The notes beneath the pieces were generated by a model. It saw only the letters and a program-made list of their open reading frames with translations, searched no databases and was not told the DNA's origin. Positions 1 through 56,589 of a stretch of DNA of 56,589 bases are shown piece after piece. The position numbers and the translations under genes are program-made. Position 1 is the stretch's first letter. Each line of letters starts with the position of its first letter. The stretch comes from an uncultured Flavobacteriales bacterium. GTDB lineage: Bacteria; Bacteroidota; Bacteroidia; Flavobacteriales_D; Crocinitomicaceae. Location of the stretch: assembly GCA_905478665.1 (NCBI GenBank), contig CAJQJL010000049.1:1-56589 (forward strand), read 5' to 3'.

Positions 1-1016
1 CCTGCTGCTGCCAATGTGTGCCCCGTAAATGATTTTGTTGAATTGTACGGAGGTATTTTATCAAATGTCTCGTTGAACGCAAACATTTCCGTGATATCGT
101 TATTGGGCGTGCCTGTTCCGTGAGCGTTGATGTAATCAATAGAAGAGCTCTCTAGTCCACTTGATTCCAAAGCACGTTCCATGGCGAGCCTAGGGCCAAA
201 AGCTTCATCCGAAGTTGCAGAAGGGTGGAAGGCATCATTGGAGTTTCCATAGCCTGTAACTTCAGCCAGCCTTTTTTTAGCACCGCAAACGCTCTCGCCT
301 TCAAGGACGAGGTATCCCGCACCTTCACCCAAGGTCAGGCCGTCTCTTGTTGTATCAAATGGCTTACATGGATTTTCAGACAATATCATTAAGGAATTGA
401 ATCCGTTCACCGTGTATTTTGCCAATGAATCAGCGCCTCCAACAATTACACGTTTTGCGCGTCCTGCTTTAATTAAGCGTGATCCAAGCATAATAGCATT
501 AGCAGAAGAAGAACAAGCGGTATTTATGGTGCTTGTAAATCCTTTGATGCCATGCTTTTTGATTATACGAAGTGTATGTTCACCTCCACCATAGGAAGTA
601 ACGTATTCAGAAGGTTCTCCCTTCATGTTTGCATCGGCGTAGAGTTCATCTGTGTTTGACATTCCACCAACTGTGCTTGACGAGATAAAACCCGTATCAA
701 CAGATATTAAATCGTCAGCGTTGAGTTGTGCCTGTTCAATGGCTTCCTGAAATGCCAAGTATGCCAAAAGCGTAGTTCTGCTTAAGCCAGATTCATTTTC
801 TAGTGCACCAATTTTGTTTCGATCAGCAACAAGAGCAGTCAACTCCTCATTGCTCATACTTACTTCTCCAAAATTGAGCGATGCAGTATACTTAGAACTG
901 AAATGTTCCGCTTTACCAATTCCCGTTTTCGCGGCTTTTAGCTGAGATAAATTAGATGCAACATCGTTACCAATGGCAGATATTACACCCATTCCCGTTA
1001 CAAAAACCTTTTCCAA
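1..1016 (-). CDS. FabF-type beta-ketoacyl-ACP synthase (partial, C-terminus beyond window)
   Basis: This is a decarboxylating condensing enzyme of type II fatty-acid/polyketide synthesis. About 338 residues are present and the frame is still open at position 1, so the gene continues past the left edge. The thiolase-fold Cys-His-His triad is visible: Cys168 in NTACSSSANA, then HGTGTPNND, then STKSFTGHTLAAAG. No ATG fits the N-terminus (MEKVFVTGMGVIS), so I take TTG at 1016. It lies 8 bases after the stop of the ACP gene, so the two form a cassette. It closely resembles the ketosynthase at 11299-12474, whose ACP partner is arranged in the same way. The type of enzyme is certain. A role in extending either the polyene or the alkyl chains of the resorcinol is inference. 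Confidence 0.93.
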   Translation of the reverse strand, partial: MEKVFVTGMGVISAIGNDVASNLSQLKAAKTGIGKAEHFSSKYTASLNFGEVSMSNEELTALVADRNKIGALENESGLSRTTLLAYLAFQEAIEQAQLNADDLISVDTGFISSSTVGGMSNTDELYADANMKGEPSEYVTSYGGGEHTLRIIKKHGIKGFTSTINTACSSSANAIMLGSRLIKAGRAKRVIVGGADSLAKYTVNGFNSLMILSENPCKPFDTTRDGLTLGEGAGYLVLEGESVCGAKKRLAEVTGYGNSNDAFHPSATSDEAFGPRLAMERALESSGLESSSIDYINAHGTGTPNNDITEMFAFNETFDKIPPYNSTKSFTGHTLAAA

Positions 1017-1024
1017 AATGGTGC

Positions 1025-1297
1025 TTATTTTTCTGTTCTCTTCGCCTCGATGTAATCTACAATTGTATTTACATCTACCAAAATGGTTCTTCCTTCTGTT
1101 GGATTGTTGATCTTGATTCCATATTCACGGTCCAAAAGCACAATCATCTCTACTGAGTCGATTGAGTCTAGTCCAAGGTCTGGTCCAAACAATGGTTCGT
1201 CATCCTTAATATCCTCTGGCTTAATGTCCAAAAGGTTTAAATACTCAACGATATGCTTTTTCAATTCAAGCTTAAGTTCTTCTCTGCTTTGACTCAT
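1025..1297 (-). CDS. Acyl carrier protein
   Basis: A 90-residue acyl carrier protein that holds the growing acyl chain on a 4'-phosphopantetheine arm. The attachment serine is Ser45 in the GLDSIDSVE motif, on the usual helical, acidic background. The prosthetic group would be added by the transferase at 30883-31446. It sits 1 base from the ABC permease gene upstream and 8 bases from the ketosynthase downstream. It resembles the ACP at 12480-12731 (both share DD.PLFG..LGLDSID and YGIKI..P.EG) much more than the ACP at 16131-16373, which suggests duplication together with the neighbouring ketosynthase. Confidence 0.95.
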   Translation of the reverse strand: MSQSREELKLELKKHIVEYLNLLDIKPEDIKDDEPLFGPDLGLDSIDSVEMIVLLDREYGIKINNPTEGRTILVDVNTIVDYIEAKRTEK

Positions 1298-1298
1298 T

Positions 1299-2576
1299 TC
1301 AAATGTAATTTTGAATTTTTAGTTTAATGTATACCAAAATCTGACACGCTAAAATAAAGATTATTAGGAATAAAAGGGTAGGAGAAAGCAAATACCAATC
1401 ACCTCCTTTTAAAAATAGTGTGTAATAACCTTCAAGACACCAATGTAAAGGGGATGCGTTTCCAATGGTTTGAAGGTAAGAAGGCATCACGAAGGACGGT
1501 ACCCAAATTCCTCCAATAGCTGCTAAAATGATTACTGTAATGGCTCCAAATCCGTTGGCTTGTTCTTGTGTTTTTGCGTATGTACCTACAAGCATTGCAA
1601 AGCTGATGGCGGATAGAGCAGAGAGAAAGGAGACCACAATTAGTCCGAGAATGTTTGAAGGTAGAACCAATGCGGGAAGACCAATTAATGGGAAGACAAA
1701 TTTACCAAGTGCAAAAATGATCGCAAGCTGTGTCAATGCTACGAAGACGTACATGAACAATTTACTGATAAGTACAAGTGAAAAACTCGCTGGAATGGTT
1801 TGCAGTCGGACAAAACTTCCGCTAAGTCGCTCTTTAACAATATTTCCACCAAGTGAAATAACCATGAAGAACATTGCGAAAATTGACCAGGCTGGGACAT
1901 TGTGTTGTGTTGAATTTGGAATGACCTGTCCAGAAGAGTTGTTTGCAGACACTTGTTCAATGCCAATTCGATTGTTCATAAATTGATCTTCCATTCCTTC
2001 AGGAATCTCGTCAAACCCCATTTCTGAATAGAGTTGCTCAATCATTAAACGATTTTCTAAAATACTCAAGTGGGAGTACAGCGTGCTCAATACCGAAAAG
2101 CGAAATGTTTCTTGTAAAACGGGATCGTAGTACATTTCCAATGGCAGAATATTCAATTCCTCAACTTGATCACTCATATCAGCCATTTCGAATTCACTCA
2201 ACATTCCAATGCTGATGTTTTTTGCTTTTGCGTTCAGGCTTTCGGAAAAATTGGCTGGGATTTTAACAGCGAGCATTTCATTTCCATCTAGCAGTGTTTT
2301 TTGAATGCCATCTTCAGAGAGCTCATGATGTTCACTAATGCTGAAGGTTCCTGTGCTTGCAAGGTGTGAAATTAAGGTGTCACCAAGGTCTCCCTTATCT
2401 TTGTTGACAATTATGATCTCAAGGTTGTTGTCATTCACTAATTTGAACGTGCTGTCTTGAACTAAGGTTATGATGAACACGAGCAGAATCGGCATGAGGT
2501 ACATCAACAGCAATCCTACCTTATCGTTGATAAGGATGAGAAATTCTTTCTTTATGCTTGCCAGTAATTTCCCCAT
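1299..2576 (-). CDS. ABC-2 type transporter permease
   Basis: An integral membrane subunit of an ABC exporter, about 425 residues. One membrane span lies near residues 20-40, followed by a large extracytoplasmic loop of about 180 residues rich in Asn, Glu and Ser, and then five or six spans in the C-terminal half (the block after HNVPAWSIFAMFF). This is the standard ABC-2/YhgE-like layout. The longest frame begins at TTG 2579, but ATG at 2576 shares its A with the TGA stop of the ATPase gene (TGATG). That indicates translational coupling, so I use it. Position inside the darAB operon suggests export of a pigment precursor or of finished lipid; the substrate is inferred, not seen. Confidence 0.93.
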   Translation of the reverse strand: MGKLLASIKKEFLILINDKVGLLLMYLMPILLVFIITLVQDSTFKLVNDNNLEIIIVNKDKGDLGDTLISHLASTGTFSISEHHELSEDGIQKTLLDGNEMLAVKIPANFSESLNAKAKNISIGMLSEFEMADMSDQVEELNILPLEMYYDPVLQETFRFSVLSTLYSHLSILENRLMIEQLYSEMGFDEIPEGMEDQFMNNRIGIEQVSANNSSGQVIPNSTQHNVPAWSIFAMFFMVISLGGNIVKERLSGSFVRLQTIPASFSLVLISKLFMYVFVALTQLAIIFALGKFVFPLIGLPALVLPSNILGLIVVSFLSALSAISFAMLVGTYAKTQEQANGFGAITVIILAAIGGIWVPSFVMPSYLQTIGNASPLHWCLEGYYTLFLKGGDWYLLSPTLLFLIIFILACQILVYIKLKIQNYI

Positions 2577-3319
2577 CAATCGCGGTATTCAATCCCCGTT
2601 AAACGTAAGAAGAGTGCTTCTAGACTACTCTCGTTATGTGCCTCTAGTAATGCGGGTAATGTGTCATTCGCGATCAGCGTACCTTTGTCTAGCAGAATAA
2701 TGCGGTTGCAAAATTCCTGACCTTCATTCATGTGATGCGAAGTATAGATGATTGTCGTTCCAGAACGATTCAATTCCTCGAGATAGGTCATAATCGCGTT
2801 CTTGCTTTGTACATCAACACCAACTGTTGGCTCGTCAAGAAATAAGATGTCAGGATCGTTGATGATTCCAATAGCCAAATTTACACGACGCTTCATTCCG
2901 CCAGAAAACTTGCCGACTTTTTTGTGCGTGACGTGCGAAAGTCCCAATACAGCTAAAAGCTGCTCAATTTTTATTTTCAATTCTGCCTTTTGGATTCCGT
3001 AAAGGGCTCCAAAATACATGAGGTTTTGATACGGTGTAAGTTCTGGGTAGAATGAAAAATCTTGAGGGACATAGCCAATTTTGAAAAGCATGGATCTTAG
3101 ATCAACACTTCCATTTTCATTGTGGTATTCTATCTTTCCATCAGATTGTTGGATGATTCCGCAGATAATGGAAATTAATGTGGTTTTTCCTGCGCCATTT
3201 GGTCCGAAGATACCTAGTTTATCTCCTTGTTCTATGCCAAAAGAGACTGTGTTGAGACTATATTCCGCCGCACCTGGATATTGCTTCGAAATAGCTTGTA
3301 TCTCAATAACGCTCGACAT
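2576..3319 (-). CDS. ABC transporter ATP-binding protein
   Basis: The nucleotide-binding subunit paired with the permease directly downstream, 247 residues. Walker A is GPNGAGKTT near residue 40, the Q-loop region is GYVPQDFSFYPELTP, the signature is FSGGMKRRVNLA, and Walker B is ILFLDEPTVGVD with the H-loop in YTSHHMNE. The sequence is of the CcmA/NodI/drug-exporter type that works with ABC-2 permeases. It starts one base after the stop of the BtrH-like gene, so it is in the same transcript as darA and darB. It probably powers movement of a product of this locus across the inner membrane. Confidence 0.95.
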   Translation of the reverse strand: MSSVIEIQAISKQYPGAAEYSLNTVSFGIEQGDKLGIFGPNGAGKTTLISIICGIIQQSDGKIEYHNENGSVDLRSMLFKIGYVPQDFSFYPELTPYQNLMYFGALYGIQKAELKIKIEQLLAVLGLSHVTHKKVGKFSGGMKRRVNLAIGIINDPDILFLDEPTVGVDVQSKNAIMTYLEELNRSGTTIIYTSHHMNEGQEFCNRIILLDKGTLIANDTLPALLEAHNESSLEALFLRLTGIEYRD

Positions 3320-3320
3320 T

Positions 3321-4331
3321 TCAAATTAGCTTAATTTTCGATAACTCCTGAAATGCCTGCTTTTCGACTGCAGCAATTTCATTCATGATATCTGCGCAGT
3401 GATCAAAGTCCTTTTGCTCGGTAATTCGCCCTTTATAAATCCCCGCCATTTGAAGTGCGCTGTCTCTCCATAAATCACCTGACTTGGTAATTTGCTCCGA
3501 AATGCCAATGAGTTTGTCATTTCCCAAACGTTCACTTGCCTGTTCAAGAAAAGCTGCGTAGAGGAAACGAAAGCCACCTCCACCAGTACCAATCTCCTCT
3601 TGCATTCGAACGATCTGTCCAAGAAAAAGTCCACCTTGACGTGGGCCAACTTGGTCACGCCATTTCCGTACTTTACTTGCCGTATAGTTGATTCCACGGA
3701 CACCTGCAATTTTCGTTGGGATGCGCAACATGTCGCGGACATTTCTATTAATTCCTTTGGCGATTGCTTTGCGAATCATTTCATCCGTTACTTCACCAAC
3801 ATTTACAGGATAGTAAATATGACCTTTTGGAGCAAGTGCTCCTTTCGCAAAACGTACCTTTTCCATCGCTTCGCGAGAGAGGCGTGTTGTCGTTTCCATA
3901 ACAGGGTCACTAACAAGGTAGTCGTCGCCATCTCTTCCAAAAACAATTAAGTTGTGTGCGTTAAAATGAAAGCGGTACTCCTTTGGAAAATAATTCAAGT
4001 GAAATACACCCACTTGACAACCTACAGAAATTCCTGCGTCGACTTTGGCGTCTAGAAATTGCTGAGCAACTTCTTTTGATTTGAACTTTTTGCGTTCAAC
4101 CTTAACGTCTAGAACCTTACATGTACGCTTGAAAATTGCACCTGGCATGGAGCGGAATGAAATTGCTGGTCCCGCATTTACCTTGAGAAAAGGAATATGG
4201 ATATAAAAAAGTCCTGATCCAATTCCGAATGCTAGAGGTTCCGTTAAAAAGTCGAGTCCTTGTTGTTGCAACAAGTTGACAGTAACGCCATTTTCGCAGT
4301 GCGCTGTTTGTATATGTTTGAAATCGGTCAC
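3321..4331 (-). CDS. BtrH N-terminal domain protein, probable acyltransferase
   Basis: A 336-residue protein of the BtrH/DUF4872 group. The N-terminal half has the papain/C39-like signature AHCENGVTVNLLQQQG, with a Cys near residue 12. A later His is in FHFNAHNLIVFGRDGDDYLVSDP. In butirosin synthesis BtrH moves an acyl group from an ACP to an amino sugar, so an ACP-dependent acyl transfer is the family expectation. The start is GTG at 4331, directly after the TAA of the 132-aa gene. Its place between darB and an ABC exporter makes it one of four candidates for joining the polyene acid to the resorcinol. It could instead be a thioesterase or amidase-like enzyme; the substrate is not visible. 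Confidence 0.8.
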   Translation of the reverse strand: MTDFKHIQTAHCENGVTVNLLQQQGLDFLTEPLAFGIGSGLFYIHIPFLKVNAGPAISFRSMPGAIFKRTCKVLDVKVERKKFKSKEVAQQFLDAKVDAGISVGCQVGVFHLNYFPKEYRFHFNAHNLIVFGRDGDDYLVSDPVMETTTRLSREAMEKVRFAKGALAPKGHIYYPVNVGEVTDEMIRKAIAKGINRNVRDMLRIPTKIAGVRGINYTASKVRKWRDQVGPRQGGLFLGQIVRMQEEIGTGGGGFRFLYAAFLEQASERLGNDKLIGISEQITKSGDLWRDSALQMAGIYKGRITEQKDFDHCADIMNEIAAVEKQAFQELSKIKLI

Positions 4332-4730
4332 TTAAACGTTGAAATTCTTGAAGTCTTCTAATGAAACTTCAAATACATCGGCATAGTTTTGAAGTTTCTT
4401 CGTACTTAGTTTTTTGAATACTGACGGTTTCATGTGGCGCTTGATTTGCCATCTCATGAAACCTGTATATCCTGCCAAAACAGGCAAATCCATCAATTTT
4501 AATTCTAGAAAATAGAGCACTGGACTCGCTTCACCATTTAGGACTTTTTGCTTGGCCTCTTCTGTTCTTCTTTCTATTTCTTCCCAGGCATTGTCTAGTG
4601 CAACTGATTTTACTTCCCAGCCTTCGCTAAGGTCGGTCACATATTTACCATCTTTATTTTTGACATAACAAACCTCCCTTGTGAAATTATCCAAGGCACT
4701 CTTGTCTTGGGGAAGTTCTTCCTTTTTCAT
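4332..4730 (-). CDS. Hypothetical protein in darB-BtrH operon
   Basis: A 132-residue protein that I do not recognise. It is charged and soluble with no signal peptide or clear membrane span. Features are an N-terminal acidic-basic stretch, a central helical region rich in Glu/Lys (WEEIERRTEEAKQKVL), a short hydrophobic piece (LYFLELKLMDLPVLAGYTGF), and a C-terminal basic segment ending in a helix-like DVFEVSLEDFKNFNV. It lies 2 bases from darB upstream and abuts the BtrH-like gene downstream, so it is almost certainly co-translated with both. The middle-to-end region hints at a small helical adaptor. No function should be assigned. Confidence 0.82.
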   Translation of the reverse strand: MKKEELPQDKSALDNFTREVCYVKNKDGKYVTDLSEGWEVKSVALDNAWEEIERRTEEAKQKVLNGEASPVLYFLELKLMDLPVLAGYTGFMRWQIKRHMKPSVFKKLSTKKLQNYADVFEVSLEDFKNFNV

Positions 4731-4732
4731 GT

Positions 4733-5878
4733 CTAGCAGACAGTTAGTAAACTAAATACGTATGAGAATCGTGAGCTTTCTGGAACGGCAAGTAATACCT
4801 TGTCTCCAATTTTTAGTTTTCCACTATTGAAGAGTTCGTCCACCATTAAGTAGATAGATCCAGCACCAACGTTTCCATGCGTTTTTAGGTTCGTAAACCA
4901 TTTTTCTTTGGGAATGTGCAGTCCAGACTCATCAAGGATACTGGCGATTTTATCTTCAAAGAAATAACTTGACATGTGCGGAAGGAAATAAGTCACTTCA
5001 TTGATGTCAAAATCTTCTTTTTGTCTTACAAGCGTTTCAAACTTCACAAAACCAAGCTTCACAATCTTTTCTCCAAGGAGTTTAACATCTTGTTTGATGC
5101 TAAGTATTGATTGTTCTTGCAATTCTTTAGGAGAATAGTCCATGTAGCTACGAAGGCTTCCATCTTCCAGTTTGTCAGACGCCATGTACATACATGGTTC
5201 CTCACTGTTAGCAAAAGAGAAAGCTTCAATCCAATCAACTCTTAATGAAACACCTTCTGTATTTTTTTTAGATTGCATCATGAAAGCACCAGCTCCATCG
5301 GAAAGCATCCAACGTAAAAAGTCCTTTTCAAAAGCTAAATAAGGATTCTCTTCGAGTTCTCCCATTTTTTGCACTTCCAATTCAAATTGATCAGAGTGTA
5401 AAACACGTGAAAGTCTTTCAGAACCTGTGCAAACAGCTTTTTTCGCTTCGCCCAGCTTCAAGGCCATGTAGGCATATTTGTAAGCGTGCATACCAGAACA
5501 ACATACGCCAGAAGGTGAAACAACCTCAATGCTATCTGTTTCTGGCAACCAACCATGTACCATAACGCCATGCGATGGCATCATCTGGTCTGGTGTAGAT
5601 GTTCCACAACTTAAAAGATCAATTTCTTTGAGTTCTGCATCATCATTATTCGTTAAATTCCGAACCGCTAACGATACCATTTGCGCATTTGTATGCGTGG
5701 CATTTCCCTCCTTATCAATTGCATAGTATCTGTTCTGAATACCATTGTTTCTCAATACAATTCGTCTGGACTTAGAAGCCTGCTCGCCAATGCAGCCCAA
5801 GTAACTTTCCATCTCATCATTAGAGATAGATTCATTTGGTAAGAAATGCGATGTTCTCGTTATGTAAACCTCTGACAT
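4733..5878 (-). CDS. darB: DarB-type ketosynthase III (dialkylresorcinol ring-forming)
   Basis: A 381-residue KAS III-like enzyme. In characterised systems DarB joins a beta-ketoacyl thioester to a 2,3-unsaturated acyl thioester and cyclises them to a 1,3-cyclohexanedione, which DarA oxidises to the dialkylresorcinol. The triad is visible: Cys127 in VCCSGMHAYKYA, His301 in FLPHMSSYF and Asn336 in THGNVGAGS. The Cys pair (126-127) is typical of this subgroup. The gene lies 76 bases after darA. A good promoter candidate (5903-5929) in that gap suggests that it can also be expressed separately. The downstream genes follow with almost no spacing. Confidence 0.92.
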   Translation of the reverse strand: MSEVYITRTSHFLPNESISNDEMESYLGCIGEQASKSRRIVLRNNGIQNRYYAIDKEGNATHTNAQMVSLAVRNLTNNDDAELKEIDLLSCGTSTPDQMMPSHGVMVHGWLPETDSIEVVSPSGVCCSGMHAYKYAYMALKLGEAKKAVCTGSERLSRVLHSDQFELEVQKMGELEENPYLAFEKDFLRWMLSDGAGAFMMQSKKNTEGVSLRVDWIEAFSFANSEEPCMYMASDKLEDGSLRSYMDYSPKELQEQSILSIKQDVKLLGEKIVKLGFVKFETLVRQKEDFDINEVTYFLPHMSSYFFEDKIASILDESGLHIPKEKWFTNLKTHGNVGAGSIYLMVDELFNSGKLKIGDKVLLAVPESSRFSYVFSLLTVC

Positions 5879-5902
5879 TTGCGCTTAAAAAATTAGTGGT
5901 GA

Positions 5903-5929
5903 CAAAAGTACTTTTTTTTATGTTTTCAA
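5903..5929 (-). promoter_or_regulatory. Candidate Bacteroidetes promoter before darB
   Basis: On the minus strand, TTG (5929-5927) is followed after 16 bases by TACTTTTG (5910-5903), matching the TTG/TAnnTTTG pattern of Bacteroidetes promoters, although the spacing is slightly short. It lies 25 bases before the darB ATG within the darA-darB gap, so it could give darB and the downstream exporter genes a second start point. Confidence 0.45.
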
Positions 5930-5954
5930 CTAGTTAAAATAATAGAAAATTAAA

Positions 5955-6872
5955 CTATTTAGACCTGTCTATACCCAGATAGGAGAGGTGTTCCTTTTTT
6001 CGTTTAAGGCTATTCAATGTTAACGGTCTGATTAATACCGTATAAATTGTAAGAATGATGGGGGCTACACCGAAGAGTGCAAAGTTTAGGTAGAACCGAA
6101 AAAAGCTAATCCAAAAGGCTCTGTTTTTCCCTTTTGCTTCCTTCTTTTTAATAATATTGGCCCAGATATAAAAGATTTTCTTTGCGCGTTCTTCGATGAA
6201 AAGAATACTCGTGTTGATTCTTAGCCCATCGTTGGCAAGCACAGCATCCTGATAAGTCGAAAGCTCATTGTTCTTAAGCCTGTCGTTTAAAAGACCTCCG
6301 TAGCGTGAGCAGCCTTCAATGTCCTCTTGTGAAACTCCTGGCAATGGAAAAATGCCCCATTTACGTGTTTTTGTTCCTGTCATCATCCAATGAACAATAC
6401 TCACAGCGCTTAGTAGGTTTTGTGCGCGATCAACCAATGGAATGTTTCCAACTATTTTCCCTCCAGCATCCTGGACATGCTTCACAACACTTTTCTGAGA
6501 GTTTAACCACATGTTCCGTGCCCCTATCACAGTGATTACGGGTGTATTATTTAATCGTTTTTTGAATTCCCTATTCTTTAAGAGCGCAGTCGCTGGCATT
6601 GACGGCGACAAAAACCAAGGTTGATATCCAAAGATGATTAAGTCGTAGTGTTCTTCTTTGAAAGAGAATGGTTCAAGCTCAATCGGCTCCTCCAAGACAG
6701 TCTCGGGCATGGCGTCGTAAAAGCTGTTCGTCTTCCAAGGAAAAGGGAAGTCCTTATTGGGTTCCACCTTTATGCGGTCTATTTCACAGCCTTCCAATGG
6801 CGATAGAAAATTATCGAGAATCTCATCCAGCTGTCCTGACTGAGAATAATTAACACAAAGAATTTTTTTCAT
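5955..6872 (-). CDS. darA: DarA, dialkylresorcinol-forming aromatase (flavodoxin-like fold)
   Basis: A 305-residue protein of the DarA family, which completes the resorcinol by oxidising the cyclohexanedione made by DarB. The N-terminus (MKKILCVNYSQSGQLDEILDN) looks like a flavodoxin phosphate-binding loop (S-x-S/T-G-x), and DLIIFGYQPWFLSPSMP resembles the next flavodoxin strand-loop. The C-terminal third has hydrophobic segments (ISFFRFYLNFALFGVAPIILTIYTVLI) suggesting membrane attachment, as would suit lipid substrates. It is second in the operon that starts at 7360, 14 bases after the 157-aa gene, and is followed by darB. The pairing of darA and darB is the strongest marker of a dialkylresorcinol branch. 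Confidence 0.92.
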   Translation of the reverse strand: MKKILCVNYSQSGQLDEILDNFLSPLEGCEIDRIKVEPNKDFPFPWKTNSFYDAMPETVLEEPIELEPFSFKEEHYDLIIFGYQPWFLSPSMPATALLKNREFKKRLNNTPVITVIGARNMWLNSQKSVVKHVQDAGGKIVGNIPLVDRAQNLLSAVSIVHWMMTGTKTRKWGIFPLPGVSQEDIEGCSRYGGLLNDRLKNNELSTYQDAVLANDGLRINTSILFIEERAKKIFYIWANIIKKKEAKGKNRAFWISFFRFYLNFALFGVAPIILTIYTVLIRPLTLNSLKRKKEHLSYLGIDRSK

Positions 6873-6886
6873 GAGTTGTTCAACTA

Positions 6887-7360
6887 CTATTTTAATCGTT
6901 CAGAAGGCAGTTTGTCTGATTGTTTAGCATATTCCTTAATCACTTTCTTTAAGGTTGGATCCATGGATTTATACGTGCGTAAGATTAACTCCAAATCTTC
7001 ATCAATATTATTGGCGTATTTCAGAATTTTAGGAACATTTTCCTGAATTGCAAATCGCAGAAAACGGTATTCTCCATTCTTCGGATCTTTTTCAATTGCT
7101 TTCTCAAGTAACAACCTTCCTTCCTTAAAGACAGCAACCTTCTCCTTTGGTGTAGCCATGAATTGAGATTGTTTCATCGTCAACGCACCGATGTATGCAT
7201 CTTTACTTGTAGATGGTTTGAGTTTACCAAGACCAGTCAACTTGTTTTCAATTTTATCTTTTGAATTAGATTCAAAGGCTTTGTAAAAACCAAGCTTATC
7301 TATAAGTGCTGGACTTATTAGGCTGGCTGATAGAAGAAAAATAGTGATGGATTTGATCAT
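6887..7360 (-). CDS. Small secreted protein, first gene of dar operon
   Basis: A 157-residue protein with a likely Sec signal (MIKSITIFLLSASLISPALI), so it is probably periplasmic. The mature part is helical and Lys-rich; segments such as KEKVAVFKEGRLLLEKAIEKDPKNGEYRFLRF recall a degenerate tetratricopeptide-like repeat. There are no catalytic motifs. It is the first gene behind a strong promoter candidate (7380-7413) and is followed 14 bases later by darA, so it is probably made together with the resorcinol enzymes. A periplasmic carrier or chaperone for the lipid is conceivable but only a guess from position. Confidence 0.82.
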   Translation of the reverse strand: MIKSITIFLLSASLISPALIDKLGFYKAFESNSKDKIENKLTGLGKLKPSTSKDAYIGALTMKQSQFMATPKEKVAVFKEGRLLLEKAIEKDPKNGEYRFLRFAIQENVPKILKYANNIDEDLELILRTYKSMDPTLKKVIKEYAKQSDKLPSERLK

Positions 7361-7379
7361 CTTTTATTTTTGTTTGACA

Positions 7380-7413
7380 CAAACTTACAATGATTTTGCC
7401 AAGTTTAATCAAA
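7380..7413 (-). promoter_or_regulatory. Candidate promoter for the darA-darB operon
   Basis: On the minus strand, TTTG (7413-7410) is followed after 22 bases by TAAGTTTG (7387-7380), a good match to the Bacteroidetes TTTG/TAnnTTTG promoter. The first ATG of the operon is at 7360, giving a leader of roughly 15 bases. Confidence 0.55.
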
Positions 7414-7461
7414 TTGGATATTTTCTCTCACTTTGTACCAATTCAAGTCATGATATTCTTC

Positions 7462-7469
7462 TAATTTTG
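7462..7469 (+). promoter_or_regulatory. Candidate -7 element for glycosyltransferase gene
   Basis: TAATTTTG fits the TAnnTTTG -7 consensus and lies 23 bases before the ATG at 7493. A TTTG about 26 bases upstream is further away than usual. It is divergent from the dar operon promoter in the same 132-base gap. Confidence 0.4.
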
Positions 7470-7492
7470 CATCGACAAACGAAATTGAATTT

Positions 7493-8659
7493 ATGCTATC
7501 CGAAATAGGTGCTTGTGTACTAATGCCGACCTACAATAATGCGGGGACTCTTCGGGATGTATTGGGTCGAATTCTTGAGGTTGTTGAAGATTCGGATACT
7601 GTGATTGTTATCAATGATGGAAGCACCGATGAAACCGCTGAGATTTTAGCAGACTATTCGGATAGAATAGTTTTACTTGACAATGGTATAAACAAAGGCA
7701 AAGGGTTTTCGCTTAGAGAAGGGTTTCGAAAAGCGATAGAATTGGATTTTGAACATGCCGTTACAATTGATTCGGATGGTCAACATTTCCCTGAAGATAT
7801 AGGGTTACTAGTAGACAAGGCGAAAGAATTCCCTGGTTCCGTAATTATGGGATCAAGGAATATGGAACAGGACGGCGTACCTGGCAAAAGTTCTTTCGGA
7901 AACAAATTCTCAAATTTTTGGTTTAAGTTGGAGACATGGATCACGTTGCCAGACACACAGACGGGATATCGAATTTATCCACTGAAGCCAATACGGAAGA
8001 TGAAATTCTTTACGCGAAAATTTGAATTTGAAATTGAGGTTATTGTTCGTCTGGCTTGGAAAAGGGTGAAGTTTTATCCAGTTCCCATTCGCGTAAAATA
8101 TGATATGGATGAGCGGGTATCGCATTTTCGACCAGCACGTGATTTCTTTAGAATTAGTGTTTTGAATTCTGTTTTGGTGCTTGGAGCATTACTTTACTAC
8201 TATCCAAAGAAATTCTTCTCTTTGAACACGCTGCGTTTAATTCGGGATGAAACGATTAAACCACAGGAGTCCAATATGCGTAAAGCATTCTCCCTTGCAT
8301 TTGGAACATTTATGGGGATTTTTCCAATTTGGGGCTTTCAATTGTTGGTGGGAATTCCACTTGCGGTATTGTTTCGATTGAATAAAGTACTCTTCATCGC
8401 GGCGGCGAACATTTCTGTTCCACCAATGATTCCGTTGATTATTTATGGGAGTTTGTTAATGGGACAACAAGTTGTAGAAGGTACAATCGATCATTCTTCA
8501 ATATTTTCACTAGACAATATTTCTCAGAACATGTTTCAATACGTTGTTGGAGCTATACTACTTGCCGTAGCTGCATTTATTTCAACATTTGTAATAAGTT
8601 TTATTCTCTTGAAAATTTTCAGAAAGGAGCCAGAAGGAATTAAGCAGGAAAATAGCTAG
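7493..8659 (+). CDS. Family 2 glycosyltransferase fused to DUF2062
   Basis: A 388-residue two-part protein. Residues 1-230 form a GT-A glycosyltransferase of family 2: VLMPTYNNAGTL, the nucleotide-binding VIVINDGSTDET and a DxD-like DSDGQHFPED. Residues 260-380 form a DUF2062 domain with several membrane spans (FGTFMGIFPIWGFQLLVGI; AAANISVPPMIPLIIYG). It resembles dolichol-phosphate-mannose synthase-like enzymes. It is the only rightward gene between the two leftward pigment operons and its last 20 bases overlap the end of the dehydratase gene at 8640. Genes of this kind accompany many flexirubin and aryl-polyene loci. It may glycosylate a lipid anchor or the pigment itself; the acceptor is unknown. 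Confidence 0.93.
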   Translation: MLSEIGACVLMPTYNNAGTLRDVLGRILEVVEDSDTVIVINDGSTDETAEILADYSDRIVLLDNGINKGKGFSLREGFRKAIELDFEHAVTIDSDGQHFPEDIGLLVDKAKEFPGSVIMGSRNMEQDGVPGKSSFGNKFSNFWFKLETWITLPDTQTGYRIYPLKPIRKMKFFTRKFEFEIEVIVRLAWKRVKFYPVPIRVKYDMDERVSHFRPARDFFRISVLNSVLVLGALLYYYPKKFFSLNTLRLIRDETIKPQESNMRKAFSLAFGTFMGIFPIWGFQLLVGIPLAVLFRLNKVLFIAAANISVPPMIPLIIYGSLLMGQQVVEGTIDHSSIFSLDNISQNMFQYVVGAILLAVAAFISTFVISFILLKIFRKEPEGIKQENS

Positions 8660-9011
8660 CATTCATTTTAAGAAAGAATGTCTCGGCATTTTTAATTACC
8701 GCGCTTACTTTAATCTCTTCATCTTCACCCTTTGATATTTTAAGAATAACGTCGACATTGGCATCCGTTTTTGGATTGAGTATCGCCAGAAATTTGCAGT
8801 TCCCCATTTTCTTGAGGTTTAATTTAGTTCCCGTAGATTCGTTCATCAACTCTTTAACGATTTCCATTTGCACAACACCTGGTGTTACGGGGTTGTCGGG
8901 GAAATGGCCCTCAAATATACTGTGATCGGGATTGAGTTGGATCGAATACGTATGGCTTTCATCTTCCTTTACAGATGATTTTAGTGTATAGAAATTGTCT
9001 TTGAATAGCAT
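8640..9011 (-). CDS. Hot-dog fold 3-hydroxyacyl-ACP dehydratase (FabZ/FabA-like)
   Basis: A 123-residue single hot-dog domain. The motif FEGHFPDNPVTPGVVQME matches the FabZ active-site region (GHFP.NP..PGV), with the catalytic His in GHFP. The acidic partner expected later in the helix appears to be replaced or shifted (ME..KELMNE), so activity needs testing. It would remove water from beta-hydroxyacyl-ACP to give each double bond of the polyene. It is the last gene of the 19877->8640 operon, sharing one base with the LolA-like gene upstream (TAATG), and runs tail-to-tail into the glycosyltransferase gene. A second, different dehydratase-like protein lies at 14836-15255. Confidence 0.88.
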   Translation of the reverse strand: MLFKDNFYTLKSSVKEDESHTYSIQLNPDHSIFEGHFPDNPVTPGVVQMEIVKELMNESTGTKLNLKKMGNCKFLAILNPKTDANVDVILKISKGEDEEIKVSAVIKNAETFFLKMNASYFPA

Positions 9012-9634
9012 TAGAACTGCGTGAAATTTGAATCTGAAATTTGACCATTAAGTGTAACTGAAGAGAATGTGTAAACTATTTTATCTGCTTCAGTTTCTAT
9101 AAATATCATTTTTTTAAGCTCGAGCGATTTTTTATCAAAGTCCATTTTTATTTTTGAAATGTACTTCGACATTCTACTGTTCTTGGGTTTTAACACCAAT
9201 CTATAGGTCGACTCATTTTCGTAATAGTAGACGTTAAATTCTTTTTCATTTAAAAAATCACCACTAAATAACTGCATCATCAATGACTGGACCTTCTTAA
9301 TTATTTGATTGGAAGTAACATTCTTAACTTCTTTTCCGTCCTCAAATAGGCGGACTTTGGATCCATTGATAAGTACAATTTGTTTCTTAGGTAGAATGTG
9401 CTCCCATCTAATTTTGTTGGCCTCCTTGTACATCAGTTTTCCATTCCCCGTTTTGGGATTGTTGTACATACTAGAGTAAATAACTTCCTTGAAGTCTGCT
9501 GCAATTGCGCTTGTTGTTTTGGCTTGTTTGTTGATTTTGTCTTTTACAGCAGCCGAATTTTTAACCTTAGTGTAAGATTGCGCATTTCCCCCGAAAGAGA
9601 TAAGTAAAATGACGAAAAGTAAAAGTCTATGCAT
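9011..9634 (-). CDS. LolA-like outer-membrane lipoprotein carrier family protein
   Basis: A 207-residue periplasmic protein with a signal peptide (MHRLLLFVILLISFGGNAQS) and a LolA/LolB-like half-barrel: IAADFKEVIYSSMYNNPKTG, then GKLMYKEANKIRWEHILP, INGSKVRLFEDG and a long antiparallel-strand region. LolA proteins carry lipid moieties across the periplasm. Within aryl-polyene loci a LolA homologue is thought to ferry the lipid pigment to the outer membrane, and this is the best reading here. Its 3' end shares one base with the dehydratase gene. Its 5' end overlaps the deacetylase gene by 8 bases. Confidence 0.88.
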   Translation of the reverse strand: MHRLLLFVILLISFGGNAQSYTKVKNSAAVKDKINKQAKTTSAIAADFKEVIYSSMYNNPKTGNGKLMYKEANKIRWEHILPKKQIVLINGSKVRLFEDGKEVKNVTSNQIIKKVQSLMMQLFSGDFLNEKEFNVYYYENESTYRLVLKPKNSRMSKYISKIKMDFDKKSLELKKMIFIETEADKIVYTFSSVTLNGQISDSNFTQF

Positions 9635-10388
9635 CTAATATTGATTTGATGTTCGACGACGAAGCAAATATAATACCATTCGCCTTAGCTTTCGAAAGGA
9701 AGGTGTCCAATGATTCAGTTGCAACCTTTAAATTGTCGTGCATAAGCACAATGTTTCCTGGTTTTATTCTGGAAATTAAGCGTTGTAAAAGCTTCTTAGG
9801 ATCTGTGTATACAGAGTCATAACTTCTAAGTGTCCAACCGACGCACTTCAAGTTTTGTTGACCCAGTACAGTGGCGTATTTAGGGTTGGTGTACCCAATT
9901 GGTGGGCGAAAGAGGTTGACCTTGGTTCCAGAAACTGATTCAATGACTTCTTGTGCCTGTTTAATTTCAGCCGACAGTCTTTTTCGCGAGAAGAGTGACG
10001 TGAAATTGTTATGTGAATGTGAATGGTTTCCGAGTAGATGTCCTTCGGAAACAATGCGTTTTACGATCTGAGGTTGTTGCTCGACTTTTTCTCCGACAAC
10101 GAAGAAGATTGCCTTTACGTCATGTTTTGCAAGAATATCTAGAATGAGTGGCGTATGCTCAGGGTCAGGACCATCATCGAATGTAACTAAGCATGAATCT
10201 CCGTTCAACCGTGTCGTTGATTTTAGGAAGTAATTGTATTGCATAAACAATACACCCAAGCTAAGAATCGTGAGGTAGGCGATACCAGTTAGAATGAGAA
10301 GTGGGATGAAAAACCACGATTCTCTCAGAAACAAGGATATTAGCGTAATGGCTAGTGCGAAAAGCAGCGTATTTATCCGATGTTTCAT
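9627..10388 (-). CDS. NodB-type polysaccharide deacetylase family protein
   Basis: A member of carbohydrate esterase family 4, about 253 residues. Two N-terminal membrane spans (HRINTLLFALAITLISLFL; WFFIPLLILTGIAYLTIL) anchor it. The NodB domain follows with the catalytic/metal motif TFDDGPDPEHT (Asp71-Asp72), the zinc His set GNHSHSHNN (His122, His126) and RPPIGYTN. A longer frame starts at 10427, but ATG at 10388 overlaps the upstream stop as ATGA, so I prefer it. CE4 enzymes remove N-acetyl or other acyl groups from sugars. In this pigment operon the substrate could be a sugar on the pigment or an O-acetyl group; that is open. Confidence 0.9.
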   Translation of the reverse strand: MKHRINTLLFALAITLISLFLRESWFFIPLLILTGIAYLTILSLGVLFMQYNYFLKSTTRLNGDSCLVTFDDGPDPEHTPLILDILAKHDVKAIFFVVGEKVEQQPQIVKRIVSEGHLLGNHSHSHNNFTSLFSRKRLSAEIKQAQEVIESVSGTKVNLFRPPIGYTNPKYATVLGQQNLKCVGWTLRSYDSVYTDPKKLLQRLISRIKPGNIVLMHDNLKVATESLDTFLSKAKANGIIFASSSNIKSILDA

Positions 10389-11302
10389 TGTTTTTGAACC
10401 AAAGTGAGACCTAGTCTTCCTGGGCACATATCATTAATAATGAGTGCAAGTTGCTTGTCTTTTGAAAGCAAATAATCATGGGCTAAGTGCAAAGCAAATG
10501 CGGGAGCGCTGTAATGCATTCCTGAATAATCTAGGTAATTGAGTGTTTCTTGCTTATCAGAAAAAGACTGTTCACTAGAACTAAGAATCACGTTGATGTC
10601 ATCAGTCGAAATGTCGTTCTTGCTTAAGAAGTTTTGAATGTCTTTATCGCTATTCGTAGCATTGAAGTTTGTGTACACATCACGAACGCCAATACTTGTC
10701 TTTCCTTTTTTCGGGGAGATAACAAAGAATGAAGCTCCAGATGTTAAAGGGTGTGTGTCAGGTATTAAATCAGGTTGAGCTTGCGCTAAGAAATCAATTT
10801 TTTCATCGGCTGCACCAACGAGAACATTCTGTTTTCCTTCATTTACACACATCATTGCATCAATCAAAGCTACTTCGAACGACAAGTTGTTTTGTGTATG
10901 CGTCATGTTGTACGCATGGTTCTTAAGTCCCAAGGAGATTTGTCCACCGATCGTATTGTGCGTTGATTGAATAAAAGCGGTCGGCGATAAGAAGTCGCTT
11001 GTAGTTGTATGAATTGTTACAAGAAATTTCTCAGTGTCTTTTAAGCATCCAAGGGCTGTTCCAACAGAAATTGCGTCAAAATCCGCATCTACGTTGTTTC
11101 GACATTCAATCGATGCTGTTAGTCCCATTCTAAGAACAGGCCCCAGACGTCGTAACGCCGTTGGCGGAACGTACTCTTTATAATTGGGTGAAACAATATC
11201 GCTGTCGTCTCCTAATTTCTCTAGTTGCTCGAATACATTGGGAACCTGAAATGAATCCTGATGAGAAATTGATGCTATGGTATGAATGAAGTACATATTC
11301 AT
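10385..11302 (-). CDS. Chain-length-factor-like ketosynthase homologue lacking the active cysteine
   Basis: A 305-residue thiolase-fold protein of the short ketosynthase type (Ketoacyl-synt_2) used as chain length factor in aryl-polyene synthases (compare ApeC). The canonical TACSS motif is missing: the matching place reads MTHTQNNLSFEVALIDAMM, with Gln instead of Cys, as in chain length factors. Later parts are GAADEKIDFLAQ and a C-terminal region shorter than FabF. It starts as ATGA over the stop of the KS gene at 11299, exactly as KS-CLF pairs do, so the two probably form a heterodimer setting polyene length. Confidence 0.87.
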   Translation of the reverse strand: MNMYFIHTIASISHQDSFQVPNVFEQLEKLGDDSDIVSPNYKEYVPPTALRRLGPVLRMGLTASIECRNNVDADFDAISVGTALGCLKDTEKFLVTIHTTTSDFLSPTAFIQSTHNTIGGQISLGLKNHAYNMTHTQNNLSFEVALIDAMMCVNEGKQNVLVGAADEKIDFLAQAQPDLIPDTHPLTSGASFFVISPKKGKTSIGVRDVYTNFNATNSDKDIQNFLSKNDISTDDINVILSSSEQSFSDKQETLNYLDYSGMHYSAPAFALHLAHDYLLSKDKQLALIINDMCPGRLGLTLVQKQ

Positions 11303-12474
11303 GTAGCGCTTAAGATGATTGTTGAATTATTTCCTCCAAAACCAAAAGAATTGGAAAGGACATGCCGTATTTTTTTTCCTTCTTCAAAAGTTGTTTGTGG
11401 TACCAATCCTGTTTCTGAAATAGGCGTTTTAAAATTCAGGTTAGGATAGAGGTAACCGTTTTGAAGTGCGAGTATTGCAAAAACAGCTTCAATTCCACCT
11501 GAGGCAGCCAAGGTATGTCCTGTATAGGACTTTGTTGAACTGAATGGTGGAATTCGATCGTTAAAAATACTTTGTATAGCCTGCGATTCAGAAAGGTCGT
11601 TATTGGGGGTCGCTGTTCCGTGCGCATTAATGTAATCAATCTCCTCAGGTTGTATATTAGCTACGCGTAATGCTTCTGTCATAGAAAGCTTGGCACCGTG
11701 ACCATCAGGCGAAGAGGCTGTTTGATGAAAGGCATCTGAGGCATTACTGTATCCTGAGAGAACTGCTAGCGGTTGTTTCTTTGTAATCTCAAGTGACTTT
11801 TCAGATTCAATAACGATATAACCAGCTCCTTCGCCAAGATTTAACCCTTTGCGTGTATCATCAAAGGGACGACACCAATCTTCGTCAAAGATCATCAGCG
11901 ATTTGAATCCTGATATCGTAAAGAGGGTTAAACTGTCCGTTCCACCGACAACTACGCGATCAAGCATACCGTTGTTAATCATTCTTGCTCCCATCATCAG
12001 TGCATTTGCAGCAGATGAACAAGCTGTTGAAATTGTATTAACAAAATCACTGATTCCCAATTCATTGGCAATTTGATCTGAACTTGTCCCGCTAGAATGG
12101 TGTTTGTAGTTTTCTGGATTGTGACCGTCTTGATCCAAGTATTTTTTATACTCGACTTCACTGATGTCCATTCCTCCAACCGAAGTTCCTGAAATTAGTC
12201 CAGTGCGAATTTCATCAGAAAGCTCGTGTCCTTCAAATGCTTGTTTAGCAGCTACCATTCCAAGAAGAGCCGTTCTTGATCCATCTGTTTTCAGGTCAAA
12301 ACGTTTCTTCAACTCATCATTCGATAAGTGGATTGCGCCAAGGTTGTATGCCTTTGTAGCTTGTGATCTTCCACGTTCAATTCCTGTTTTTAAATTGCGT
12401 AAAGATTCAATGCTTTCTTCAGCATTTGTCCCAATGGACGAGATCAATCCGTATCCAGTAACGTGAATTTTCAT
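11299..12474 (-). CDS. FabF-type beta-ketoacyl-ACP synthase (KS of KS-CLF pair)
   Basis: A 391-residue condensing enzyme with the full triad: Cys152 in STACSSAANAL, His in NAHGTATPNND and His in STKSYTGHTLAASGG. It is followed with 4-base overlap by the chain-length-factor-like gene and preceded by an ACP gene 5 bases away. This layout (ACP, KS, CLF) suggests the core elongation unit of the aryl polyene. It is the closest relative in the window of the KS at the left edge, sharing GL.LGEGAGYLV.E, D.TRKGL-like blocks and DAFH..ASS. Confidence 0.94.
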   Translation of the reverse strand: MKIHVTGYGLISSIGTNAEESIESLRNLKTGIERGRSQATKAYNLGAIHLSNDELKKRFDLKTDGSRTALLGMVAAKQAFEGHELSDEIRTGLISGTSVGGMDISEVEYKKYLDQDGHNPENYKHHSSGTSSDQIANELGISDFVNTISTACSSAANALMMGARMINNGMLDRVVVGGTDSLTLFTISGFKSLMIFDEDWCRPFDDTRKGLNLGEGAGYIVIESEKSLEITKKQPLAVLSGYSNASDAFHQTASSPDGHGAKLSMTEALRVANIQPEEIDYINAHGTATPNNDLSESQAIQSIFNDRIPPFSSTKSYTGHTLAASGGIEAVFAILALQNGYLYPNLNFKTPISETGLVPQTTFEEGKKIRHVLSNSFGFGGNNSTIILSAT

Positions 12475-12479
12475 TCGTC

Positions 12480-12731
12480 TTATTGGTTCTTCTCAATGTA
12501 TGCAGCAAGCGAATCAACGGACTGAAAAATTTCCTTCCCTTCACTTGGATCAGCTATTTTTATTCCATAATTCTGCTCTAATAGAACGATAAACTCTAAA
12601 GCATCTATTGAGTCAAGACCCAAACCTTCTCCGAACAATGGTGCGTCATCCGCGATATCGGCAACGGTAAGGTCTTCCAGATTTAACTGTTCAATGATTT
12701 GTGCTTTAAGCGTTTCTTTAAGTTCACTCAT
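12480..12731 (-). CDS. Acyl carrier protein
   Basis: An 83-residue ACP with the phosphopantetheine serine at Ser41 in GLGLDSIDALEF. It lies 5 bases before the ketosynthase at 11299-12474 and 4 bases after the degenerate KS-like gene. It is the paralogue of the ACP at 1025-1297 and is less like the DSLD-type ACP at 16131-16373. It probably serves as the acyl carrier of the polyene elongation cycle with its neighbouring KS and CLF; that pairing is deduced from gene order. Confidence 0.95.
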   Translation of the reverse strand: MSELKETLKAQIIEQLNLEDLTVADIADDAPLFGEGLGLDSIDALEFIVLLEQNYGIKIADPSEGKEIFQSVDSLAAYIEKNQ

Positions 12732-12735
12732 TTTC

Positions 12736-13326
12736 CTATTGTTTATAATATTTTTTTAATTCTTCTGCTGTAATTTCTCCATCTGTTTTTTCTACGACGA
12801 AAAGAAAACATTCTTCTTTATCATTTGCAGAATCTACCCATCCACAAAGACATGCTTTGGAACCTTTACGAAAGTAAAAGTTAATTTGATCTATGAAAAA
12901 CTCTGGATCAAAATTTTCCTGAATGAAAAAGATGTTCTCGCCAAACCATTTTTTACGAATCGCCAGTTCACCTGTGAGAATGTTAGGCAGTGTGTAGACA
13001 AAGAGCGATGGACCTGGACTTCCTTTTTCAGTATAACTCTCTATGAAACGAAGGTCGGTGTCATAACTTGAATTTCTGTTGGCAAAAAGAAGGGCAACAT
13101 CATTGTCTTCAAAATGCTCGAAACTACTGACACTTTCCATAAGTTCAAATCCGAGGAACGCCATTTTTGCCAAGGCATCCATTTTATAAAACTTAGGATA
13201 ATCAAGTTTCATTTTGCTATAGACGTCCTTTTTCCAATTGTCAGTTTCCTTGGTGTATTTCTGCTGGACTTCACCGTTAAGGTAGATTCCTTGATCACTT
13301 ATTTTACAACTTGCCAAGATCTTCAT
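12736..13326 (-). CDS. Degenerate ketosynthase-like protein (N-terminal thiolase-half only)
   Basis: A 196-residue protein that resembles the first half of a ketosynthase without its catalytic residues. DALAKMAFLGFELMES and NDVALLFANRNSSYDTD match the early FabF region, followed by PGPSLFVYTLPNILTGELAIRKKW, where a catalytic Cys would be expected but none is placed correctly. A shortened C-terminal region ends in a Lys-rich tail. It starts as ATGA over the stop of the KS gene upstream and is followed by an ACP gene. Because it is intact and tightly packed, it is probably a retained accessory subunit rather than a pseudogene. Its role is unknown. Confidence 0.75.
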   Translation of the reverse strand: MKILASCKISDQGIYLNGEVQQKYTKETDNWKKDVYSKMKLDYPKFYKMDALAKMAFLGFELMESVSSFEHFEDNDVALLFANRNSSYDTDLRFIESYTEKGSPGPSLFVYTLPNILTGELAIRKKWFGENIFFIQENFDPEFFIDQINFYFRKGSKACLCGWVDSANDKEECFLFVVEKTDGEITAEELKKYYKQ

Positions 13327-14414
13327 AGACTCTTTTTAAGAATTAGTGATGCATTTCCTCCTCCAAATCCTGATGCCGTTTTTAATGCTAGTTGTACTTC
13401 TTTTTCTACATTTTCCGAAAGCACATTCATCTTCTTGGTTGTTCCTTGTTCTTCAAATCCTGGACTTTTCAAAAGAAGACCATGTTCTATCATTAGCATT
13501 GTAGAAATTACTTCAATAATTCCTGCAGCTCCCAATGTGTGTCCGAAATACCCCTTTAAACTATTCACTGGAACAGAATTGAGGCTCAATCGATCAAATG
13601 CGATACTCTCCATTTCATCATTATACATCGTACCAGTTCCATGCGCCGAAATGAAGTCGATGTCTTGGATATTGATAGATGATCGTTCAGCTGTTTTATT
13701 AATTGATCTGAATAAACCCTCCCCTGTTCGCGAAGGCCCAGAAATATGGTTCGCATCATTGGAAGATGAACCTCCGAGATAGTTTACACAGAATGCACCA
13801 TTTTCAGGCTTTTTATTGCTGATGACAATGGCTCCAGCGGCTTCTCCGATTGAAATCCCAGTTCTGTTTTTATCAAAAGGTTTACTTGATTGATCGCTCA
13901 ATGCGAACAAGGATTGAAATCCATAAACGATAAAATCAGATAGGGCGTCAATTCCAATGGTAACGACTGTGTCGTACTTGTCACCATTGATATAATCGGC
14001 AGCAGTATTGATTGCCATAACACCTGAAATGCACGCGTTTGAAATGATCAATGGCGCGTGTGCAGGGTTCCATTTATTTTTAAGGATTTCGCGTGTTGAA
14101 GCGAAGGTGTCCGACGGTAAAGCCGTAATGTCCGCTTTCGTAGAACTAATAATGATCAATGTTCTGTCAGCGCTAAGGATTTCGATTCCTACATTTTCAA
14201 TTAACGCTTCGCAAATCTTTTCCAGTAATTCAGTGTATCGATTCTCAGAAGTAAGCGAGTTAATTTTACCCAAAGGCCAATCTTCCTTGTTGAAGCCCGA
14301 TCCTGATACTTTATGAACGCCAGATTTTCCCAAACGCATATTTTCGAAGTTCTCAGTCGCTGTATCGCCAAGAGGGGTAATTAGTCCGCCATATGATAAG
14401 TACAATTCGCTCAC
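13323..14414 (-). CDS. Beta-ketoacyl-ACP synthase (FabF-like)
   Basis: A condensing enzyme of about 363 residues with a Cys in ISNACISGVMAIN, His in SAHGTGTMYND and His in KGYFGHTLGAAGI. The Cys motif NACISG differs from the common TACSS, suggesting a specialised partner or substrate. The longest frame (to 14444) would reach 34 bases into the thioesterase gene. GTG at 14414 overlaps that gene's stop as GTGA and gives a family-like N-terminus (SELYLSYGGLITPLGD), so I prefer it. It is followed by the degenerate KS-like gene with ATGA overlap. It may perform a dedicated condensation, such as the first one on the coumaroyl starter, but that is a guess. Confidence 0.9.
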   Translation of the reverse strand: MSELYLSYGGLITPLGDTATENFENMRLGKSGVHKVSGSGFNKEDWPLGKINSLTSENRYTELLEKICEALIENVGIEILSADRTLIIISSTKADITALPSDTFASTREILKNKWNPAHAPLIISNACISGVMAINTAADYINGDKYDTVVTIGIDALSDFIVYGFQSLFALSDQSSKPFDKNRTGISIGEAAGAIVISNKKPENGAFCVNYLGGSSSNDANHISGPSRTGEGLFRSINKTAERSSINIQDIDFISAHGTGTMYNDEMESIAFDRLSLNSVPVNSLKGYFGHTLGAAGIIEVISTMLMIEHGLLLKSPGFEEQGTTKKMNVLSENVEKEVQLALKTASGFGGGNASLILKKSL

Positions 14415-14863
14415 AATGTTTGCCAGTTTTGCTTTTCTTCCCACTCGGCGAAGAATTTTGGTTTGATGAGCTCCAGAAGACGGTCTTCAATTCCCAAAAA
14501 GACTTGCGTTGTTGAACCTGTGGCAGCGAGTTCTCCTGTTTCCATGTTGTGAACTTCGTACCTGAAAACAACTTTGGATGATGCATGTTGCTCCAGTATG
14601 GCACGTACTTTAACTTTCTGGCCATAATATACAGACGCCTTGTGATTAATGTCAGACTTAACGATTGGTGTGTAATAACCAGCATTAAAAGCATCCATGT
14701 ATTTGATCCCGTAATCTTCTCCAAATCGTTCTCTGGCATCCTCGAAAAACTTCAAGTAATTACCATGCCACACAACACCCATGGCATCTGTTTCACTGAA
14801 TCGTACAGGGATTTCTATGGTTGATTCAAGCACTTTCACGCAATAACAATTTTCATTTGACAC
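14411..14863 (-). CDS. Hot-dog acyl-CoA/ACP thioesterase (4HBT/YbgC type)
   Basis: A 150-residue 4HBT-fold protein. The 4-hydroxybenzoyl-CoA thioesterase signature is present: VRFSETDAMGVVWHGNYLKF, with the catalytic Asp in SETDAMG and the conserved HGNY. It would release the finished acyl chain from its carrier or correct wrongly loaded ones. Homologues occur in aryl-polyene clusters. It begins inside the end of the dehydratase-like gene (28-base overlap) and its stop overlaps the GTG of the downstream ketosynthase, so the three are coupled. Confidence 0.92.
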   Translation of the reverse strand: MSNENCYCVKVLESTIEIPVRFSETDAMGVVWHGNYLKFFEDARERFGEDYGIKYMDAFNAGYYTPIVKSDINHKASVYYGQKVKVRAILEQHASSKVVFRYEVHNMETGELAATGSTTQVFLGIEDRLLELIKPKFFAEWEEKQNWQTL

Positions 14864-15255
14864 TCAATTAATTTCTCTTCATTTGAATAGGCGCTCCCTT
14901 GGATTAAATGAATGTTGTCAAAAGTATTTAATATTTCAATTTTTGTCGAGATGTTGGCACCATTTAATGGCAAAGAATCAACAGTAAGTCGTGATACCGC
15001 ACCAATAAATCCAAGTTGACCTTCACCTTCACCCTTTAGGCTGTTAACATACCCAAATCCAGCGGCGCAGGTTTGAGCGATATTTTCAACCAAGGCTGAT
15101 TCAGAAAGAACATCGTTCTCTAAGAATAGATTCTCACTGTTTACTTCAAATGTACTTTCAAATCCTTTTTCGTCTGCAGCGATCAAATTGTCAATCATCA
15201 CAAACGGATCCCTTTGAGGAATGAAACGCGTAATATTTTCTTTTTCAATCAACAT
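14836..15255 (-). CDS. Hot-dog 3-hydroxyacyl-ACP dehydratase-like protein (ApeP/ApeI-like)
   Basis: A hot-dog protein of about 139 residues. Motifs are ITRFIPQRDPFVMIDNL, which matches the PhR.PF...D region of FabZ-like proteins with His replaced by Gln, and SALVENIAQTCAAGFGY, matching the helix with the catalytic Glu (LVENIAQT). The longest frame starts at 15309, deep inside the acyltransferase gene. ATG at 15255 (MLIEKENITRF) leaves only an 11-base overlap and fits the family. It probably catalyses or supports dehydration during polyene growth along with the other dehydratase at 8640-9011. Confidence 0.88.
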   Translation of the reverse strand: MLIEKENITRFIPQRDPFVMIDNLIAADEKGFESTFEVNSENLFLENDVLSESALVENIAQTCAAGFGYVNSLKGEGEGQLGFIGAVSRLTVDSLPLNGANISTKIEILNTFDNIHLIQGSAYSNEEKLIECQMKIVIA

Positions 15256-16114
15256 AGTAATTGTAAAAATTAAACCATTGAGCCGGGTACTTGCGCACCA
15301 TGGATTCAAGATGCTTCACATACTTTTCTGCAATTTCAATTTCCGAATTTGATTCAGTAATTGGGTCAGTTGCAAATAGGTCGTAGTGAAACTTTGATCC
15401 TTTCACGGCATATACAAAAGTAATAGGAACCTTGAACTTATGCGCCATAATAAATGGACCGGCTGGAAATTTAGCCTTTCCATCTAAAAAATCGAGTTCA
15501 ATGTGTTTTCCTTGATCGGTAACGCGGTCCGCATGAATAGCAATAAATTCGTTTCTTCTTAGTGCCTGATGCATAAGGATTAGGTGGGACATATCATCCT
15601 TTATAGGAATCAAATTATACTTAGGCCCACCTGTTTTTTGCTCCAGAAATTGTTTGATTTTCTGAACTTCAGCATCGAGCATAACTATGTTGATAGTGCT
15701 GGTAATTCGCTCATGGATTAAGTTTCCTGCGTTTTCCCAATTTCCCAGATGACCAGAGATCAAGATTCCACCTTTTTGATTCTCGTGCATTTCACGGAGT
15801 ATTTTTTCATTGTTAAAGGTGTGCGTAAACGCTTTTCGCTTGCTTGTTTGCATAGCAATCCGATCAATCAATGTTTGCCCGAAATTGTAGAAATTCTTGA
15901 ATATTATTTTACGGGTCTTCTTTTTTGAATACTTGAACCCAACGGTGTAAAACTGTTTGAGTCCGTTTCGTTGTTTTTTTGAAAAGAGGACAAAATAGGC
16001 TGAAACGAAGTAACAGAAGAAGTAAGAAACATTAAGGCCAAATGTCCGAATACAAAAAATGAAAAACTTATACCCTAATAAGGATCCTTTAGTTTTTCCG
16101 TCCCATTTTTCCAT
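15245..16114 (-). CDS. LpxL/HtrB-type lysophospholipid acyltransferase family protein
   Basis: A 289-residue membrane-associated acyltransferase. An N-terminal hydrophobic region (FFIFCIRTFGLNVSYFFCYFVSAYFVLF) is followed by the motif SGHLGNWENAG (HxxxxE type, His and Glu catalytic in LpxL/LpxM) and by IHADRVTDQGKHIELDF, equivalent to the second conserved block. LpxL enzymes transfer acyl chains from ACP to a lipid hydroxyl. In aryl-polyene loci the homologue is believed to attach the polyene to a lipid carrier. Here it is one candidate for joining the polyene acid to the resorcinol hydroxyl. Confidence 0.9.
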   Translation of the reverse strand: MEKWDGKTKGSLLGYKFFIFCIRTFGLNVSYFFCYFVSAYFVLFSKKQRNGLKQFYTVGFKYSKKKTRKIIFKNFYNFGQTLIDRIAMQTSKRKAFTHTFNNEKILREMHENQKGGILISGHLGNWENAGNLIHERITSTINIVMLDAEVQKIKQFLEQKTGGPKYNLIPIKDDMSHLILMHQALRRNEFIAIHADRVTDQGKHIELDFLDGKAKFPAGPFIMAHKFKVPITFVYAVKGSKFHYDLFATDPITESNSEIEIAEKYVKHLESMVRKYPAQWFNFYNYYVD

Positions 16115-16130
16115 GTTATTTTATGCCAGA

Positions 16131-16373
16131 TTAGGCAAGTCTCTTCTCAACAAGCGTGTAGAAATCATCAAACGAGTCGATTGATTTGAAATCGTCTGCA
16201 GTTGGTTTGAATCCAAGGTTTTCCTCAATAACAACAACTAGATCTACATAATCAAGGCTGTCTAAATCAAGCGTTTTTTGCAAATTGTTCTTAGGCAAAA
16301 TTGTGCTTTCCTCCACCTCAAATTCCTCTGATAAAAATCTCTTTGTAGTCGATATGATCTCTTCTCTATTCAT
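16131..16373 (-). CDS. Acyl carrier protein (DSL type)
   Basis: An 80-residue ACP with the phosphopantetheine serine at Ser39 in LDLDSLDYVDLVV. It differs from the two other ACPs in having the standard DSL motif and a plain acidic helix. It lies between the ketosynthase at 16395-17618 upstream and the LpxL-like acyltransferase downstream, 16 bases from the latter. The position suggests that it carries the starter or the final acyl chain to the acyltransferase, in the way the second ACP of an aryl-polyene system does. Confidence 0.95.
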   Translation of the reverse strand: MNREEIISTTKRFLSEEFEVEESTILPKNNLQKTLDLDSLDYVDLVVVIEENLGFKPTADDFKSIDSFDDFYTLVEKRLA

Positions 16374-16394
16374 AGCTTGATTCGTAGTAATCCG

Positions 16395-17618
16395 TTATTT
16401 TACAAATTTTTTCACAATTAATGAAGAATTAGTGCCACCAAATCCAAATGAATTGGAAAGGAAGCAGTCGATATTCTGTTCTCGCATTTCTGGTACGATG
16501 TTAATCTTTGCAGAATCTTCATCTGGCGTTTCAAAATTAATATTTGGCGCAATAAAATTGTTCTCCATCATTAACAAAGAATAGGCCACTTCGCTTGCAC
16601 CTGCCATCCAGCACTCATGACCTGTCATACTCTTCGTTGAACTCACAGGAACTTTTCCTCCTAAAACGGAATGAATGGCCTGCGCTTCCATAGAGTCGCC
16701 AACGGGGGTAGAGGTAGCGTGTGCATTGACATAATCAACAACATCTGCGTTAATTCCGGCCTGCTTCAATGCCATTGAAAGTGAACGGAATTGTCCATCA
16801 AAATTAGGATTGGATATGTGCTCACCATTTGATGAAAAGCCATAACCGATGAGTTCTCCCAAAATTGGCGCACCTCTTTTTTCTGCTGATTCAAGCGATT
16901 CAACAATCAATGTTGCGGCACCTCCAGATGGAACTAACCCATCTCTTCCTGCATCAAATGGTCGAGAAGCACTTGCCGGCTGGTCTTCTCTAGGAGAGAA
17001 CGTTCCCAGTCCATCAAAACTCGCCATTGCATATTTATTAATTTCTTGTGCTCCACCACAGACAACACGATCTTGAAGTCCTTGCTTAATCAGCAAATAA
17101 CCCATTCCGATAGAATGTGATCCTGATGCGCATGCGGCGCTCAATGTTATATTGATGCCTTTGAGTTTGTAGATTGTCGATAAACTCATATTGACGGTGC
17201 AGTTCATATTTTGGAAAATATCACCACTGCCAATTAATGTTGTATCCTTTCGCTCACGTACTTTGTCAACCGTATTGATTACGGCTCCAGCTGTACTGTC
17301 ATTTCCGAAGATGATTCCAGTCTCGTTTGCATTTAAAAAGTCAACATCCAGTTTCGCCTGTTCAAGCGCCTCCTTGGTTGACATATATGCGTACATCGCT
17401 GGCTGGTGCATTCCAATTCGTTCACGACGCGATAAAAATGGTTTTAGATTGGGGTCTTCAACCATTCCTGTTAAACACGAACGATAACCGAACTCCTTCC
17501 GTGGCTCATCATAAATGATTCCGCTTTTTCCAGTTCGAAGAGAATCTAGTACTTCTTCTTTTCCGTTACCAATGCACGAATAAAGACCAATACCTGTTAT
17601 GACAACTCTTCTTTCCAT
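16395..17618 (-). CDS. Beta-ketoacyl-ACP synthase (FabB/FabF type)
   Basis: A 407-residue condensing enzyme, the longest KS here. The triad is Cys163 in LSAACASGSHSIG, His in NAHATSTPVGD and His in STKSMTGHECWMAGAS. The region FDGLGTFSPRE and the GLVPSGGAATL loop follow. It sits directly after the FabG-type reductase (1-base gap) and 21 bases before the ACP. It could be the equivalent of ApeR in aryl-polyene synthesis. Its active-site context (GHECWMAG rather than GHTLAASG) sets it apart from the other FabF-type enzymes in this locus. Confidence 0.93.
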   Translation of the reverse strand: MERRVVITGIGLYSCIGNGKEEVLDSLRTGKSGIIYDEPRKEFGYRSCLTGMVEDPNLKPFLSRRERIGMHQPAMYAYMSTKEALEQAKLDVDFLNANETGIIFGNDSTAGAVINTVDKVRERKDTTLIGSGDIFQNMNCTVNMSLSTIYKLKGINITLSAACASGSHSIGMGYLLIKQGLQDRVVCGGAQEINKYAMASFDGLGTFSPREDQPASASRPFDAGRDGLVPSGGAATLIVESLESAEKRGAPILGELIGYGFSSNGEHISNPNFDGQFRSLSMALKQAGINADVVDYVNAHATSTPVGDSMEAQAIHSVLGGKVPVSSTKSMTGHECWMAGASEVAYSLLMMENNFIAPNINFETPDEDSAKINIVPEMREQNIDCFLSNSFGFGGTNSSLIVKKFVK

Positions 17619-17619
17619 A

Positions 17620-18351
17620 TTAAGCGTAAATACCTCCGTTGATATTAATTACTTCTCCTGTGATGTAAGCTGCCTTGTCAGAAGCTAAAAAGCTTACTAA
17701 ATGTGCAACTTCTTCTGCTGTTCCAAATCGTTGAGCTGGTACCATTTGTTTCAATTGATCCTCATCTAGGTCACTCGTCATGTCAGAGATGATAAAACCA
17801 GGCGCAATTGCATTCACTGTAATCTTTCGCTTCGCTATTTCTTGTGAAAGAGCTTTTGTAGAAGCAATCATTGCTCCTTTGGCTGCAGAATAGTTCGTTT
17901 GTCCTGGATTTCCTTTCAATCCTGAAAGAGAAGCAACGTTGATGATGCGTCCAGAACGGTTTCTCAACATTTTTCTCAATACGGCTTGTGTACAATTGTA
18001 CATTCCTTTTACAGAAATATTCATAACGCTGTCCCAATCTTCTTCAGAAATCATTGGGAAAATATTATCGCGTGTAATTCCTGCGTTATTGACTAGTACT
18101 TCAACATGGTTCTCAGGATTCTCTTCTTGCCACTTTTCAATAACAGAACTAACTGCTGCTGAATCTTGGACATTAAATTGAAGTAATTCTCCTGTTCCTC
18201 CGTTTTCTTCAATTTGTTTGAGCGTATCTTTTGCTGCATCAACATTTGAAGAAAAATTAATCAAAATATGAAGCCCTAGGTCTTTGGCCAATTGCACAGC
18301 AATCGCTTTACCAATTCCTCGTGAGGATCCTGTTACAAGTGCACATTTCAT
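17620..18351 (-). CDS. FabG-type 3-oxoacyl-ACP reductase (SDR)
   Basis: A 243-residue short-chain dehydrogenase/reductase. The cofactor motif GSSRGIGKAIA, the NNAG block, Ser in NVASLSG, the YxxxK pair in NYSAAKGAM and the C-terminal GEVININGGIYA are all present, as in FabG. It reduces beta-ketoacyl-ACP to the hydroxy form with NADPH, the second step of each elongation cycle. It starts as ATGA inside the end of the tyrosine ammonia-lyase gene, so it is coupled to that gene. It is probably specific to the pigment pathway (compare ApeQ) rather than the housekeeping fabG. Confidence 0.94.
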   Translation of the reverse strand: MKCALVTGSSRGIGKAIAVQLAKDLGLHILINFSSNVDAAKDTLKQIEENGGTGELLQFNVQDSAAVSSVIEKWQEENPENHVEVLVNNAGITRDNIFPMISEEDWDSVMNISVKGMYNCTQAVLRKMLRNRSGRIINVASLSGLKGNPGQTNYSAAKGAMIASTKALSQEIAKRKITVNAIAPGFIISDMTSDLDEDQLKQMVPAQRFGTAEEVAHLVSFLASDKAAYITGEVININGGIYA

Positions 18352-19877
18352 AATTCAAATCGATTTGCTCTTAGTAAATCAGTAACCTTCGCAATGTTTT
18401 CTGCCTGTGGTACATCTTCCGTAACGGCTGGAGTTACATCACGAACCATTTTATATAGTTCTTCTGTTTTTGATCCGAGTAACTTTCGTTGGTCTTCGTC
18501 CAATAAATCAATTGCTTGACAAACAGACATAATCTGAATCGCCATAACTTGGAATCCATTTTCAATTACGTGACGCGCCATCATAGCACTGTTGGTTCCC
18601 ATACTGACAATATCTTGATTGTCATTGTTGTTTGGAATACTGTGCACGTACATTGGATTAGAAAGTGTTTGGCTTTCCGCAGTTGTAGAAACGGCCGTGA
18701 ATTGCATTCCTTGAATTCCAAAATTGAATCCTAGCGTTTTCATGTTTAAGAATGCTGGGAACTTACCATTGAGTGGTGAGTTGAGCAAGAAATTCAATTG
18801 TCGCTCTGCCAACATTGTTAGTCGAGTGATTACAATCTTAATCTTGTCCATTTCTAAGGAAACATAATCCCCATGGAAATTTCCACCATGGAAAACGTTT
18901 TGATCGTCTACACTAACAATTGGATTGTCGTTTGTTGAATTCAATTCGTTTTCAATGACCTTTTTTGCACTATCAAGCGTTTCAAGAACAGGTCCTAAAA
19001 TCTGAGGTACGCAACGAATCGAATAGTATTCCTGTATTTTTCTACTGAATTTTTTCCGTCCCATTTCAACGTTGTCCTTAAACAACTCTTCACGTTGACG
19101 GATAAGCTTACTATCTGAAAGGAAATCTCGCATTTGCGATGCAATTTCCTTTTGACCTTCGTGACGTTTCACTTTGTTCAATCCTTCTGAAAAAGAATCA
19201 TCAAATGCTTCAACAACCTCATTGATGATAGCTGAACTAGCTACTGACCAGTTTAATAGGCGATATGCATAAATGAGATTGATGGCACCAATTCCCGTCA
19301 TACATGATGTTCCATTCATTAAACCTAGTCCATCTCGCAATTGAACATTTAAAGGTTTAAGGTTTGCATCATTCAAGGCTTTGGATGCCTCAACGCGTTC
19401 TCCATCAACATAGACGTGCCCCTCACCGATAAGACTTAAAGCCAAGTGTGCAAGCTGAACAAGGTCTCCACTGGCACCAACGCCACCGTGTGAATAGATC
19501 TCAGGATTGATACGGTTGTTTAAGAATTCGACTAATTTTTCAATTACTCCAGCGCTTATTCCCGAATTTGCCTGTAAAAAGTTGTTGATTCGTGCTACCA
19601 AAATGGCGCGAACGTATTCTTCTCTTAGAACGGCACCTGCACCGCTTGAATGACTCCTAATCAGGTTGTATTGTAGTTCGTTGAGTTTATCATCATCAAT
19701 CTTGAACTGAGCCATGGGCCCGAATCCAGTGTTGATTCCGTAGATGATTTTGTCGCTGGAAAAGGACTTCAAAAAATTGAACGACTCATCGATCTTAGTG
19801 ACCAATTTTTCGTCCAGTTTGAATTCCTTATAACCTAACGCGTATTCCTCAAGTTGAGATAAATTTATATCATTCAT
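18348..19877 (-). CDS. Tyrosine ammonia-lyase (MIO-type aromatic ammonia-lyase)
   Basis: An enzyme of about 509 residues that removes ammonia from L-tyrosine to give 4-coumarate, the aryl starter of the flexirubin polyene. The self-processing MIO triad is Ala135-Ser136-Gly137 in GGVGASGDLVQLAHLAL. The substrate-pocket motif RSHSSG (near residues 74-79), GGNFHGDYVSLEMDK and SIPNNNDNQDIVSMGTNSA match the flavobacterial tyrosine-specific enzymes known from Flavobacterium johnsoniae, judged from memory of that family. The longest frame starts at TTG 19886; ATG at 19877 gives the family-like MNDINLSQLEEY. It is the first gene of the largest pigment operon, behind a candidate promoter at 19938-19945. 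Confidence 0.95.
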   Translation of the reverse strand: MNDINLSQLEEYALGYKEFKLDEKLVTKIDESFNFLKSFSSDKIIYGINTGFGPMAQFKIDDDKLNELQYNLIRSHSSGAGAVLREEYVRAILVARINNFLQANSGISAGVIEKLVEFLNNRINPEIYSHGGVGASGDLVQLAHLALSLIGEGHVYVDGERVEASKALNDANLKPLNVQLRDGLGLMNGTSCMTGIGAINLIYAYRLLNWSVASSAIINEVVEAFDDSFSEGLNKVKRHEGQKEIASQMRDFLSDSKLIRQREELFKDNVEMGRKKFSRKIQEYYSIRCVPQILGPVLETLDSAKKVIENELNSTNDNPIVSVDDQNVFHGGNFHGDYVSLEMDKIKIVITRLTMLAERQLNFLLNSPLNGKFPAFLNMKTLGFNFGIQGMQFTAVSTTAESQTLSNPMYVHSIPNNNDNQDIVSMGTNSAMMARHVIENGFQVMAIQIMSVCQAIDLLDEDQRKLLGSKTEELYKMVRDVTPAVTEDVPQAENIAKVTDLLRANRFEL

Positions 19878-19937
19878 AGTGCTCAATCTGGTCTTATTCT
19901 CTTGTGTTAATCTTTCCTTAACGTAAAATTAAACATG

Positions 19938-19945
19938 CAAAAATA
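19938..19945 (-). promoter_or_regulatory. Candidate -7 element for the tyrosine ammonia-lyase operon
   Basis: TATTTTTG on the minus strand fits TAnnTTTG and lies about 60 bases before the ATG at 19877. The nearest TTTG upstream is about 28 bases away, longer than usual, so the -33 part is weak. The 174-base gap to the methyltransferase gene holds nothing else that I can support. Confidence 0.4.
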
Positions 19946-20051
19946 CTTTTTTTAGCTGAAAAATGGACTTGTTTACAAACGAATCTGAGGTGATAGGTTG
20001 GAGTGTTAAAAAAACGCTGAACAATCCAGATTCATGGCGAATACCAAAGTC

Positions 20052-21104
20052 CTAGGTATTCACTCTAAGTTCTAAAATTGTGTGAAAGCTGTCTTCGTGT
20101 AAGTGGTGTTCTTTAACGCATTCAAATCCAGCCTTGTTAACGATGTATTTCATTGCTGTCGATGTGTACATTTTACTGTTTCCATTTGCAATTGCTGTGA
20201 AATACAAAGATGTTGCTACAAGGCTGTGTGTTGCTGCTGGAAAACGTTGGTTGTCAATGAACGTTTCCATGATGTAAACGCGTCCATCCTTAGAAATGTT
20301 TTTTCTAATTTTAAGGAGAATTTGTTCTATTTCATCTTCGCTGAAGCAATCTAAAAATTGACTCATCCAATATACATCTGCTCCACCTGGAATTTCCGAA
20401 GTAGGACTGAGCATGTCAATTTCCTGGTATTCAACACGGTCTCGAATATCTTCGATTGCCCCGACATTCTCTTTGGCTACCTTTATCTGTCCAGGAAGGT
20501 CAAACATTTTTACACGGACGTCCTTATTATATTTCGTACTTGCAATTGCCCATTTTCCTGTATTGCCGCCAATGTCAAAAATTTGTGATGGTTGATCTTT
20601 GAAGATAATTTGCAGTGCATCATCAAATGAATTGTCGGAATAAAAGTGGTCAAAATCAAACCATGATTTCTTCACTTGATCTGGCAATTGAGATAAGCCT
20701 TCATATACAGTTTCCCAATCTCCAAAGACTTTTAATCCTTCTGGCTTTCCATTTTGAATCGATTCCTTTAAAAAGAATAGACCTTCATAACATACGTCAT
20801 GCGTGAAGTATAGATTAACCTTTGTCATTTCATCGCGAAGTAAGAAATACCCAATTTTAGTGGTTATGTATAAATCATTCTCGTTCTTTTCAAGTATACC
20901 AGCTGCCTCGGCCATTTCAACTAAAACACGAACTCCATAGTCAGATACGCCAGTCTCCTTTGCGACATCTTCAATTGAAATCCCTGTTCTATGGTTGTGT
21001 ATGGATTCTAGCACGCCCAGTTCCAACATCGTGTATGCTGTCTCAAAAACAAAGGGGCTAAAAGCTATTTTGTGAGCTTCGTATAATGCATTAACTGCTT
21101 TCAT
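20052..21104 (-). CDS. SAM-dependent O-methyltransferase
   Basis: A 350-residue methyltransferase of the plant-like O-methyltransferase type. The N-terminal winged-helix dimerisation part spans roughly residues 1-95 (ISIEDVAKETGVSDYGVRVL; MAEAAGILEKNENDLYITT). The Rossmann SAM motif is FDIGGNTGKWA near residue 178, with MFDLPGQIKVA as the acidic-loop block and a later SQFLDCFSEDE region. Such enzymes methylate hydroxyl or ring carbons of small aromatics. It is transcribed alone, 166-175 bases upstream of the tyrosine ammonia-lyase gene. It probably tailors the phenyl ring of the pigment (flexirubins are often ring-methylated), which is inference. Confidence 0.9.
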   Translation of the reverse strand: MKAVNALYEAHKIAFSPFVFETAYTMLELGVLESIHNHRTGISIEDVAKETGVSDYGVRVLVEMAEAAGILEKNENDLYITTKIGYFLLRDEMTKVNLYFTHDVCYEGLFFLKESIQNGKPEGLKVFGDWETVYEGLSQLPDQVKKSWFDFDHFYSDNSFDDALQIIFKDQPSQIFDIGGNTGKWAIASTKYNKDVRVKMFDLPGQIKVAKENVGAIEDIRDRVEYQEIDMLSPTSEIPGGADVYWMSQFLDCFSEDEIEQILLKIRKNISKDGRVYIMETFIDNQRFPAATHSLVATSLYFTAIANGNSKMYTSTAMKYIVNKAGFECVKEHHLHEDSFHTILELRVNT

Positions 21105-21181
21105 ATAGGTTCAATTTTGTTATTTAATTGCGTGAATAAAGTAGAGATACTCTGACAGGGTTCCATGCAATTATAGCAGTG

Positions 21182-21189
21182 CAAAGCTA
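21182..21189 (-). promoter_or_regulatory. Candidate -7 element for methyltransferase gene
   Basis: TAGCTTTG on the minus strand is an exact TAnnTTTG match, about 77 bases before the methyltransferase ATG. No good TTG sits at the -33 distance. It is back-to-back with the rightward promoter candidate at 21231-21265. Confidence 0.35.
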
Positions 21190-21230
21190 AAAAAATATTG
21201 TTTCGTGACACTGCTGGAAAGGTTCAGATG

Positions 21231-21265
21231 TTGAATCATTTATTAGCTTGATTTTTCTACTTTTG
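21231..21265 (+). promoter_or_regulatory. Candidate promoter for the exporter-fusion operon
   Basis: TTG (21231-21233) is followed after 24 bases by TACTTTTG (21258-21265), close to the Bacteroidetes pattern. It is followed by a 60-base leader before the GTG start at 21326. Confidence 0.45.
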
Positions 21266-21325
21266 ACGGAGATGGAAAATCAGGTAGTTAGAATAGTGAT
21301 AATAGGGATGTGTAAGATCTAGTCT

Positions 21326-24300
21326 GTGGGAAAATTTTTCGCAAATATCGTTTCCTTTTTTAATAGACATTTCCTTGTCTTTATAACCTTTTTAGTAGGC
21401 TGTATAGCACTTTTCTATTTTGGATTTCGGCATCTGAATTTGGATGAGAATATTTATTCAATTTTTCCTCAGGGTAAAGAATTTGAAAAATTCAATAATA
21501 TCCTGAAAGAAAATAACCTGAATAAGCAGATTGTTTTTTCCATTGATGCTGAAGGGAAAGAGATTGACGATTTATCGATTGAACTAGATTCCATTTCACA
21601 ATTGATTGAAACGGAGGTGGCAGGTCTTGTTTCGGAAATGGAAGTCTTTCGTGAGAACCAAGAGGAAACAGTTCTTAACTACCATTATGACAATTTTTCT
21701 TCGTTTTTAGATTCGAATGATTACAGTGAGATAGAGGGAAAGCTTCATCCTGATTCTATTGCAAGGTCTGTTGGTTCTATCACTGACCGACTGTCCTCAA
21801 TGAATGCATTCTTCTTTCGAAAAATCTTAGCGAAAGATCCATTGGGGATTGCCTGGGAGAAACTTAAAGACTTGAATCCGCGCTCTGATTCCTCAGCAAT
21901 GGCGGTGGAAGATGGAATCTTGTTTTCTTCGGATGGTAAACAAGCTTTGTTCACGGCTGTTCTCAATTTTGAATTGGATGACAACGTGAAGAACGAGGAG
22001 CTGAACAAAAAATTGATTCAACTCAGAAAGCATGTTGATTTTGATTATTTCGGAACCTTTCAGATCTCCTACGAGAATGCGCGACAAGTTAAGGAAGATA
22101 CGTTTGTGACCTTAATTGTCAGTCTTGGCCTTATTCTTCTTTTGCTGATTGTTTATTATCGGAGCATCCTAACACCGCTATACTTTATACTTCCCGCATT
22201 GTTTTCAGGATTCAGTGGCCTTGGGATGGTCGGCTATATTCATCCAGAGATTTCTGCTATTTCCATTGCTACGGCAGCAGTGTTGATGGGAATCGTCCTT
22301 GATTATTCTTTCCATTTCTTCACACATCTTAAACATTCTGGCGATTTAAAACAATCGGTACGGGAATTGAGTTTTCCGATGCTCGTAGGAAGCTTCACTA
22401 CCGTTGCGGCTTTTTCGGCGCTCATCTTCACAGATTCTGTGGTTTTGCAAAATTTTGGATTGATTGCCCTTTGCACGCTTGTTTCTGCGGCACTGTTTAC
22501 GTTATTGTTACTGCCATCCCTTCTTCATTTTACACGCTTCAAAATGAGGATAAGCAAGACAGAAGGCAAAGCTTGGCAAATGCCGAAGTGGATGTTTAGA
22601 ATTTCCATGTATGGGATTTTGATTCTAACGGTCGTATTCCTGTTTCGTGCAAATCAATTTCAATTTGATTCTGATTTAAATAATCTGAGTTTTCATACAG
22701 ATGAACTCGCAGAGAAGGAAGAGTATTACACAGGGATTAATCCGCATGAGGAGAAAAAACTGCATTTGTTTGTTTCAGCAGGAAGCCGTGTAGAGTTGGC
22801 CGAACAAAATTTTGAGCTGTACAAGTGCCTTGCAAATTTCAGAGATGAGCACGGTTTGGACGAGCTCATGTCTATTGCGCCGTATCAAATTCCTTCTTCC
22901 GTTAGTGAAGAGCGAGGAAGTCAGTGGCAATTGTTTTGGAAGGATCGTATTGATTCCAGTATGCAACAAATTCGTTCGGAAGCTGAACAATATGATTTTT
23001 CGTCGCAAGCATTTGATCCTTTTGAACAATGGGTGAAAGGAATGCAGAGTTCTGCGACTGAAGAATTGCAGTCAGAGGAGATTCTTGAGATGTTGGGATT
23101 GTCACGTTTTTTATATGCGACGGATAATGGATGGAACGCAATTACAAGCGTTGTTGTAAGTCGTGCTGATTTAGGATTGTTAAAGGATGAGGTAAACAAA
23201 GTTGAAGGCGTATACATTTTTGATGTGGCTGAAATGGCAAATACCTTAATGTTGACGGTTCAGGACGATTTCAATTATCTTTTGTTGTTTTCTTCCTTAC
23301 TTGTCTTCTTTTCCTTACTTGTAGTCTATGGAAGGCTGGAGTTAGCACTCTTTGCATTTTTACCAATGGTCATCAGTTGGATTTGGATTTTGGGGATTGC
23401 AAGCTTTTTCGACATCCAGTTCAATTTCGTCAACATTATTGTTGCAACCTTCATTTTTGGACTGGGTGATGACTTTAGCATATTCGTTACAGACGGTTTG
23501 CAACAAAAATATAAGCTCAATTCAGATGCGTTGAAGTCCTATAAATCGGCTATTGTTCTGTCTGGTTTGACAACAATTATTGGAACGGGAGCTTTGTATT
23601 TTGCCAAACATCCTGCTATCCATTCAATTGCGATAATCAGCGTTGTAGGAATTGCGTGCATAATGCTCGTAACATTGGTTGTTCAGCCAGCCCTCTATCG
23701 GTTTTTTATTACAAATCGAACAAAGCGGAAACGGTCGCCAATTACGTTCTTGGGACTGATCTACAGTATGTTCCTCTTTTCCTATTTTTTCATCGGTTGC
23801 CTTGTCTTAAATGTATTGCTTCTTCCGTTCATTCTTTTGCCAATACCTAAAAGTAAGAAACGTAAGTACCTGAATTTTGCAGTGTCTAAATTGGCTTGGT
23901 CAACACTCTTTTTAGGATTCCATGTCAAGAAAAAGATTTTGAATCCCGAGCGTTTGGACTTCTCGAAACCATCCATTATCGTTGCGAACCATTCGTCCTT
24001 CCTTGATATCCTCTTGATGATCATGATGAACCCAAAGGTGATTATCATGGTTAAGAAATGGGTGTATTATTCTCCAGTTTTCGGATTCTTCATTCGCTAT
24101 TCAGGATACTTATTCGTAGCAGAAGGAACGGAATACAATTTAACATTGATTCAAGGTCGAATTGACGACGGTTACTCAGTGATGATATTTCCTGAGGGGA
24201 CACGAAGTAAAGATGGAAAGATGAATCGGTTCCACAAAGGAGCGTTTTACCTTGCTCAAGAACTAAATCTTGATGTACAACCGATCTTAATTGTGGGAGC

Positions 24301-25156
24301 GCATTACGTGAACCCAAAGAATGACTTGATCATTAAATCAGGATCGCTGATTCTTGTGCCATTGGAACGAATCACGCCAGATGATGCCATTTACCAGCAG
24401 CGTTTTGGCTTGTTTACCAAAGATGTTCAGGCATTGATGCGGAAGGCGTTGAGTACTGCAAAACATGAGCTAGAGGATGCTTCCTATTTGAAAAATCGGG
24501 TACTTTACAATTACCTGTACAAAGGTCCAGTCTTGGAATGGTACGTACGTATAAAATGGAAGTTTGAAAAACAGAATTTTGCATTTTACGATCATTTAAT
24601 AGAAGACAGAGAGAAGATATACGATGTAGGGTGTGGCTTGGGTTATTTGAGCTATTTTTTACATTACCGTAATGAAGACAGAGCGATTGTTGGAATTGAT
24701 TACGACGCTGAAAAAATTGGTGTAGCGCAAAATGGTTATGACAAGAATTCGAATCTAAATTTTGTTCAGGGAGATATTAGAGATCTGAAAATAGCATCGG
24801 CGGATGTCGTTTTTTACAATGACGTATTGCACTATATGGGACATGCGAAACAATTTGAGGTGTTGAATATGACCGTCGACAATTTGAATGAAAATGGAAT
24901 CTTAGTTATTCGTGATGGAATTACTGATATGTCTGAACGTCACGATGTTACAAGGAGAACCGAAAAGTACTCTACACAAATTGTGAATTTCAATAAGACA
25001 ACGGAAGAATTATCCTTCTTTTCATCAAAAGATATTTTTAAATTCGCTGAAGAGCGGAACCTGGAATGTGAAATGATGGAGCAGTCGGCGAAAACGTCTA
25101 ATGTGGTTTTCGTGTTACGAAAAAGAGTCAATGACAGTCAAACAGAAAGAATATGA
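21326..25156 (+). CDS. MMPL/RND exporter fused to PlsC-type acyltransferase and SAM methyltransferase
   Basis: A 1276-residue three-part membrane protein starting at GTG. Residues 1-800 form an MMPL-type RND transporter. One span lies near residues 14-32, then comes a large outer loop, a membrane block near 257-400, a second outer loop and a second membrane block near 650-795. Residues 805-1060 form a 1-acylglycerol-phosphate acyltransferase-like domain with membrane anchor, NHSSFLD (His889, Asp894) and FPEGTRSKDG (955-964). Residues 1080-1270 form a class I methyltransferase with YDVGCGLGYL (DVGCG 1100-1104) and IVGIDYD. The parts occur separately in aryl-polyene loci; here they share one frame with no internal stop. 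It probably exports, acylates and methylates pigment lipid at the membrane. It overlaps the next gene by 26 bases. Confidence 0.93.
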   Translation: MGKFFANIVSFFNRHFLVFITFLVGCIALFYFGFRHLNLDENIYSIFPQGKEFEKFNNILKENNLNKQIVFSIDAEGKEIDDLSIELDSISQLIETEVAGLVSEMEVFRENQEETVLNYHYDNFSSFLDSNDYSEIEGKLHPDSIARSVGSITDRLSSMNAFFFRKILAKDPLGIAWEKLKDLNPRSDSSAMAVEDGILFSSDGKQALFTAVLNFELDDNVKNEELNKKLIQLRKHVDFDYFGTFQISYENARQVKEDTFVTLIVSLGLILLLLIVYYRSILTPLYFILPALFSGFSGLGMVGYIHPEISAISIATAAVLMGIVLDYSFHFFTHLKHSGDLKQSVRELSFPMLVGSFTTVAAFSALIFTDSVVLQNFGLIALCTLVSAALFTLLLLPSLLHFTRFKMRISKTEGKAWQMPKWMFRISMYGILILTVVFLFRANQFQFDSDLNNLSFHTDELAEKEEYYTGINPHEEKKLHLFVSAGSRVELAEQNFELYKCLANFRDEHGLDELMSIAPYQIPSSVSEERGSQWQLFWKDRIDSSMQQIRSEAEQYDFSSQAFDPFEQWVKGMQSSATEELQSEEILEMLGLSRFLYATDNGWNAITSVVVSRADLGLLKDEVNKVEGVYIFDVAEMANTLMLTVQDDFNYLLLFSSLLVFFSLLVVYGRLELALFAFLPMVISWIWILGIASFFDIQFNFVNIIVATFIFGLGDDFSIFVTDGLQQKYKLNSDALKSYKSAIVLSGLTTIIGTGALYFAKHPAIHSIAIISVVGIACIMLVTLVVQPALYRFFITNRTKRKRSPITFLGLIYSMFLFSYFFIGCLVLNVLLLPFILLPIPKSKKRKYLNFAVSKLAWSTLFLGFHVKKKILNPERLDFSKPSIIVANHSSFLDILLMIMMNPKVIIMVKKWVYYSPVFGFFIRYSGYLFVAEGTEYNLTLIQGRIDDGYSVMIFPEGTRSKDGKMNRFHKGAFYLAQELNLDVQPILIVGAHYVNPKNDLIIKSGSLILVPLERITPDDAIYQQRFGLFTKDVQALMRKALSTAKHELEDASYLKNRVLYNYLYKGPVLEWYVRIKWKFEKQNFAFYDHLIEDREKIYDVGCGLGYLSYFLHYRNEDRAIVGIDYDAEKIGVAQNGYDKNSNLNFVQGDIRDLKIASADVVFYNDVLHYMGHAKQFEVLNMTVDNLNENGILVIRDGITDMSERHDVTRRTEKYSTQIVNFNKTTEELSFFSSKDIFKFAEERNLECEMMEQSAKTSNVVFVLRKRVNDSQTERI

Positions 25157-26663
25157 TTTTGTCATCATCGGAAGTGGAATAGGTGGGCTAGTTTCTGCTG
25201 TCTTATTAGCGCTCGAAGGAAAATCTGTTATTGTTCTTGAAAAGAATCATCAAATAGGAGGGAGCCTCCAAGTCTTCAGTCGAGACAAGCGTATTTTCGA
25301 TACGGGTGTGCACTACATTGGGAGTCTGGATGAAGGAGAAAATCTGAACAAAATTTTCAAATATTTGGGAATCATGGATGATCTTTCAATGAAACGATTG
25401 GATGATGATTGTTTTGACCTCATTTATTTTCCAGATGGAAGCACATACAGCCATGGTCAAGGCTATGAAAAGTTCAAGGAAGGTCTATATGCCAATTTCC
25501 CTGATGAGAAAACAGGAATTGATGCCTTTTGTGACAAGATGGTTGAGATCTGTGATTTTTTTCCTTTGTACAATCTTGAAGATGAGGATTCATCTACGAA
25601 AAATTATGTGAGCAATCCTGAAATTCTTTCCATTAGCGCTTGGGATTTTGTTGAGTCGATCACTTCAGATAAACGTTTACAGTCTGTCTTGTTGGGAAGC
25701 GGACTGTTGTATGCTGGTGACCGTAAGACGACGCCAATGTATGTTGTGGCGCTAATCATGAATAGTTACCTGAAAGGGAGTTATCGGATGCTTAATGGAG
25801 GTTCTCAGATTGCGAAGCTTCTCACAAAAAAAATACACCAGCTCGGAGGACTTGTACTGAAACACCAGGACGTTGAAAGTGCTTCTTATTCTGACAAAAA
25901 TGTTTACTGTGTTCGCACAAAGGCAGGAGATGAATTTTTTGGGAAGCATTTTATTTCAAACACGCATCCAAAGAAAACGGTTGAAATTTTTGGTAAAGAT
26001 CGTTTCAGAGCTGCGTATCGACATCGATTGGATAAATTGAGCAATACAGTTTCATCATTCATGCTCTATCTTTCATTTGAGAAGGATACCTTTCCATATA
26101 TGAATTACAACATGTATGCTTATACGAAGGATGAAGTTTGGGATACCGTAGACTATAATAAAGAAGAGTGGCCTGAAGCCTTATTTATTTGTACTCCAGC
26201 AACGAAAGGACAGGGTGAATTTGCCGATTCAATGTCTGTGATGGCTTATATGGATTACAGTGAAGTTGAGGAATGGAGCGAGACGTTTAACACCGTAGCG
26301 ATGGCTGGAGAGCGAGGAGAAAGTTATGAGGAGTTTAAACTCAGGAAAGAAGAGCTAGTTATTAAGCGTCTAGAAAAGATATTTCCAGATTTGAGAAAAT
26401 CGATTAGAAGTGTTTACTCATCCACGCCTTTGACGTATAAAGATTATATAGGAACTGAAGATGGAGCATTGTATGGAATTCTGAAAGACCATAATAACAT
26501 TATGCTGTCGAAGATTAATGCAAGAACGCGTGTTCCGAATTTATATCAAACAGGACAAAATCTAGTGTTTCATGGAATACTTGGAGCAACAATAGGCGCC
26601 CTTGTCACTTGCTTTAATTTTATCGATAGCAAAGAATTGATTGAAAAAATAAAAGATGCATGA
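25131..26663 (+). CDS. NAD(P)/FAD-dependent oxidoreductase (CrtI/phytoene desaturase-like)
   Basis: A flavoprotein of about 510 residues. The N-terminal dinucleotide-binding motif is GSGIGGLVSAVLLALEGK, followed by VIVLEKNHQIGGSLQ, the typical CrtI/amine-oxidase beginning. The C-terminal FAD-contact block is NLYQTGQNLVFHGILGATIGALVT. Family members desaturate or isomerise conjugated chains or rings. In this locus it may act on the polyene chain or hydroxylate the ring. The frame opens at 25101, but ATG 25131 (MTVKQKEYDFVII) gives the family start and a 26-base overlap with the exporter gene. It runs into the next flavoprotein gene with ATGA overlap. Confidence 0.92.
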   Translation: MTVKQKEYDFVIIGSGIGGLVSAVLLALEGKSVIVLEKNHQIGGSLQVFSRDKRIFDTGVHYIGSLDEGENLNKIFKYLGIMDDLSMKRLDDDCFDLIYFPDGSTYSHGQGYEKFKEGLYANFPDEKTGIDAFCDKMVEICDFFPLYNLEDEDSSTKNYVSNPEILSISAWDFVESITSDKRLQSVLLGSGLLYAGDRKTTPMYVVALIMNSYLKGSYRMLNGGSQIAKLLTKKIHQLGGLVLKHQDVESASYSDKNVYCVRTKAGDEFFGKHFISNTHPKKTVEIFGKDRFRAAYRHRLDKLSNTVSSFMLYLSFEKDTFPYMNYNMYAYTKDEVWDTVDYNKEEWPEALFICTPATKGQGEFADSMSVMAYMDYSEVEEWSETFNTVAMAGERGESYEEFKLRKEELVIKRLEKIFPDLRKSIRSVYSSTPLTYKDYIGTEDGALYGILKDHNNIMLSKINARTRVPNLYQTGQNLVFHGILGATIGALVTCFNFIDSKELIEKIKDA

Positions 26664-27895
26664 TGGAAAATCAATATGACGTAGTGGTTATTGGTGCTGG
26701 ACCAGCGGGAGCTGTTGCGAGCACACGATTGATACAGGATGGTTTCTCTGTCTTAGTCCTTGAAAAAATGGAGTTTCCACGTTTTGTTATCGGAGAGAGT
26801 CTACTTCCTAAGTGTATGGATTATCTTGAAAAATTGGAACTTCTGGCAGCAGTTGAAGACAAGAGATTTCAAGTAAAAACAGGAGTGACTTTTTATCACG
26901 ATGAAGAGGTCTGTGAGTTTTCTTTCAGCGAGCGCTACACAGAAGGTTGGGATTACACCTATCAAGTAAAGCGTGCCGACTTCGACCATGCTTTAATTTT
27001 GGAAGCTCAGAAAAAGGGAGTGAATGTTTCGTTCAATTCTGAGGTGACGGATGTAAAAACTTCAGCCGAAGAACAAGTAGTTAGCTATTTGGATTCAACA
27101 GGGACAGAACATAAAATCCACGCGCGTTTTGTTGTCGATGCCAGTGGTTATGGTCGTGTCTTGCCACGTATGTTTAATTTGGAGAAGCCAGCCGTTTCGA
27201 TTCCTAGAGGCTCAATTTTTACACATGTCAAGGATTCTAAAAGAACAGAGAAGGCTTCTGATAATATCTTTGTGCATGCCTTTCGCGAGAATACTGCATG
27301 GGTATGGTCTATTCCTTTTTCAGATGGGACAGCTTCGGTTGGTGTCGTTGGGGAGGTAGACTTTATTAACGAATGTGCTGAAGACGATGGAGTAAAATTT
27401 AAAGAGCTTATTCGTGAGTTCCCAGGATTAGATGGTCGCTTCAAAGATTTGGAAGTGATGTTCGAACCTAAGAAAATTTTAAACTACTCAATCTCTGTAG
27501 AAAAGATGTACGGAGAAGGGTTTGTACTTTGTGGGAATAGCACAGAATTTTTAGACCCAGTCTTTAGCTCTGGAGTTACACTTGCCATTGCATCAGGTTA
27601 CCACGCTGCGGATCTTGTTTGTAATCAATTAAAAGGGCAGGAGGTAGACTGGGAAAGAGAATACGTAGATTTCATGAAGCACGGAATAGAAGTGTTTAGA
27701 AGCTATGTCGATGGATGGTATTCTGGTGATTTACACACTATTTTCTTTACCGAGAATGGAAATCCTGAATTTAAAAAACAGATTTGCTCAGTGCTTGCTG
27801 GATATGTTTGGGATAAAACAAATCCTTTCGTGAAAAGACATGCGACCGTTTTGCCGACCTTGGCTAAGGTTATTTCAATGGCTACGAAAACTTAA
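26660..27895 (+). CDS. FAD-dependent oxidoreductase with flavin halogenase signature
   Basis: A 411-residue flavoprotein of the geranylgeranyl reductase/tryptophan halogenase superfamily. GAGPAG (residues 12-17) binds FAD and FVIGESLLPKCMDYLEKL is the shared second motif. The halogenase hallmark WxWxIP is present as WVWSIPF (214-220), and Lys73 in QVKTGVTF sits where the catalytic lysine of flavin halogenases aligns. FVLCGNSTEFLDPVFSSGV is the third FAD block. Halogenases chlorinate phenols, pyrroles or indoles, and some flexirubins are chlorinated. So chlorination of the pigment ring is a good hypothesis, but a ring hydroxylase or saturase is possible. Its last 14 bases overlap the convergent ligase gene. 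Confidence 0.88.
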   Translation: MMENQYDVVVIGAGPAGAVASTRLIQDGFSVLVLEKMEFPRFVIGESLLPKCMDYLEKLELLAAVEDKRFQVKTGVTFYHDEEVCEFSFSERYTEGWDYTYQVKRADFDHALILEAQKKGVNVSFNSEVTDVKTSAEEQVVSYLDSTGTEHKIHARFVVDASGYGRVLPRMFNLEKPAVSIPRGSIFTHVKDSKRTEKASDNIFVHAFRENTAWVWSIPFSDGTASVGVVGEVDFINECAEDDGVKFKELIREFPGLDGRFKDLEVMFEPKKILNYSISVEKMYGEGFVLCGNSTEFLDPVFSSGVTLAIASGYHAADLVCNQLKGQEVDWEREYVDFMKHGIEVFRSYVDGWYSGDLHTIFFTENGNPEFKKQICSVLAGYVWDKTNPFVKRHATVLPTLAKVISMATKT

Positions 27896-29147
27896 TCTTT
27901 TCAGGTTTGCGAAGATGTTTAACGTAAACCTTCGATCTCAAAACGTTGGCTTCAATAAATTGAAATTTAGGAATCACCCGCAAACGCGCTTGACAGAGTT
28001 CCTTGATTTTTCCAAAAACTTCTAGCGATTCGATCTTTTCCTCCAGAAGAATTGTGATTTCATCGTTGTTTAGTTCGTCCTTGTTGATCAGAACCTTATA
28101 ACAGGAAATTTCACTAAACGATTCCATTACTTCAAAAATGGCCTTGGGGTAAAGCGTTGTTCCTCGGTATTTGATCATTTGTTTTTTTCTACCGATGATT
28201 GGCCCAAGACGCGGTGTATCTCTGCCGCATGAACACTTTTGGCGATAGACTTTTGCTATGTCTCCTGTTCGGTAACGAACAAGCGGCGTTCCCTCAACAT
28301 CTAAGGTTGAGACAACAATTTCACCTGATTCTCCATCCAAGGCTTCGTTTCCATCTTCTTTCAACACTTCGAGAAAAAGTAAATCTTCGTTTAAGTGACA
28401 TCCTTGCTGAACTTCACATTCTGAGAATGCAGCACCCATTTCTGTTGAAGCGTAGGTAGAGAAAAGCTTAACATCCCAATTATCCGCAATGCGCTTACCT
28501 AAGGTGTTGTATGAAAGATCATCATTTCGAATTGGTTCTCCAATGCACACAATTGCTTCAACTGATGAGTTCTGGAAATCAATATTGTTTTCTTTCGCGT
28601 AAGCTATGAGCGTAACAATGAAAGAAGGAACCGCAATTAGTTTCGTGGGTTTGTATTTAAGGATGGAGGCCCATTGCAATTGTGGAACACCAGGTCCAAT
28701 GCGAATCATTCCAGCGTCAAGTTCCTGTACACCTAAAAAGTAGGCGAGACCAGCCATAAATTGCTTGTCAATTGTCGTCAATAGTTGAAATAGATCTTCC
28801 GACGTACTTCCCATAAGTGCCAACGAGTCGCGCTCATTTTTTGCCAAACGAACCAAGTCGTTTTTTGTGAGGTACAACGAAATTGGATCACCTGTTGTTC
28901 CTGAAGTTGTAACGTACTCAGCTATTTTATTCTTAGGAACAGCTAAAAAACTCTCGTTGTTTGCGGCGAGATCTTCTTTTGAGGTGAAGGGCAATTTTTT
29001 ATAGTCGTCAATTCCGAAGTCATTCGTCAATTCAATGTGTCCCTTCAGTGTTTCTCGGTAATAGGGAGAATGCTCTGATGCGTAACGAATAAGTTTCCTT
29101 AAAGCTATCATTTGCTCACTGTTTTCTACCATCGTCGATTTATTCAT
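27882..29147 (-). CDS. AMP-binding ligase, phenylacetate/coumarate-CoA ligase-like
   Basis: An adenylate-forming enzyme of about 421 residues. The P-loop is YVTTSGTTGDPISLYLT, a later block is FSTYASTEMGAAFSE, and LVRYRTGDIAKVYRQKCSCGRDTPRLGP resembles the PaaK-type end with a Cys pair. It lacks the long C-terminal lid of 4CL enzymes and so belongs to the PaaK/ApeH-like group that activates aryl acids. In this locus the expected substrate is 4-coumarate from the ammonia-lyase, transferred to CoA or an ACP. ATG at 29147 follows GTG 29150, overlapping the upstream acyltransferase gene by 8 bases. Confidence 0.9.
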   Translation of the reverse strand: MNKSTMVENSEQMIALRKLIRYASEHSPYYRETLKGHIELTNDFGIDDYKKLPFTSKEDLAANNESFLAVPKNKIAEYVTTSGTTGDPISLYLTKNDLVRLAKNERDSLALMGSTSEDLFQLLTTIDKQFMAGLAYFLGVQELDAGMIRIGPGVPQLQWASILKYKPTKLIAVPSFIVTLIAYAKENNIDFQNSSVEAIVCIGEPIRNDDLSYNTLGKRIADNWDVKLFSTYASTEMGAAFSECEVQQGCHLNEDLLFLEVLKEDGNEALDGESGEIVVSTLDVEGTPLVRYRTGDIAKVYRQKCSCGRDTPRLGPIIGRKKQMIKYRGTTLYPKAIFEVMESFSEISCYKVLINKDELNNDEITILLEEKIESLEVFGKIKELCQARLRVIPKFQFIEANVLRSKVYVKHLRKPEKIKFS

Positions 29148-30819
29148 CACATTCTTTTACGAGTACATTTAGTTCTTCCCGAATTGCTTCTGAAGCCAAG
29201 TTTTTTTCCAGCGCAATTTTAAAATATTTCTTAGCCTCCTGGGGCTTTTCTTTTGCGAGGAAGTATCTACCCAGCATTTCATAAGTGATGTAGAGTTCCG
29301 CGTTTGATTCAATAAAGGACTTGATCTCGGTTGAACTTAACTTCAAAGAGGTTCCAAAATTGACAAATTTCGAAATTTTACTCTTCGTTGCCTTGTAGCT
29401 ATTAAATGATTGATAGGCGGGAGAATCCACGAATGGATCTTTTGAAATGTATTGAACAGACTCAATTTTCCCAGTTTCCGTCACCTTCTCAAGGTCATAT
29501 CCGACATATGTTCCCAATTGAAAATTCTGCGTAGAAACATAAAACAAGTGCTTTGCAGGTTGGATTACAACACTGTGATGTGCTATTAGTTGATTTATCG
29601 CTCTTGGATTACCCATTCCCAACGTATCTTCTTTATTTCCATGCTGATCACGTAGTATTTTGACAGCATCTTGTGGGCCAAATTGATCTTTTCTACCAAG
29701 CAAGTCTTTAACTCTGTCGTAGCGAAACTTCGAATCGCTTTCTTTAATGTTTTCTTTGTTGATGGGATCGTTTATAAACGCATCTGATTGGTAGTGATTG
29801 GAACAAATAAGTTCATTTGTCTCAGGGTTGTAGACCCCCAATTTTGTAGGAGACTTCTCAATGAGTGCTGCCTTTCCATCTTTATTAGAACTGATAAGCA
29901 GTGTTTCTGATACAAAAGTCTTTCTTTTTTTCGCAATAGCAATCGCTTCGTCAATTGTCTCGGCGTATTGAAGAATTTCTCGGGCCAACAAAGAAATTGG
30001 CGTTTTTGAAGAGGTTGGTAAATCAGATTTTGAAGCATTAATGGTAACGCTCAGACCTTTGTCGTTCAGACCAGAGACAACTCCTGTAAATCCTGCCCAT
30101 GAGTACGATACAAATGCATGTCCTTTGTCTGGTTTTACAAAAAGAACAATTTTCTCTTCTGCAAATTCATCGCCAACGTAAAAGTCAAAATTGCGACCAA
30201 CTAATAATCCACCGTCCTCGGTTTTTTCATTGCGTAACGCAAATGACGTACAACCGACCATACTATAATCGTTGAGTGCGTGACCAATGTCATGTGCGGC
30301 GTGATAGTTCAGTATTCGGTCGTATTTTGGTGCGATGTAGTTGTATTCATCCGAAAAGGCTTGAGAAACGCCGTAAATTTCCTGTTGATTTTCCAAAGGA
30401 ATGTTGTTCGGTAGATCTTTGTTAAAGAAACCAAGCATCAAACGCAGGAATTGTTGCCACGTCTGGCTAGGAACAAAATTATTGATTTGACCTACAAAGA
30501 TTTCTTCTTGTTTTTGTATCAGCTCTTTAGCCAGTTCCCCGTAAATTAATCCTCGTTCGTAAGGAGCACCTTCAATGTACATTTCCCAGATTCCCTGTTC
30601 ATTTTTCTTCAGCCAGTTGTTGCCGAGAACGTAATGGTTTTCTCCTACTTTTTGGCGTTCTCCAATTTCTAGTTGAGGCACCTCAGGTGTCGAAATATTA
30701 GAAACGATAATGATGTAAAGGATTAGCACGAAAAGAAAGCCAAAAAACAATTCTAATGTACCAACTATGCTTTTGAATAGAACAAGTAGGATTCGTATGG
30801 GTAAATTCCGTTTCTTCAT
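29140..30819 (-). CDS. C45-family (acyl-CoA:6-APA acyltransferase-like) membrane-anchored protein
   Basis: About 559 residues. An N-terminal membrane span (LVLFKSIVGTLELFFGFLFVLILY) is followed by an Ntn-hydrolase domain. The family nucleophile is the Cys of MVGCTSFALRN (about Cys190 from the ATG), with GGLLVGRNFDFYVGDEF downstream. The C-terminal 60 residues form a tetratricopeptide-like pair (LGRYFLAKEKPQEAKKYFKIALEKN). C45 proteins self-cleave before the Cys and then hydrolyse or transfer acyl groups, as in penicillin biosynthesis. The membrane anchor fits a lipid substrate. The first frame codon is TTG 30837, but ATG 30819 follows a TATCTTTG promoter element, so I use it. It could form or break the ester of the pigment. 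Confidence 0.87.
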   Translation of the reverse strand: MKKRNLPIRILLVLFKSIVGTLELFFGFLFVLILYIIIVSNISTPEVPQLEIGERQKVGENHYVLGNNWLKKNEQGIWEMYIEGAPYERGLIYGELAKELIQKQEEIFVGQINNFVPSQTWQQFLRLMLGFFNKDLPNNIPLENQQEIYGVSQAFSDEYNYIAPKYDRILNYHAAHDIGHALNDYSMVGCTSFALRNEKTEDGGLLVGRNFDFYVGDEFAEEKIVLFVKPDKGHAFVSYSWAGFTGVVSGLNDKGLSVTINASKSDLPTSSKTPISLLAREILQYAETIDEAIAIAKKRKTFVSETLLISSNKDGKAALIEKSPTKLGVYNPETNELICSNHYQSDAFINDPINKENIKESDSKFRYDRVKDLLGRKDQFGPQDAVKILRDQHGNKEDTLGMGNPRAINQLIAHHSVVIQPAKHLFYVSTQNFQLGTYVGYDLEKVTETGKIESVQYISKDPFVDSPAYQSFNSYKATKSKISKFVNFGTSLKLSSTEIKSFIESNAELYITYEMLGRYFLAKEKPQEAKKYFKIALEKNLASEAIREELNVLVKECDE

Positions 30820-30834
30820 AGATAAATCAGCAAT

Positions 30835-30842
30835 CAAAGATA
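30835..30842 (-). promoter_or_regulatory. Candidate -7 element for C45 acyltransferase-ligase operon
   Basis: TATCTTTG on the minus strand matches TAnnTTTG and lies 15 bases before the ATG at 30819, giving a very short leader. It excludes an upstream start at 30837 and leaves little room for a start of the rightward gene at 30853. Confidence 0.45.
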
Positions 30843-30882
30843 AGAGATTATATTGATGAGATTGCTAATTTTACTTACAGTG

Positions 30883-31446
30883 ATGATAGAAGAGAAGTTT
30901 CATGAATCTACAGCAGGTGGAAAGGGGCAAGTTGCCGTTTTTTATGATGGGACGGATCAGGATTTGCGGGCAGATCGAAGATCACATGAACGCTCCTTTG
31001 TAAGAAAGTGCTTGGAAAAATTAATAGGAGAATCAAATCTAGAAATTGCACACACGGAATTAGGGGCTCCATATATTCAGCGTTTACCTCATCTTGAATT
31101 ATCCTTATCTCATTCAAAGAATTGGTATGCAATTCAAACATCGCAAAAAAAAAACGTAGGGATTGATATCCAAGTAATAAGAAAAGAGGGTTTATTTAAT
31201 GGCAGGTCATACTTTGTGAACCTACGTGAGGAAGAACTTCTGCAGTTGACAGATCTCAATCTTCATCTGGTTTGGTCAGCCAAGGAGGCAATTTACAAAT
31301 ATCGAAAGGGGAAAGTGGAGAATTACAAAGAATCCATGACGGTACTGGAAATAGCGAAAAATATTTTGCTTGTAGATCTCGATGGAGAACAGGTTCAATG
31401 TGCGTTTCAAGTAGAAAAGGAATACGTGTTGGTGTACACGTGTTGA
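30883..31446 (+). CDS. 4'-phosphopantetheinyl transferase (Sfp/AcpS superfamily)
   Basis: About 187 residues. The two signature blocks are present: VGIDIQVIRKEG (magnesium Asp in GIDI) and LVWSAKEAIYKYRKG (WxxKEAxxK). PHLELSLSHSKNW is the preceding conserved segment. It attaches the pantetheine arm to the ACPs of this locus, making all three active. The frame opens at TTG 30853 with an ATG at 30856, but the added residues (MRLLILLTV) look unlike a cytosolic start. ATG at 30883 gives MIEEKFHESTAGGKGQ, so I prefer it. The gene closes the pigment locus and converges with the next gene 1 base away. Confidence 0.93.
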   Translation: MIEEKFHESTAGGKGQVAVFYDGTDQDLRADRRSHERSFVRKCLEKLIGESNLEIAHTELGAPYIQRLPHLELSLSHSKNWYAIQTSQKKNVGIDIQVIRKEGLFNGRSYFVNLREEELLQLTDLNLHLVWSAKEAIYKYRKGKVENYKESMTVLEIAKNILLVDLDGEQVQCAFQVEKEYVLVYTC

Positions 31447-31447
31447 C

Positions 31448-31852
31448 TTAATCAGGAAAAAGGTCACTTAGCCAAACAACAGCATCTTCTTCTTTTTTGA
31501 AAATTTTTAAAGGTTGTTTTGGTTTGTTGAATTTGTAGTAATAATCGGCGATTATTCGTTGCCCCAGATTTTTTACGATTATGGCAGAGGCCGCAACAGG
31601 AGCTGAATCTTCCATTGCAGTAGCATTTTGTCTAGCTTCCTTGGAAATTGAAGTGAATTCACCCGCTTCAAAAATGAACGGTCTTTTGATCTTAGTCACC
31701 TTGTAATAGGTCTCTAGCATTGATTTCTGAACATCAATGGTAATGTGTGTTCCAGGCTTAATAAAAACGTGAACGATCCCATCATCCCTTAGAGAAACAA
31801 CAATCTCGGTTGTTTCCTCCTGGGCAATATATGGTCTCTTGTTAAATATCAT
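31448..31852 (-). CDS. STAS/SpoIIAA-like domain protein of unknown function
   Basis: A 134-residue soluble protein that I only recognise by fold hint: alternating strand and helix blocks (EIVVSLRDDGIVHVFI; VQKSMLETYYKVTKI; RPFIFEAGEFTSISKEARQN; ASAIIVKNLGQRIIADYYY; KIFKKEEDAVVWLSDLF) resemble SpoIIAA/STAS-type proteins of Bacteroidetes. The ending (FKKEEDAVVWL) is typical of that group. No catalytic residues are visible. It converges with the phosphopantetheinyl transferase, so the pigment locus ends here. Function unknown. Confidence 0.78.
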   Translation of the reverse strand: MIFNKRPYIAQEETTEIVVSLRDDGIVHVFIKPGTHITIDVQKSMLETYYKVTKIKRPFIFEAGEFTSISKEARQNATAMEDSAPVAASAIIVKNLGQRIIADYYYKFNKPKQPLKIFKKEEDAVVWLSDLFPD

Positions 31853-31907
31853 TTCGTAGATTCAGTACCCACCAATATACTTAAAATATGTGATTAACCA
31901 AGGTTTT

Positions 31908-32339
31908 CTATCGATGAATAACAAAATCTACACGACGGTTGATGATTTCGTCTTCTTCTGTTTTTTCAGGAAAAGCCAGTGGAAGCGTGTCGCTGTAACC
32001 TTTGTAACTCATGCGCGAAGGGTCCACTCCAAGTCGGATTAAAAATTTATAAGCATTTTTTGCACGTTTGCAGCTGATACGTTCGCTCGGTCCGCAACAG
32101 ACATGGCCACGGATGTGAACAGTCCACGTTGGATTTTTTTCCAAAACCTCTACAAGATATTCCAATACGTACTGGTAGTTCATGTCAACATGTGTGCTAC
32201 TTCCAACGTAACGCATGCTATGTTCATAAAGAAAAACAGACGAATCAGCGGGGTTCAGTAGTGCAGGCGAATTGTCATTTTGGGCGTGAACACCAAACGT
32301 AAAGAATAAGCATAGAAAGAAGAAGGACTGGCGTCTCAT
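31908..32339 (-). CDS. OmpA-like peptidoglycan-associated protein
   Basis: A 143-residue periplasmic protein with a signal peptide (MRRQSFFFLCLFFTFGVHAQ). The OmpA-like domain is seen in YLVEVLEKNPTWTVHIRGHV, SERISCKRAKNAYKFLIRLGVDP and MSYKGYSDTLP, with NRRVDFVI at the end (usual motif NRRVE). OmpA domains bind peptidoglycan. It lacks a beta-barrel or lipobox, so it is a small standalone form. The region before the domain is short. It is transcribed leftwards, possibly alone, 55 bases from the STAS-like gene. Confidence 0.9.
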   Translation of the reverse strand: MRRQSFFFLCLFFTFGVHAQNDNSPALLNPADSSVFLYEHSMRYVGSSTHVDMNYQYVLEYLVEVLEKNPTWTVHIRGHVCCGPSERISCKRAKNAYKFLIRLGVDPSRMSYKGYSDTLPLAFPEKTEEDEIINRRVDFVIHR

Positions 32340-32350
32340 GTTGTCGACGA

Positions 32351-32614
32351 CTATCTTCTTTTACGGGGTTTCTGTTTGAATATCATTCTACCAGCTACGA
32401 TAAGAACAATTGCACCAATAGTAGATGTAATGATAACTCCTTTCCATCCTGACGATGCTGAGATATCGAAGACACCGAGCAACCAGTTCCCTACAAATCC
32501 TCCAGAGATACCAAGAATAATATTTAATAAAACACCAGTTGATTTAGAGCGCATGATAGCACCTGCTAACCAGCCAGAAACGGCACCGATGATCACAGAA
32601 ATTAATATATCCAT
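32351..32614 (-). CDS. GlsB/YeaQ/YmgE family stress-response membrane protein
   Basis: An 87-residue integral membrane protein with three hydrophobic spans: LISVIIGAVSGWLAGAIM, IILGISGGFVGNWLLGV and IITSTIGAIVLIVAGRMI. The glycine-rich GxSGWLAG and GxSGGFVGNWL motifs define the transglycosylase-associated (GlsB) family. The ending KQKPRKRR is basic and cytoplasmic. These small proteins are linked to envelope stress; the molecular role is not known. It is followed 11 bases later by the OmpA-like gene, so the two may be co-transcribed. Confidence 0.92.
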   Translation of the reverse strand: MDILISVIIGAVSGWLAGAIMRSKSTGVLLNIILGISGGFVGNWLLGVFDISASSGWKGVIITSTIGAIVLIVAGRMIFKQKPRKRR

Positions 32615-32647
32615 TGTGTAAATTTTAGTTTCAATATACTAAAAAAC

Positions 32648-32679
32648 AGCCCTCGGTTGGAATTTCCAATTCGAGGGCT
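32648..32679 (-). terminator. Rho-independent terminator (bidirectional)
   Basis: AGCCCTCG (32648-32655) pairs with CGAGGGCT (32672-32679), with more pairing inside (TTGGAA/TTCCAA). T-rich runs on both sides allow termination either way. It lies after the stop of the M16 gene at 32700 (leftward) and shields the GlsB gene. Confidence 0.8.
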
Positions 32680-32699
32680 TTTTCTTGGAAGTACTTGAT

Positions 32700-34790
32700 T
32701 TATTTGTAAGTGTTTATGTCAATTTTGGCATTGAGTGTTCTTGAAAGAACCTTTCCTTCAAAATTCGCACCACCAGCGGAAATTACAATTTTCATTGGAA
32801 AGACGAACCCATCGTGTTCTTCATATTCACTAAAAGTCATTGTAGTTTCTTCTGTTTCTCCATCCTTCGTCTTTATAGATGTGCTAACAAGTTTGTAAAA
32901 AGTTTCTTTGTCAAAATAGTCGTAGGTTTCAGATTCACCATCTTCCAGTTTCAAGACATAACAGTCTTTACCTTCTTTGTTTTCAATACCGATAAGTTCG
33001 TAGACCATTCCAGATCTGTTATAATTCATTTCTGGAATTATACCATAGGATTTTTGCTTAGCGACGACCTCTTCAAAGGTGAGTTCTGTTGTTCCCGTCT
33101 GCATACTGTTTGTTGCTCCAGCAGTACCGTCGAAATAAGAACGTTGGAAGACCATTCCTTGTCCTTCCATCTTTTGGCCTTCAATGTTTGGTTTTATCCA
33201 AACACGTGTCAATTTCATAGGAAACGGAACCTGAGCCATAGATAATTCAATGACTTCTTCCATAGACTTCACCTTTTTCATCTTCTTCGCTAGCTCTTTC
33301 TCGGAACTTGTTTTGGTAACCGCTGCAATGTGGTTTGCGAGAAGCAATTCTTTACTAATGTCAGCGGGGAGTATCTCTTTGCTTTCGTTTCCAAATGCGT
33401 CAAGCTTTTCAATGTTTCCATCTTGATCGAATACAAGGAGTTTTTCCAAGTTCTCTTCATTTCCTACAACCACAATGTTGCAATGCTCAGCTGTTAAATA
33501 TTTTTTTGCGACTTCTAACAAGTCCTCTTTAGTGATAGCCTCCAACTTCTTTAGGTACGTTTGGTAATAATCTTTAGGAAGATCATTTTTGATAATGTTC
33601 AATGCAAAACGCGCTATTGTTGCAGGGTTTTCTAATGATCTAGCAAAAGCACCAGCCATTGATGATTTGGTTAAATTGATCTCATCATCTTCTACCAAAG
33701 CAGAGGTGAGTCTTTCCAATTCGTACATTATTTGAGTAATCGCACTATCGGTCACCTCATTTCTAAAGTTTCCGCCTGCTGAAAACCAACTTCCGTTTTC
33801 TGTCACATTAATGCTAGATCGGCAACCGTAGGTATATGCTTTATCTTCTCGAAGATTTTGCATCAAACGATTTCCAAATGCACCTCCTCCAAGTACACCA
33901 TTCAATACCTTTAGTTTCAAGTAGTCTTCATGACTTGGATCGATATTAATTGGATAAGTGATTGATATGGCAGACTGAACAGCTCCTGGCTTTTTTACAA
34001 ATACAACTCGATTCTTTGTCGTAGAAGCAAAAGTTCCAAGTTTAGTCGTGTTAGGTTTTCCACCTTGCCATGCACTGAAGTACTTTTCAACCATTTCAGT
34101 TGCCTTTTCTCGGTTGATGTCGCCGACAATAACTAAGTAACTTGCTTGTGGCGTAAATACACTTTTATAGTATTCAACGATGGCATTTCTATTGATGTTT
34201 GCCAAAGTAGCGTCTGTCATCACTTCACCATATGGATGTCCAGCAAAATTTGCTTTGGAAACAGCATTTCGCAACATTGCGTCAGGATCTGATTTGGTAG
34301 AAAGAAGACCTGATTCATTTTGTTTTATAATACGATCTACTTCGTCTTGCGGGAAACTTGCATTCAACAGTATGTCTGACATTAACGTTAATCCTTTGTC
34401 CATGTGTTTCGTCAAACAAGATAAACGCAAAGAGTTTTGGCTAGCCCTCAATCGTGCACCAACATAGTCTATTTCTCCATCAATTTGATCTTTTGTTCGG
34501 TTGCTTGTTCCAGACATAATTAGTGATCCAGCTACTTCAGAAAGCCCTGCAAGTTCACCTTCCAGTTCTGGAGTTGCTCCCATGTATAGTCCAAAAGAAA
34601 CTTTTGGGAGTTTATGGTTCTCTGAGAGTACTACTGTTATACCGTTTTCTGTTGTAAAGACTTCAGAATCGTCAATGTTAATGCTTGGCGCTGGCGCAGC
34701 GGTAGGTCGAACTGATCTATCCAACTGACTATGAAGTACAGATGGTAGAATGAATGCGAGTGTTAGAATAAGATTTTTCATAGTTTCCAA
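32700..34790 (-). CDS. M16 family peptidase subunit lacking HxxEH, with C-terminal extra domain
   Basis: A 696-residue exported protein with a Sec signal (LILTLAFILPSVLHSQ). The N-terminal 480 residues form an M16 fold (ENGITVVLSENHKLPKVSF; NLREDKAYTYGC has the R/Y pair) but the zinc motif HxxEH is absent, where the text reads GLSEVAGSLIMSG. The last 200 residues are a separate all-beta domain (QMKTG..TELTFEEV; YELIGIENKEGKDCYVLK; FPMKIVIS) like the small outer-membrane lipoprotein domains seen fused to such subunits. M16 complexes pair one active and one inactive subunit. Here the partner is the gene directly upstream (34794-36266, 3-base gap). Confidence 0.93.
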   Translation of the reverse strand: METMKNLILTLAFILPSVLHSQLDRSVRPTAAPAPSINIDDSEVFTTENGITVVLSENHKLPKVSFGLYMGATPELEGELAGLSEVAGSLIMSGTSNRTKDQIDGEIDYVGARLRASQNSLRLSCLTKHMDKGLTLMSDILLNASFPQDEVDRIIKQNESGLLSTKSDPDAMLRNAVSKANFAGHPYGEVMTDATLANINRNAIVEYYKSVFTPQASYLVIVGDINREKATEMVEKYFSAWQGGKPNTTKLGTFASTTKNRVVFVKKPGAVQSAISITYPINIDPSHEDYLKLKVLNGVLGGGAFGNRLMQNLREDKAYTYGCRSSINVTENGSWFSAGGNFRNEVTDSAITQIMYELERLTSALVEDDEINLTKSSMAGAFARSLENPATIARFALNIIKNDLPKDYYQTYLKKLEAITKEDLLEVAKKYLTAEHCNIVVVGNEENLEKLLVFDQDGNIEKLDAFGNESKEILPADISKELLLANHIAAVTKTSSEKELAKKMKKVKSMEEVIELSMAQVPFPMKLTRVWIKPNIEGQKMEGQGMVFQRSYFDGTAGATNSMQTGTTELTFEEVVAKQKSYGIIPEMNYNRSGMVYELIGIENKEGKDCYVLKLEDGESETYDYFDKETFYKLVSTSIKTKDGETEETTMTFSEYEEHDGFVFPMKIVISAGGANFEGKVLSRTLNAKIDINTYK

Positions 34791-34793
34791 ATG

Positions 34794-36266
34794 TTATTTT
34801 TCCTCTTCTTTAGGTAGGTAGTGTAATATGATGCGAGCATCTTGTGTCAAGTACTTTTTTGCAACGCGCTGAATATCCTCACGAGTAACGTTCAGGTAAT
34901 TTTCCAGCTCATTGTTAATCTTATTCGCTCCACCATTGTAAACATGGTTGTTCGCTAAATTTTCTGCGATTCCAGCGACAGATGAGTTCGAAGAGATAAA
35001 GTCGTTTTCGTATTGGTTACGAATTTTCTCAAACTCTTCCTGTGCAATTAGTTCACTTTTAATCAGTTCTATTTGATTGTCGAATTCAAGTTGAATTGAG
35101 TCGAGTGGAACATCTTTGGCAGCGATTGCCGCAAAAATTCCTAGACCTGCATCTTCCAAGCCATATGAAAAGGAGAAAGCAAATTGTGCCATCTGTTTTT
35201 TCTCTACAAGTGTCTTGTTTATTCGCGATGAAGCACCTCCAGAGAGAACATCATTCATCATTTGAAGTGCATACATGTCTTTGTGAGTTTCTTCTGGAAA
35301 CTGATACGCCATAAATAATCCTGGTAATTGAATGTTGTCGTAAATTACATCCTCAATTACTTTGTTCAATTGCTCTGTCGCCTTTTCTGGGCGAGGAATA
35401 TCAATTGGTGTTGCAGCGTACTTTTTTAACAGTTTAGAAGCCGCAGCATCTTTTGACTTCATGAAGTTGTTTGCATCGAATTTATCCTTTGATACGCCGT
35501 ATTTCCCAGTAAATTCAGTCTCTGGTAAATTCTCAAAGTCGCGAAATAAGTTAATCGCTTGTCCTTTGGGCATAGAAGCAAAGTATTTATTGATCCATGC
35601 TTTCGTTTCTTCAATATCTAAATCGCCCGCAATGGATAATGTTGCGTTTGCTGGAACATAAAAGGTTCTGTAAAAATTCACGTAGTCTTCTTCTTGAGCT
35701 GCGTCCAAATGCTCCATGCTTCCAATTGGTTGCCAGTTATATGGGTGTACCGTAAACATTCGTTTAAATGTTTCTCCAATAAACGTTGCGTAGGGTTGGT
35801 TGTCAATTCGCTGACGCTTTTCTTCCTTAACAACGCTACGTTGTGTTTCAATTCCTTCGTTATCAACTTTTGCATGCAGTAAACGCTCGCTTTCCAACCA
35901 AAGACCAAGTTCTAGTTGGTTCGATGGGAGAATTTCGTAATAAAACGTTCTGTCATGGGAAGTATTGGCGTTTAGTGTTCCACCATTCTTCTCAACTAAT
36001 TCACTGTATTCTCCGCGACCAATATTCGTTGATCCTTCAAATAGTAAGTGCTCAAAAAAGTGGGCGAATCCAGTTCTTTCTGGCTTCTCGTTTTTCGATC
36101 CTACATGATACATGACCGATACAGCAACGATAGGTGTCGCGTGTTCCTCATGTAAAATGACGTGAATTCCATTGTCTAAATCATATTCAACAAACTCGAT
36201 TTCGCGTTGAGCCAAATTTGTGAAAGACAATCCCGACAAGATTGCTGTAATAAATAAGTACCTCAT
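34794..36266 (-). CDS. M16 family zinc metallopeptidase (active subunit)
   Basis: A 490-residue exported protein with a short Sec signal (MRYLFITAILSGLSFTNLAQ). The zinc site HxxEH is seen at residues 69-73 (HFFEH), with the third ligand Glu downstream in VDNEGIETQRSVVKEE. It corresponds to PqqL/processing-peptidase-like enzymes that degrade peptides in the periplasm. It is followed by the inactive partner 3 bases later. No pigment genes are nearby, so general peptide turnover is the likely role. The motifs show that the protein is catalytically complete. Confidence 0.94.
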   Translation of the reverse strand: MRYLFITAILSGLSFTNLAQREIEFVEYDLDNGIHVILHEEHATPIVAVSVMYHVGSKNEKPERTGFAHFFEHLLFEGSTNIGRGEYSELVEKNGGTLNANTSHDRTFYYEILPSNQLELGLWLESERLLHAKVDNEGIETQRSVVKEEKRQRIDNQPYATFIGETFKRMFTVHPYNWQPIGSMEHLDAAQEEDYVNFYRTFYVPANATLSIAGDLDIEETKAWINKYFASMPKGQAINLFRDFENLPETEFTGKYGVSKDKFDANNFMKSKDAAASKLLKKYAATPIDIPRPEKATEQLNKVIEDVIYDNIQLPGLFMAYQFPEETHKDMYALQMMNDVLSGGASSRINKTLVEKKQMAQFAFSFSYGLEDAGLGIFAAIAAKDVPLDSIQLEFDNQIELIKSELIAQEEFEKIRNQYENDFISSNSSVAGIAENLANNHVYNGGANKINNELENYLNVTREDIQRVAKKYLTQDARIILHYLPKEEEK

Positions 36267-36398
36267 TGTAATGTATTAAGGGTTATAACGAATACAAAGA
36301 AAGCAAGAAAACTGGAATTTATGGGGAATAAATAGGAGACATAACCGTTAATCCTGTATACAAGAAAGGGCTTCACCCAGTGTGGCTTGAAAATTGTT

Positions 36399-36406
36399 TA
36401 ACTTTG
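36399..36406 (+). promoter_or_regulatory. Candidate -7 element very close to a start codon
   Basis: TAACTTTG fits TAnnTTTG but ends only 4 bases before the ATG at 36411. If used, transcription would begin at or within the first codons, so the mRNA would be leaderless or nearly so. No matching TTG is at the correct distance. Confidence 0.3.
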
Positions 36407-36410
36407 CCAC

Positions 36411-37490
36411 ATGAAAAATATTCTCCTTGGATGTGCATTCCTGTTGTCTTTTACAAGCCAATCTCAAGACGTTGTGCCACTCATCGATTTTAACGGTTTT
36501 TTTAAGAGTTTTCAAAATGGTTTCTTCCGTCAGATTGAATTTCAACCTATCAAGAGCTTTAAGGCAGGTGATGATGTTGTTGCCTACATAGACTTTCGCG
36601 GAAATTTAAGGGTCTTTGATGGATCGAAGCCAATGGATTTGGCCAACATGAATGTAGAGTATGAAGTATCTGACAACCTTCTTATTTGGAAGATTGGAGA
36701 AACAATCAACATGTGGGACGATGGAAGGAAGCAGACACTCACATTTAACGGTCGCAACTATTGGGTGAGGGATAGTATCATTGTGTTTGAGGATTTGCGT
36801 TACAACTCAGTGAATGCCTATTACAAAGGCGAAATCCATATGCTTTACACAAGCATGGGAGATGTGGATGTACCCGATTTTATCGGTGAGAACATTGTTG
36901 CATTTAGAGATAATGGGAACTTTAACAAAGTGTTTTGGAGAGGAAATATTTATGATTTAGATGTTTCTCACAGTCCTATGACCTTTCACGCGGGTACAGA
37001 TATTCTTGCTTTTAACGATCCGATGACTGGAACCTTTGCTGTTTTCGAAAATGGACAGTTTTTGGATGTTGAGGATTTTCATATGGGCAAGTACAAGGCT
37101 GGTCGCGGATTCATTGTATATGAGAATCAGAATGGTGATTTGATGTATTATTCTAATGGTAAGAAAAAACAACTATCAAATTTTGGTGCCGATTTTTGGG
37201 AAGTCAAAGATGATATTGCCGTTTGGGGTGAGAACTCATTCACCTATGCGCTTGTAAATGGTGAAAAAATCGAAATGGCACGGTATACACCAAAAGATTA
37301 CGTGATAAAAAATGGAGTCGTTGCCTTTCGAAACATAATGGGTGGAGTAAGTGCGCTCATTGATGGCAAGGTTCAGGAGATTACCACACAAATGAACTCC
37401 GAATACTCTATTTTCGGAAATGCGGTACTTATTGAGCTTTTCAATAACTCATATATCCTTTTTAAGGACGGTAGAAAGTTTTCATTGTAG
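36411..37490 (+). CDS. Secreted protein with repeated beta-propeller-like units
   Basis: A 359-residue exported protein with a signal peptide (MKNILLGCAFLLSFTSQSQ). I recognise no named domain. Units of roughly 45-55 residues recur, each with an I/V-V/L-A-F/Y-x-D strand, a short loop, a second strand with F/Y-x-N/D-G and a polar turn, as in ENIVAFRDNGNFNKVF, TDILAFNDPMTGTFAVFENG, RGFIVYENQNGDLMYYSNG, DDIAVWGENSFTYALVNG and NGVVAFRNIMGGVSALIDG. At least six such units can be counted, which suggests a beta-propeller. It stands alone. A surface or periplasmic binding role is likely. Confidence 0.82.
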   Translation: MKNILLGCAFLLSFTSQSQDVVPLIDFNGFFKSFQNGFFRQIEFQPIKSFKAGDDVVAYIDFRGNLRVFDGSKPMDLANMNVEYEVSDNLLIWKIGETINMWDDGRKQTLTFNGRNYWVRDSIIVFEDLRYNSVNAYYKGEIHMLYTSMGDVDVPDFIGENIVAFRDNGNFNKVFWRGNIYDLDVSHSPMTFHAGTDILAFNDPMTGTFAVFENGQFLDVEDFHMGKYKAGRGFIVYENQNGDLMYYSNGKKKQLSNFGADFWEVKDDIAVWGENSFTYALVNGEKIEMARYTPKDYVIKNGVVAFRNIMGGVSALIDGKVQEITTQMNSEYSIFGNAVLIELFNNSYILFKDGRKFSL

Positions 37491-37583
37491 TCATATAGGA
37501 ACAGTTTGTGCTAGAATCTAAGCACGTCAATTGTTTCTCTTGAGAACTTATCAACATTCGCTTAATGAACCAAATAGTCTGTG

Positions 37584-37591
37584 TATCTTTG
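37584..37591 (+). promoter_or_regulatory. Candidate -7 element for DUF4494-pdxH operon
   Basis: TATCTTTG matches TAnnTTTG and lies 29 bases before the ATG at 37620. No clear TTG is at the -33 distance, so only this half is supported. Confidence 0.4.
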
Positions 37592-37619
37592 AAGATTCAT
37601 TTTTATAATATTCCAAACT

Positions 37620-38237
37620 ATGAATAACTGGTTTACAGTCAAAGTAAAATATACGAAGCAACTTGACAATGGGGCTTTGAAAAGAGTTTCTGAGCCATAT
37701 TTATTGGCGGCAATGACATTTACGGATGCAGAAGCAAGAATCTATGAGGAGTTGGGTACAGTAATTCGTGGCGAATTCAATGTTACTGGTATTTCACGAA
37801 CTGAAATCCATGACATTTTCGCTTATGATGATTCTGGAGTCTGGTATAAATGCAAGGCTACATATGACAATATTGATGCCGATACAGAGAAAGCGAAGAA
37901 GGTTTCTCAGAACTTCTTGGTAGAAGCTTCGTCGGTGAAGGAAGCATTCGAGCGTCTAACAGAGAGTCTTAAAGGAATGTTGGTTGATTTTCAGATTCCA
38001 GCAATTAATGTTTCTCCAATTGTTGATATTTTCCCTTACAGCGAGGAATTAGATCGTGAACTTTCTCGAACACCAATTGAAGAGGTTCAAGCAGAGCCTG
38101 AAACGGAAGAGATTGAGGAAGAAGAGGATGAAAGTGAAAACAGTGGAGTCGTATTTTCTGCTTCGGGATCAGATGTTGACGATGAAGACGAGGATGAAGA
38201 CAGCGAAGTTCATGATGACTTCGAAGATGTGGAATGA
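37620..38237 (+). CDS. DUF4494 domain protein
   Basis: A 205-residue cytoplasmic protein with the Bacteroidetes-specific DUF4494 domain over residues 1-150 (NWFTVKVKYTKQLDNG; EPYLLAAMTFTDAEARIYEEL; ISRTEIHDIF; WYKCKATYDN). The C-terminal 60 residues are an extremely acidic tail (EEEEDESENSG; DVDDEDEDEDSEV), longer than in typical members. Function is unknown; relatives are small and conserved across Bacteroidetes. The gene overlaps pdxH by 4 bases (ATGA), which indicates co-translation. A link to vitamin B6 use is suggested only by that. Confidence 0.9.
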   Translation: MNNWFTVKVKYTKQLDNGALKRVSEPYLLAAMTFTDAEARIYEELGTVIRGEFNVTGISRTEIHDIFAYDDSGVWYKCKATYDNIDADTEKAKKVSQNFLVEASSVKEAFERLTESLKGMLVDFQIPAINVSPIVDIFPYSEELDRELSRTPIEEVQAEPETEEIEEEEDESENSGVVFSASGSDVDDEDEDEDSEVHDDFEDVE

Positions 38238-38878
38238 AAGATTTACTCGATAGATTCCGTTTAGGTCATAATGAGTTTGAAAACGGTCGATTGGATGGCA
38301 TTGAAGGAATAAACCCCTTTGATTTGTTCGAACTTTGGATGACTGAAGCTGTTGAAACAGAGGAGCGAGAAGCGAATGCTTTTGTTCTGTCTACAATAGA
38401 TGAGGCGAATAAGCCTAGCTCGCGAATCGTTTACCTGAAAGATATTATCGAGAATCAGTTTGTTCTTTACACAAATTACAACAGTAAGAAGGGCAGGGGG
38501 ATTGCTGCGAATGAAAATGTATCGATGTTGTTCTTTTGGCCAGCAGCTTCACGACAAATCCGTATAGAAGGAACTTGCACGAAAGTGAAGGAGGAGATCA
38601 GCGATGCGTATTTTGCGTCTCGTCCGCGAGCAAGTCAAATTGGGGCTTGGGCGTCGAATCAGAGTCAAGCGTTGCAGGACAGAGCAGAGCTTGAACAGCG
38701 GGTTAAGGATTTTGATGAAAAATTTTCAGGAGAAGTGCCTAGACCGGAACATTGGGGTGGTTTTCAGATAAAACCAGAAGCCTTTGAATTTTGGCAAGGA
38801 AGACCTTCGCGCTTGCACGACCGAATCGTATTTACAGCGGATAATGAGCAATGGAATACCATTAAATTGAACCCATAA
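38234..38878 (+). CDS. pdxH: Pyridoxamine/pyridoxine 5'-phosphate oxidase
   Basis: A 214-residue FMN enzyme oxidising pyridoxine or pyridoxamine phosphate to pyridoxal phosphate, the last step of B6 salvage and synthesis. Family blocks are NAFVLSTIDEANKPSSRIVYLKDI, FVLYTNYNSKKGRGIAANENVSMLFFWP, RQIRIEGTCTKV, YFASRPRASQIGAWAS and PEHWGGFQIKP, ending in EFWQGRPSRLHDRIVF. All are found in order with the usual length. It begins with ATGA over the DUF4494 stop and is followed 4 bases after its stop by the M16 gene. Confidence 0.96.
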   Translation: MKDLLDRFRLGHNEFENGRLDGIEGINPFDLFELWMTEAVETEEREANAFVLSTIDEANKPSSRIVYLKDIIENQFVLYTNYNSKKGRGIAANENVSMLFFWPAASRQIRIEGTCTKVKEEISDAYFASRPRASQIGAWASNQSQALQDRAELEQRVKDFDEKFSGEVPRPEHWGGFQIKPEAFEFWQGRPSRLHDRIVFTADNEQWNTIKLNP

Positions 38879-38882
38879 ATTA

Positions 38883-40115
38883 ATGTTCGAAATCAACCCC
38901 ATATTATTTGAATTATCAAATGGCATCAAAGTTATTTATCTTCAAAAAGATGCTTTTGTTGCACACATGGGAGTTCTGATTCATGGAGGTTCTCGTTTTG
39001 AACGGCCTGAAGAAGAAGGCTTGGCGCACTTTATTGAACATTGCATTTTTAAAGGGACTAAAAAGCGTAGGGCTTTTGATATTTTTACGGATTTAGATTC
39101 TGTTGGCGGAGAGTTGAATGCCTACACCAATAAGGAGGAGATTTGTGTGCATGCGTCTTTTCGAAAAATTCATTTCGGAATTGCCTGCGAATTGTTGGCA
39201 GATATTGTTCAGAATGCGTCATTTCCTGACGATGAAATCGAAAAGGAAAAGGAAGTCGTATTGGATGAAATAATTTCATACATGGACAATCCTGCGGAAC
39301 GGATTTACGATGAGTTTGAAGCTAGACTATTTAAAGGGAATTCCCTTGGTTATAACACGCTCGGGACAAAAGAGTCGGTCAGCTCTTTTACCAGGGAAAA
39401 TATTGTTAGTTACGTCAATCGTTATTTCAAACCGTCGAATATGGTTATTTCTTTCGTTGGAGATATTGCAATTGATGAACTTCGGCGCGTTTTAGAAAAT
39501 GATTTTGGAAGTATTAATGGTGGAGAAGTTGAACACGTCAATGGAAAATTGTTGGATTTTGAACCATTCCACTTAATCGAAAAAAAAGCCAATTTCCAGA
39601 CACATACGGTGATTGGTGGTAGAGCCCCTTCATACAATGATCCTGAGCGTCGTACAATGACATTGTTAACAAATGTCTTGGGAGGACCTGCGCTCAATTC
39701 TCGGTTAATATTGTCGATTCGAGAAAAACATGGATACGCCTACAATATAGAGGCGAATTTCACAGCTTATGCAGATGTTGGCTTCTGGAGCATTTATATG
39801 GGAACTGACAAGAAGTACCTTGAGAAAGCGGTGAAGTTAATTTACGAAGAACTTGATACTATTCGCGATAAAAACTTGACCAAGAAAGAATTGATTGATG
39901 CCAAAGAACAGTTGAAAGGACACATTGCGTTATCATTGGATAGCAATATGGAATTGATGTTCAACCTTGGGAAAAGTGTCATGATTCATGGTAAGGTAGA
40001 CTCCATTCAGGAAATATATCATCAGATAGATAGCATTGATTTGCAGGAAATAAGTAACGTTGCGAAAGACAGTTTTAGACCAGAAAAAATGGCTGAACTG
40101 ATTTACGAGTTTTAG
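38883..40115 (+). CDS. M16 family zinc peptidase (processing-peptidase-like)
   Basis: A 410-residue insulinase-family peptidase without signal peptide. HxxEH is at residues 49-53 (HFIEH), with the distal Glu in NKEEICVHASF and IEKEKEVVLDEIIS. The C-terminal half contains the R/Y pair (SIREKHGYAYNIEA). The size and sequence resemble mitochondrial-processing-peptidase-like bacterial proteins (PqqF-like short form). It is directly downstream of pdxH, presumably in the same operon. It is unrelated to the exported pair at 32700-36266. Confidence 0.94.
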   Translation: MFEINPILFELSNGIKVIYLQKDAFVAHMGVLIHGGSRFERPEEEGLAHFIEHCIFKGTKKRRAFDIFTDLDSVGGELNAYTNKEEICVHASFRKIHFGIACELLADIVQNASFPDDEIEKEKEVVLDEIISYMDNPAERIYDEFEARLFKGNSLGYNTLGTKESVSSFTRENIVSYVNRYFKPSNMVISFVGDIAIDELRRVLENDFGSINGGEVEHVNGKLLDFEPFHLIEKKANFQTHTVIGGRAPSYNDPERRTMTLLTNVLGGPALNSRLILSIREKHGYAYNIEANFTAYADVGFWSIYMGTDKKYLEKAVKLIYEELDTIRDKNLTKKELIDAKEQLKGHIALSLDSNMELMFNLGKSVMIHGKVDSIQEIYHQIDSIDLQEISNVAKDSFRPEKMAELIYEF

Positions 40116-40200
40116 CGATGAAAATTGCGCGATGACTTGTCTTATTGATTCGAAAAAAATGCACTATGATTTATGGGAATCACTTAAAATTAAACTGAAT

Positions 40201-40743
40201 ATGGCTGGAGAATTCGTAAATTTTTATTTGCCTTACGTTGATGCTAATGGAAATGGGATTTCCAATAAAGATCAGGCATTGAGCATTGTTACAGAAGCAC
40301 AAAAACGACTAGCTTCCGGTGCTCCTAGCGTTGCGATTACCTATTCTGCGAATTATGGTCAGTCAATTGAAATTATCAAGACGTACAAAGCTGGTGATTG
40401 GAATACAAATACAGATGGAAAAAATCAGGCAGCGATTATGGCTGATATGGAAAAGCTGATGGGAGGTAAGTATTCATCTTTGCAACACCTTTTGGAAATT
40501 GCACCCATTACTACAATGACATATACTGGTTATGGCGGTCAGACACAGTTTGAAGTGGTTCAGGCCGATCTAGCTCATATTAAATCGCTTCTCGAAAATG
40601 GATGGGATGTTTTAGGATGGATTAATCAAAAATCAGAGCCTGATTATGCTGTTGGTGGTGGTGTAGCAGGAGCTCTCCCTGTTAAGATTAATGATTTGAT
40701 TCAGACCACGCTATCCAATTACGCGAAGCAATATTCAAAATAG
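40201..40743 (+). CDS. Hypothetical protein
   Basis: I do not recognise this 180-residue protein. It is mixed alpha/beta, with no signal peptide, membrane span or metal motif. Notable pieces are VNFYLPYVDANGNGISN, APSVAITYSANYGQ, TMTYTGYGGQTQFEVVQADL and a C-terminal glycine-rich AVGGGVAGALPVKI. The longest frame starts at 40132, but ATG at 40201 (MAGEFVNFYLPYV) reads as a more natural start, and the first 23 residues would be out of style. It follows the M16 gene at 86 bases, with a 219-base gap after it. Confidence 0.7.
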   Translation: MAGEFVNFYLPYVDANGNGISNKDQALSIVTEAQKRLASGAPSVAITYSANYGQSIEIIKTYKAGDWNTNTDGKNQAAIMADMEKLMGGKYSSLQHLLEIAPITTMTYTGYGGQTQFEVVQADLAHIKSLLENGWDVLGWINQKSEPDYAVGGGVAGALPVKINDLIQTTLSNYAKQYSK

Positions 40744-40889
40744 ACATTTGGTCTAAGAAATACCGATTTAGTGACGTTGAGATACCTCGTTATTTGAGCA
40801 ACGATTTCTATGAGTTATGGCATGAATAGGGCGAGTAATGGTTTTGAAATTTAAAATTCGAAGTAGCTTCTTCTTGTAGGTTTTCAAGG

Positions 40890-40919
40890 TTGATAATTAT
40901 TTGAGTTATTCTATTTTTG
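40890..40919 (+). promoter_or_regulatory. Candidate promoter for class V aminotransferase
   Basis: TTG (40890-40892) and TATTTTTG (40912-40919) are separated by 19 bases, an excellent fit to the Bacteroidetes consensus. It is followed by a 42-base leader to the ATG at 40962. The rest of the 219-base gap holds no further signal that I can support. Confidence 0.6.
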
Positions 40920-40961
40920 GAAACCTATTAAATTTCCAACTACTAACTAAGAAATCACTCA

Positions 40962-42602
40962 ATGGAAAGTGCTACTCTAGATTTGATCAGAAAAATATAT
41001 TCTGAACAGTACGGGAATAATTATATTTTTTCCGGACCTTTTGGTGACCGTTATTTAACCTACGCGGATTACATAGCTTCTGGTCAGCCTCTGAAGTTTA
41101 TCGAGGAGTATATCCAAAGCATTGTACTTCCGACATATGCAAATACACATACGGAAGCCTCATTTACTGGCTTGCAAACTTCTCATTATAGGGAAGAAGC
41201 ACGCGCTCTTGTAAAAGCATCTGTAAATGCTGGTGAAAATGATGTCGTTATTTTTAATGGTTCTGGATCAACAGGTGCGATCGATTTATTGTATCGTAAG
41301 CTCCAACAGTTTTATCAGGAGGAAGAAAATAAACCAGTGGTATTTATCGGTCCGTATGAGCACCACTCGAATGTGCTTCCATGGAGAGAAGGGGAATTTG
41401 ATTTAATAGAGGTGCCCATAAACCAGCAAGGGAATGTAGATCTTGAGTTTTTGGAAAACAAATTGGCAGAATTTCATGGAAAGAAACCGTTGATTGGTAG
41501 TTTCTCAGCTGCATCTAACGTTACGGGTGTCTTGGCTCCCGTTAAGGATATTACGCGCATATTAAAGAAGTATGACGCTTTATCATTTTGGGATTATGCT
41601 GGCGCTGCACCCTATATGCAAATAGATATGAACCCTGAGGGCGAAGACGCTAAGGATGCATTATTCATTTCTCCACATAAGTTGATAGGTGGGCCTGGAA
41701 CTCCTGGTGTGCTTGTTGTAAAAAAGGCGCTTTTTGAAAAAGGACTTCCTGTTGTCACGGGTGGAGGAACCGTTCATTTTGTTACGAAAACACAACAGCG
41801 ATATTTCGAAGATATTGAAGTTCGAGAAGAGGCGGGAACTCCAGGGATTATCGAATCCATTCGTGCTGGCATGGCTTTTAAATTGAAGGACACGGTTGGC
41901 GCAAAGAACATTGAAAAATTAGAGGAGGCATACATTAAAAGAGCGATTTCTCAATTTGCTGAACATCCAAACATCTATGTACTTGGAAGTTTAGAGGAAC
42001 CACGCTTAGGTTTTTTAGCTTTCCATATTCGCTTTAATGGAAGGTTTTTACATCATAATTTTGTTGTTGCCTTGTTGAATGACTTATTTGGGATTCAATC
42101 AAGAGGCGGTTGTAGTTGTGCGGGACCTTATGGTCATGATCTGCTAGATTTAAGTGAGGAGAAATCACAGGGCTACATGGTTGAGTTGAGCACTGGCAAC
42201 ACGGGGAGTAAGCCTGGTTGGGTGCGTTTGAATTTTAATTATTTCATTCCCGAAGAAGAATTTCAGTTTATTGTTAATAGCCTTATCTGGATTTCTGAAC
42301 ATGGTTGGAAATTAATGAATGCGTATTCTTTCGATGAGGATGAGGCGCTTTGGCTACATAAATCAAGAAGCAAAAGTAAACTGAATAGTATTGGAGACTT
42401 CATTACGAATCAACCAGTATTAAATAGAGGTTCTGATAGCGAGAGAAATGAGAAGCGTTCATCATATTTCGAAGAGGCGGATAGAATTGCGGAAGAATCA
42501 CTCCGTGAGTGGAACAATGTAAGTGTACAGGTGTATAAATACAATCAAGTGGAGAATCCATTGAGGTGGTATGCGCTTGCTAATGATGTGGAGAACCTCT
42601 AA
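40962..42602 (+). CDS. Class V PLP-dependent aminotransferase / cysteine desulfurase-like
   Basis: A 546-residue PLP enzyme, longer than cysteine desulfurases (about 400). Motifs are VIFNGSGSTGAIDLLYRKL, FIGPYEHHSNVLPWRE, FSAASNVTGVLAPV, FWDYAGAAPYMQID and the Schiff-base lysine K240 in ISPHKLIGGPGTPGVLVV. RGGCSCAGPYGHDLLDL resembles the catalytic-Cys loop of desulfurases. The added C-terminal 100 residues (HKSRSKSKLNSIGDF..ESLREWNN) are unlike the family core. It could be a desulfurase, a selenocysteine lyase or a transaminase. No Fe-S genes are nearby, so the role is left open. Confidence 0.9.
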   Translation: MESATLDLIRKIYSEQYGNNYIFSGPFGDRYLTYADYIASGQPLKFIEEYIQSIVLPTYANTHTEASFTGLQTSHYREEARALVKASVNAGENDVVIFNGSGSTGAIDLLYRKLQQFYQEEENKPVVFIGPYEHHSNVLPWREGEFDLIEVPINQQGNVDLEFLENKLAEFHGKKPLIGSFSAASNVTGVLAPVKDITRILKKYDALSFWDYAGAAPYMQIDMNPEGEDAKDALFISPHKLIGGPGTPGVLVVKKALFEKGLPVVTGGGTVHFVTKTQQRYFEDIEVREEAGTPGIIESIRAGMAFKLKDTVGAKNIEKLEEAYIKRAISQFAEHPNIYVLGSLEEPRLGFLAFHIRFNGRFLHHNFVVALLNDLFGIQSRGGCSCAGPYGHDLLDLSEEKSQGYMVELSTGNTGSKPGWVRLNFNYFIPEEEFQFIVNSLIWISEHGWKLMNAYSFDEDEALWLHKSRSKSKLNSIGDFITNQPVLNRGSDSERNEKRSSYFEEADRIAEESLREWNNVSVQVYKYNQVENPLRWYALANDVENL

Positions 42603-42638
42603 AATCCGATCGTTTTTCAATTTACCCCTAAAATTAAC

Positions 42639-42689
42639 AGGGGGTGTTGATAAAAAAGAATAAAATTATCTAAGCACCCCCTCTTTTTT
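42639..42689 (+). terminator. Long-loop terminator between aminotransferase and glutamine synthetase
   Basis: AGGGGGTG (42639-42646) pairs with CACCCCCT (42675-42682), with inner pairing GATAA/TTATC, and is followed by CTTTTTT. It closes the aminotransferase transcript. Its right arm lies inside the likely promoter region of the glutamine synthetase gene (-7 at 42694-42701). Confidence 0.6.
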
Positions 42690-42693
42690 CGTG

Positions 42694-42701
42694 TACATTT
42701 G
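42694..42701 (+). promoter_or_regulatory. Candidate -7 element for glutamine synthetase III
   Basis: TACATTTG fits TAnnTTTG and lies 18 bases before the ATG at 42719. The -33 position falls within the terminator stem-loop at 42639-42689, so the two elements overlap. Confidence 0.45.
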
Positions 42702-42718
42702 TCAAAAAAATATTTATC

Positions 42719-44905
42719 ATGGCAAATCAGCGAATGCAGGCATACTACGATGTGCTTCACAGAACTCCAAAGCCAATCGGTTTTGATGGAAAAATTTCTG
42801 AAATTTTTGGAGAAAGTGTGTTTCACATGGGAGTTATGCAAGAATATCTTCCTAGTGAGGCATATAAATCAATGAAACGCGTGGTTCAAGATGGAACGCA
42901 GTTGGATCGAAAAATGGCGGATCAGGTAGCTTCTGCTATGAAAGATTGGGCTATTACAAAAGGAGCGACACATTATACACACTGGTTTCAGCCATTGACA
43001 GGATCAACAGCAGAAAAGCACGATGCATTTTTTAAGCCTACTGGACCAGGAAGAGCAATTGAGCGATTCGATGGAGACTTGTTGGTACAGCAAGAACCAG
43101 ATGCATCTTCTTTTCCAAACGGAGGAATTCGAAATACTTTTGAGGCAAGAGGATATACAGCATGGGATCCTTCATCACCAGCATTTGTTATTGATAAAAC
43201 GCTTTGCATTCCAACAATATTTATTGCTTACACTGGTGAGGCTTTGGATTATAAAATGCCTCTTTTAAAGGCGTTGCACGCTATTAACGAAGCTACAGTT
43301 GATGTTTGTCAGTACTTTGATAAAAATGTAAAGAAGACAACAGCTACTTTAGGATGGGAGCAAGAATATTTCTTAGTTGATAAAGCACTATTTAATGCAC
43401 GCCCTGATTTAATGATGACAGGTAGAGCATTGTTTGGACATGCATCGGCAAAAGGACAACAATTGGATGATCATTATTTTGGATCAATTACAGCGCGAGT
43501 TACTGCATTTATGCGTGAGTTTGAAACGGAAGCAATCCGTTTGGGAATTCCAGTTACGACACGACACAATGAAGTTGCTCCAAATCAATTTGAATGCGCT
43601 CCTATTTTTGAAGAGTGTAATTTAGCGAATGATCACAATTTGCTGCTCATGGATATTTTGGAGAAGGTAGCAAGAAAGCATGATTTCCGTGTTTTATTGC
43701 ACGAAAAGCCTTTTGCAGGAGTTAATGGTTCTGGAAAGCATAACAATTGGTCGTTGAGTACAGATACTGGTGTAAACTTGCTTGCTCCAGGGAAAAACCC
43801 AAAAAGCAATCTTCAGTTTCTTACGTTCTTTGTGAATACAATCAAGGCAATCCACGACAATGCGGATCTCTTAAGAGCAGCTATTGCGGGGGCTGGAAAT
43901 GATCATCGTCTTGGTGCAAATGAAGCACCTCCAGCAATTATTTCTGCGTTTATTGGTTCACAATTGACAGATCTACTGGATAAGATTGAGAAGAATGTGA
44001 AGGCAGGTAAAATGACGCCTGAAGATAAAACAGAGTTGAAGTTGAATATCGGTAAGATTCCGCAAATTTTACTGGACAATACAGACCGTAACCGTACTTC
44101 TCCATTTGCCTTTACAGGGAATAAGTTTGAATTCCGTGCTGTTGGTTCTTCCGCAAACTGCTCTTCTGCAATGATTGTGTTGAATACAATTATGGCAAAA
44201 CAATTGAAGGATTTTAAAGTAAACGTCGATGCACGAATTAAGAAAGGTGATGGAAAAGACGAGGCTATTCTAAAGGAACTTCAAAAGTTAATTAAGGAGT
44301 CAAAGAAAATTCGTTTCGAAGGGAATGGATACGGTGAAGAATGGGTGAAAGAAGCGAAAAAGAGAGGTCTTTCTAATTTGAAAGATACACCTAGAGCTCT
44401 TCAGGTTTGGGGAGATAAAAAAGTGGCTAAGTTGTTCAATGACATGAATGTTCTTTCCCCAATTGAATTGGAAGCTCGTCAGGAAATTGAGTTTGAGAAC
44501 TATGTATACAAAATTCAGATTGAAGCACGTGTAATTGGTGAAATGGCGCAGAATTTCATCGTTCCTGCGGCGGTGAATTACCAAAATAAGCTGATCGAAA
44601 ATGTACGAGGCTTGACAGAAATACTTGGTGCAAAAGCAGGAAAAGAAGCAGCGAAAGGTCAAATAGATATTATCTCAAGAATTTCCAAGCATCTAAATCA
44701 GATGAAGGAAATAGGAGATAAGATGCTAATTGCGCGAAAAGCAGCGAATCAAATTGAAGATATGGAGAAGAAAGCCATCGCGTATTGCGACACTGTCAGA
44801 ATCCATTTTGATGAAATCCGTTACAATGTTGATAAATTAGAATTGCTAATTGACGACGAAGAATGGAGGTTGCCAAAGTTCAGAGAAATGTTGTTTACGC
44901 GTTAG
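42719..44905 (+). CDS. glnN: Type III glutamine synthetase
   Basis: A 728-residue GSIII enzyme that makes glutamine from glutamate and ammonia with ATP. The long size and layout are specific to GSIII: N-terminal HMGVMQEYLP, THYTHWFQPLTG and ATLGWEQEYFLVD (metal Glu). TTRHNEVAPNQFECAPIFEE and FAGVNGSGKHNNWS form the core catalytic motifs. DNTDRNRTSPFAFTGNKFEFRAVGSS holds the Arg and Glu ligands. It is transcribed from a promoter overlapping a terminator and ends at a strong bidirectional terminator. GSIII is the main enzyme of this type in many Bacteroidetes. Confidence 0.96.
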   Translation: MANQRMQAYYDVLHRTPKPIGFDGKISEIFGESVFHMGVMQEYLPSEAYKSMKRVVQDGTQLDRKMADQVASAMKDWAITKGATHYTHWFQPLTGSTAEKHDAFFKPTGPGRAIERFDGDLLVQQEPDASSFPNGGIRNTFEARGYTAWDPSSPAFVIDKTLCIPTIFIAYTGEALDYKMPLLKALHAINEATVDVCQYFDKNVKKTTATLGWEQEYFLVDKALFNARPDLMMTGRALFGHASAKGQQLDDHYFGSITARVTAFMREFETEAIRLGIPVTTRHNEVAPNQFECAPIFEECNLANDHNLLLMDILEKVARKHDFRVLLHEKPFAGVNGSGKHNNWSLSTDTGVNLLAPGKNPKSNLQFLTFFVNTIKAIHDNADLLRAAIAGAGNDHRLGANEAPPAIISAFIGSQLTDLLDKIEKNVKAGKMTPEDKTELKLNIGKIPQILLDNTDRNRTSPFAFTGNKFEFRAVGSSANCSSAMIVLNTIMAKQLKDFKVNVDARIKKGDGKDEAILKELQKLIKESKKIRFEGNGYGEEWVKEAKKRGLSNLKDTPRALQVWGDKKVAKLFNDMNVLSPIELEARQEIEFENYVYKIQIEARVIGEMAQNFIVPAAVNYQNKLIENVRGLTEILGAKAGKEAAKGQIDIISRISKHLNQMKEIGDKMLIARKAANQIEDMEKKAIAYCDTVRIHFDEIRYNVDKLELLIDDEEWRLPKFREMLFTR

Positions 44906-44924
44906 ATTGTAAAGAATCGACACT

Positions 44925-44959
44925 AAAAAAGCCATTTCGAATTTCGAAATGGCTTTTTT
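44925..44959 (+). terminator. Strong bidirectional terminator
   Basis: A perfect inverted repeat of 17 bases per arm, AAAAAAGCCATTTCGAA (44925-44941) with its complement at 44943-44959. A-runs and T-runs on the flanks let it stop transcription from both directions. It lies between the convergent glutamine synthetase and phosphoesterase genes. Confidence 0.9.
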
Positions 44960-44976
44960 GTTGAGTGCAAATTTTA

Positions 44977-46107
44977 TTAATTGTTCGAATATGGGTTTGC
45001 ATTTTTCGACCAGGTAAGCTTGGTCTCATCACGAATTGTGAATGGGTCTTTGGGTGCAACATAATACGGGTCTTGCTTATCAATTCCCATTGAGATCAAT
45101 TGAATTTCTCCACTTTTCATAATGTTGATTACCGAATATCCAAAGAATGTAGCTTCTCCTTTGCTTCCACCATTTCCAGCGATGATCTGATACGTGCCCT
45201 TTCCTCCAGGCTGCATGCGCTGGTAGTCATGAACGTGAGCAGACAGCATCGCATTGACGTGTGCCTTGTTTAATTCTGGCCAAAGAACAGGACCTTCAGG
45301 TAAACCGTGGTGCCCAGTTTCTGGTTTTCCACTTACGTAATATGGTTTGTGCCCAAGAACAAAAACATGATCAATTGCAGGGTTATTTTGGTATTGCTTT
45401 ACCTTATTGATGATCCAATCGGTAGGAATTTGACCTTCGAGTCCATAAGGGTTTTCTGTGGTCGGAGCGTTGTAGGTGTCTGTATTCATGAGTACAAATC
45501 CTACGTTGCGTCGAACAAATGAAAAAGTCATTTGGTTGTTCACGCTGTCAGCACCGCCTACATGGTCTCGATCTGCTGGCATAAAATCGCTCATATGTTC
45601 TAGCCAGATTTTTGTTGATCCTTTTAGTGGCCATTCATCGTGGTGGGGAACGTTATAGTCATGATAATATAGCATTTCGTGATTCCCTGGCACAGCTACC
45701 ATTTCTATTCCAGCATCGCTAATGTTGCTAAAACTTCTATCCTCATAGAGTTTAACCCAATCGGTCAATTGATTGTTTAGATTTGTCGTAGTTGATTCAG
45801 CAAGAACCATATCTCCCAAGAAGAAGAAAAGTTCAGGCTTGTTCTCAAGATTTGCAATTTGGTTAAACGTCCGCTTAAGTACGGCCAAGTTTGCTGTAGA
45901 TCCATCCGTTGCTGAGGTATCGAATTGTTGATGACGATCTACACGATTACACCCCAGAAAAGTAAAGCTGAAGAGAATAGAATCCTCGTCTGATTGTACC
46001 TCGGCGTTGTCATTGTTTTCTTCTGAAGTTGAAGTGTCGTCACTCGATGAGCAACTCACAATAATAAGTGCTGCCATTAAGAGCAGACTAATGGATTGAA
46101 ATTTCAT
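44977..46107 (-). CDS. Calcineurin-type metallophosphoesterase lipoprotein
   Basis: A 376-residue outer-surface or periplasmic lipoprotein. Signal peptide and lipobox end at Cys19 (LLMAALIIVSCSSSDD), followed by an acidic Ser/Glu-rich linker. The phosphoesterase motifs are in order: FLGCNRVD (unusual: the first DxH is replaced), FFLGDMV, VAVPGNHEMLYY, VFVLGHKPYY and LSAHVHDYQRMQ. The layout resembles purple-acid or cyclic-nucleotide phosphoesterases. With the first metal motif altered the activity is uncertain. It converges with glutamine synthetase at the strong terminator. Confidence 0.92.
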   Translation of the reverse strand: MKFQSISLLLMAALIIVSCSSSDDTSTSEENNDNAEVQSDEDSILFSFTFLGCNRVDRHQQFDTSATDGSTANLAVLKRTFNQIANLENKPELFFFLGDMVLAESTTTNLNNQLTDWVKLYEDRSFSNISDAGIEMVAVPGNHEMLYYHDYNVPHHDEWPLKGSTKIWLEHMSDFMPADRDHVGGADSVNNQMTFSFVRRNVGFVLMNTDTYNAPTTENPYGLEGQIPTDWIINKVKQYQNNPAIDHVFVLGHKPYYVSGKPETGHHGLPEGPVLWPELNKAHVNAMLSAHVHDYQRMQPGGKGTYQIIAGNGGSKGEATFFGYSVINIMKSGEIQLISMGIDKQDPYYVAPKDPFTIRDETKLTWSKNANPYSNN

Positions 46108-46246
46108 AGTGTTTGTTTAGATCAAAATTGTGAAGTAATAATAGTCAATACTATTTCGGGAATGATAGATCAACCCATCAAATTCAGTATTTATACCTAG
46201 TAGATTGAGTAGAAGTACTCAATAATCCTAAATGTTCGGTGTGATT

Positions 46247-47680
46247 CTATTGCTTCTCGTATGCCCCGATATCAGGCCCAGTCGCTCGTGAAGTCCCTTC
46301 CAAGTCCCTTCCTGAGGTTTGGATATTAGTTACTGGGTAGCCAGAAGCACCTGCATTATTCAAGGGCGAGTTCGACCAGAAATGGAAATCACGATTCGTG
46401 ATACTAACAAATAGCGGTTCTTGGTTCCAATAGTTTGTAAATGCATCAAATCCAGATCCTGTTAATATTTCCTCACTTCTAATAAGGTTATAGTCAAACT
46501 GAAAATTCAGCATAACGCCGCCAAAATTGACAGTATCAATGGCAAGTTCTTGATCGGCGTATCCATAGATAACACTATTGGTGATGGTACCTTCATTAAT
46601 TGAACCAATATTTTGAGTTGCAGTAAGGGGATCATTATAGTAATTACTAATACCGACTGCCGCACCTTGATTTTGTCCATTCCCGTAGCTGAGAATAGTA
46701 CAATGGTTGAAATTGAAATCGCCACCTTCTAATACAAGGAATGAATGTACACCGTTTTTTGCGATCACACAATTCTCTGCTTTGATCTTAGCACCTGAAT
46801 AAAGGAAAATGCCATAGGATGCGTTGTTTTCAATGATTGAGTTTGACAATTCTAACGTATAGCCAGAGTTACCAGCGTCTTCACTAAACATGTGGATTCC
46901 TGAAGTCCCATTTTTTATTATCGCATAATCAATTTTGCTAGGTCTAGCTTCCTGCATATAAATGCCATAGTATTGACCAGAAACATCGTCATAATACGAT
47001 TCTAGGCGATCTCCTTGAAATGTAACGGGCTCATTAAGCGTGCCTTCAATATTCAATGTTCCCTTGTAATTATAGAGAATCGCGCCTTTGTGAAGGTAGA
47101 TGTCGGTACCTGCTTGTATTGTTAGGATTTTCGCTGAATCAATGAATGCGTAATTATAAATTACATGCGGCTTGTCGTTGGGCCAAGTACCTTCGTTTGT
47201 ATCAAGATTGTTCCCGGGGATGTCTGAAACATGAAAGTACATGTCTTGACCCCAAGCAACTAATTGCACAAATTGATCTGTCCCATTGGTGCGGAAACGA
47301 ATTTGATCTTCAATGACCATTGGGTTTAATTGGTTGTTAGGATCCAGAGTTACTTCAACAAAAATGTAAAGGCTGTCGTTTCCTTCCATTTCAAGATCGG
47401 CGAAATTCGTTCCAGATAATCCATCAACGTTAATTCGAAATGGGGAGTTTGCTCCTCCAACGAGTTCAATTTGTTCAATGGCGAGCGTTTTACTGTCGTT
47501 GTTGTAGATCTTTAATTTCTTTGTTGTGGAGCCAACTGTAGTGAAGACAGTGTCAAATATGACAGTGTCTGCGCTAAAAGATAGATTCTCCGTAGAAAAA
47601 GAAAGGGGTTTCTTGCAACTCGAGAGCGCAAGAATGCCTCCAAGAAACAAAAGATAGACGAAGTAGATGTAGAAACGCAT
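46247..47680 (-). CDS. Right-handed beta-helix surface lipoprotein
   Basis: A 477-residue lipoprotein with a signal and lipobox ending at Cys22 (LLFLGGILALSSCKKP). Residues 30-150 look like an Ig-like/DUF1573-type beta sandwich (VFTTVGSTTKKLKIYNNDSK; LAIEQIELVGGANSPFRINV). The rest has repeated beta-helix rungs (NYKGTLNIEGTLNEPVTFQGDRLE; YGIYMQEARPSKIDYAIIKNGTSGIHMFS; LELSNSIIENNASYGIFLYSGAKIKAENCVIAKNG) and ends with GPDIGAYE, a mark of secreted right-handed beta-helix proteins of Bacteroidetes. It is probably surface-exposed. The function is unknown. Confidence 0.91.
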   Translation of the reverse strand: MRFYIYFVYLLFLGGILALSSCKKPLSFSTENLSFSADTVIFDTVFTTVGSTTKKLKIYNNDSKTLAIEQIELVGGANSPFRINVDGLSGTNFADLEMEGNDSLYIFVEVTLDPNNQLNPMVIEDQIRFRTNGTDQFVQLVAWGQDMYFHVSDIPGNNLDTNEGTWPNDKPHVIYNYAFIDSAKILTIQAGTDIYLHKGAILYNYKGTLNIEGTLNEPVTFQGDRLESYYDDVSGQYYGIYMQEARPSKIDYAIIKNGTSGIHMFSEDAGNSGYTLELSNSIIENNASYGIFLYSGAKIKAENCVIAKNGVHSFLVLEGGDFNFNHCTILSYGNGQNQGAAVGISNYYNDPLTATQNIGSINEGTITNSVIYGYADQELAIDTVNFGGVMLNFQFDYNLIRSEEILTGSGFDAFTNYWNQEPLFVSITNRDFHFWSNSPLNNAGASGYPVTNIQTSGRDLEGTSRATGPDIGAYEKQ

Positions 47681-47701
47681 TTATTATTTTCAATGGTCTG
47701 C

Positions 47702-47709
47702 CAAAAATA
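47702..47709 (-). promoter_or_regulatory. Candidate -7 element for beta-helix lipoprotein
   Basis: TATTTTTG on the minus strand fits TAnnTTTG, 22 bases before the ATG at 47680. No matching TTG is obvious. It is divergent from the L31 promoter 35 bases away. Confidence 0.35.
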
Positions 47710-47744
47710 ACGTTATTTACGAGAGATTATTTTGTAAATGAAAA

Positions 47745-47776
47745 TTGTGCAGATATAAAAAGTTTATATATCTTTG
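47745..47776 (+). promoter_or_regulatory. Candidate promoter for ribosomal protein L31
   Basis: TTG (47745-47747) and TATCTTTG (47769-47776) are separated by 21 bases, a near-ideal Bacteroidetes promoter. A leader of roughly 35 bases precedes the ATG at 47819. Confidence 0.6.
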
Positions 47777-47818
47777 CACACCTGTTTTAGGCGATTTAGA
47801 AATATTTATACGAGAGTA

Positions 47819-48073
47819 ATGAGAAAAGGTATACATCCAGAGAATTATAGATTAGTAGTCTTTAAAGATATGACAAATGATTATGCATTTGTTTGTCCAT
47901 CATGTGCAGATTCAAGTGAAACAGTGAAGTGGGAAGATGGAAATGAGTACCCTTTGATAAAATTGGATATCTCACATAAGTCTCACCCGTTCTTTACAGG
48001 TGTAACTCAATTCGTTGATACTGCGGGTCGTATTGATAAGTTCAACACGCGCTACGGTAAACGTAAGAAGTAA
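47819..48073 (+). CDS. rpmE2: 50S ribosomal protein L31 type B
   Basis: An 84-residue large-subunit ribosomal protein. The signature KGIHPENYRLVVFKDM, ISHKSHPFFTGVTQFVDTAGRIDKFNTRYGKRKK matches type B L31. The variable middle reads YAFVCPSCADSSET, with a CxxC pair where type B proteins usually have no Cys, so an extra zinc site may exist. The longest frame starts at 47774, but ATG at 47819 gives the family start. It is transcribed alone and followed by a terminator. Confidence 0.96.
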   Translation: MRKGIHPENYRLVVFKDMTNDYAFVCPSCADSSETVKWEDGNEYPLIKLDISHKSHPFFTGVTQFVDTAGRIDKFNTRYGKRKK

Positions 48074-48102
48074 GAAGGTTTTAACTACACTATTATACAA
48101 AA

Positions 48103-48134
48103 AGCCGCTTGTCATCGACGAGCGGCCTTTTTTT
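48103..48134 (+). terminator. Rho-independent terminator after L31
   Basis: GCCGCT (48103-48108) and AGCGGC (48120-48125) pair, with extra GTC/GAC pairing inside, and a run of eight T follows. It ends the L31 transcript. Confidence 0.88.
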
Positions 48135-48226
48135 TGCGTAAACTTTAGTATCGATTTTCTGAATCTTTCACATATTTATTGTGGCGTAATCTTTGCCGCG
48201 TCACAGTCAAAAATTATCTTTATCAC

Positions 48227-50359
48227 GTGAAAATATTCCTTAGAATAGCATTGGTCGTAATCGCATTGGTTGTTGTTGATAACAATGTGCATGCCTCGCG
48301 TATTAAAAGTGGTTATACAGCACTCAGCGTAAAGGACTACTTCAAGGCGAAGAAAATGTTTAGTAAAGGGATGAAATATAATCCTGAAGCTTCATCCTAC
48401 GGCCTTGCAATTATTTACTCTAGAAGTGATAATCCGTTTTCTGACAAAGATTCAGCGTATCGATACATTGTGATTGCCGATACCTCATGGAATTTGGCGA
48501 AAGAACGTAAAAAGGAAAAATGGAAAATATATGGTTGGACTAGACAGGCAATAGATTCAATGAAGCAGGTAATTAGTCGACAGTTTTATGACGAAGTAAC
48601 AACAACGCACACGGTGGAGGCATATACGGAGTTTTTAGGAGCTCATCCATGGTCAAATGATTACGCAAGTGTTTTGCAAACCAGAGATTCATTGGCTTTT
48701 TACAGTGCGATGGCTGAGAACACATCGGAAGCATACAAACAGTTTCTGGATACCTATCCAAAGAGCAATTATGCTTCCATGGCTGAGGACAATTACCACA
48801 ATTCTGATTTTTACGAAAAAACACAAGACGGGACTGTTAACTCCTATCTAAAATTTATTGAAGATTATCCAGAGAGTCCGATGCGTTCTGAAGCCGAATG
48901 GTCTATTTATGAGCTAGTCACTGAACCCAATACTTTGGAGGCATATGAACTATTTGTTTTGGGCTATGACTCGAATGAAAATAATGCGCGCGGATGGAAA
49001 GAGTATTATCAACTGTACATAGCCGAGTATTCGAAAGAACGAATGGAAGCATTTGTGGAGAAATACCCGATTGCTCCAAATCTTGAGGACATCGAAAAAG
49101 ATATTATTTGGCATGATTACACGTTGCTTCAGAATTGCATCGACTTTGAATTTGAAGGTCGGAAATGTGGTTTTATGAATGTGGATGGCGAGCAGATTAT
49201 TGAAGCGACCTACGATTATGTGGGCGCTTTTAAAGATGGTTTGGCGAGTGTAGTGATCAATGAAAAGTATGGATTCGTTGATAAACTGGGTAGATTGCAG
49301 ATCCCCTGTGAATATGAGTCCGCAACTGAATTTAACGAAGGACGATCTGTTGTTGAACGCGAGGGAAAATACGGAATGATCGACAGAAACAATAAACTCT
49401 TGTTGCCTTTCATTTATGAAGATTTAGGGGAGGTTTCCAATGGGCTGATTTACGTTTCGAAAGGAGATAAATATGGTTATGCAGATTTAAATGGAGTGTT
49501 AGTTATACCAGAGAAATTCAATGAAGCATTTGATTTTTCTGAAAAGATCGCGAAAGTAGAGGAGAATGGGAAGTATGGAATGATTAGCACCAACGGTGAG
49601 TATGTTATCCCTGCAAATTTTGAGGTGTTAACTCCATTGACTGATAGTCTTGTTCTCTGTGTTATCGATGGAAAGAAAGGATTGTTAACGAAAAACGGAA
49701 CTCCTGTCATCTCGCCTAAGTACGATCAAATTGGTGCGTTTAAAGACGGTTTGGCATTGGTTTCTCATAATGACACGGTAGAATATATTGATATAACAGG
49801 CGAAGTAGTAATTTCAAAAGGATATAAGACTTATCCCAATTTTTTGTCAAAGGGCGAGTTTAATCAAGGAACAGCAATCGTATACAAGAAAGGGAGTTAT
49901 GGAAAGATCAATACCTACGGAAATGTGATAACGGATCTTGAGTACGATAACATTGGTGTCGGAACAAAGTTCACTCCGTTTGAGAAAGAAGGTTTCTGGG
50001 GCTTGATGAGTGCATCGAACAAATTATTGATTTCAGTTCAATATGAATCATTGGATCTTGTCGACGAGAAGTATGTAGTAGCCAGAATTGGAGATACCTT
50101 GGGGGTGCTTGATTTTAATGGAACCGATATAATTCCTTTTTCTTATACTGGAGTGGAATATTTAAAGAATGGTGCCTTTATTGTATCGAACGGATCGCTC
50201 TTTGGTTTGTACATAGAGGACAAGCTAGTAGCCCCAGTGCAATATGAAGGAATTAGTCTTTTTGCCGACAATTTTGTACATTTAATTAAAGAGGGGAAGT
50301 ATACTTATTACGATTTGAAAAGGAATAAGTTAATAGAGACAAAGGAACAAGGTGAATAA
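48227..50359 (+). CDS. WG-repeat protein, exported
   Basis: About 710 residues. A signal peptide begins with GTG at 48227 (KIFLRIALVVIALVVVDNNVHA); the longer frame from 48179 would put 16 residues in front of it. Residues 30-310 are helical TPR-like units (YTALSVKDYFKAKKMFSKGMKY; EAYTEFLGAHPWSNDYASV; EAYKQFLDTYPKSNYASMAE; NSYLKFIEDYPESPMR). From residue 320 at least nine WG/KYG repeats follow (YDYVGAFKDGLASVVINEKYGFVDK; YGMIDRNNKLLLPFIYED; KYGYADLNGVLVIPEKF; KYGMISTNGEYVIPANF). Both types bind proteins or peptides. It overlaps the next gene by 8 bases. Confidence 0.93.
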   Translation: MKIFLRIALVVIALVVVDNNVHASRIKSGYTALSVKDYFKAKKMFSKGMKYNPEASSYGLAIIYSRSDNPFSDKDSAYRYIVIADTSWNLAKERKKEKWKIYGWTRQAIDSMKQVISRQFYDEVTTTHTVEAYTEFLGAHPWSNDYASVLQTRDSLAFYSAMAENTSEAYKQFLDTYPKSNYASMAEDNYHNSDFYEKTQDGTVNSYLKFIEDYPESPMRSEAEWSIYELVTEPNTLEAYELFVLGYDSNENNARGWKEYYQLYIAEYSKERMEAFVEKYPIAPNLEDIEKDIIWHDYTLLQNCIDFEFEGRKCGFMNVDGEQIIEATYDYVGAFKDGLASVVINEKYGFVDKLGRLQIPCEYESATEFNEGRSVVEREGKYGMIDRNNKLLLPFIYEDLGEVSNGLIYVSKGDKYGYADLNGVLVIPEKFNEAFDFSEKIAKVEENGKYGMISTNGEYVIPANFEVLTPLTDSLVLCVIDGKKGLLTKNGTPVISPKYDQIGAFKDGLALVSHNDTVEYIDITGEVVISKGYKTYPNFLSKGEFNQGTAIVYKKGSYGKINTYGNVITDLEYDNIGVGTKFTPFEKEGFWGLMSASNKLLISVQYESLDLVDEKYVVARIGDTLGVLDFNGTDIIPFSYTGVEYLKNGAFIVSNGSLFGLYIEDKLVAPVQYEGISLFADNFVHLIKEGKYTYYDLKRNKLIETKEQGE

Positions 50360-51125
50360 TTTTTTAGACGCCATAGATAGATATAAGTTCGGGTTGATTG
50401 CGGCTCTTACGACGTATGTCCTTGTTTTTATGTACTTGCAGATGAACTCTTATCAGGCAGTTATTCCCTATGAGCCATTTCCAGATGGCGCTTATGTTGA
50501 TATCCCTAAGGAAGAAATAGAATTACTTCCAGAAAACATCATGGTGCCAGCTAATTTTTCGAACGATGTACAAAATATGGCTCGAGATGTGAACGACACG
50601 CGTGAACGATCCTTTGAAAACTATTCACAGAACAAATCTCAGGCAGATATTGATGCTGAATACAAGGCTTTGGAAGAAGAGATGTACGCAGATGCTGGTG
50701 GATCCAAAACGCGTGAGGAAATAAAAAAAGAAATTGAAAGAAGAAAGGAAGCTGATGCACATGCGGATAAACCAGTCACTCAAAATAAAACGGCTCAGGT
50801 TGGAGGAGATAAGGCCTACGCTGGAAATGTGATGGTTGATTGGAGTTTGGCTTCAAGAAGTCCGCATCAAAGTAATAATTGGTTTATTCGCAACCCTGGT
50901 TACACGTGTGGGCATGGCTCAAGTGGAAAGGTATCAGTCATTATTAAAGTGAATCAAGCAGGAAATGTGGTTACAGCAACTTATGATCCTAGTCAAAGTA
51001 GTGGAGCGAATGCATGTATGATTGAACAGGCAACTAAGTACGCCAAAATTTCAAGATTTGCTTATTCTGGCAGTGCTCCAAAGTCTCAGACAGGTCGAAT
51101 TACTTACACATTCATTTCTCAATAG
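50352..51125 (+). CDS. TonB-like energy-transducer-type protein
   Basis: A 257-residue protein starting at GTG. One N-terminal membrane span (YKFGLIAALTTYVLVFMYLQM) is followed by a long charged middle rich in Glu, Lys and Asp (AEYKALEEEMYADAGGSKTREEIKKEIERR). A TonB C-terminal-like domain follows (VDWSLASRSPHQSNNWFIRNPGYTCG; GKVSVIIKVNQAGNVVTATYDPSQSSGANACMIEQATKY). The typical proline-rich stretch is missing. It overlaps the WG-repeat gene and abuts the acetyltransferase gene, so all three form one operon. It could link a membrane complex to envelope force; not proven. Confidence 0.85.
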   Translation: MNNFLDAIDRYKFGLIAALTTYVLVFMYLQMNSYQAVIPYEPFPDGAYVDIPKEEIELLPENIMVPANFSNDVQNMARDVNDTRERSFENYSQNKSQADIDAEYKALEEEMYADAGGSKTREEIKKEIERRKEADAHADKPVTQNKTAQVGGDKAYAGNVMVDWSLASRSPHQSNNWFIRNPGYTCGHGSSGKVSVIIKVNQAGNVVTATYDPSQSSGANACMIEQATKYAKISRFAYSGSAPKSQTGRITYTFISQ

Positions 51126-52019
51126 ATGAGAGATTTTCTTAGAAAAATCACACCACAGTTTTTGTTGACGTGGTACAGGAAGGGAAAGAAAAATCAGCAA
51201 AATAAGGAACTGCAAGCAAGCAAAGAAAAGGGAGATATTCTTTCTGTAAAAGACCTTGTTCGAGATCTGCAGGCTATCGGTATAGAAAACGGAGACACTT
51301 TACTTGTACATTCTAGCTTGTCAAAAATTGGCTATGTTGAGGAAGGTCCCAAAACGGTGGTAGATGCATTGTTAACTGTTTTGGGAGAGAAAGGAAATTT
51401 ACTCATGCCTACATCGCCCAATGCCTCTATGCAATTGGATTACATTAAAGACTTGGAAGTGTTTGATGTGGAAAATGACAAGTCTAAATTGGGTGCCATC
51501 TCGGAGTACTTTCGACAGCTTCCTGATGCGTTCCGCAGTGCTCATCCGACAGAGCCAGTATCATGTGTTGGCCCAGATACCGAATTCTTTACATCTGAAC
51601 ACTTTGGTTGCCTAACGCCATATACTTCAAAAAGTCCGTTTTACAGGGTTAGCGAACGAAAGGGTAAGATTTTGTATTTGGGGGTGACATTGGATAACGC
51701 AGGAACAAACTTGCATACACTGGAAGATGCGGTTGAGAATTTTAAGTATCCTGTTTATCATTCAGACATCTTTGAAATCGAAGTGAAGTTCAGAAACGGT
51801 GAAATTCGAAAGATGAAAACCAAAGTTCACAACCCTGAACAATCTGTAAAACGCAAGTGTGACGGACTTATCCCGCTCTTTGTTGAGAAAGGCGTAATGA
51901 AGGATGTTAAAGTAGGGAAGGCAAGAGCGTTAATCGTGGATGCGCAAAAGATGCTAGACTGTATGCTCGAGGAGTACGAGCAAAGAGGAGTAACGATGTA
52001 TACGCCGAATGGAGCATAA
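51126..52019 (+). CDS. AAC(3)-like acetyltransferase
   Basis: A 297-residue protein of the aminoglycoside 3-N-acetyltransferase fold (YokD/FrbF-like). Conserved blocks are DTLLVHSSLSKIGYVEEGPKTVVDALLTVLG, NLLMPTSPNASMQ, FRSAHPTEPVSCVGP (catalytic His-Glu site) and GKILYLGVTLDNAGTNLHTLEDAV. Genes of this type also serve cell-wall or natural-product acyl transfer. The company of a WG-repeat and a TonB-like gene points to an envelope sugar or surface polymer rather than drug resistance. It begins directly after the TAG of the upstream gene. Confidence 0.9.
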   Translation: MRDFLRKITPQFLLTWYRKGKKNQQNKELQASKEKGDILSVKDLVRDLQAIGIENGDTLLVHSSLSKIGYVEEGPKTVVDALLTVLGEKGNLLMPTSPNASMQLDYIKDLEVFDVENDKSKLGAISEYFRQLPDAFRSAHPTEPVSCVGPDTEFFTSEHFGCLTPYTSKSPFYRVSERKGKILYLGVTLDNAGTNLHTLEDAVENFKYPVYHSDIFEIEVKFRNGEIRKMKTKVHNPEQSVKRKCDGLIPLFVEKGVMKDVKVGKARALIVDAQKMLDCMLEEYEQRGVTMYTPNGA

Positions 52020-52067
52020 TCGCATCATTATTCTCGTAATCTATTAATTTTTCAATCATCAAATATG

Positions 52068-52075
52068 TACATTTG
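52068..52075 (+). promoter_or_regulatory. Candidate -7 element for menB
   Basis: TACATTTG fits TAnnTTTG and lies 18 bases before the ATG at 52093. No clear -33 TTG is visible at the usual distance. Confidence 0.4.
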
Positions 52076-52092
52076 GGATCAAATGATTTCAT

Positions 52093-52935
52093 ATGAGTAC
52101 GATCAACTGGCAAACGGTAAAAGAATACGAGGATATTACTTTTCAACAAGCAGACGGCGTGGCGCGAATTGCATTCAATAGACCTGAGTGTAGAAATGCT
52201 TTTCGTCCAAAAACAGTGGATGAATTGTGGGAAGCATTGGTTATCTGTCATGAGCATCAGGAAATAGGAGTTGTTCTAATTACAGGTGAAGGACCCTCAC
52301 CAAAAGATGGAGGATGGGCATTTTGTTCAGGTGGAGATCAGCGTGTGAGATCAACAACCGGCTATAAAGGGACTGACGGTATTAACCGTTTTAACATTTT
52401 GGATGTTCAAAGACAAATCCGATTCATGAATAAAGTTGTTATTGCTGTGGTTCCTGGTTGGGCAGTTGGTGGTGGTCACAGTTTACATGTGGTTTGCGAC
52501 TTGACGTTAGCAAGTAAGGAACACGCTATTTTTAAACAAACGGATGCTGATGTTGCGAGTTTTGATGGAGGTTTTGGTTCTGCATATCTTGCAAGGCAAG
52601 TTGGGCAAAAAAGAGCGAGAGAAATCTTTTTTCTAGGTAGAGACTATTCAGCGCAAGAAGCATTTGATATGGGAATGATTAATGCAGTTGTTCCTCACGA
52701 TGAATTAGAGCAAACAGCCTACGAGTGGGCACAGGAAATAATGACTAAGAGTCCAACAGCTATCAAGATGTTGAAATTTGGATTTAACCTTATTGACGAT
52801 GGGTTGGTAGGTCAACAAGTGTACGCTGGAGAAGCTACGCGTTTGGCGTATGGAACAGAAGAAGCAGAGGAGGGGAGGAATGCATTTCTTGAGAAGAGAA
52901 AACGCGATTTCTCTAAATTCCCAAAATTTCCTTAA
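52093..52935 (+). CDS. menB: 1,4-dihydroxy-2-naphthoyl-CoA synthase
   Basis: A 280-residue crotonase that closes the naphthoate ring in menaquinone synthesis. Family marks are GVARIAFNRPECRNAFRPKTV, GEGPSPKDGGWAFCSGGDQRVRSTTGY (the long loop typical of MenB), VVPGWAVGGGHSLHVVCDLTLAS (oxyanion and bicarbonate region), and DADVASFDGGFGSAYLARQVGQKRAREIFFLGR. Full length and no odd residues. It stands alone here, without other men genes, and ends before a terminator. Confidence 0.97.
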   Translation: MSTINWQTVKEYEDITFQQADGVARIAFNRPECRNAFRPKTVDELWEALVICHEHQEIGVVLITGEGPSPKDGGWAFCSGGDQRVRSTTGYKGTDGINRFNILDVQRQIRFMNKVVIAVVPGWAVGGGHSLHVVCDLTLASKEHAIFKQTDADVASFDGGFGSAYLARQVGQKRAREIFFLGRDYSAQEAFDMGMINAVVPHDELEQTAYEWAQEIMTKSPTAIKMLKFGFNLIDDGLVGQQVYAGEATRLAYGTEEAEEGRNAFLEKRKRDFSKFPKFP

Positions 52936-53000
52936 TGTTCATTCGATAACATTCTTTTAGCAAACGATTTCATTTTATTTGAAAATAGAGAAAATCAAAA

Positions 53001-53028
53001 GGCGGCCCAAGTATGGACCGCCTTTCTT
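53001..53028 (+). terminator. Rho-independent terminator after menB
   Basis: GGCGGCCC and GGACCGCC-type arms (53001-53022) form a GC-rich hairpin followed by TTTCTTTT. It lies 65 bases after the menB stop and would end that transcript before the convergent gene at 53106. Confidence 0.8.
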
Positions 53029-53105
53029 TTCTAGCTCAACCAAAGCTATGTAGCTTACTTGCCATTAAGACGCATGTATTTTCGACTTCTTACAAAAAGG
53101 CAAAA

Positions 53106-53978
53106 TTAATTTTCGAGAGGAATGGTGAATCTAACTCCAACCGTGAATTCTGGGGTGTCTGGATAATTAGATTTCATGAATCGAACCGTGCGATATTCTG
53201 CGAAGACAAAGCCCCACCAATAGCCAAGATGAGCGAAGAAACGAAGTTCATTCCAATGATGTACATTTCGTGTTTTCAATTTCGCGTCGCCGTTTTGTTC
53301 GATCATTCTTGCAACCAATGGTAAATTGTACTTCACACCGATATCCAGTATTTTTCGATTCTTGGCATAAATAGAAGTAAGAAAGGAAATTGGAAGACTA
53401 AAATTGGAAAAGCTTTGTCGGTCTAAGAAAACGGATGTATCACTGAATGAAAAACTGCCATAATTTGTCTGATGGTAGGCAAGTCCAGTTTCAAAACCTA
53501 AGGCGAAGGGTGAATTTCCTAAGCGCCAATCTGGGCCTATTGTGTAAGAAAAATCGAAACTGTTATTCCATTGATTATTGGCGTCTAAGGGCAGGCCTGT
53601 GCCAAATTGCCAGTTCACATTGACAAATTCATCAGTCTTTCCATTTGAAATTGAATCTTCCTCAGATGTTTCGGAGTTCACGTATTCTTCAATATTTATA
53701 TATAGTTCTGTCACAGTGTTCTCCATGATTTCGAGGGAAGTACTGTAGAGCCGTTCGCTACTGGAAATTATAGCCTTGTACACTCCGACTGGAATACTGT
53801 CAATCGTACCGTCATAAGTAAGTTCATATTCCAAGTGCACATCTCTAGAATTCAATTCGAGAGCAAACGTGTCAACATCATCATCTGTGTTAATGTAAAC
53901 TGAATAATTCAAACTGCCCGTTTGAGCAGTGCTAATCCTTAGTGCAAAAAGAAAAAGTATGAGAATGAGTGATTTCAT
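53106..53978 (-). CDS. Exported outer-membrane-barrel-like protein with PEGA-like N-terminal part
   Basis: A 290-residue exported protein with a signal (MKSLILILFLFALRISTAQ). Residues 20-110 resemble a PEGA-like sandwich (SLNYSVYINTDDDVDTFALEL; YDGTIDSIPVGVYKAIISSSERLYS). The remaining two-thirds is aromatic and amphipathic with alternating strands and final Asn (WNNSFDFSYTIGPDWRLGNS; EFTVGVRFTIPLEN), as in a small outer-membrane beta-barrel of unknown specificity. No neighbour suggests a function. The gene is leftward and follows a terminator-flanked dehydrogenase gene. Confidence 0.8.
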   Translation of the reverse strand: MKSLILILFLFALRISTAQTGSLNYSVYINTDDDVDTFALELNSRDVHLEYELTYDGTIDSIPVGVYKAIISSSERLYSTSLEIMENTVTELYINIEEYVNSETSEEDSISNGKTDEFVNVNWQFGTGLPLDANNQWNNSFDFSYTIGPDWRLGNSPFALGFETGLAYHQTNYGSFSFSDTSVFLDRQSFSNFSLPISFLTSIYAKNRKILDIGVKYNLPLVARMIEQNGDAKLKTRNVHHWNELRFFAHLGYWWGFVFAEYRTVRFMKSNYPDTPEFTVGVRFTIPLEN

Positions 53979-53990
53979 AGGTATAAAAAA

Positions 53991-54017
53991 AGTGTTTTAG
54001 AAGATTCTAAAACACTT
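53991..54017 (-). terminator. Rho-independent terminator after 3-hydroxyacyl-CoA dehydrogenase
   Basis: AGTGTTTTAGAA (53991-54002) and its complement (54005-54016) form a long stem, followed on the minus strand by seven T. It terminates the leftward transcript from 54929 before the next leftward gene. Confidence 0.85.
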
Positions 54018-54038
54018 AACGTCAAATGAGTTGGTTTG

Positions 54039-54929
54039 TTACTTTTTGAAGTTGTCAGCTACGATCAAATCTTTGGTTCCATGTCCCCAAGAATAGAATC
54101 CTTCGCCATTCTTAATGCCTAATTTGCCAGCTGTTACCATGTTTACAAGTAATGGACACGGTGCGTATTTCGAGTTTCCAAAACCTTCGTATAAAACTTC
54201 CATAATTGCCAAACAAACATCTAAACCGATGAAGTCAGCCAATTGAAGAGGTCCCATTGGATGCGCCATTCCAAGCTTCATCACAGTGTCAATTTCTTCA
54301 ACACCCGCTACTCCTTCATGCAATGTTATGATCGCTTCATTGATCATGGGCATTAAAATACGATTGGCAACAAAACCAGGATAATCATTTACTTCAACAG
54401 GAACCTTGTTCAACTTACGTGACGTTTCCATGATTAAATCAGTTACTTCATCAGATGTTGAGTAACCACGAATGATCTCCACCAATTTCATCACTGGAAC
54501 TGGGTTCATAAAGTGCATTCCAATTACTTTGTCGGGACGCGAAGTAACCGCTGCAATTTTTGTAATTGAAATTGAAGAGGTGTTTGTAGCAAGAATTACG
54601 TTTGCATCAGTCACTTCATCAAGATTCTTAAATATTTTTAATTTCAAATCTATGTTCTCGGTAGCAGCTTCAACAACGAGGTCAACGCCCCGAACACCTT
54701 CACTTACATCTGTAAATGTCGTGATGTTAGCAAGTGTTGCTGCTTTGTCGTCTTCTGAAATTTTCTCTTTAGAAACCATGCGATCTAAATTCTTAGTGAT
54801 CGTGGCTACTCCTTTGTCTAAAGAAGCTTGAGCGATATCAATCAATGATACCTTGTATCCAAATTGAGCAAAAGTGTGGGCAATACCATTCCCCATCGTT
54901 CCTGCTCCAATAACTGCTACGTTTTTCAT
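54039..54929 (-). CDS. 3-hydroxybutyryl-CoA dehydrogenase
   Basis: A 296-residue dehydrogenase of fatty-acid/butyrate metabolism. The NAD motif is VIGAGTMGNGIAHTFAQFGY, ATNTSSISITKIAA precedes the catalytic His in IGMHFMNPVPVMKLVEIIRG, and NDYPGFVANRILMPMINEAI is the C-terminal domain start. It is the size of the single-domain bacterial enzyme (Hbd/PaaH). It stands alone behind a good promoter (54970-54999) and before a terminator. Substrate chain length cannot be told from sequence. Confidence 0.95.
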   Translation of the reverse strand: MKNVAVIGAGTMGNGIAHTFAQFGYKVSLIDIAQASLDKGVATITKNLDRMVSKEKISEDDKAATLANITTFTDVSEGVRGVDLVVEAATENIDLKLKIFKNLDEVTDANVILATNTSSISITKIAAVTSRPDKVIGMHFMNPVPVMKLVEIIRGYSTSDEVTDLIMETSRKLNKVPVEVNDYPGFVANRILMPMINEAIITLHEGVAGVEEIDTVMKLGMAHPMGPLQLADFIGLDVCLAIMEVLYEGFGNSKYAPCPLLVNMVTAGKLGIKNGEGFYSWGHGTKDLIVADNFKK

Positions 54930-54969
54930 AGTTTATTTGTTTTTCTTTTCTGCAGATTGTAATAAAGAA

Positions 54970-54999
54970 CAAAGATAATATCCATGGTTCAATATCCAA
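54970..54999 (-). promoter_or_regulatory. Candidate promoter for the dehydrogenase gene
   Basis: On the minus strand TTG (54999-54997) and TATCTTTG (54977-54970) are separated by 19 bases, an ideal Bacteroidetes layout, with a leader of about 35 bases to the ATG at 54929. Confidence 0.6.
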
Positions 55000-55030
55000 C
55001 TTCTAATTCCATTCCCTACATTTACAATTC

Positions 55031-55426
55031 ATGGAAACCAATGTGCCAATAGTATTTTATGATGGAGATTGTGGATTTTGCAATCGATCCGTAGCGTTTG
55101 TGCTAAAGCACGACAAAACGAAATCAATCTCTTTTGCTCCTTTGCAAAGTGAATCGACGGTGAATCTTTTTAAAGATCGTGGGTGGGATGCTCCCGACCT
55201 GAGCACTTTTTATTTTTTGGAAAATGGAGACTTGTCTGAAAAGTCGACGGCTGCGTTGAAAGTAGCCAAGTATTTCAGCTTTCCTCAGTCTATTTCGCGC
55301 ATTGGTTGGGTAATCCCTCGGTTCATTAGAGATTGGTTCTATGATGGTATCGCAAAGCGAAGACAGCGTTTGTCGAAAGGTTATTGTGTAATGCCTAATC
55401 TTGAAGATCGAAAACGGTTCTTGTAA
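55031..55426 (+). CDS. DCC family thiol-disulfide oxidoreductase-like protein (DUF393)
   Basis: A 131-residue protein with the family signature DGDCGFCNRSVAF (DxxCxxC), followed by SISFAPLQSES, STFYFLENGDLSEKSTAALKVAKY and WVIPRFIRDWFYDGIAKRR. The pattern DCC..(I/V)...D(H/K) and the C-terminal YD.(I/V)A..R are typical. It is predicted to be a small thioredoxin-like fold; the actual redox role is not settled for the family. It is transcribed rightwards, 101 bases from the divergent dehydrogenase start. Confidence 0.93.
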   Translation: METNVPIVFYDGDCGFCNRSVAFVLKHDKTKSISFAPLQSESTVNLFKDRGWDAPDLSTFYFLENGDLSEKSTAALKVAKYFSFPQSISRIGWVIPRFIRDWFYDGIAKRRQRLSKGYCVMPNLEDRKRFL

Positions 55427-55450
55427 GGTATTAGTTGTACGTAACAGAGC

Positions 55451-56589
55451 TTAATTAATAATCAGTTTCGTGTATTTCGCAGATTTCCCATTCGAGTAGC
55501 GAATCACGTACGCACCATTTTCTAATTCTAAGGTTTCCTTTGTCTCAATGTTCTTTTGAACTACCATTTTTCCATCGCTCATGTAGATTTCAGCTGCTAC
55601 CACCTGTCCGGTGAAGTTCTCTAGTGTAACAGAGCCGCTTGATGGATTTGGATAAATTGAAACGTCAAATGCTTGATCTGCTTCATTAAGGTTTGCAAAA
55701 CAGGGGGCTGAGGTGTTGCCAATGCTAACGAGTTGCATGGCGAATAAATAAGCGAGTTGATCAGCTGTTTGCCAGAAGTTAGCGATGGAGTGACCATTAT
55801 CGAAACAATCATTTAGATATTCGTAATTATCGATCGAACTGTAACTAATGGGTGTTGACCCTACAGGTCCTCCAGGCTCAGAAAAGTAGTCAAAAATACC
55901 TGTTGATCCATAGGCAGAGGGATATTTTGCATAATTCTGGCAAATATTGGTTTGTGAAAAACACTCCCAATCAATTCTTCCTAATAAACGTCCGTAATCA
56001 TGATTGACGACAACGTCACTTTTCTGATGGTACATAAATATAGCGGGCCAATCTGTTTCATCGGCAAACATGTCTAAATTCAATACACCACCGTAAATAC
56101 TTCCCACTCCTTCAACTGTTGCATCATAGCCACCTATGTTCAATGTCCCATTGATGTCTCCAAGATCAGGTCTATTCAAATCATAGCTTGCTGGTAAACA
56201 AGATACCAGGTCCGGGTCTGGAGTAGGGGCAGCCTGAATTGCTTCACAGAATGATGGTTTTTCAGATGGATCATTCATAAAAGCCGCTGCAAATGCATTA
56301 AAACCTCCAGCGCTTTCTCCTGCAACAAAGAAGCTTCCAAGATCTGTAGAGTCAATTGCTGACCTGTTCTTCATATAGCGAATGGCACCCTTAACATCTT
56401 GTTGGCCTCTATAAATTGCTCGAAACACCTCTGCGCTATCTGAAATGTAGGCACAGGGAATAGACATTTGATCATTACAGAGAGGGTACATGCTGTAGTT
56501 GGATGTTTTATGCATACCGAGACGATAATTCACCGCCGCAACAACCCAGCCACGTTCTGTGAAGTTTTCAGCTAAGGCACTAATATTTA
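55451..56589 (-). CDS. Secreted esterase with T9SS C-terminal sorting domain (N-terminus beyond window)
   Basis: The reading frame runs to the right edge without a start: residues before the apparent MNYRLG (a GTG, better read as Val) continue as LAENFTERGWVVAAVNYRLG, so the gene is cut at its 5' end. It encodes an alpha/beta hydrolase with nucleophile motif GESAGG (Ser in FVAGESAGGFNAF), a preceding AVNYRLG block, and an acid and His later (FDNGHSIANFW probably holds the His). The last 80 residues form a type IX secretion sorting domain (VSIYPNPSSGSVTLENFTG; ENGAYVIRYSNGKSAKYTKLIIN). It is thus an exported and probably surface-attached esterase. Confidence 0.9.
   Translation of the reverse strand, partial: NISALAENFTERGWVVAAVNYRLGMHKTSNYSMYPLCNDQMSIPCAYISDSAEVFRAIYRGQQDVKGAIRYMKNRSAIDSTDLGSFFVAGESAGGFNAFAAAFMNDPSEKPSFCEAIQAAPTPDPDLVSCLPASYDLNRPDLGDINGTLNIGGYDATVEGVGSIYGGVLNLDMFADETDWPAIFMYHQKSDVVVNHDYGRLLGRIDWECFSQTNICQNYAKYPSAYGSTGIFDYFSEPGGPVGSTPISYSSIDNYEYLNDCFDNGHSIANFWQTADQLAYLFAMQLVSIGNTSAPCFANLNEADQAFDVSIYPNPSSGSVTLENFTGQVVAAEIYMSDGKMVVQKNIETKETLELENGAYVIRYSNGKSAKYTKLIIN

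What the first reader, a model, noticed from the sequence alone, without database searches (positions are those of the whole stretch)
21326..25156. A three-activity fusion: MMPL exporter, PlsC acyltransferase and methyltransferase in one frame
One open frame of 1276 codons carries a full RND/MMPL transporter, a membrane acyltransferase with NHSSFLD and FPEGTRS, and a class I methyltransferase. In other aryl-polyene loci these are usually separate genes. A physical link of transport with two modifications suggests that lipid tailoring is coupled to export.
Basis: partly seen in the sequence, partly recalled or inferred. Interest (0 to 1): 0.7.

Follow-up and report, generated by a model that had tools for sequence, protein, structure and literature searches.

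The report
Exporter-acyltransferase-methyltransferase fusion of flexirubin clusters
A pigment-making gene cluster carries one long protein that joins a membrane exporter with two modifying enzymes; the fusion is real but widespread and already named in databases, and in one large group of relatives its third enzyme part looks inactivated yet is still kept.

Summary
In detail: window 21326-25156 (+) is one open frame of 1276 codons with MMPL/RND transporter, PlsC acyltransferase and class I methyltransferase (MT) domains, in a flexirubin/dialkylresorcinol cluster. It is not unusual there. In a class sample of 395 genomes, 64 of the 68 with FlxA hold a match, and 53 of the 69 matches span all three domains in one frame (window included). 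RefSeq names the architecture [quoted passage not shown] in Aureispira. Against the E. coli aryl-polyene cluster, the transporter and acyltransferase correspond to ApeM and ApeD. The MT is not the ApeB counterpart; that is the neighbouring separate gene FlxJ (46% identity). In 32 of 80 aligned MT-bearing sequences the MT lacks key SAM-site residues (Asp1100 and Asp1125 in 0 of 32, against 46 and 48 of 48). In 11 pairs tested the degenerate domain is still under purifying selection, weaker than on the rest of the protein. Most likely the protein finishes a pigment-lipid at the inner membrane and exports it; coupling and substrates are inferred.

The parts
21326..25156 (+). fused gene, 1276 aa: MMPL transporter / PlsC acyltransferase / class I methyltransferase
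   Evidence: homologues
21326..23725 (+). MMPL/RND transporter half (residues 1-800); one hydrophobic segment, loop 38-254, hydrophobic cluster 255-442, loop 443-647, hydrophobic cluster 648-796: the usual RND layout
   Evidence: Pfam MMPL, Kyte-Doolittle profile, family-profile match to E. coli ApeM E 6e-49 (plain blastp of the window's half gave no ApeM hit)
23738..24448 (+). PlsC/AGPAT acyltransferase with hydrophobic stretch 804-844; NHSSFLD 23987-24007, FPEGTRS 24188-24208
   Evidence: Pfam PF01553; PDB 5kym PlsC E 2e-14; ApeD E 1e-14 by blastp, 2.5e-28 by profile
24476..25153 (+). class I SAM methyltransferase domain, motif I DVGCGLG 24623-24643; intact here
   Evidence: Pfam PF13847; carries the residues conserved in 44-48 of 48 intact sequences, itself included
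20052..21104 (-). separate methyltransferase of the FlxJ family, the counterpart of E. coli ApeB; divergent neighbour of the fusion
   Evidence: NCBIfam NF053543 451 bits, below its cut-off of 560; 46% identity to ApeB, E 3e-113
25101..26663 (+). CrtI/carotenoid-isomerase-like FAD oxidoreductase; the likely start at 25131 overlaps the end of the fused gene; the usual downstream neighbour
   Evidence: same kind of neighbour in 47 of 58 flanks
26660..27895 (+). FAD oxidoreductase of the halogenase / geranylgeranyl-reductase type
27882..29150 (-). FlxY acyl-CoA ligase
   Evidence: NF053551 over cut-off
29140..30837 (-). C45 autoproteolytic acyltransferase/hydrolase
   Evidence: NF040521 over cut-off
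18348..19886 (-). FlxA tyrosine ammonia-lyase, marker of flexirubin clusters
   Evidence: NF053541 798 bits, cut-off 700
17620..18351 (-). FlxB reductase
   Evidence: NF053542 over cut-off; ApeQ 47%
15245..16114 (-). LpxL-like acyltransferase, counterpart of the acyltransferase half of ApeJ
   Evidence: ApeJ residues 255-549, E 4e-23
9011..9634 (-). LolA2 flexirubin carrier
   Evidence: NF053544 over cut-off
7493..8659 (+). glycosyltransferase, counterpart of the GT half of ApeJ
   Evidence: ApeJ residues 8-257, E 2e-34
4733..5878 (-). DarB, dialkylresorcinol ketosynthase
   Evidence: NF053539 over cut-off
4332..4730 (-). DarG
   Evidence: NF053545 over cut-off
3321..4331 (-). DarH acyltransferase
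   Evidence: NF053550 over cut-off

Best explanation
The gene encodes the flexirubin cluster's inner-membrane finishing and export protein. The PlsC domain, on the cytoplasmic side right after the last transporter helix, transfers an acyl chain (aryl polyene or fatty acyl from an acyl carrier protein) to an alcohol of the pigment's lipid part, the role of ApeD. The C-terminal methyltransferase adds a methyl group to that same lipid or to a cluster intermediate at the membrane; it is not the ring methylase, which is FlxJ. The MMPL half (the role of ApeM) then lifts the finished lipid out of the membrane to LolA2, which carries it to the outer membrane. Shown: domains, intact motifs, cluster, correspondence with ApeM, ApeD and ApeB, spread of the fusion, loss of the MT active site in one large clade. 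Inferred: substrates, order of steps, sidedness, direct hand-over between domains.
For: Domains and motifs; RND layout with a hydrophobic stretch before the AT; cluster with FlxA, FlxB, FlxY, Dar and LolA2 genes; fusion-type match in 64 of 68 FlxA genomes of 395; counterparts in E. coli: MMPL-ApeM (profile only), AT-ApeD, FlxJ-ApeB, GT and LpxL-like gene-ApeJ; E. coli apeD mutants make late intermediates read by the authors as impaired in attachment to the lipid anchor (PMC8253772, passages seen); LolA2/LolB2 were always found in flexirubin loci (PMC11885536, passages seen).
Against: No substrate has been shown for any of the three domains. The MMPL-ApeM link rests on a family profile; blastp of the window's transporter half gave no ApeM hit at E 0.01. 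G118 and G347 keep the transporter but lack AT and MT (812 and 834 aa frames), and G099 has FlxA and Dar genes with no fusion-type match, so neither is universally needed. In C. pinensis flexirubin the label from methionine showed one methyl, on the polyene part (PMC3992019 section 7), which leaves no known methyl in that pigment for a fused MT. Structure prediction of the AT-MT half was too poor to judge contacts (pLDDT 51).
Confidence: 0.55

Rival explanations
1. The fused methyltransferase is the ring C-methylase of the aryl head group, as ApeB is in E. coli.
For: It lies in the cluster and is intact in the window; FlxJ scores below its own NCBIfam cut-off here (451 of 560 bits).
Against: FlxJ is the ApeB counterpart (46% identity over 345 aa, E 3e-113) while the fused MT has no blastp hit to ApeB and its profile hits ApeB only at E 7e-5. 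A FlxJ match (E 1e-30 or better; only 3 of 80 genomes exceed the curated cut-off) is present in 37 of 46 genomes with an intact fused MT (hand tally, MT state); 9 of 46 lack it, which leaves room for this reading in those.
Confidence: 0.12
2. The AT domain makes the polyene-dialkylresorcinol ester itself, and the transporter exports finished flexirubin.
For: Flexirubin is such an ester (PMC3992019 abstract), and a fusion-type match is in 64 of 68 FlxA genomes.
Against: The AT resembles ApeD, and the E. coli cluster has no gene annotated for resorcinol synthesis (Table 1). Other candidate acyl-transfer enzymes are in the cluster (C45; DarH; LpxL-like). G118 has FlxA but no AT of this kind within 20 kb of its transporter.
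Confidence: 0.25
3. The methyltransferase domain is already mainly structural everywhere: a C-terminal cap on the exporter-acyltransferase whose catalysis matters little.
For: It decayed in at least one large clade and perhaps a second time while the fusion was kept; selection on it there is weaker than on the rest of the protein.
Against: In 48 intact sequences (window included) most SAM-site residues and a second set (T1209, E1213, S1216, N1223, N1259) are kept in 48 of 48, as expected of an active enzyme.
Confidence: 0.13
4. The fusion is an assembly or sequencing artefact.
For: The genome is a 185-contig draft, 89% complete.
Against: Many other genomes carry the same frame, as do two plasmid records.
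Confidence: 0.01

Closest known systems
RefSeq 'trifunctional MMPL family transporter/lysophospholipid acyltransferase/class I SAM-dependent methyltransferase' (WP_264793640.1, Aureispira anguillae plasmid pAUEa)
   Same: Same three domains in the same order; next genes are FAD oxidoreductase, C45 and AMP ligase; 31.8% identity over 99% of the window protein
   Different: Sequence divergence; in the window FlxY and C45 are on the opposite strand and a further FAD oxidoreductase lies between. [quoted passage not shown]
E. coli CFT073 ApeM + ApeD (aryl polyene cluster)
   Same: Profile matches of the transporter and acyltransferase families (E 6e-49 and 2.5e-28); same cluster context of ketosynthases, ACPs, LolA, GT and thioesterase
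   Different: Separate genes in E. coli; no own counterpart of the fused MT there; the window's transporter half alone has no blastp hit to ApeM
FlxJ / ApeB methyltransferases
   Same: SAM methyltransferase of the same cluster
   Different: Separate gene at 20052-21104; not close kin of the fused MT
HpnN hopanoid transporter / HAE3 RND transporters
   Same: Best NCBIfam transporter families and nearest solved structures by sequence for the MMPL half
   Different: Far below the family cut-offs (114 of 752 bits); the solved chains, 877-883 aa, have no room for the two enzymes

Membership tests
RefSeq trifunctional MMPL/lysophospholipid acyltransferase/class I MT proteins | three domains in this order in one frame | tested here: met
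RefSeq trifunctional MMPL/lysophospholipid acyltransferase/class I MT proteins | located in a flexirubin/aryl-polyene cluster (my criterion, not RefSeq's) | tested here: met
   (G017 is an exception: no cluster hit within 20 kb)
MMPL/RND transporters | two MMPL repeats and large loops after the first helix of each half | tested here: met
MMPL/RND transporters | proton-driven lipid export | not testable with these tools
   no assay
PlsC / AGPAT acyltransferases | NHxxxxD and FPEGTR motifs | tested here: met
PlsC / AGPAT acyltransferases | acyl transfer to lysophosphatidate | not testable with these tools
   TIGR00530 score 77.5, below its cut-off of 103
class I SAM methyltransferases | motif I DxGCGxG and acidic residue after strand 2 | tested here: met
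   D1100, G1102, C1103, G1104, G1106 and D1125 present; each in 46-48 of 48 intact sequences
FlxJ/ApeB ring methylases | close sequence relation of the fused MT to ApeB | tested here: not met
   no blastp hit, profile E 7e-5 only, while FlxJ next door gives E 3e-113

The most novel reading that the evidence does not exclude
The window's protein would be the ancestral, still catalytic form, methylating a pigment-lipid that nobody has yet described.
Probability: 0.4. Interest if true: 0.5.

Novelty: new member of a known kind. Interest (0 to 1): 0.33.

Why it matters
Flexirubins are a classic marker pigment of Bacteroidota, and how they are finished and placed in the outer membrane is not settled in the papers seen here. 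The comparison turns this into tests: the fused methyltransferase has a substrate that the known pigment structure does not explain, and nature offers relatives with the MT intact, degenerate, or with AT and MT missing. It also shows that a name such as 'trifunctional' may mislead for relatives whose third domain looks dead.

Tried and rejected
Structure prediction of the AT-MT half (477 aa, 3 sequences) gave pLDDT 51; the MT alone gave pLDDT 56, pTM 0.60. A Foldseek search with the latter listed class I methyltransferases first, phenolic O-methyltransferases and CmoA among them, but the model is too poor to read a substrate from it.

A link between FlxJ loss and MT decay looked strong in raw counts (FlxJ match in 37 of 46 genomes with intact, 6 of 32 with degenerate, 1 of 2 without the MT; hand tally of the 80 genomes). 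Of the 46, 26 were aligned and 20 judged intact only by the span of their match. It rests on two changes of MT state on the tree; independent pairs on supported branches: 1. I do not claim it. The tree is a quick one with long-branch warnings.

Apparent splits: G784 is broken by a run of N; G607 has the MT in a 204-aa frame that begins without a Met at the break, so a frameshift is likelier than a true separate gene. Neither was counted as a natural unfused form.

Literature: 'trifunctional MMPL' phrases, 0 papers. Flexirubin with MMPL/acyltransferase (20 of 176 listed), with exporter/methyltransferase (20 of 415), aryl polyene with acyltransferase/methyltransferase/LolA (20 of 55), flexirubin with RND/fused (15 of 50), with transporter/methyltransferase (12 of 28), aryl-polyene lipid (2 of 2): I saw none that describes the fusion, but only listings and abstract starts of most. 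I read passages of PMC8253772, PMC3949708, PMC11885536 and PMC9606717, and the outline, passages and section 7 of PMC3992019. [quoted passage not shown] supplementary tables could not be read. A search for chlorinated or unmethylated Cytophaga johnsonae pigments gave nothing usable in its 12 listed of 1,062 papers.
Full report
What is there. The frame at 21326-25156 is real: 1276 codons from GTG to stop. Pfam gives MMPL in two stretches, Acyltransferase at residues 873-989 and Methyltransf_31 at 1093-1210. Hydrophobicity shows the usual RND layout (one segment, loop, cluster, loop, cluster), then a further hydrophobic stretch 804-844 just before the acyltransferase. With an RND fold the C-terminus, and so both enzymes, would be in the cytoplasm (recalled for RND transporters, not tested here).

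Where it lies. The surroundings are a flexirubin cluster. Over their curated cut-offs are FlxA, FlxB, FlxY and C45 and DarB, DarG, DarH and LolA2; FlxJ is recognised below its cut-off (451 of 560 bits). The fused gene diverges from flxJ and overlaps a CrtI-like oxidoreductase gene downstream. In the flanks (about 1.5-1.8 kb; one only 80 bases) of 58 relatives, the best match downstream is the CrtI-like gene in 47, another cluster gene in 7 and none in 4. Upstream it is the glycosyltransferase in 21, another CrtI-like gene in 20, flxJ divergently in 5 and none in 12 (the 20 relatives had flanks too short to count).

How common it is. In a sample of 395 genomes of the class, window included, 69 had a match at E 1e-60 or better. 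Of these, 53 span all three domains in one frame (match from residue 150 or before to 1200 or beyond), 8 end at 1100-1200 as the degenerate MTs do, 2 are transporter only (G118, G347) and 6 are partial spans (G607, G501, G585, G402, G553, G523), of which only G607 was examined. FlxA scores fall in two groups, 68 genomes at 614 bits or more (62 over the cut-off) and the listed rest at 391 or less; 64 of the 68 also hold a fusion-type match, G118 among them. The 4 FlxA genomes without one are G099 (100% complete) and G452, G573, G685 (83, 68 and 62% complete). The 5 matches without FlxA are G347, G394, G585, G599, G719. In the phylum sample of 395, 104 genomes matched at E 1e-20 but 71 of these only as single-domain relatives; 33 hold a transporter-type match at 2e-73 or better: 6 with full span, 25 with degenerate-type span, 2 transporter only. 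In the window's family sample of 200, 44 matched; 40 are in one frame, 34 with full and 6 with degenerate-type span, and 4 are partial or broken. Two plasmids carry it, and RefSeq names the Aureispira protein with exactly these three activities, though the Persicobacter one only as an acyltransferase.

What each part corresponds to. Against the E. coli CFT073 aryl-polyene cluster (gene letters from PMC8253772 Table 1, assigned by order), the window's acyltransferase hits ApeD (29% identity over 126 aa, E 1e-14; profile 2.5e-28). The transporter family profile hits ApeM (E 6e-49), though blastp of the window's transporter half gave no ApeM hit at E 0.01. The glycosyltransferase and the LpxL-like gene match the two halves of ApeJ. 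FlxJ matches ApeB at 46% identity. The fused methyltransferase has no blastp hit there and only a weak profile hit to ApeB (E 7e-5). It is therefore an additional methyltransferase, and the ring methylase is FlxJ by this comparison. The window's genome has no second match to the fused MT domain at E 0.001.

The third domain in relatives. I compared 82 sequences, the window among them (48 intact MT, 32 degenerate, 2 without AT and MT). In the degenerate set Asp1100, Trp1072, Asp1125, His1169 and Tyr1170 are kept in 0 of 32, against 46, 47, 48, 48 and 48 of 48. Some positions are kept (Gly1106 in 32, Arg1119 in 31, Leu1112 and Ala1134 in 27 of 32). Over the last 82 positions the degenerate sequences have 0-38 letters, the intact ones 71-83. 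Profile comparison still finds the two versions homologous over 114 columns (probability 98.5). Close pairs show dN/dS of 0.07-0.23 for the degenerate domain in 11 pairs, against 0.03-0.06 for their MMPL part (10 pairs, one saturated), 1.6 to 5.2 times as high. Intact MT domains give 0.045-0.18 in 5 of 8 pairs (3 saturated), 1.1 to 2.2 times their MMPL value; several synonymous distances exceed 1, so these figures are rough. The degenerate domain is thus relaxed but constrained. On a quick, unrooted tree of the MMPL-AT part the MT state changes twice: in one clade holding 31 of the 32 degenerate sequences and in G394. That it is decay rather than the ancestral state follows from the intact SAM site in the other lineages (inference).

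How it most likely works. The protein joins the acylation step that in E. coli appears to be needed for attachment of the polyene to its lipid anchor (apeD mutants make late intermediates; PMC8253772 passages) to the exporter, with an extra methylation in many lineages. LolA2 and LolB2 may carry the pigment onward (proposed in PMC11885536, passages). The methyl acceptor is unknown: C. pinensis flexirubin shows one methionine-derived methyl, on the polyene part (PMC3992019 section 7), which FlxJ would account for. Whether C. pinensis itself has an intact fused MT was not checked.

Verdict. Observation confirmed; interpretation partly supported; a member of a known, database-named architecture without published function that I could find in the searches listed. 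The added value is the reassignment of the ring methylase to FlxJ and the pseudo-methyltransferase branch.

Noticed in passing
L150 (NZ_AP026868.1) and L151 (NZ_AP025298.1): Flexirubin-type genes lie on plasmids: the fused gene with three neighbours on Aureispira anguillae pAUEa, and a long run of cluster genes on Persicobacter psychrovividus pPP6.
   Followed up: partly
   Followed up: no
G099 (L146, L147): A genome with FlxA, FlxY, DarB, DarG and DarH but no fusion-type match, and no LolA2, GT or deacetylase match in the 27 kb read.
   Followed up: partly
G017 (L013, L049, L050): Fused gene with no cluster gene within 20 kb on either side, although FlxA and FlxJ are elsewhere in the genome.
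   Followed up: no
L085, L086, L089, L091, L092 and others of family f1: The fused gene has a CrtI-like oxidoreductase gene on both sides in 20 of 58 flanks; their role in an aryl-polyene pathway is unclear.
   Followed up: no
G118 (L080), G347 (L081): Probable natural truncations: exporter frames of 812 and 834 aa without acyltransferase and methyltransferase, placed among fused relatives on the quick tree.
   Followed up: partly
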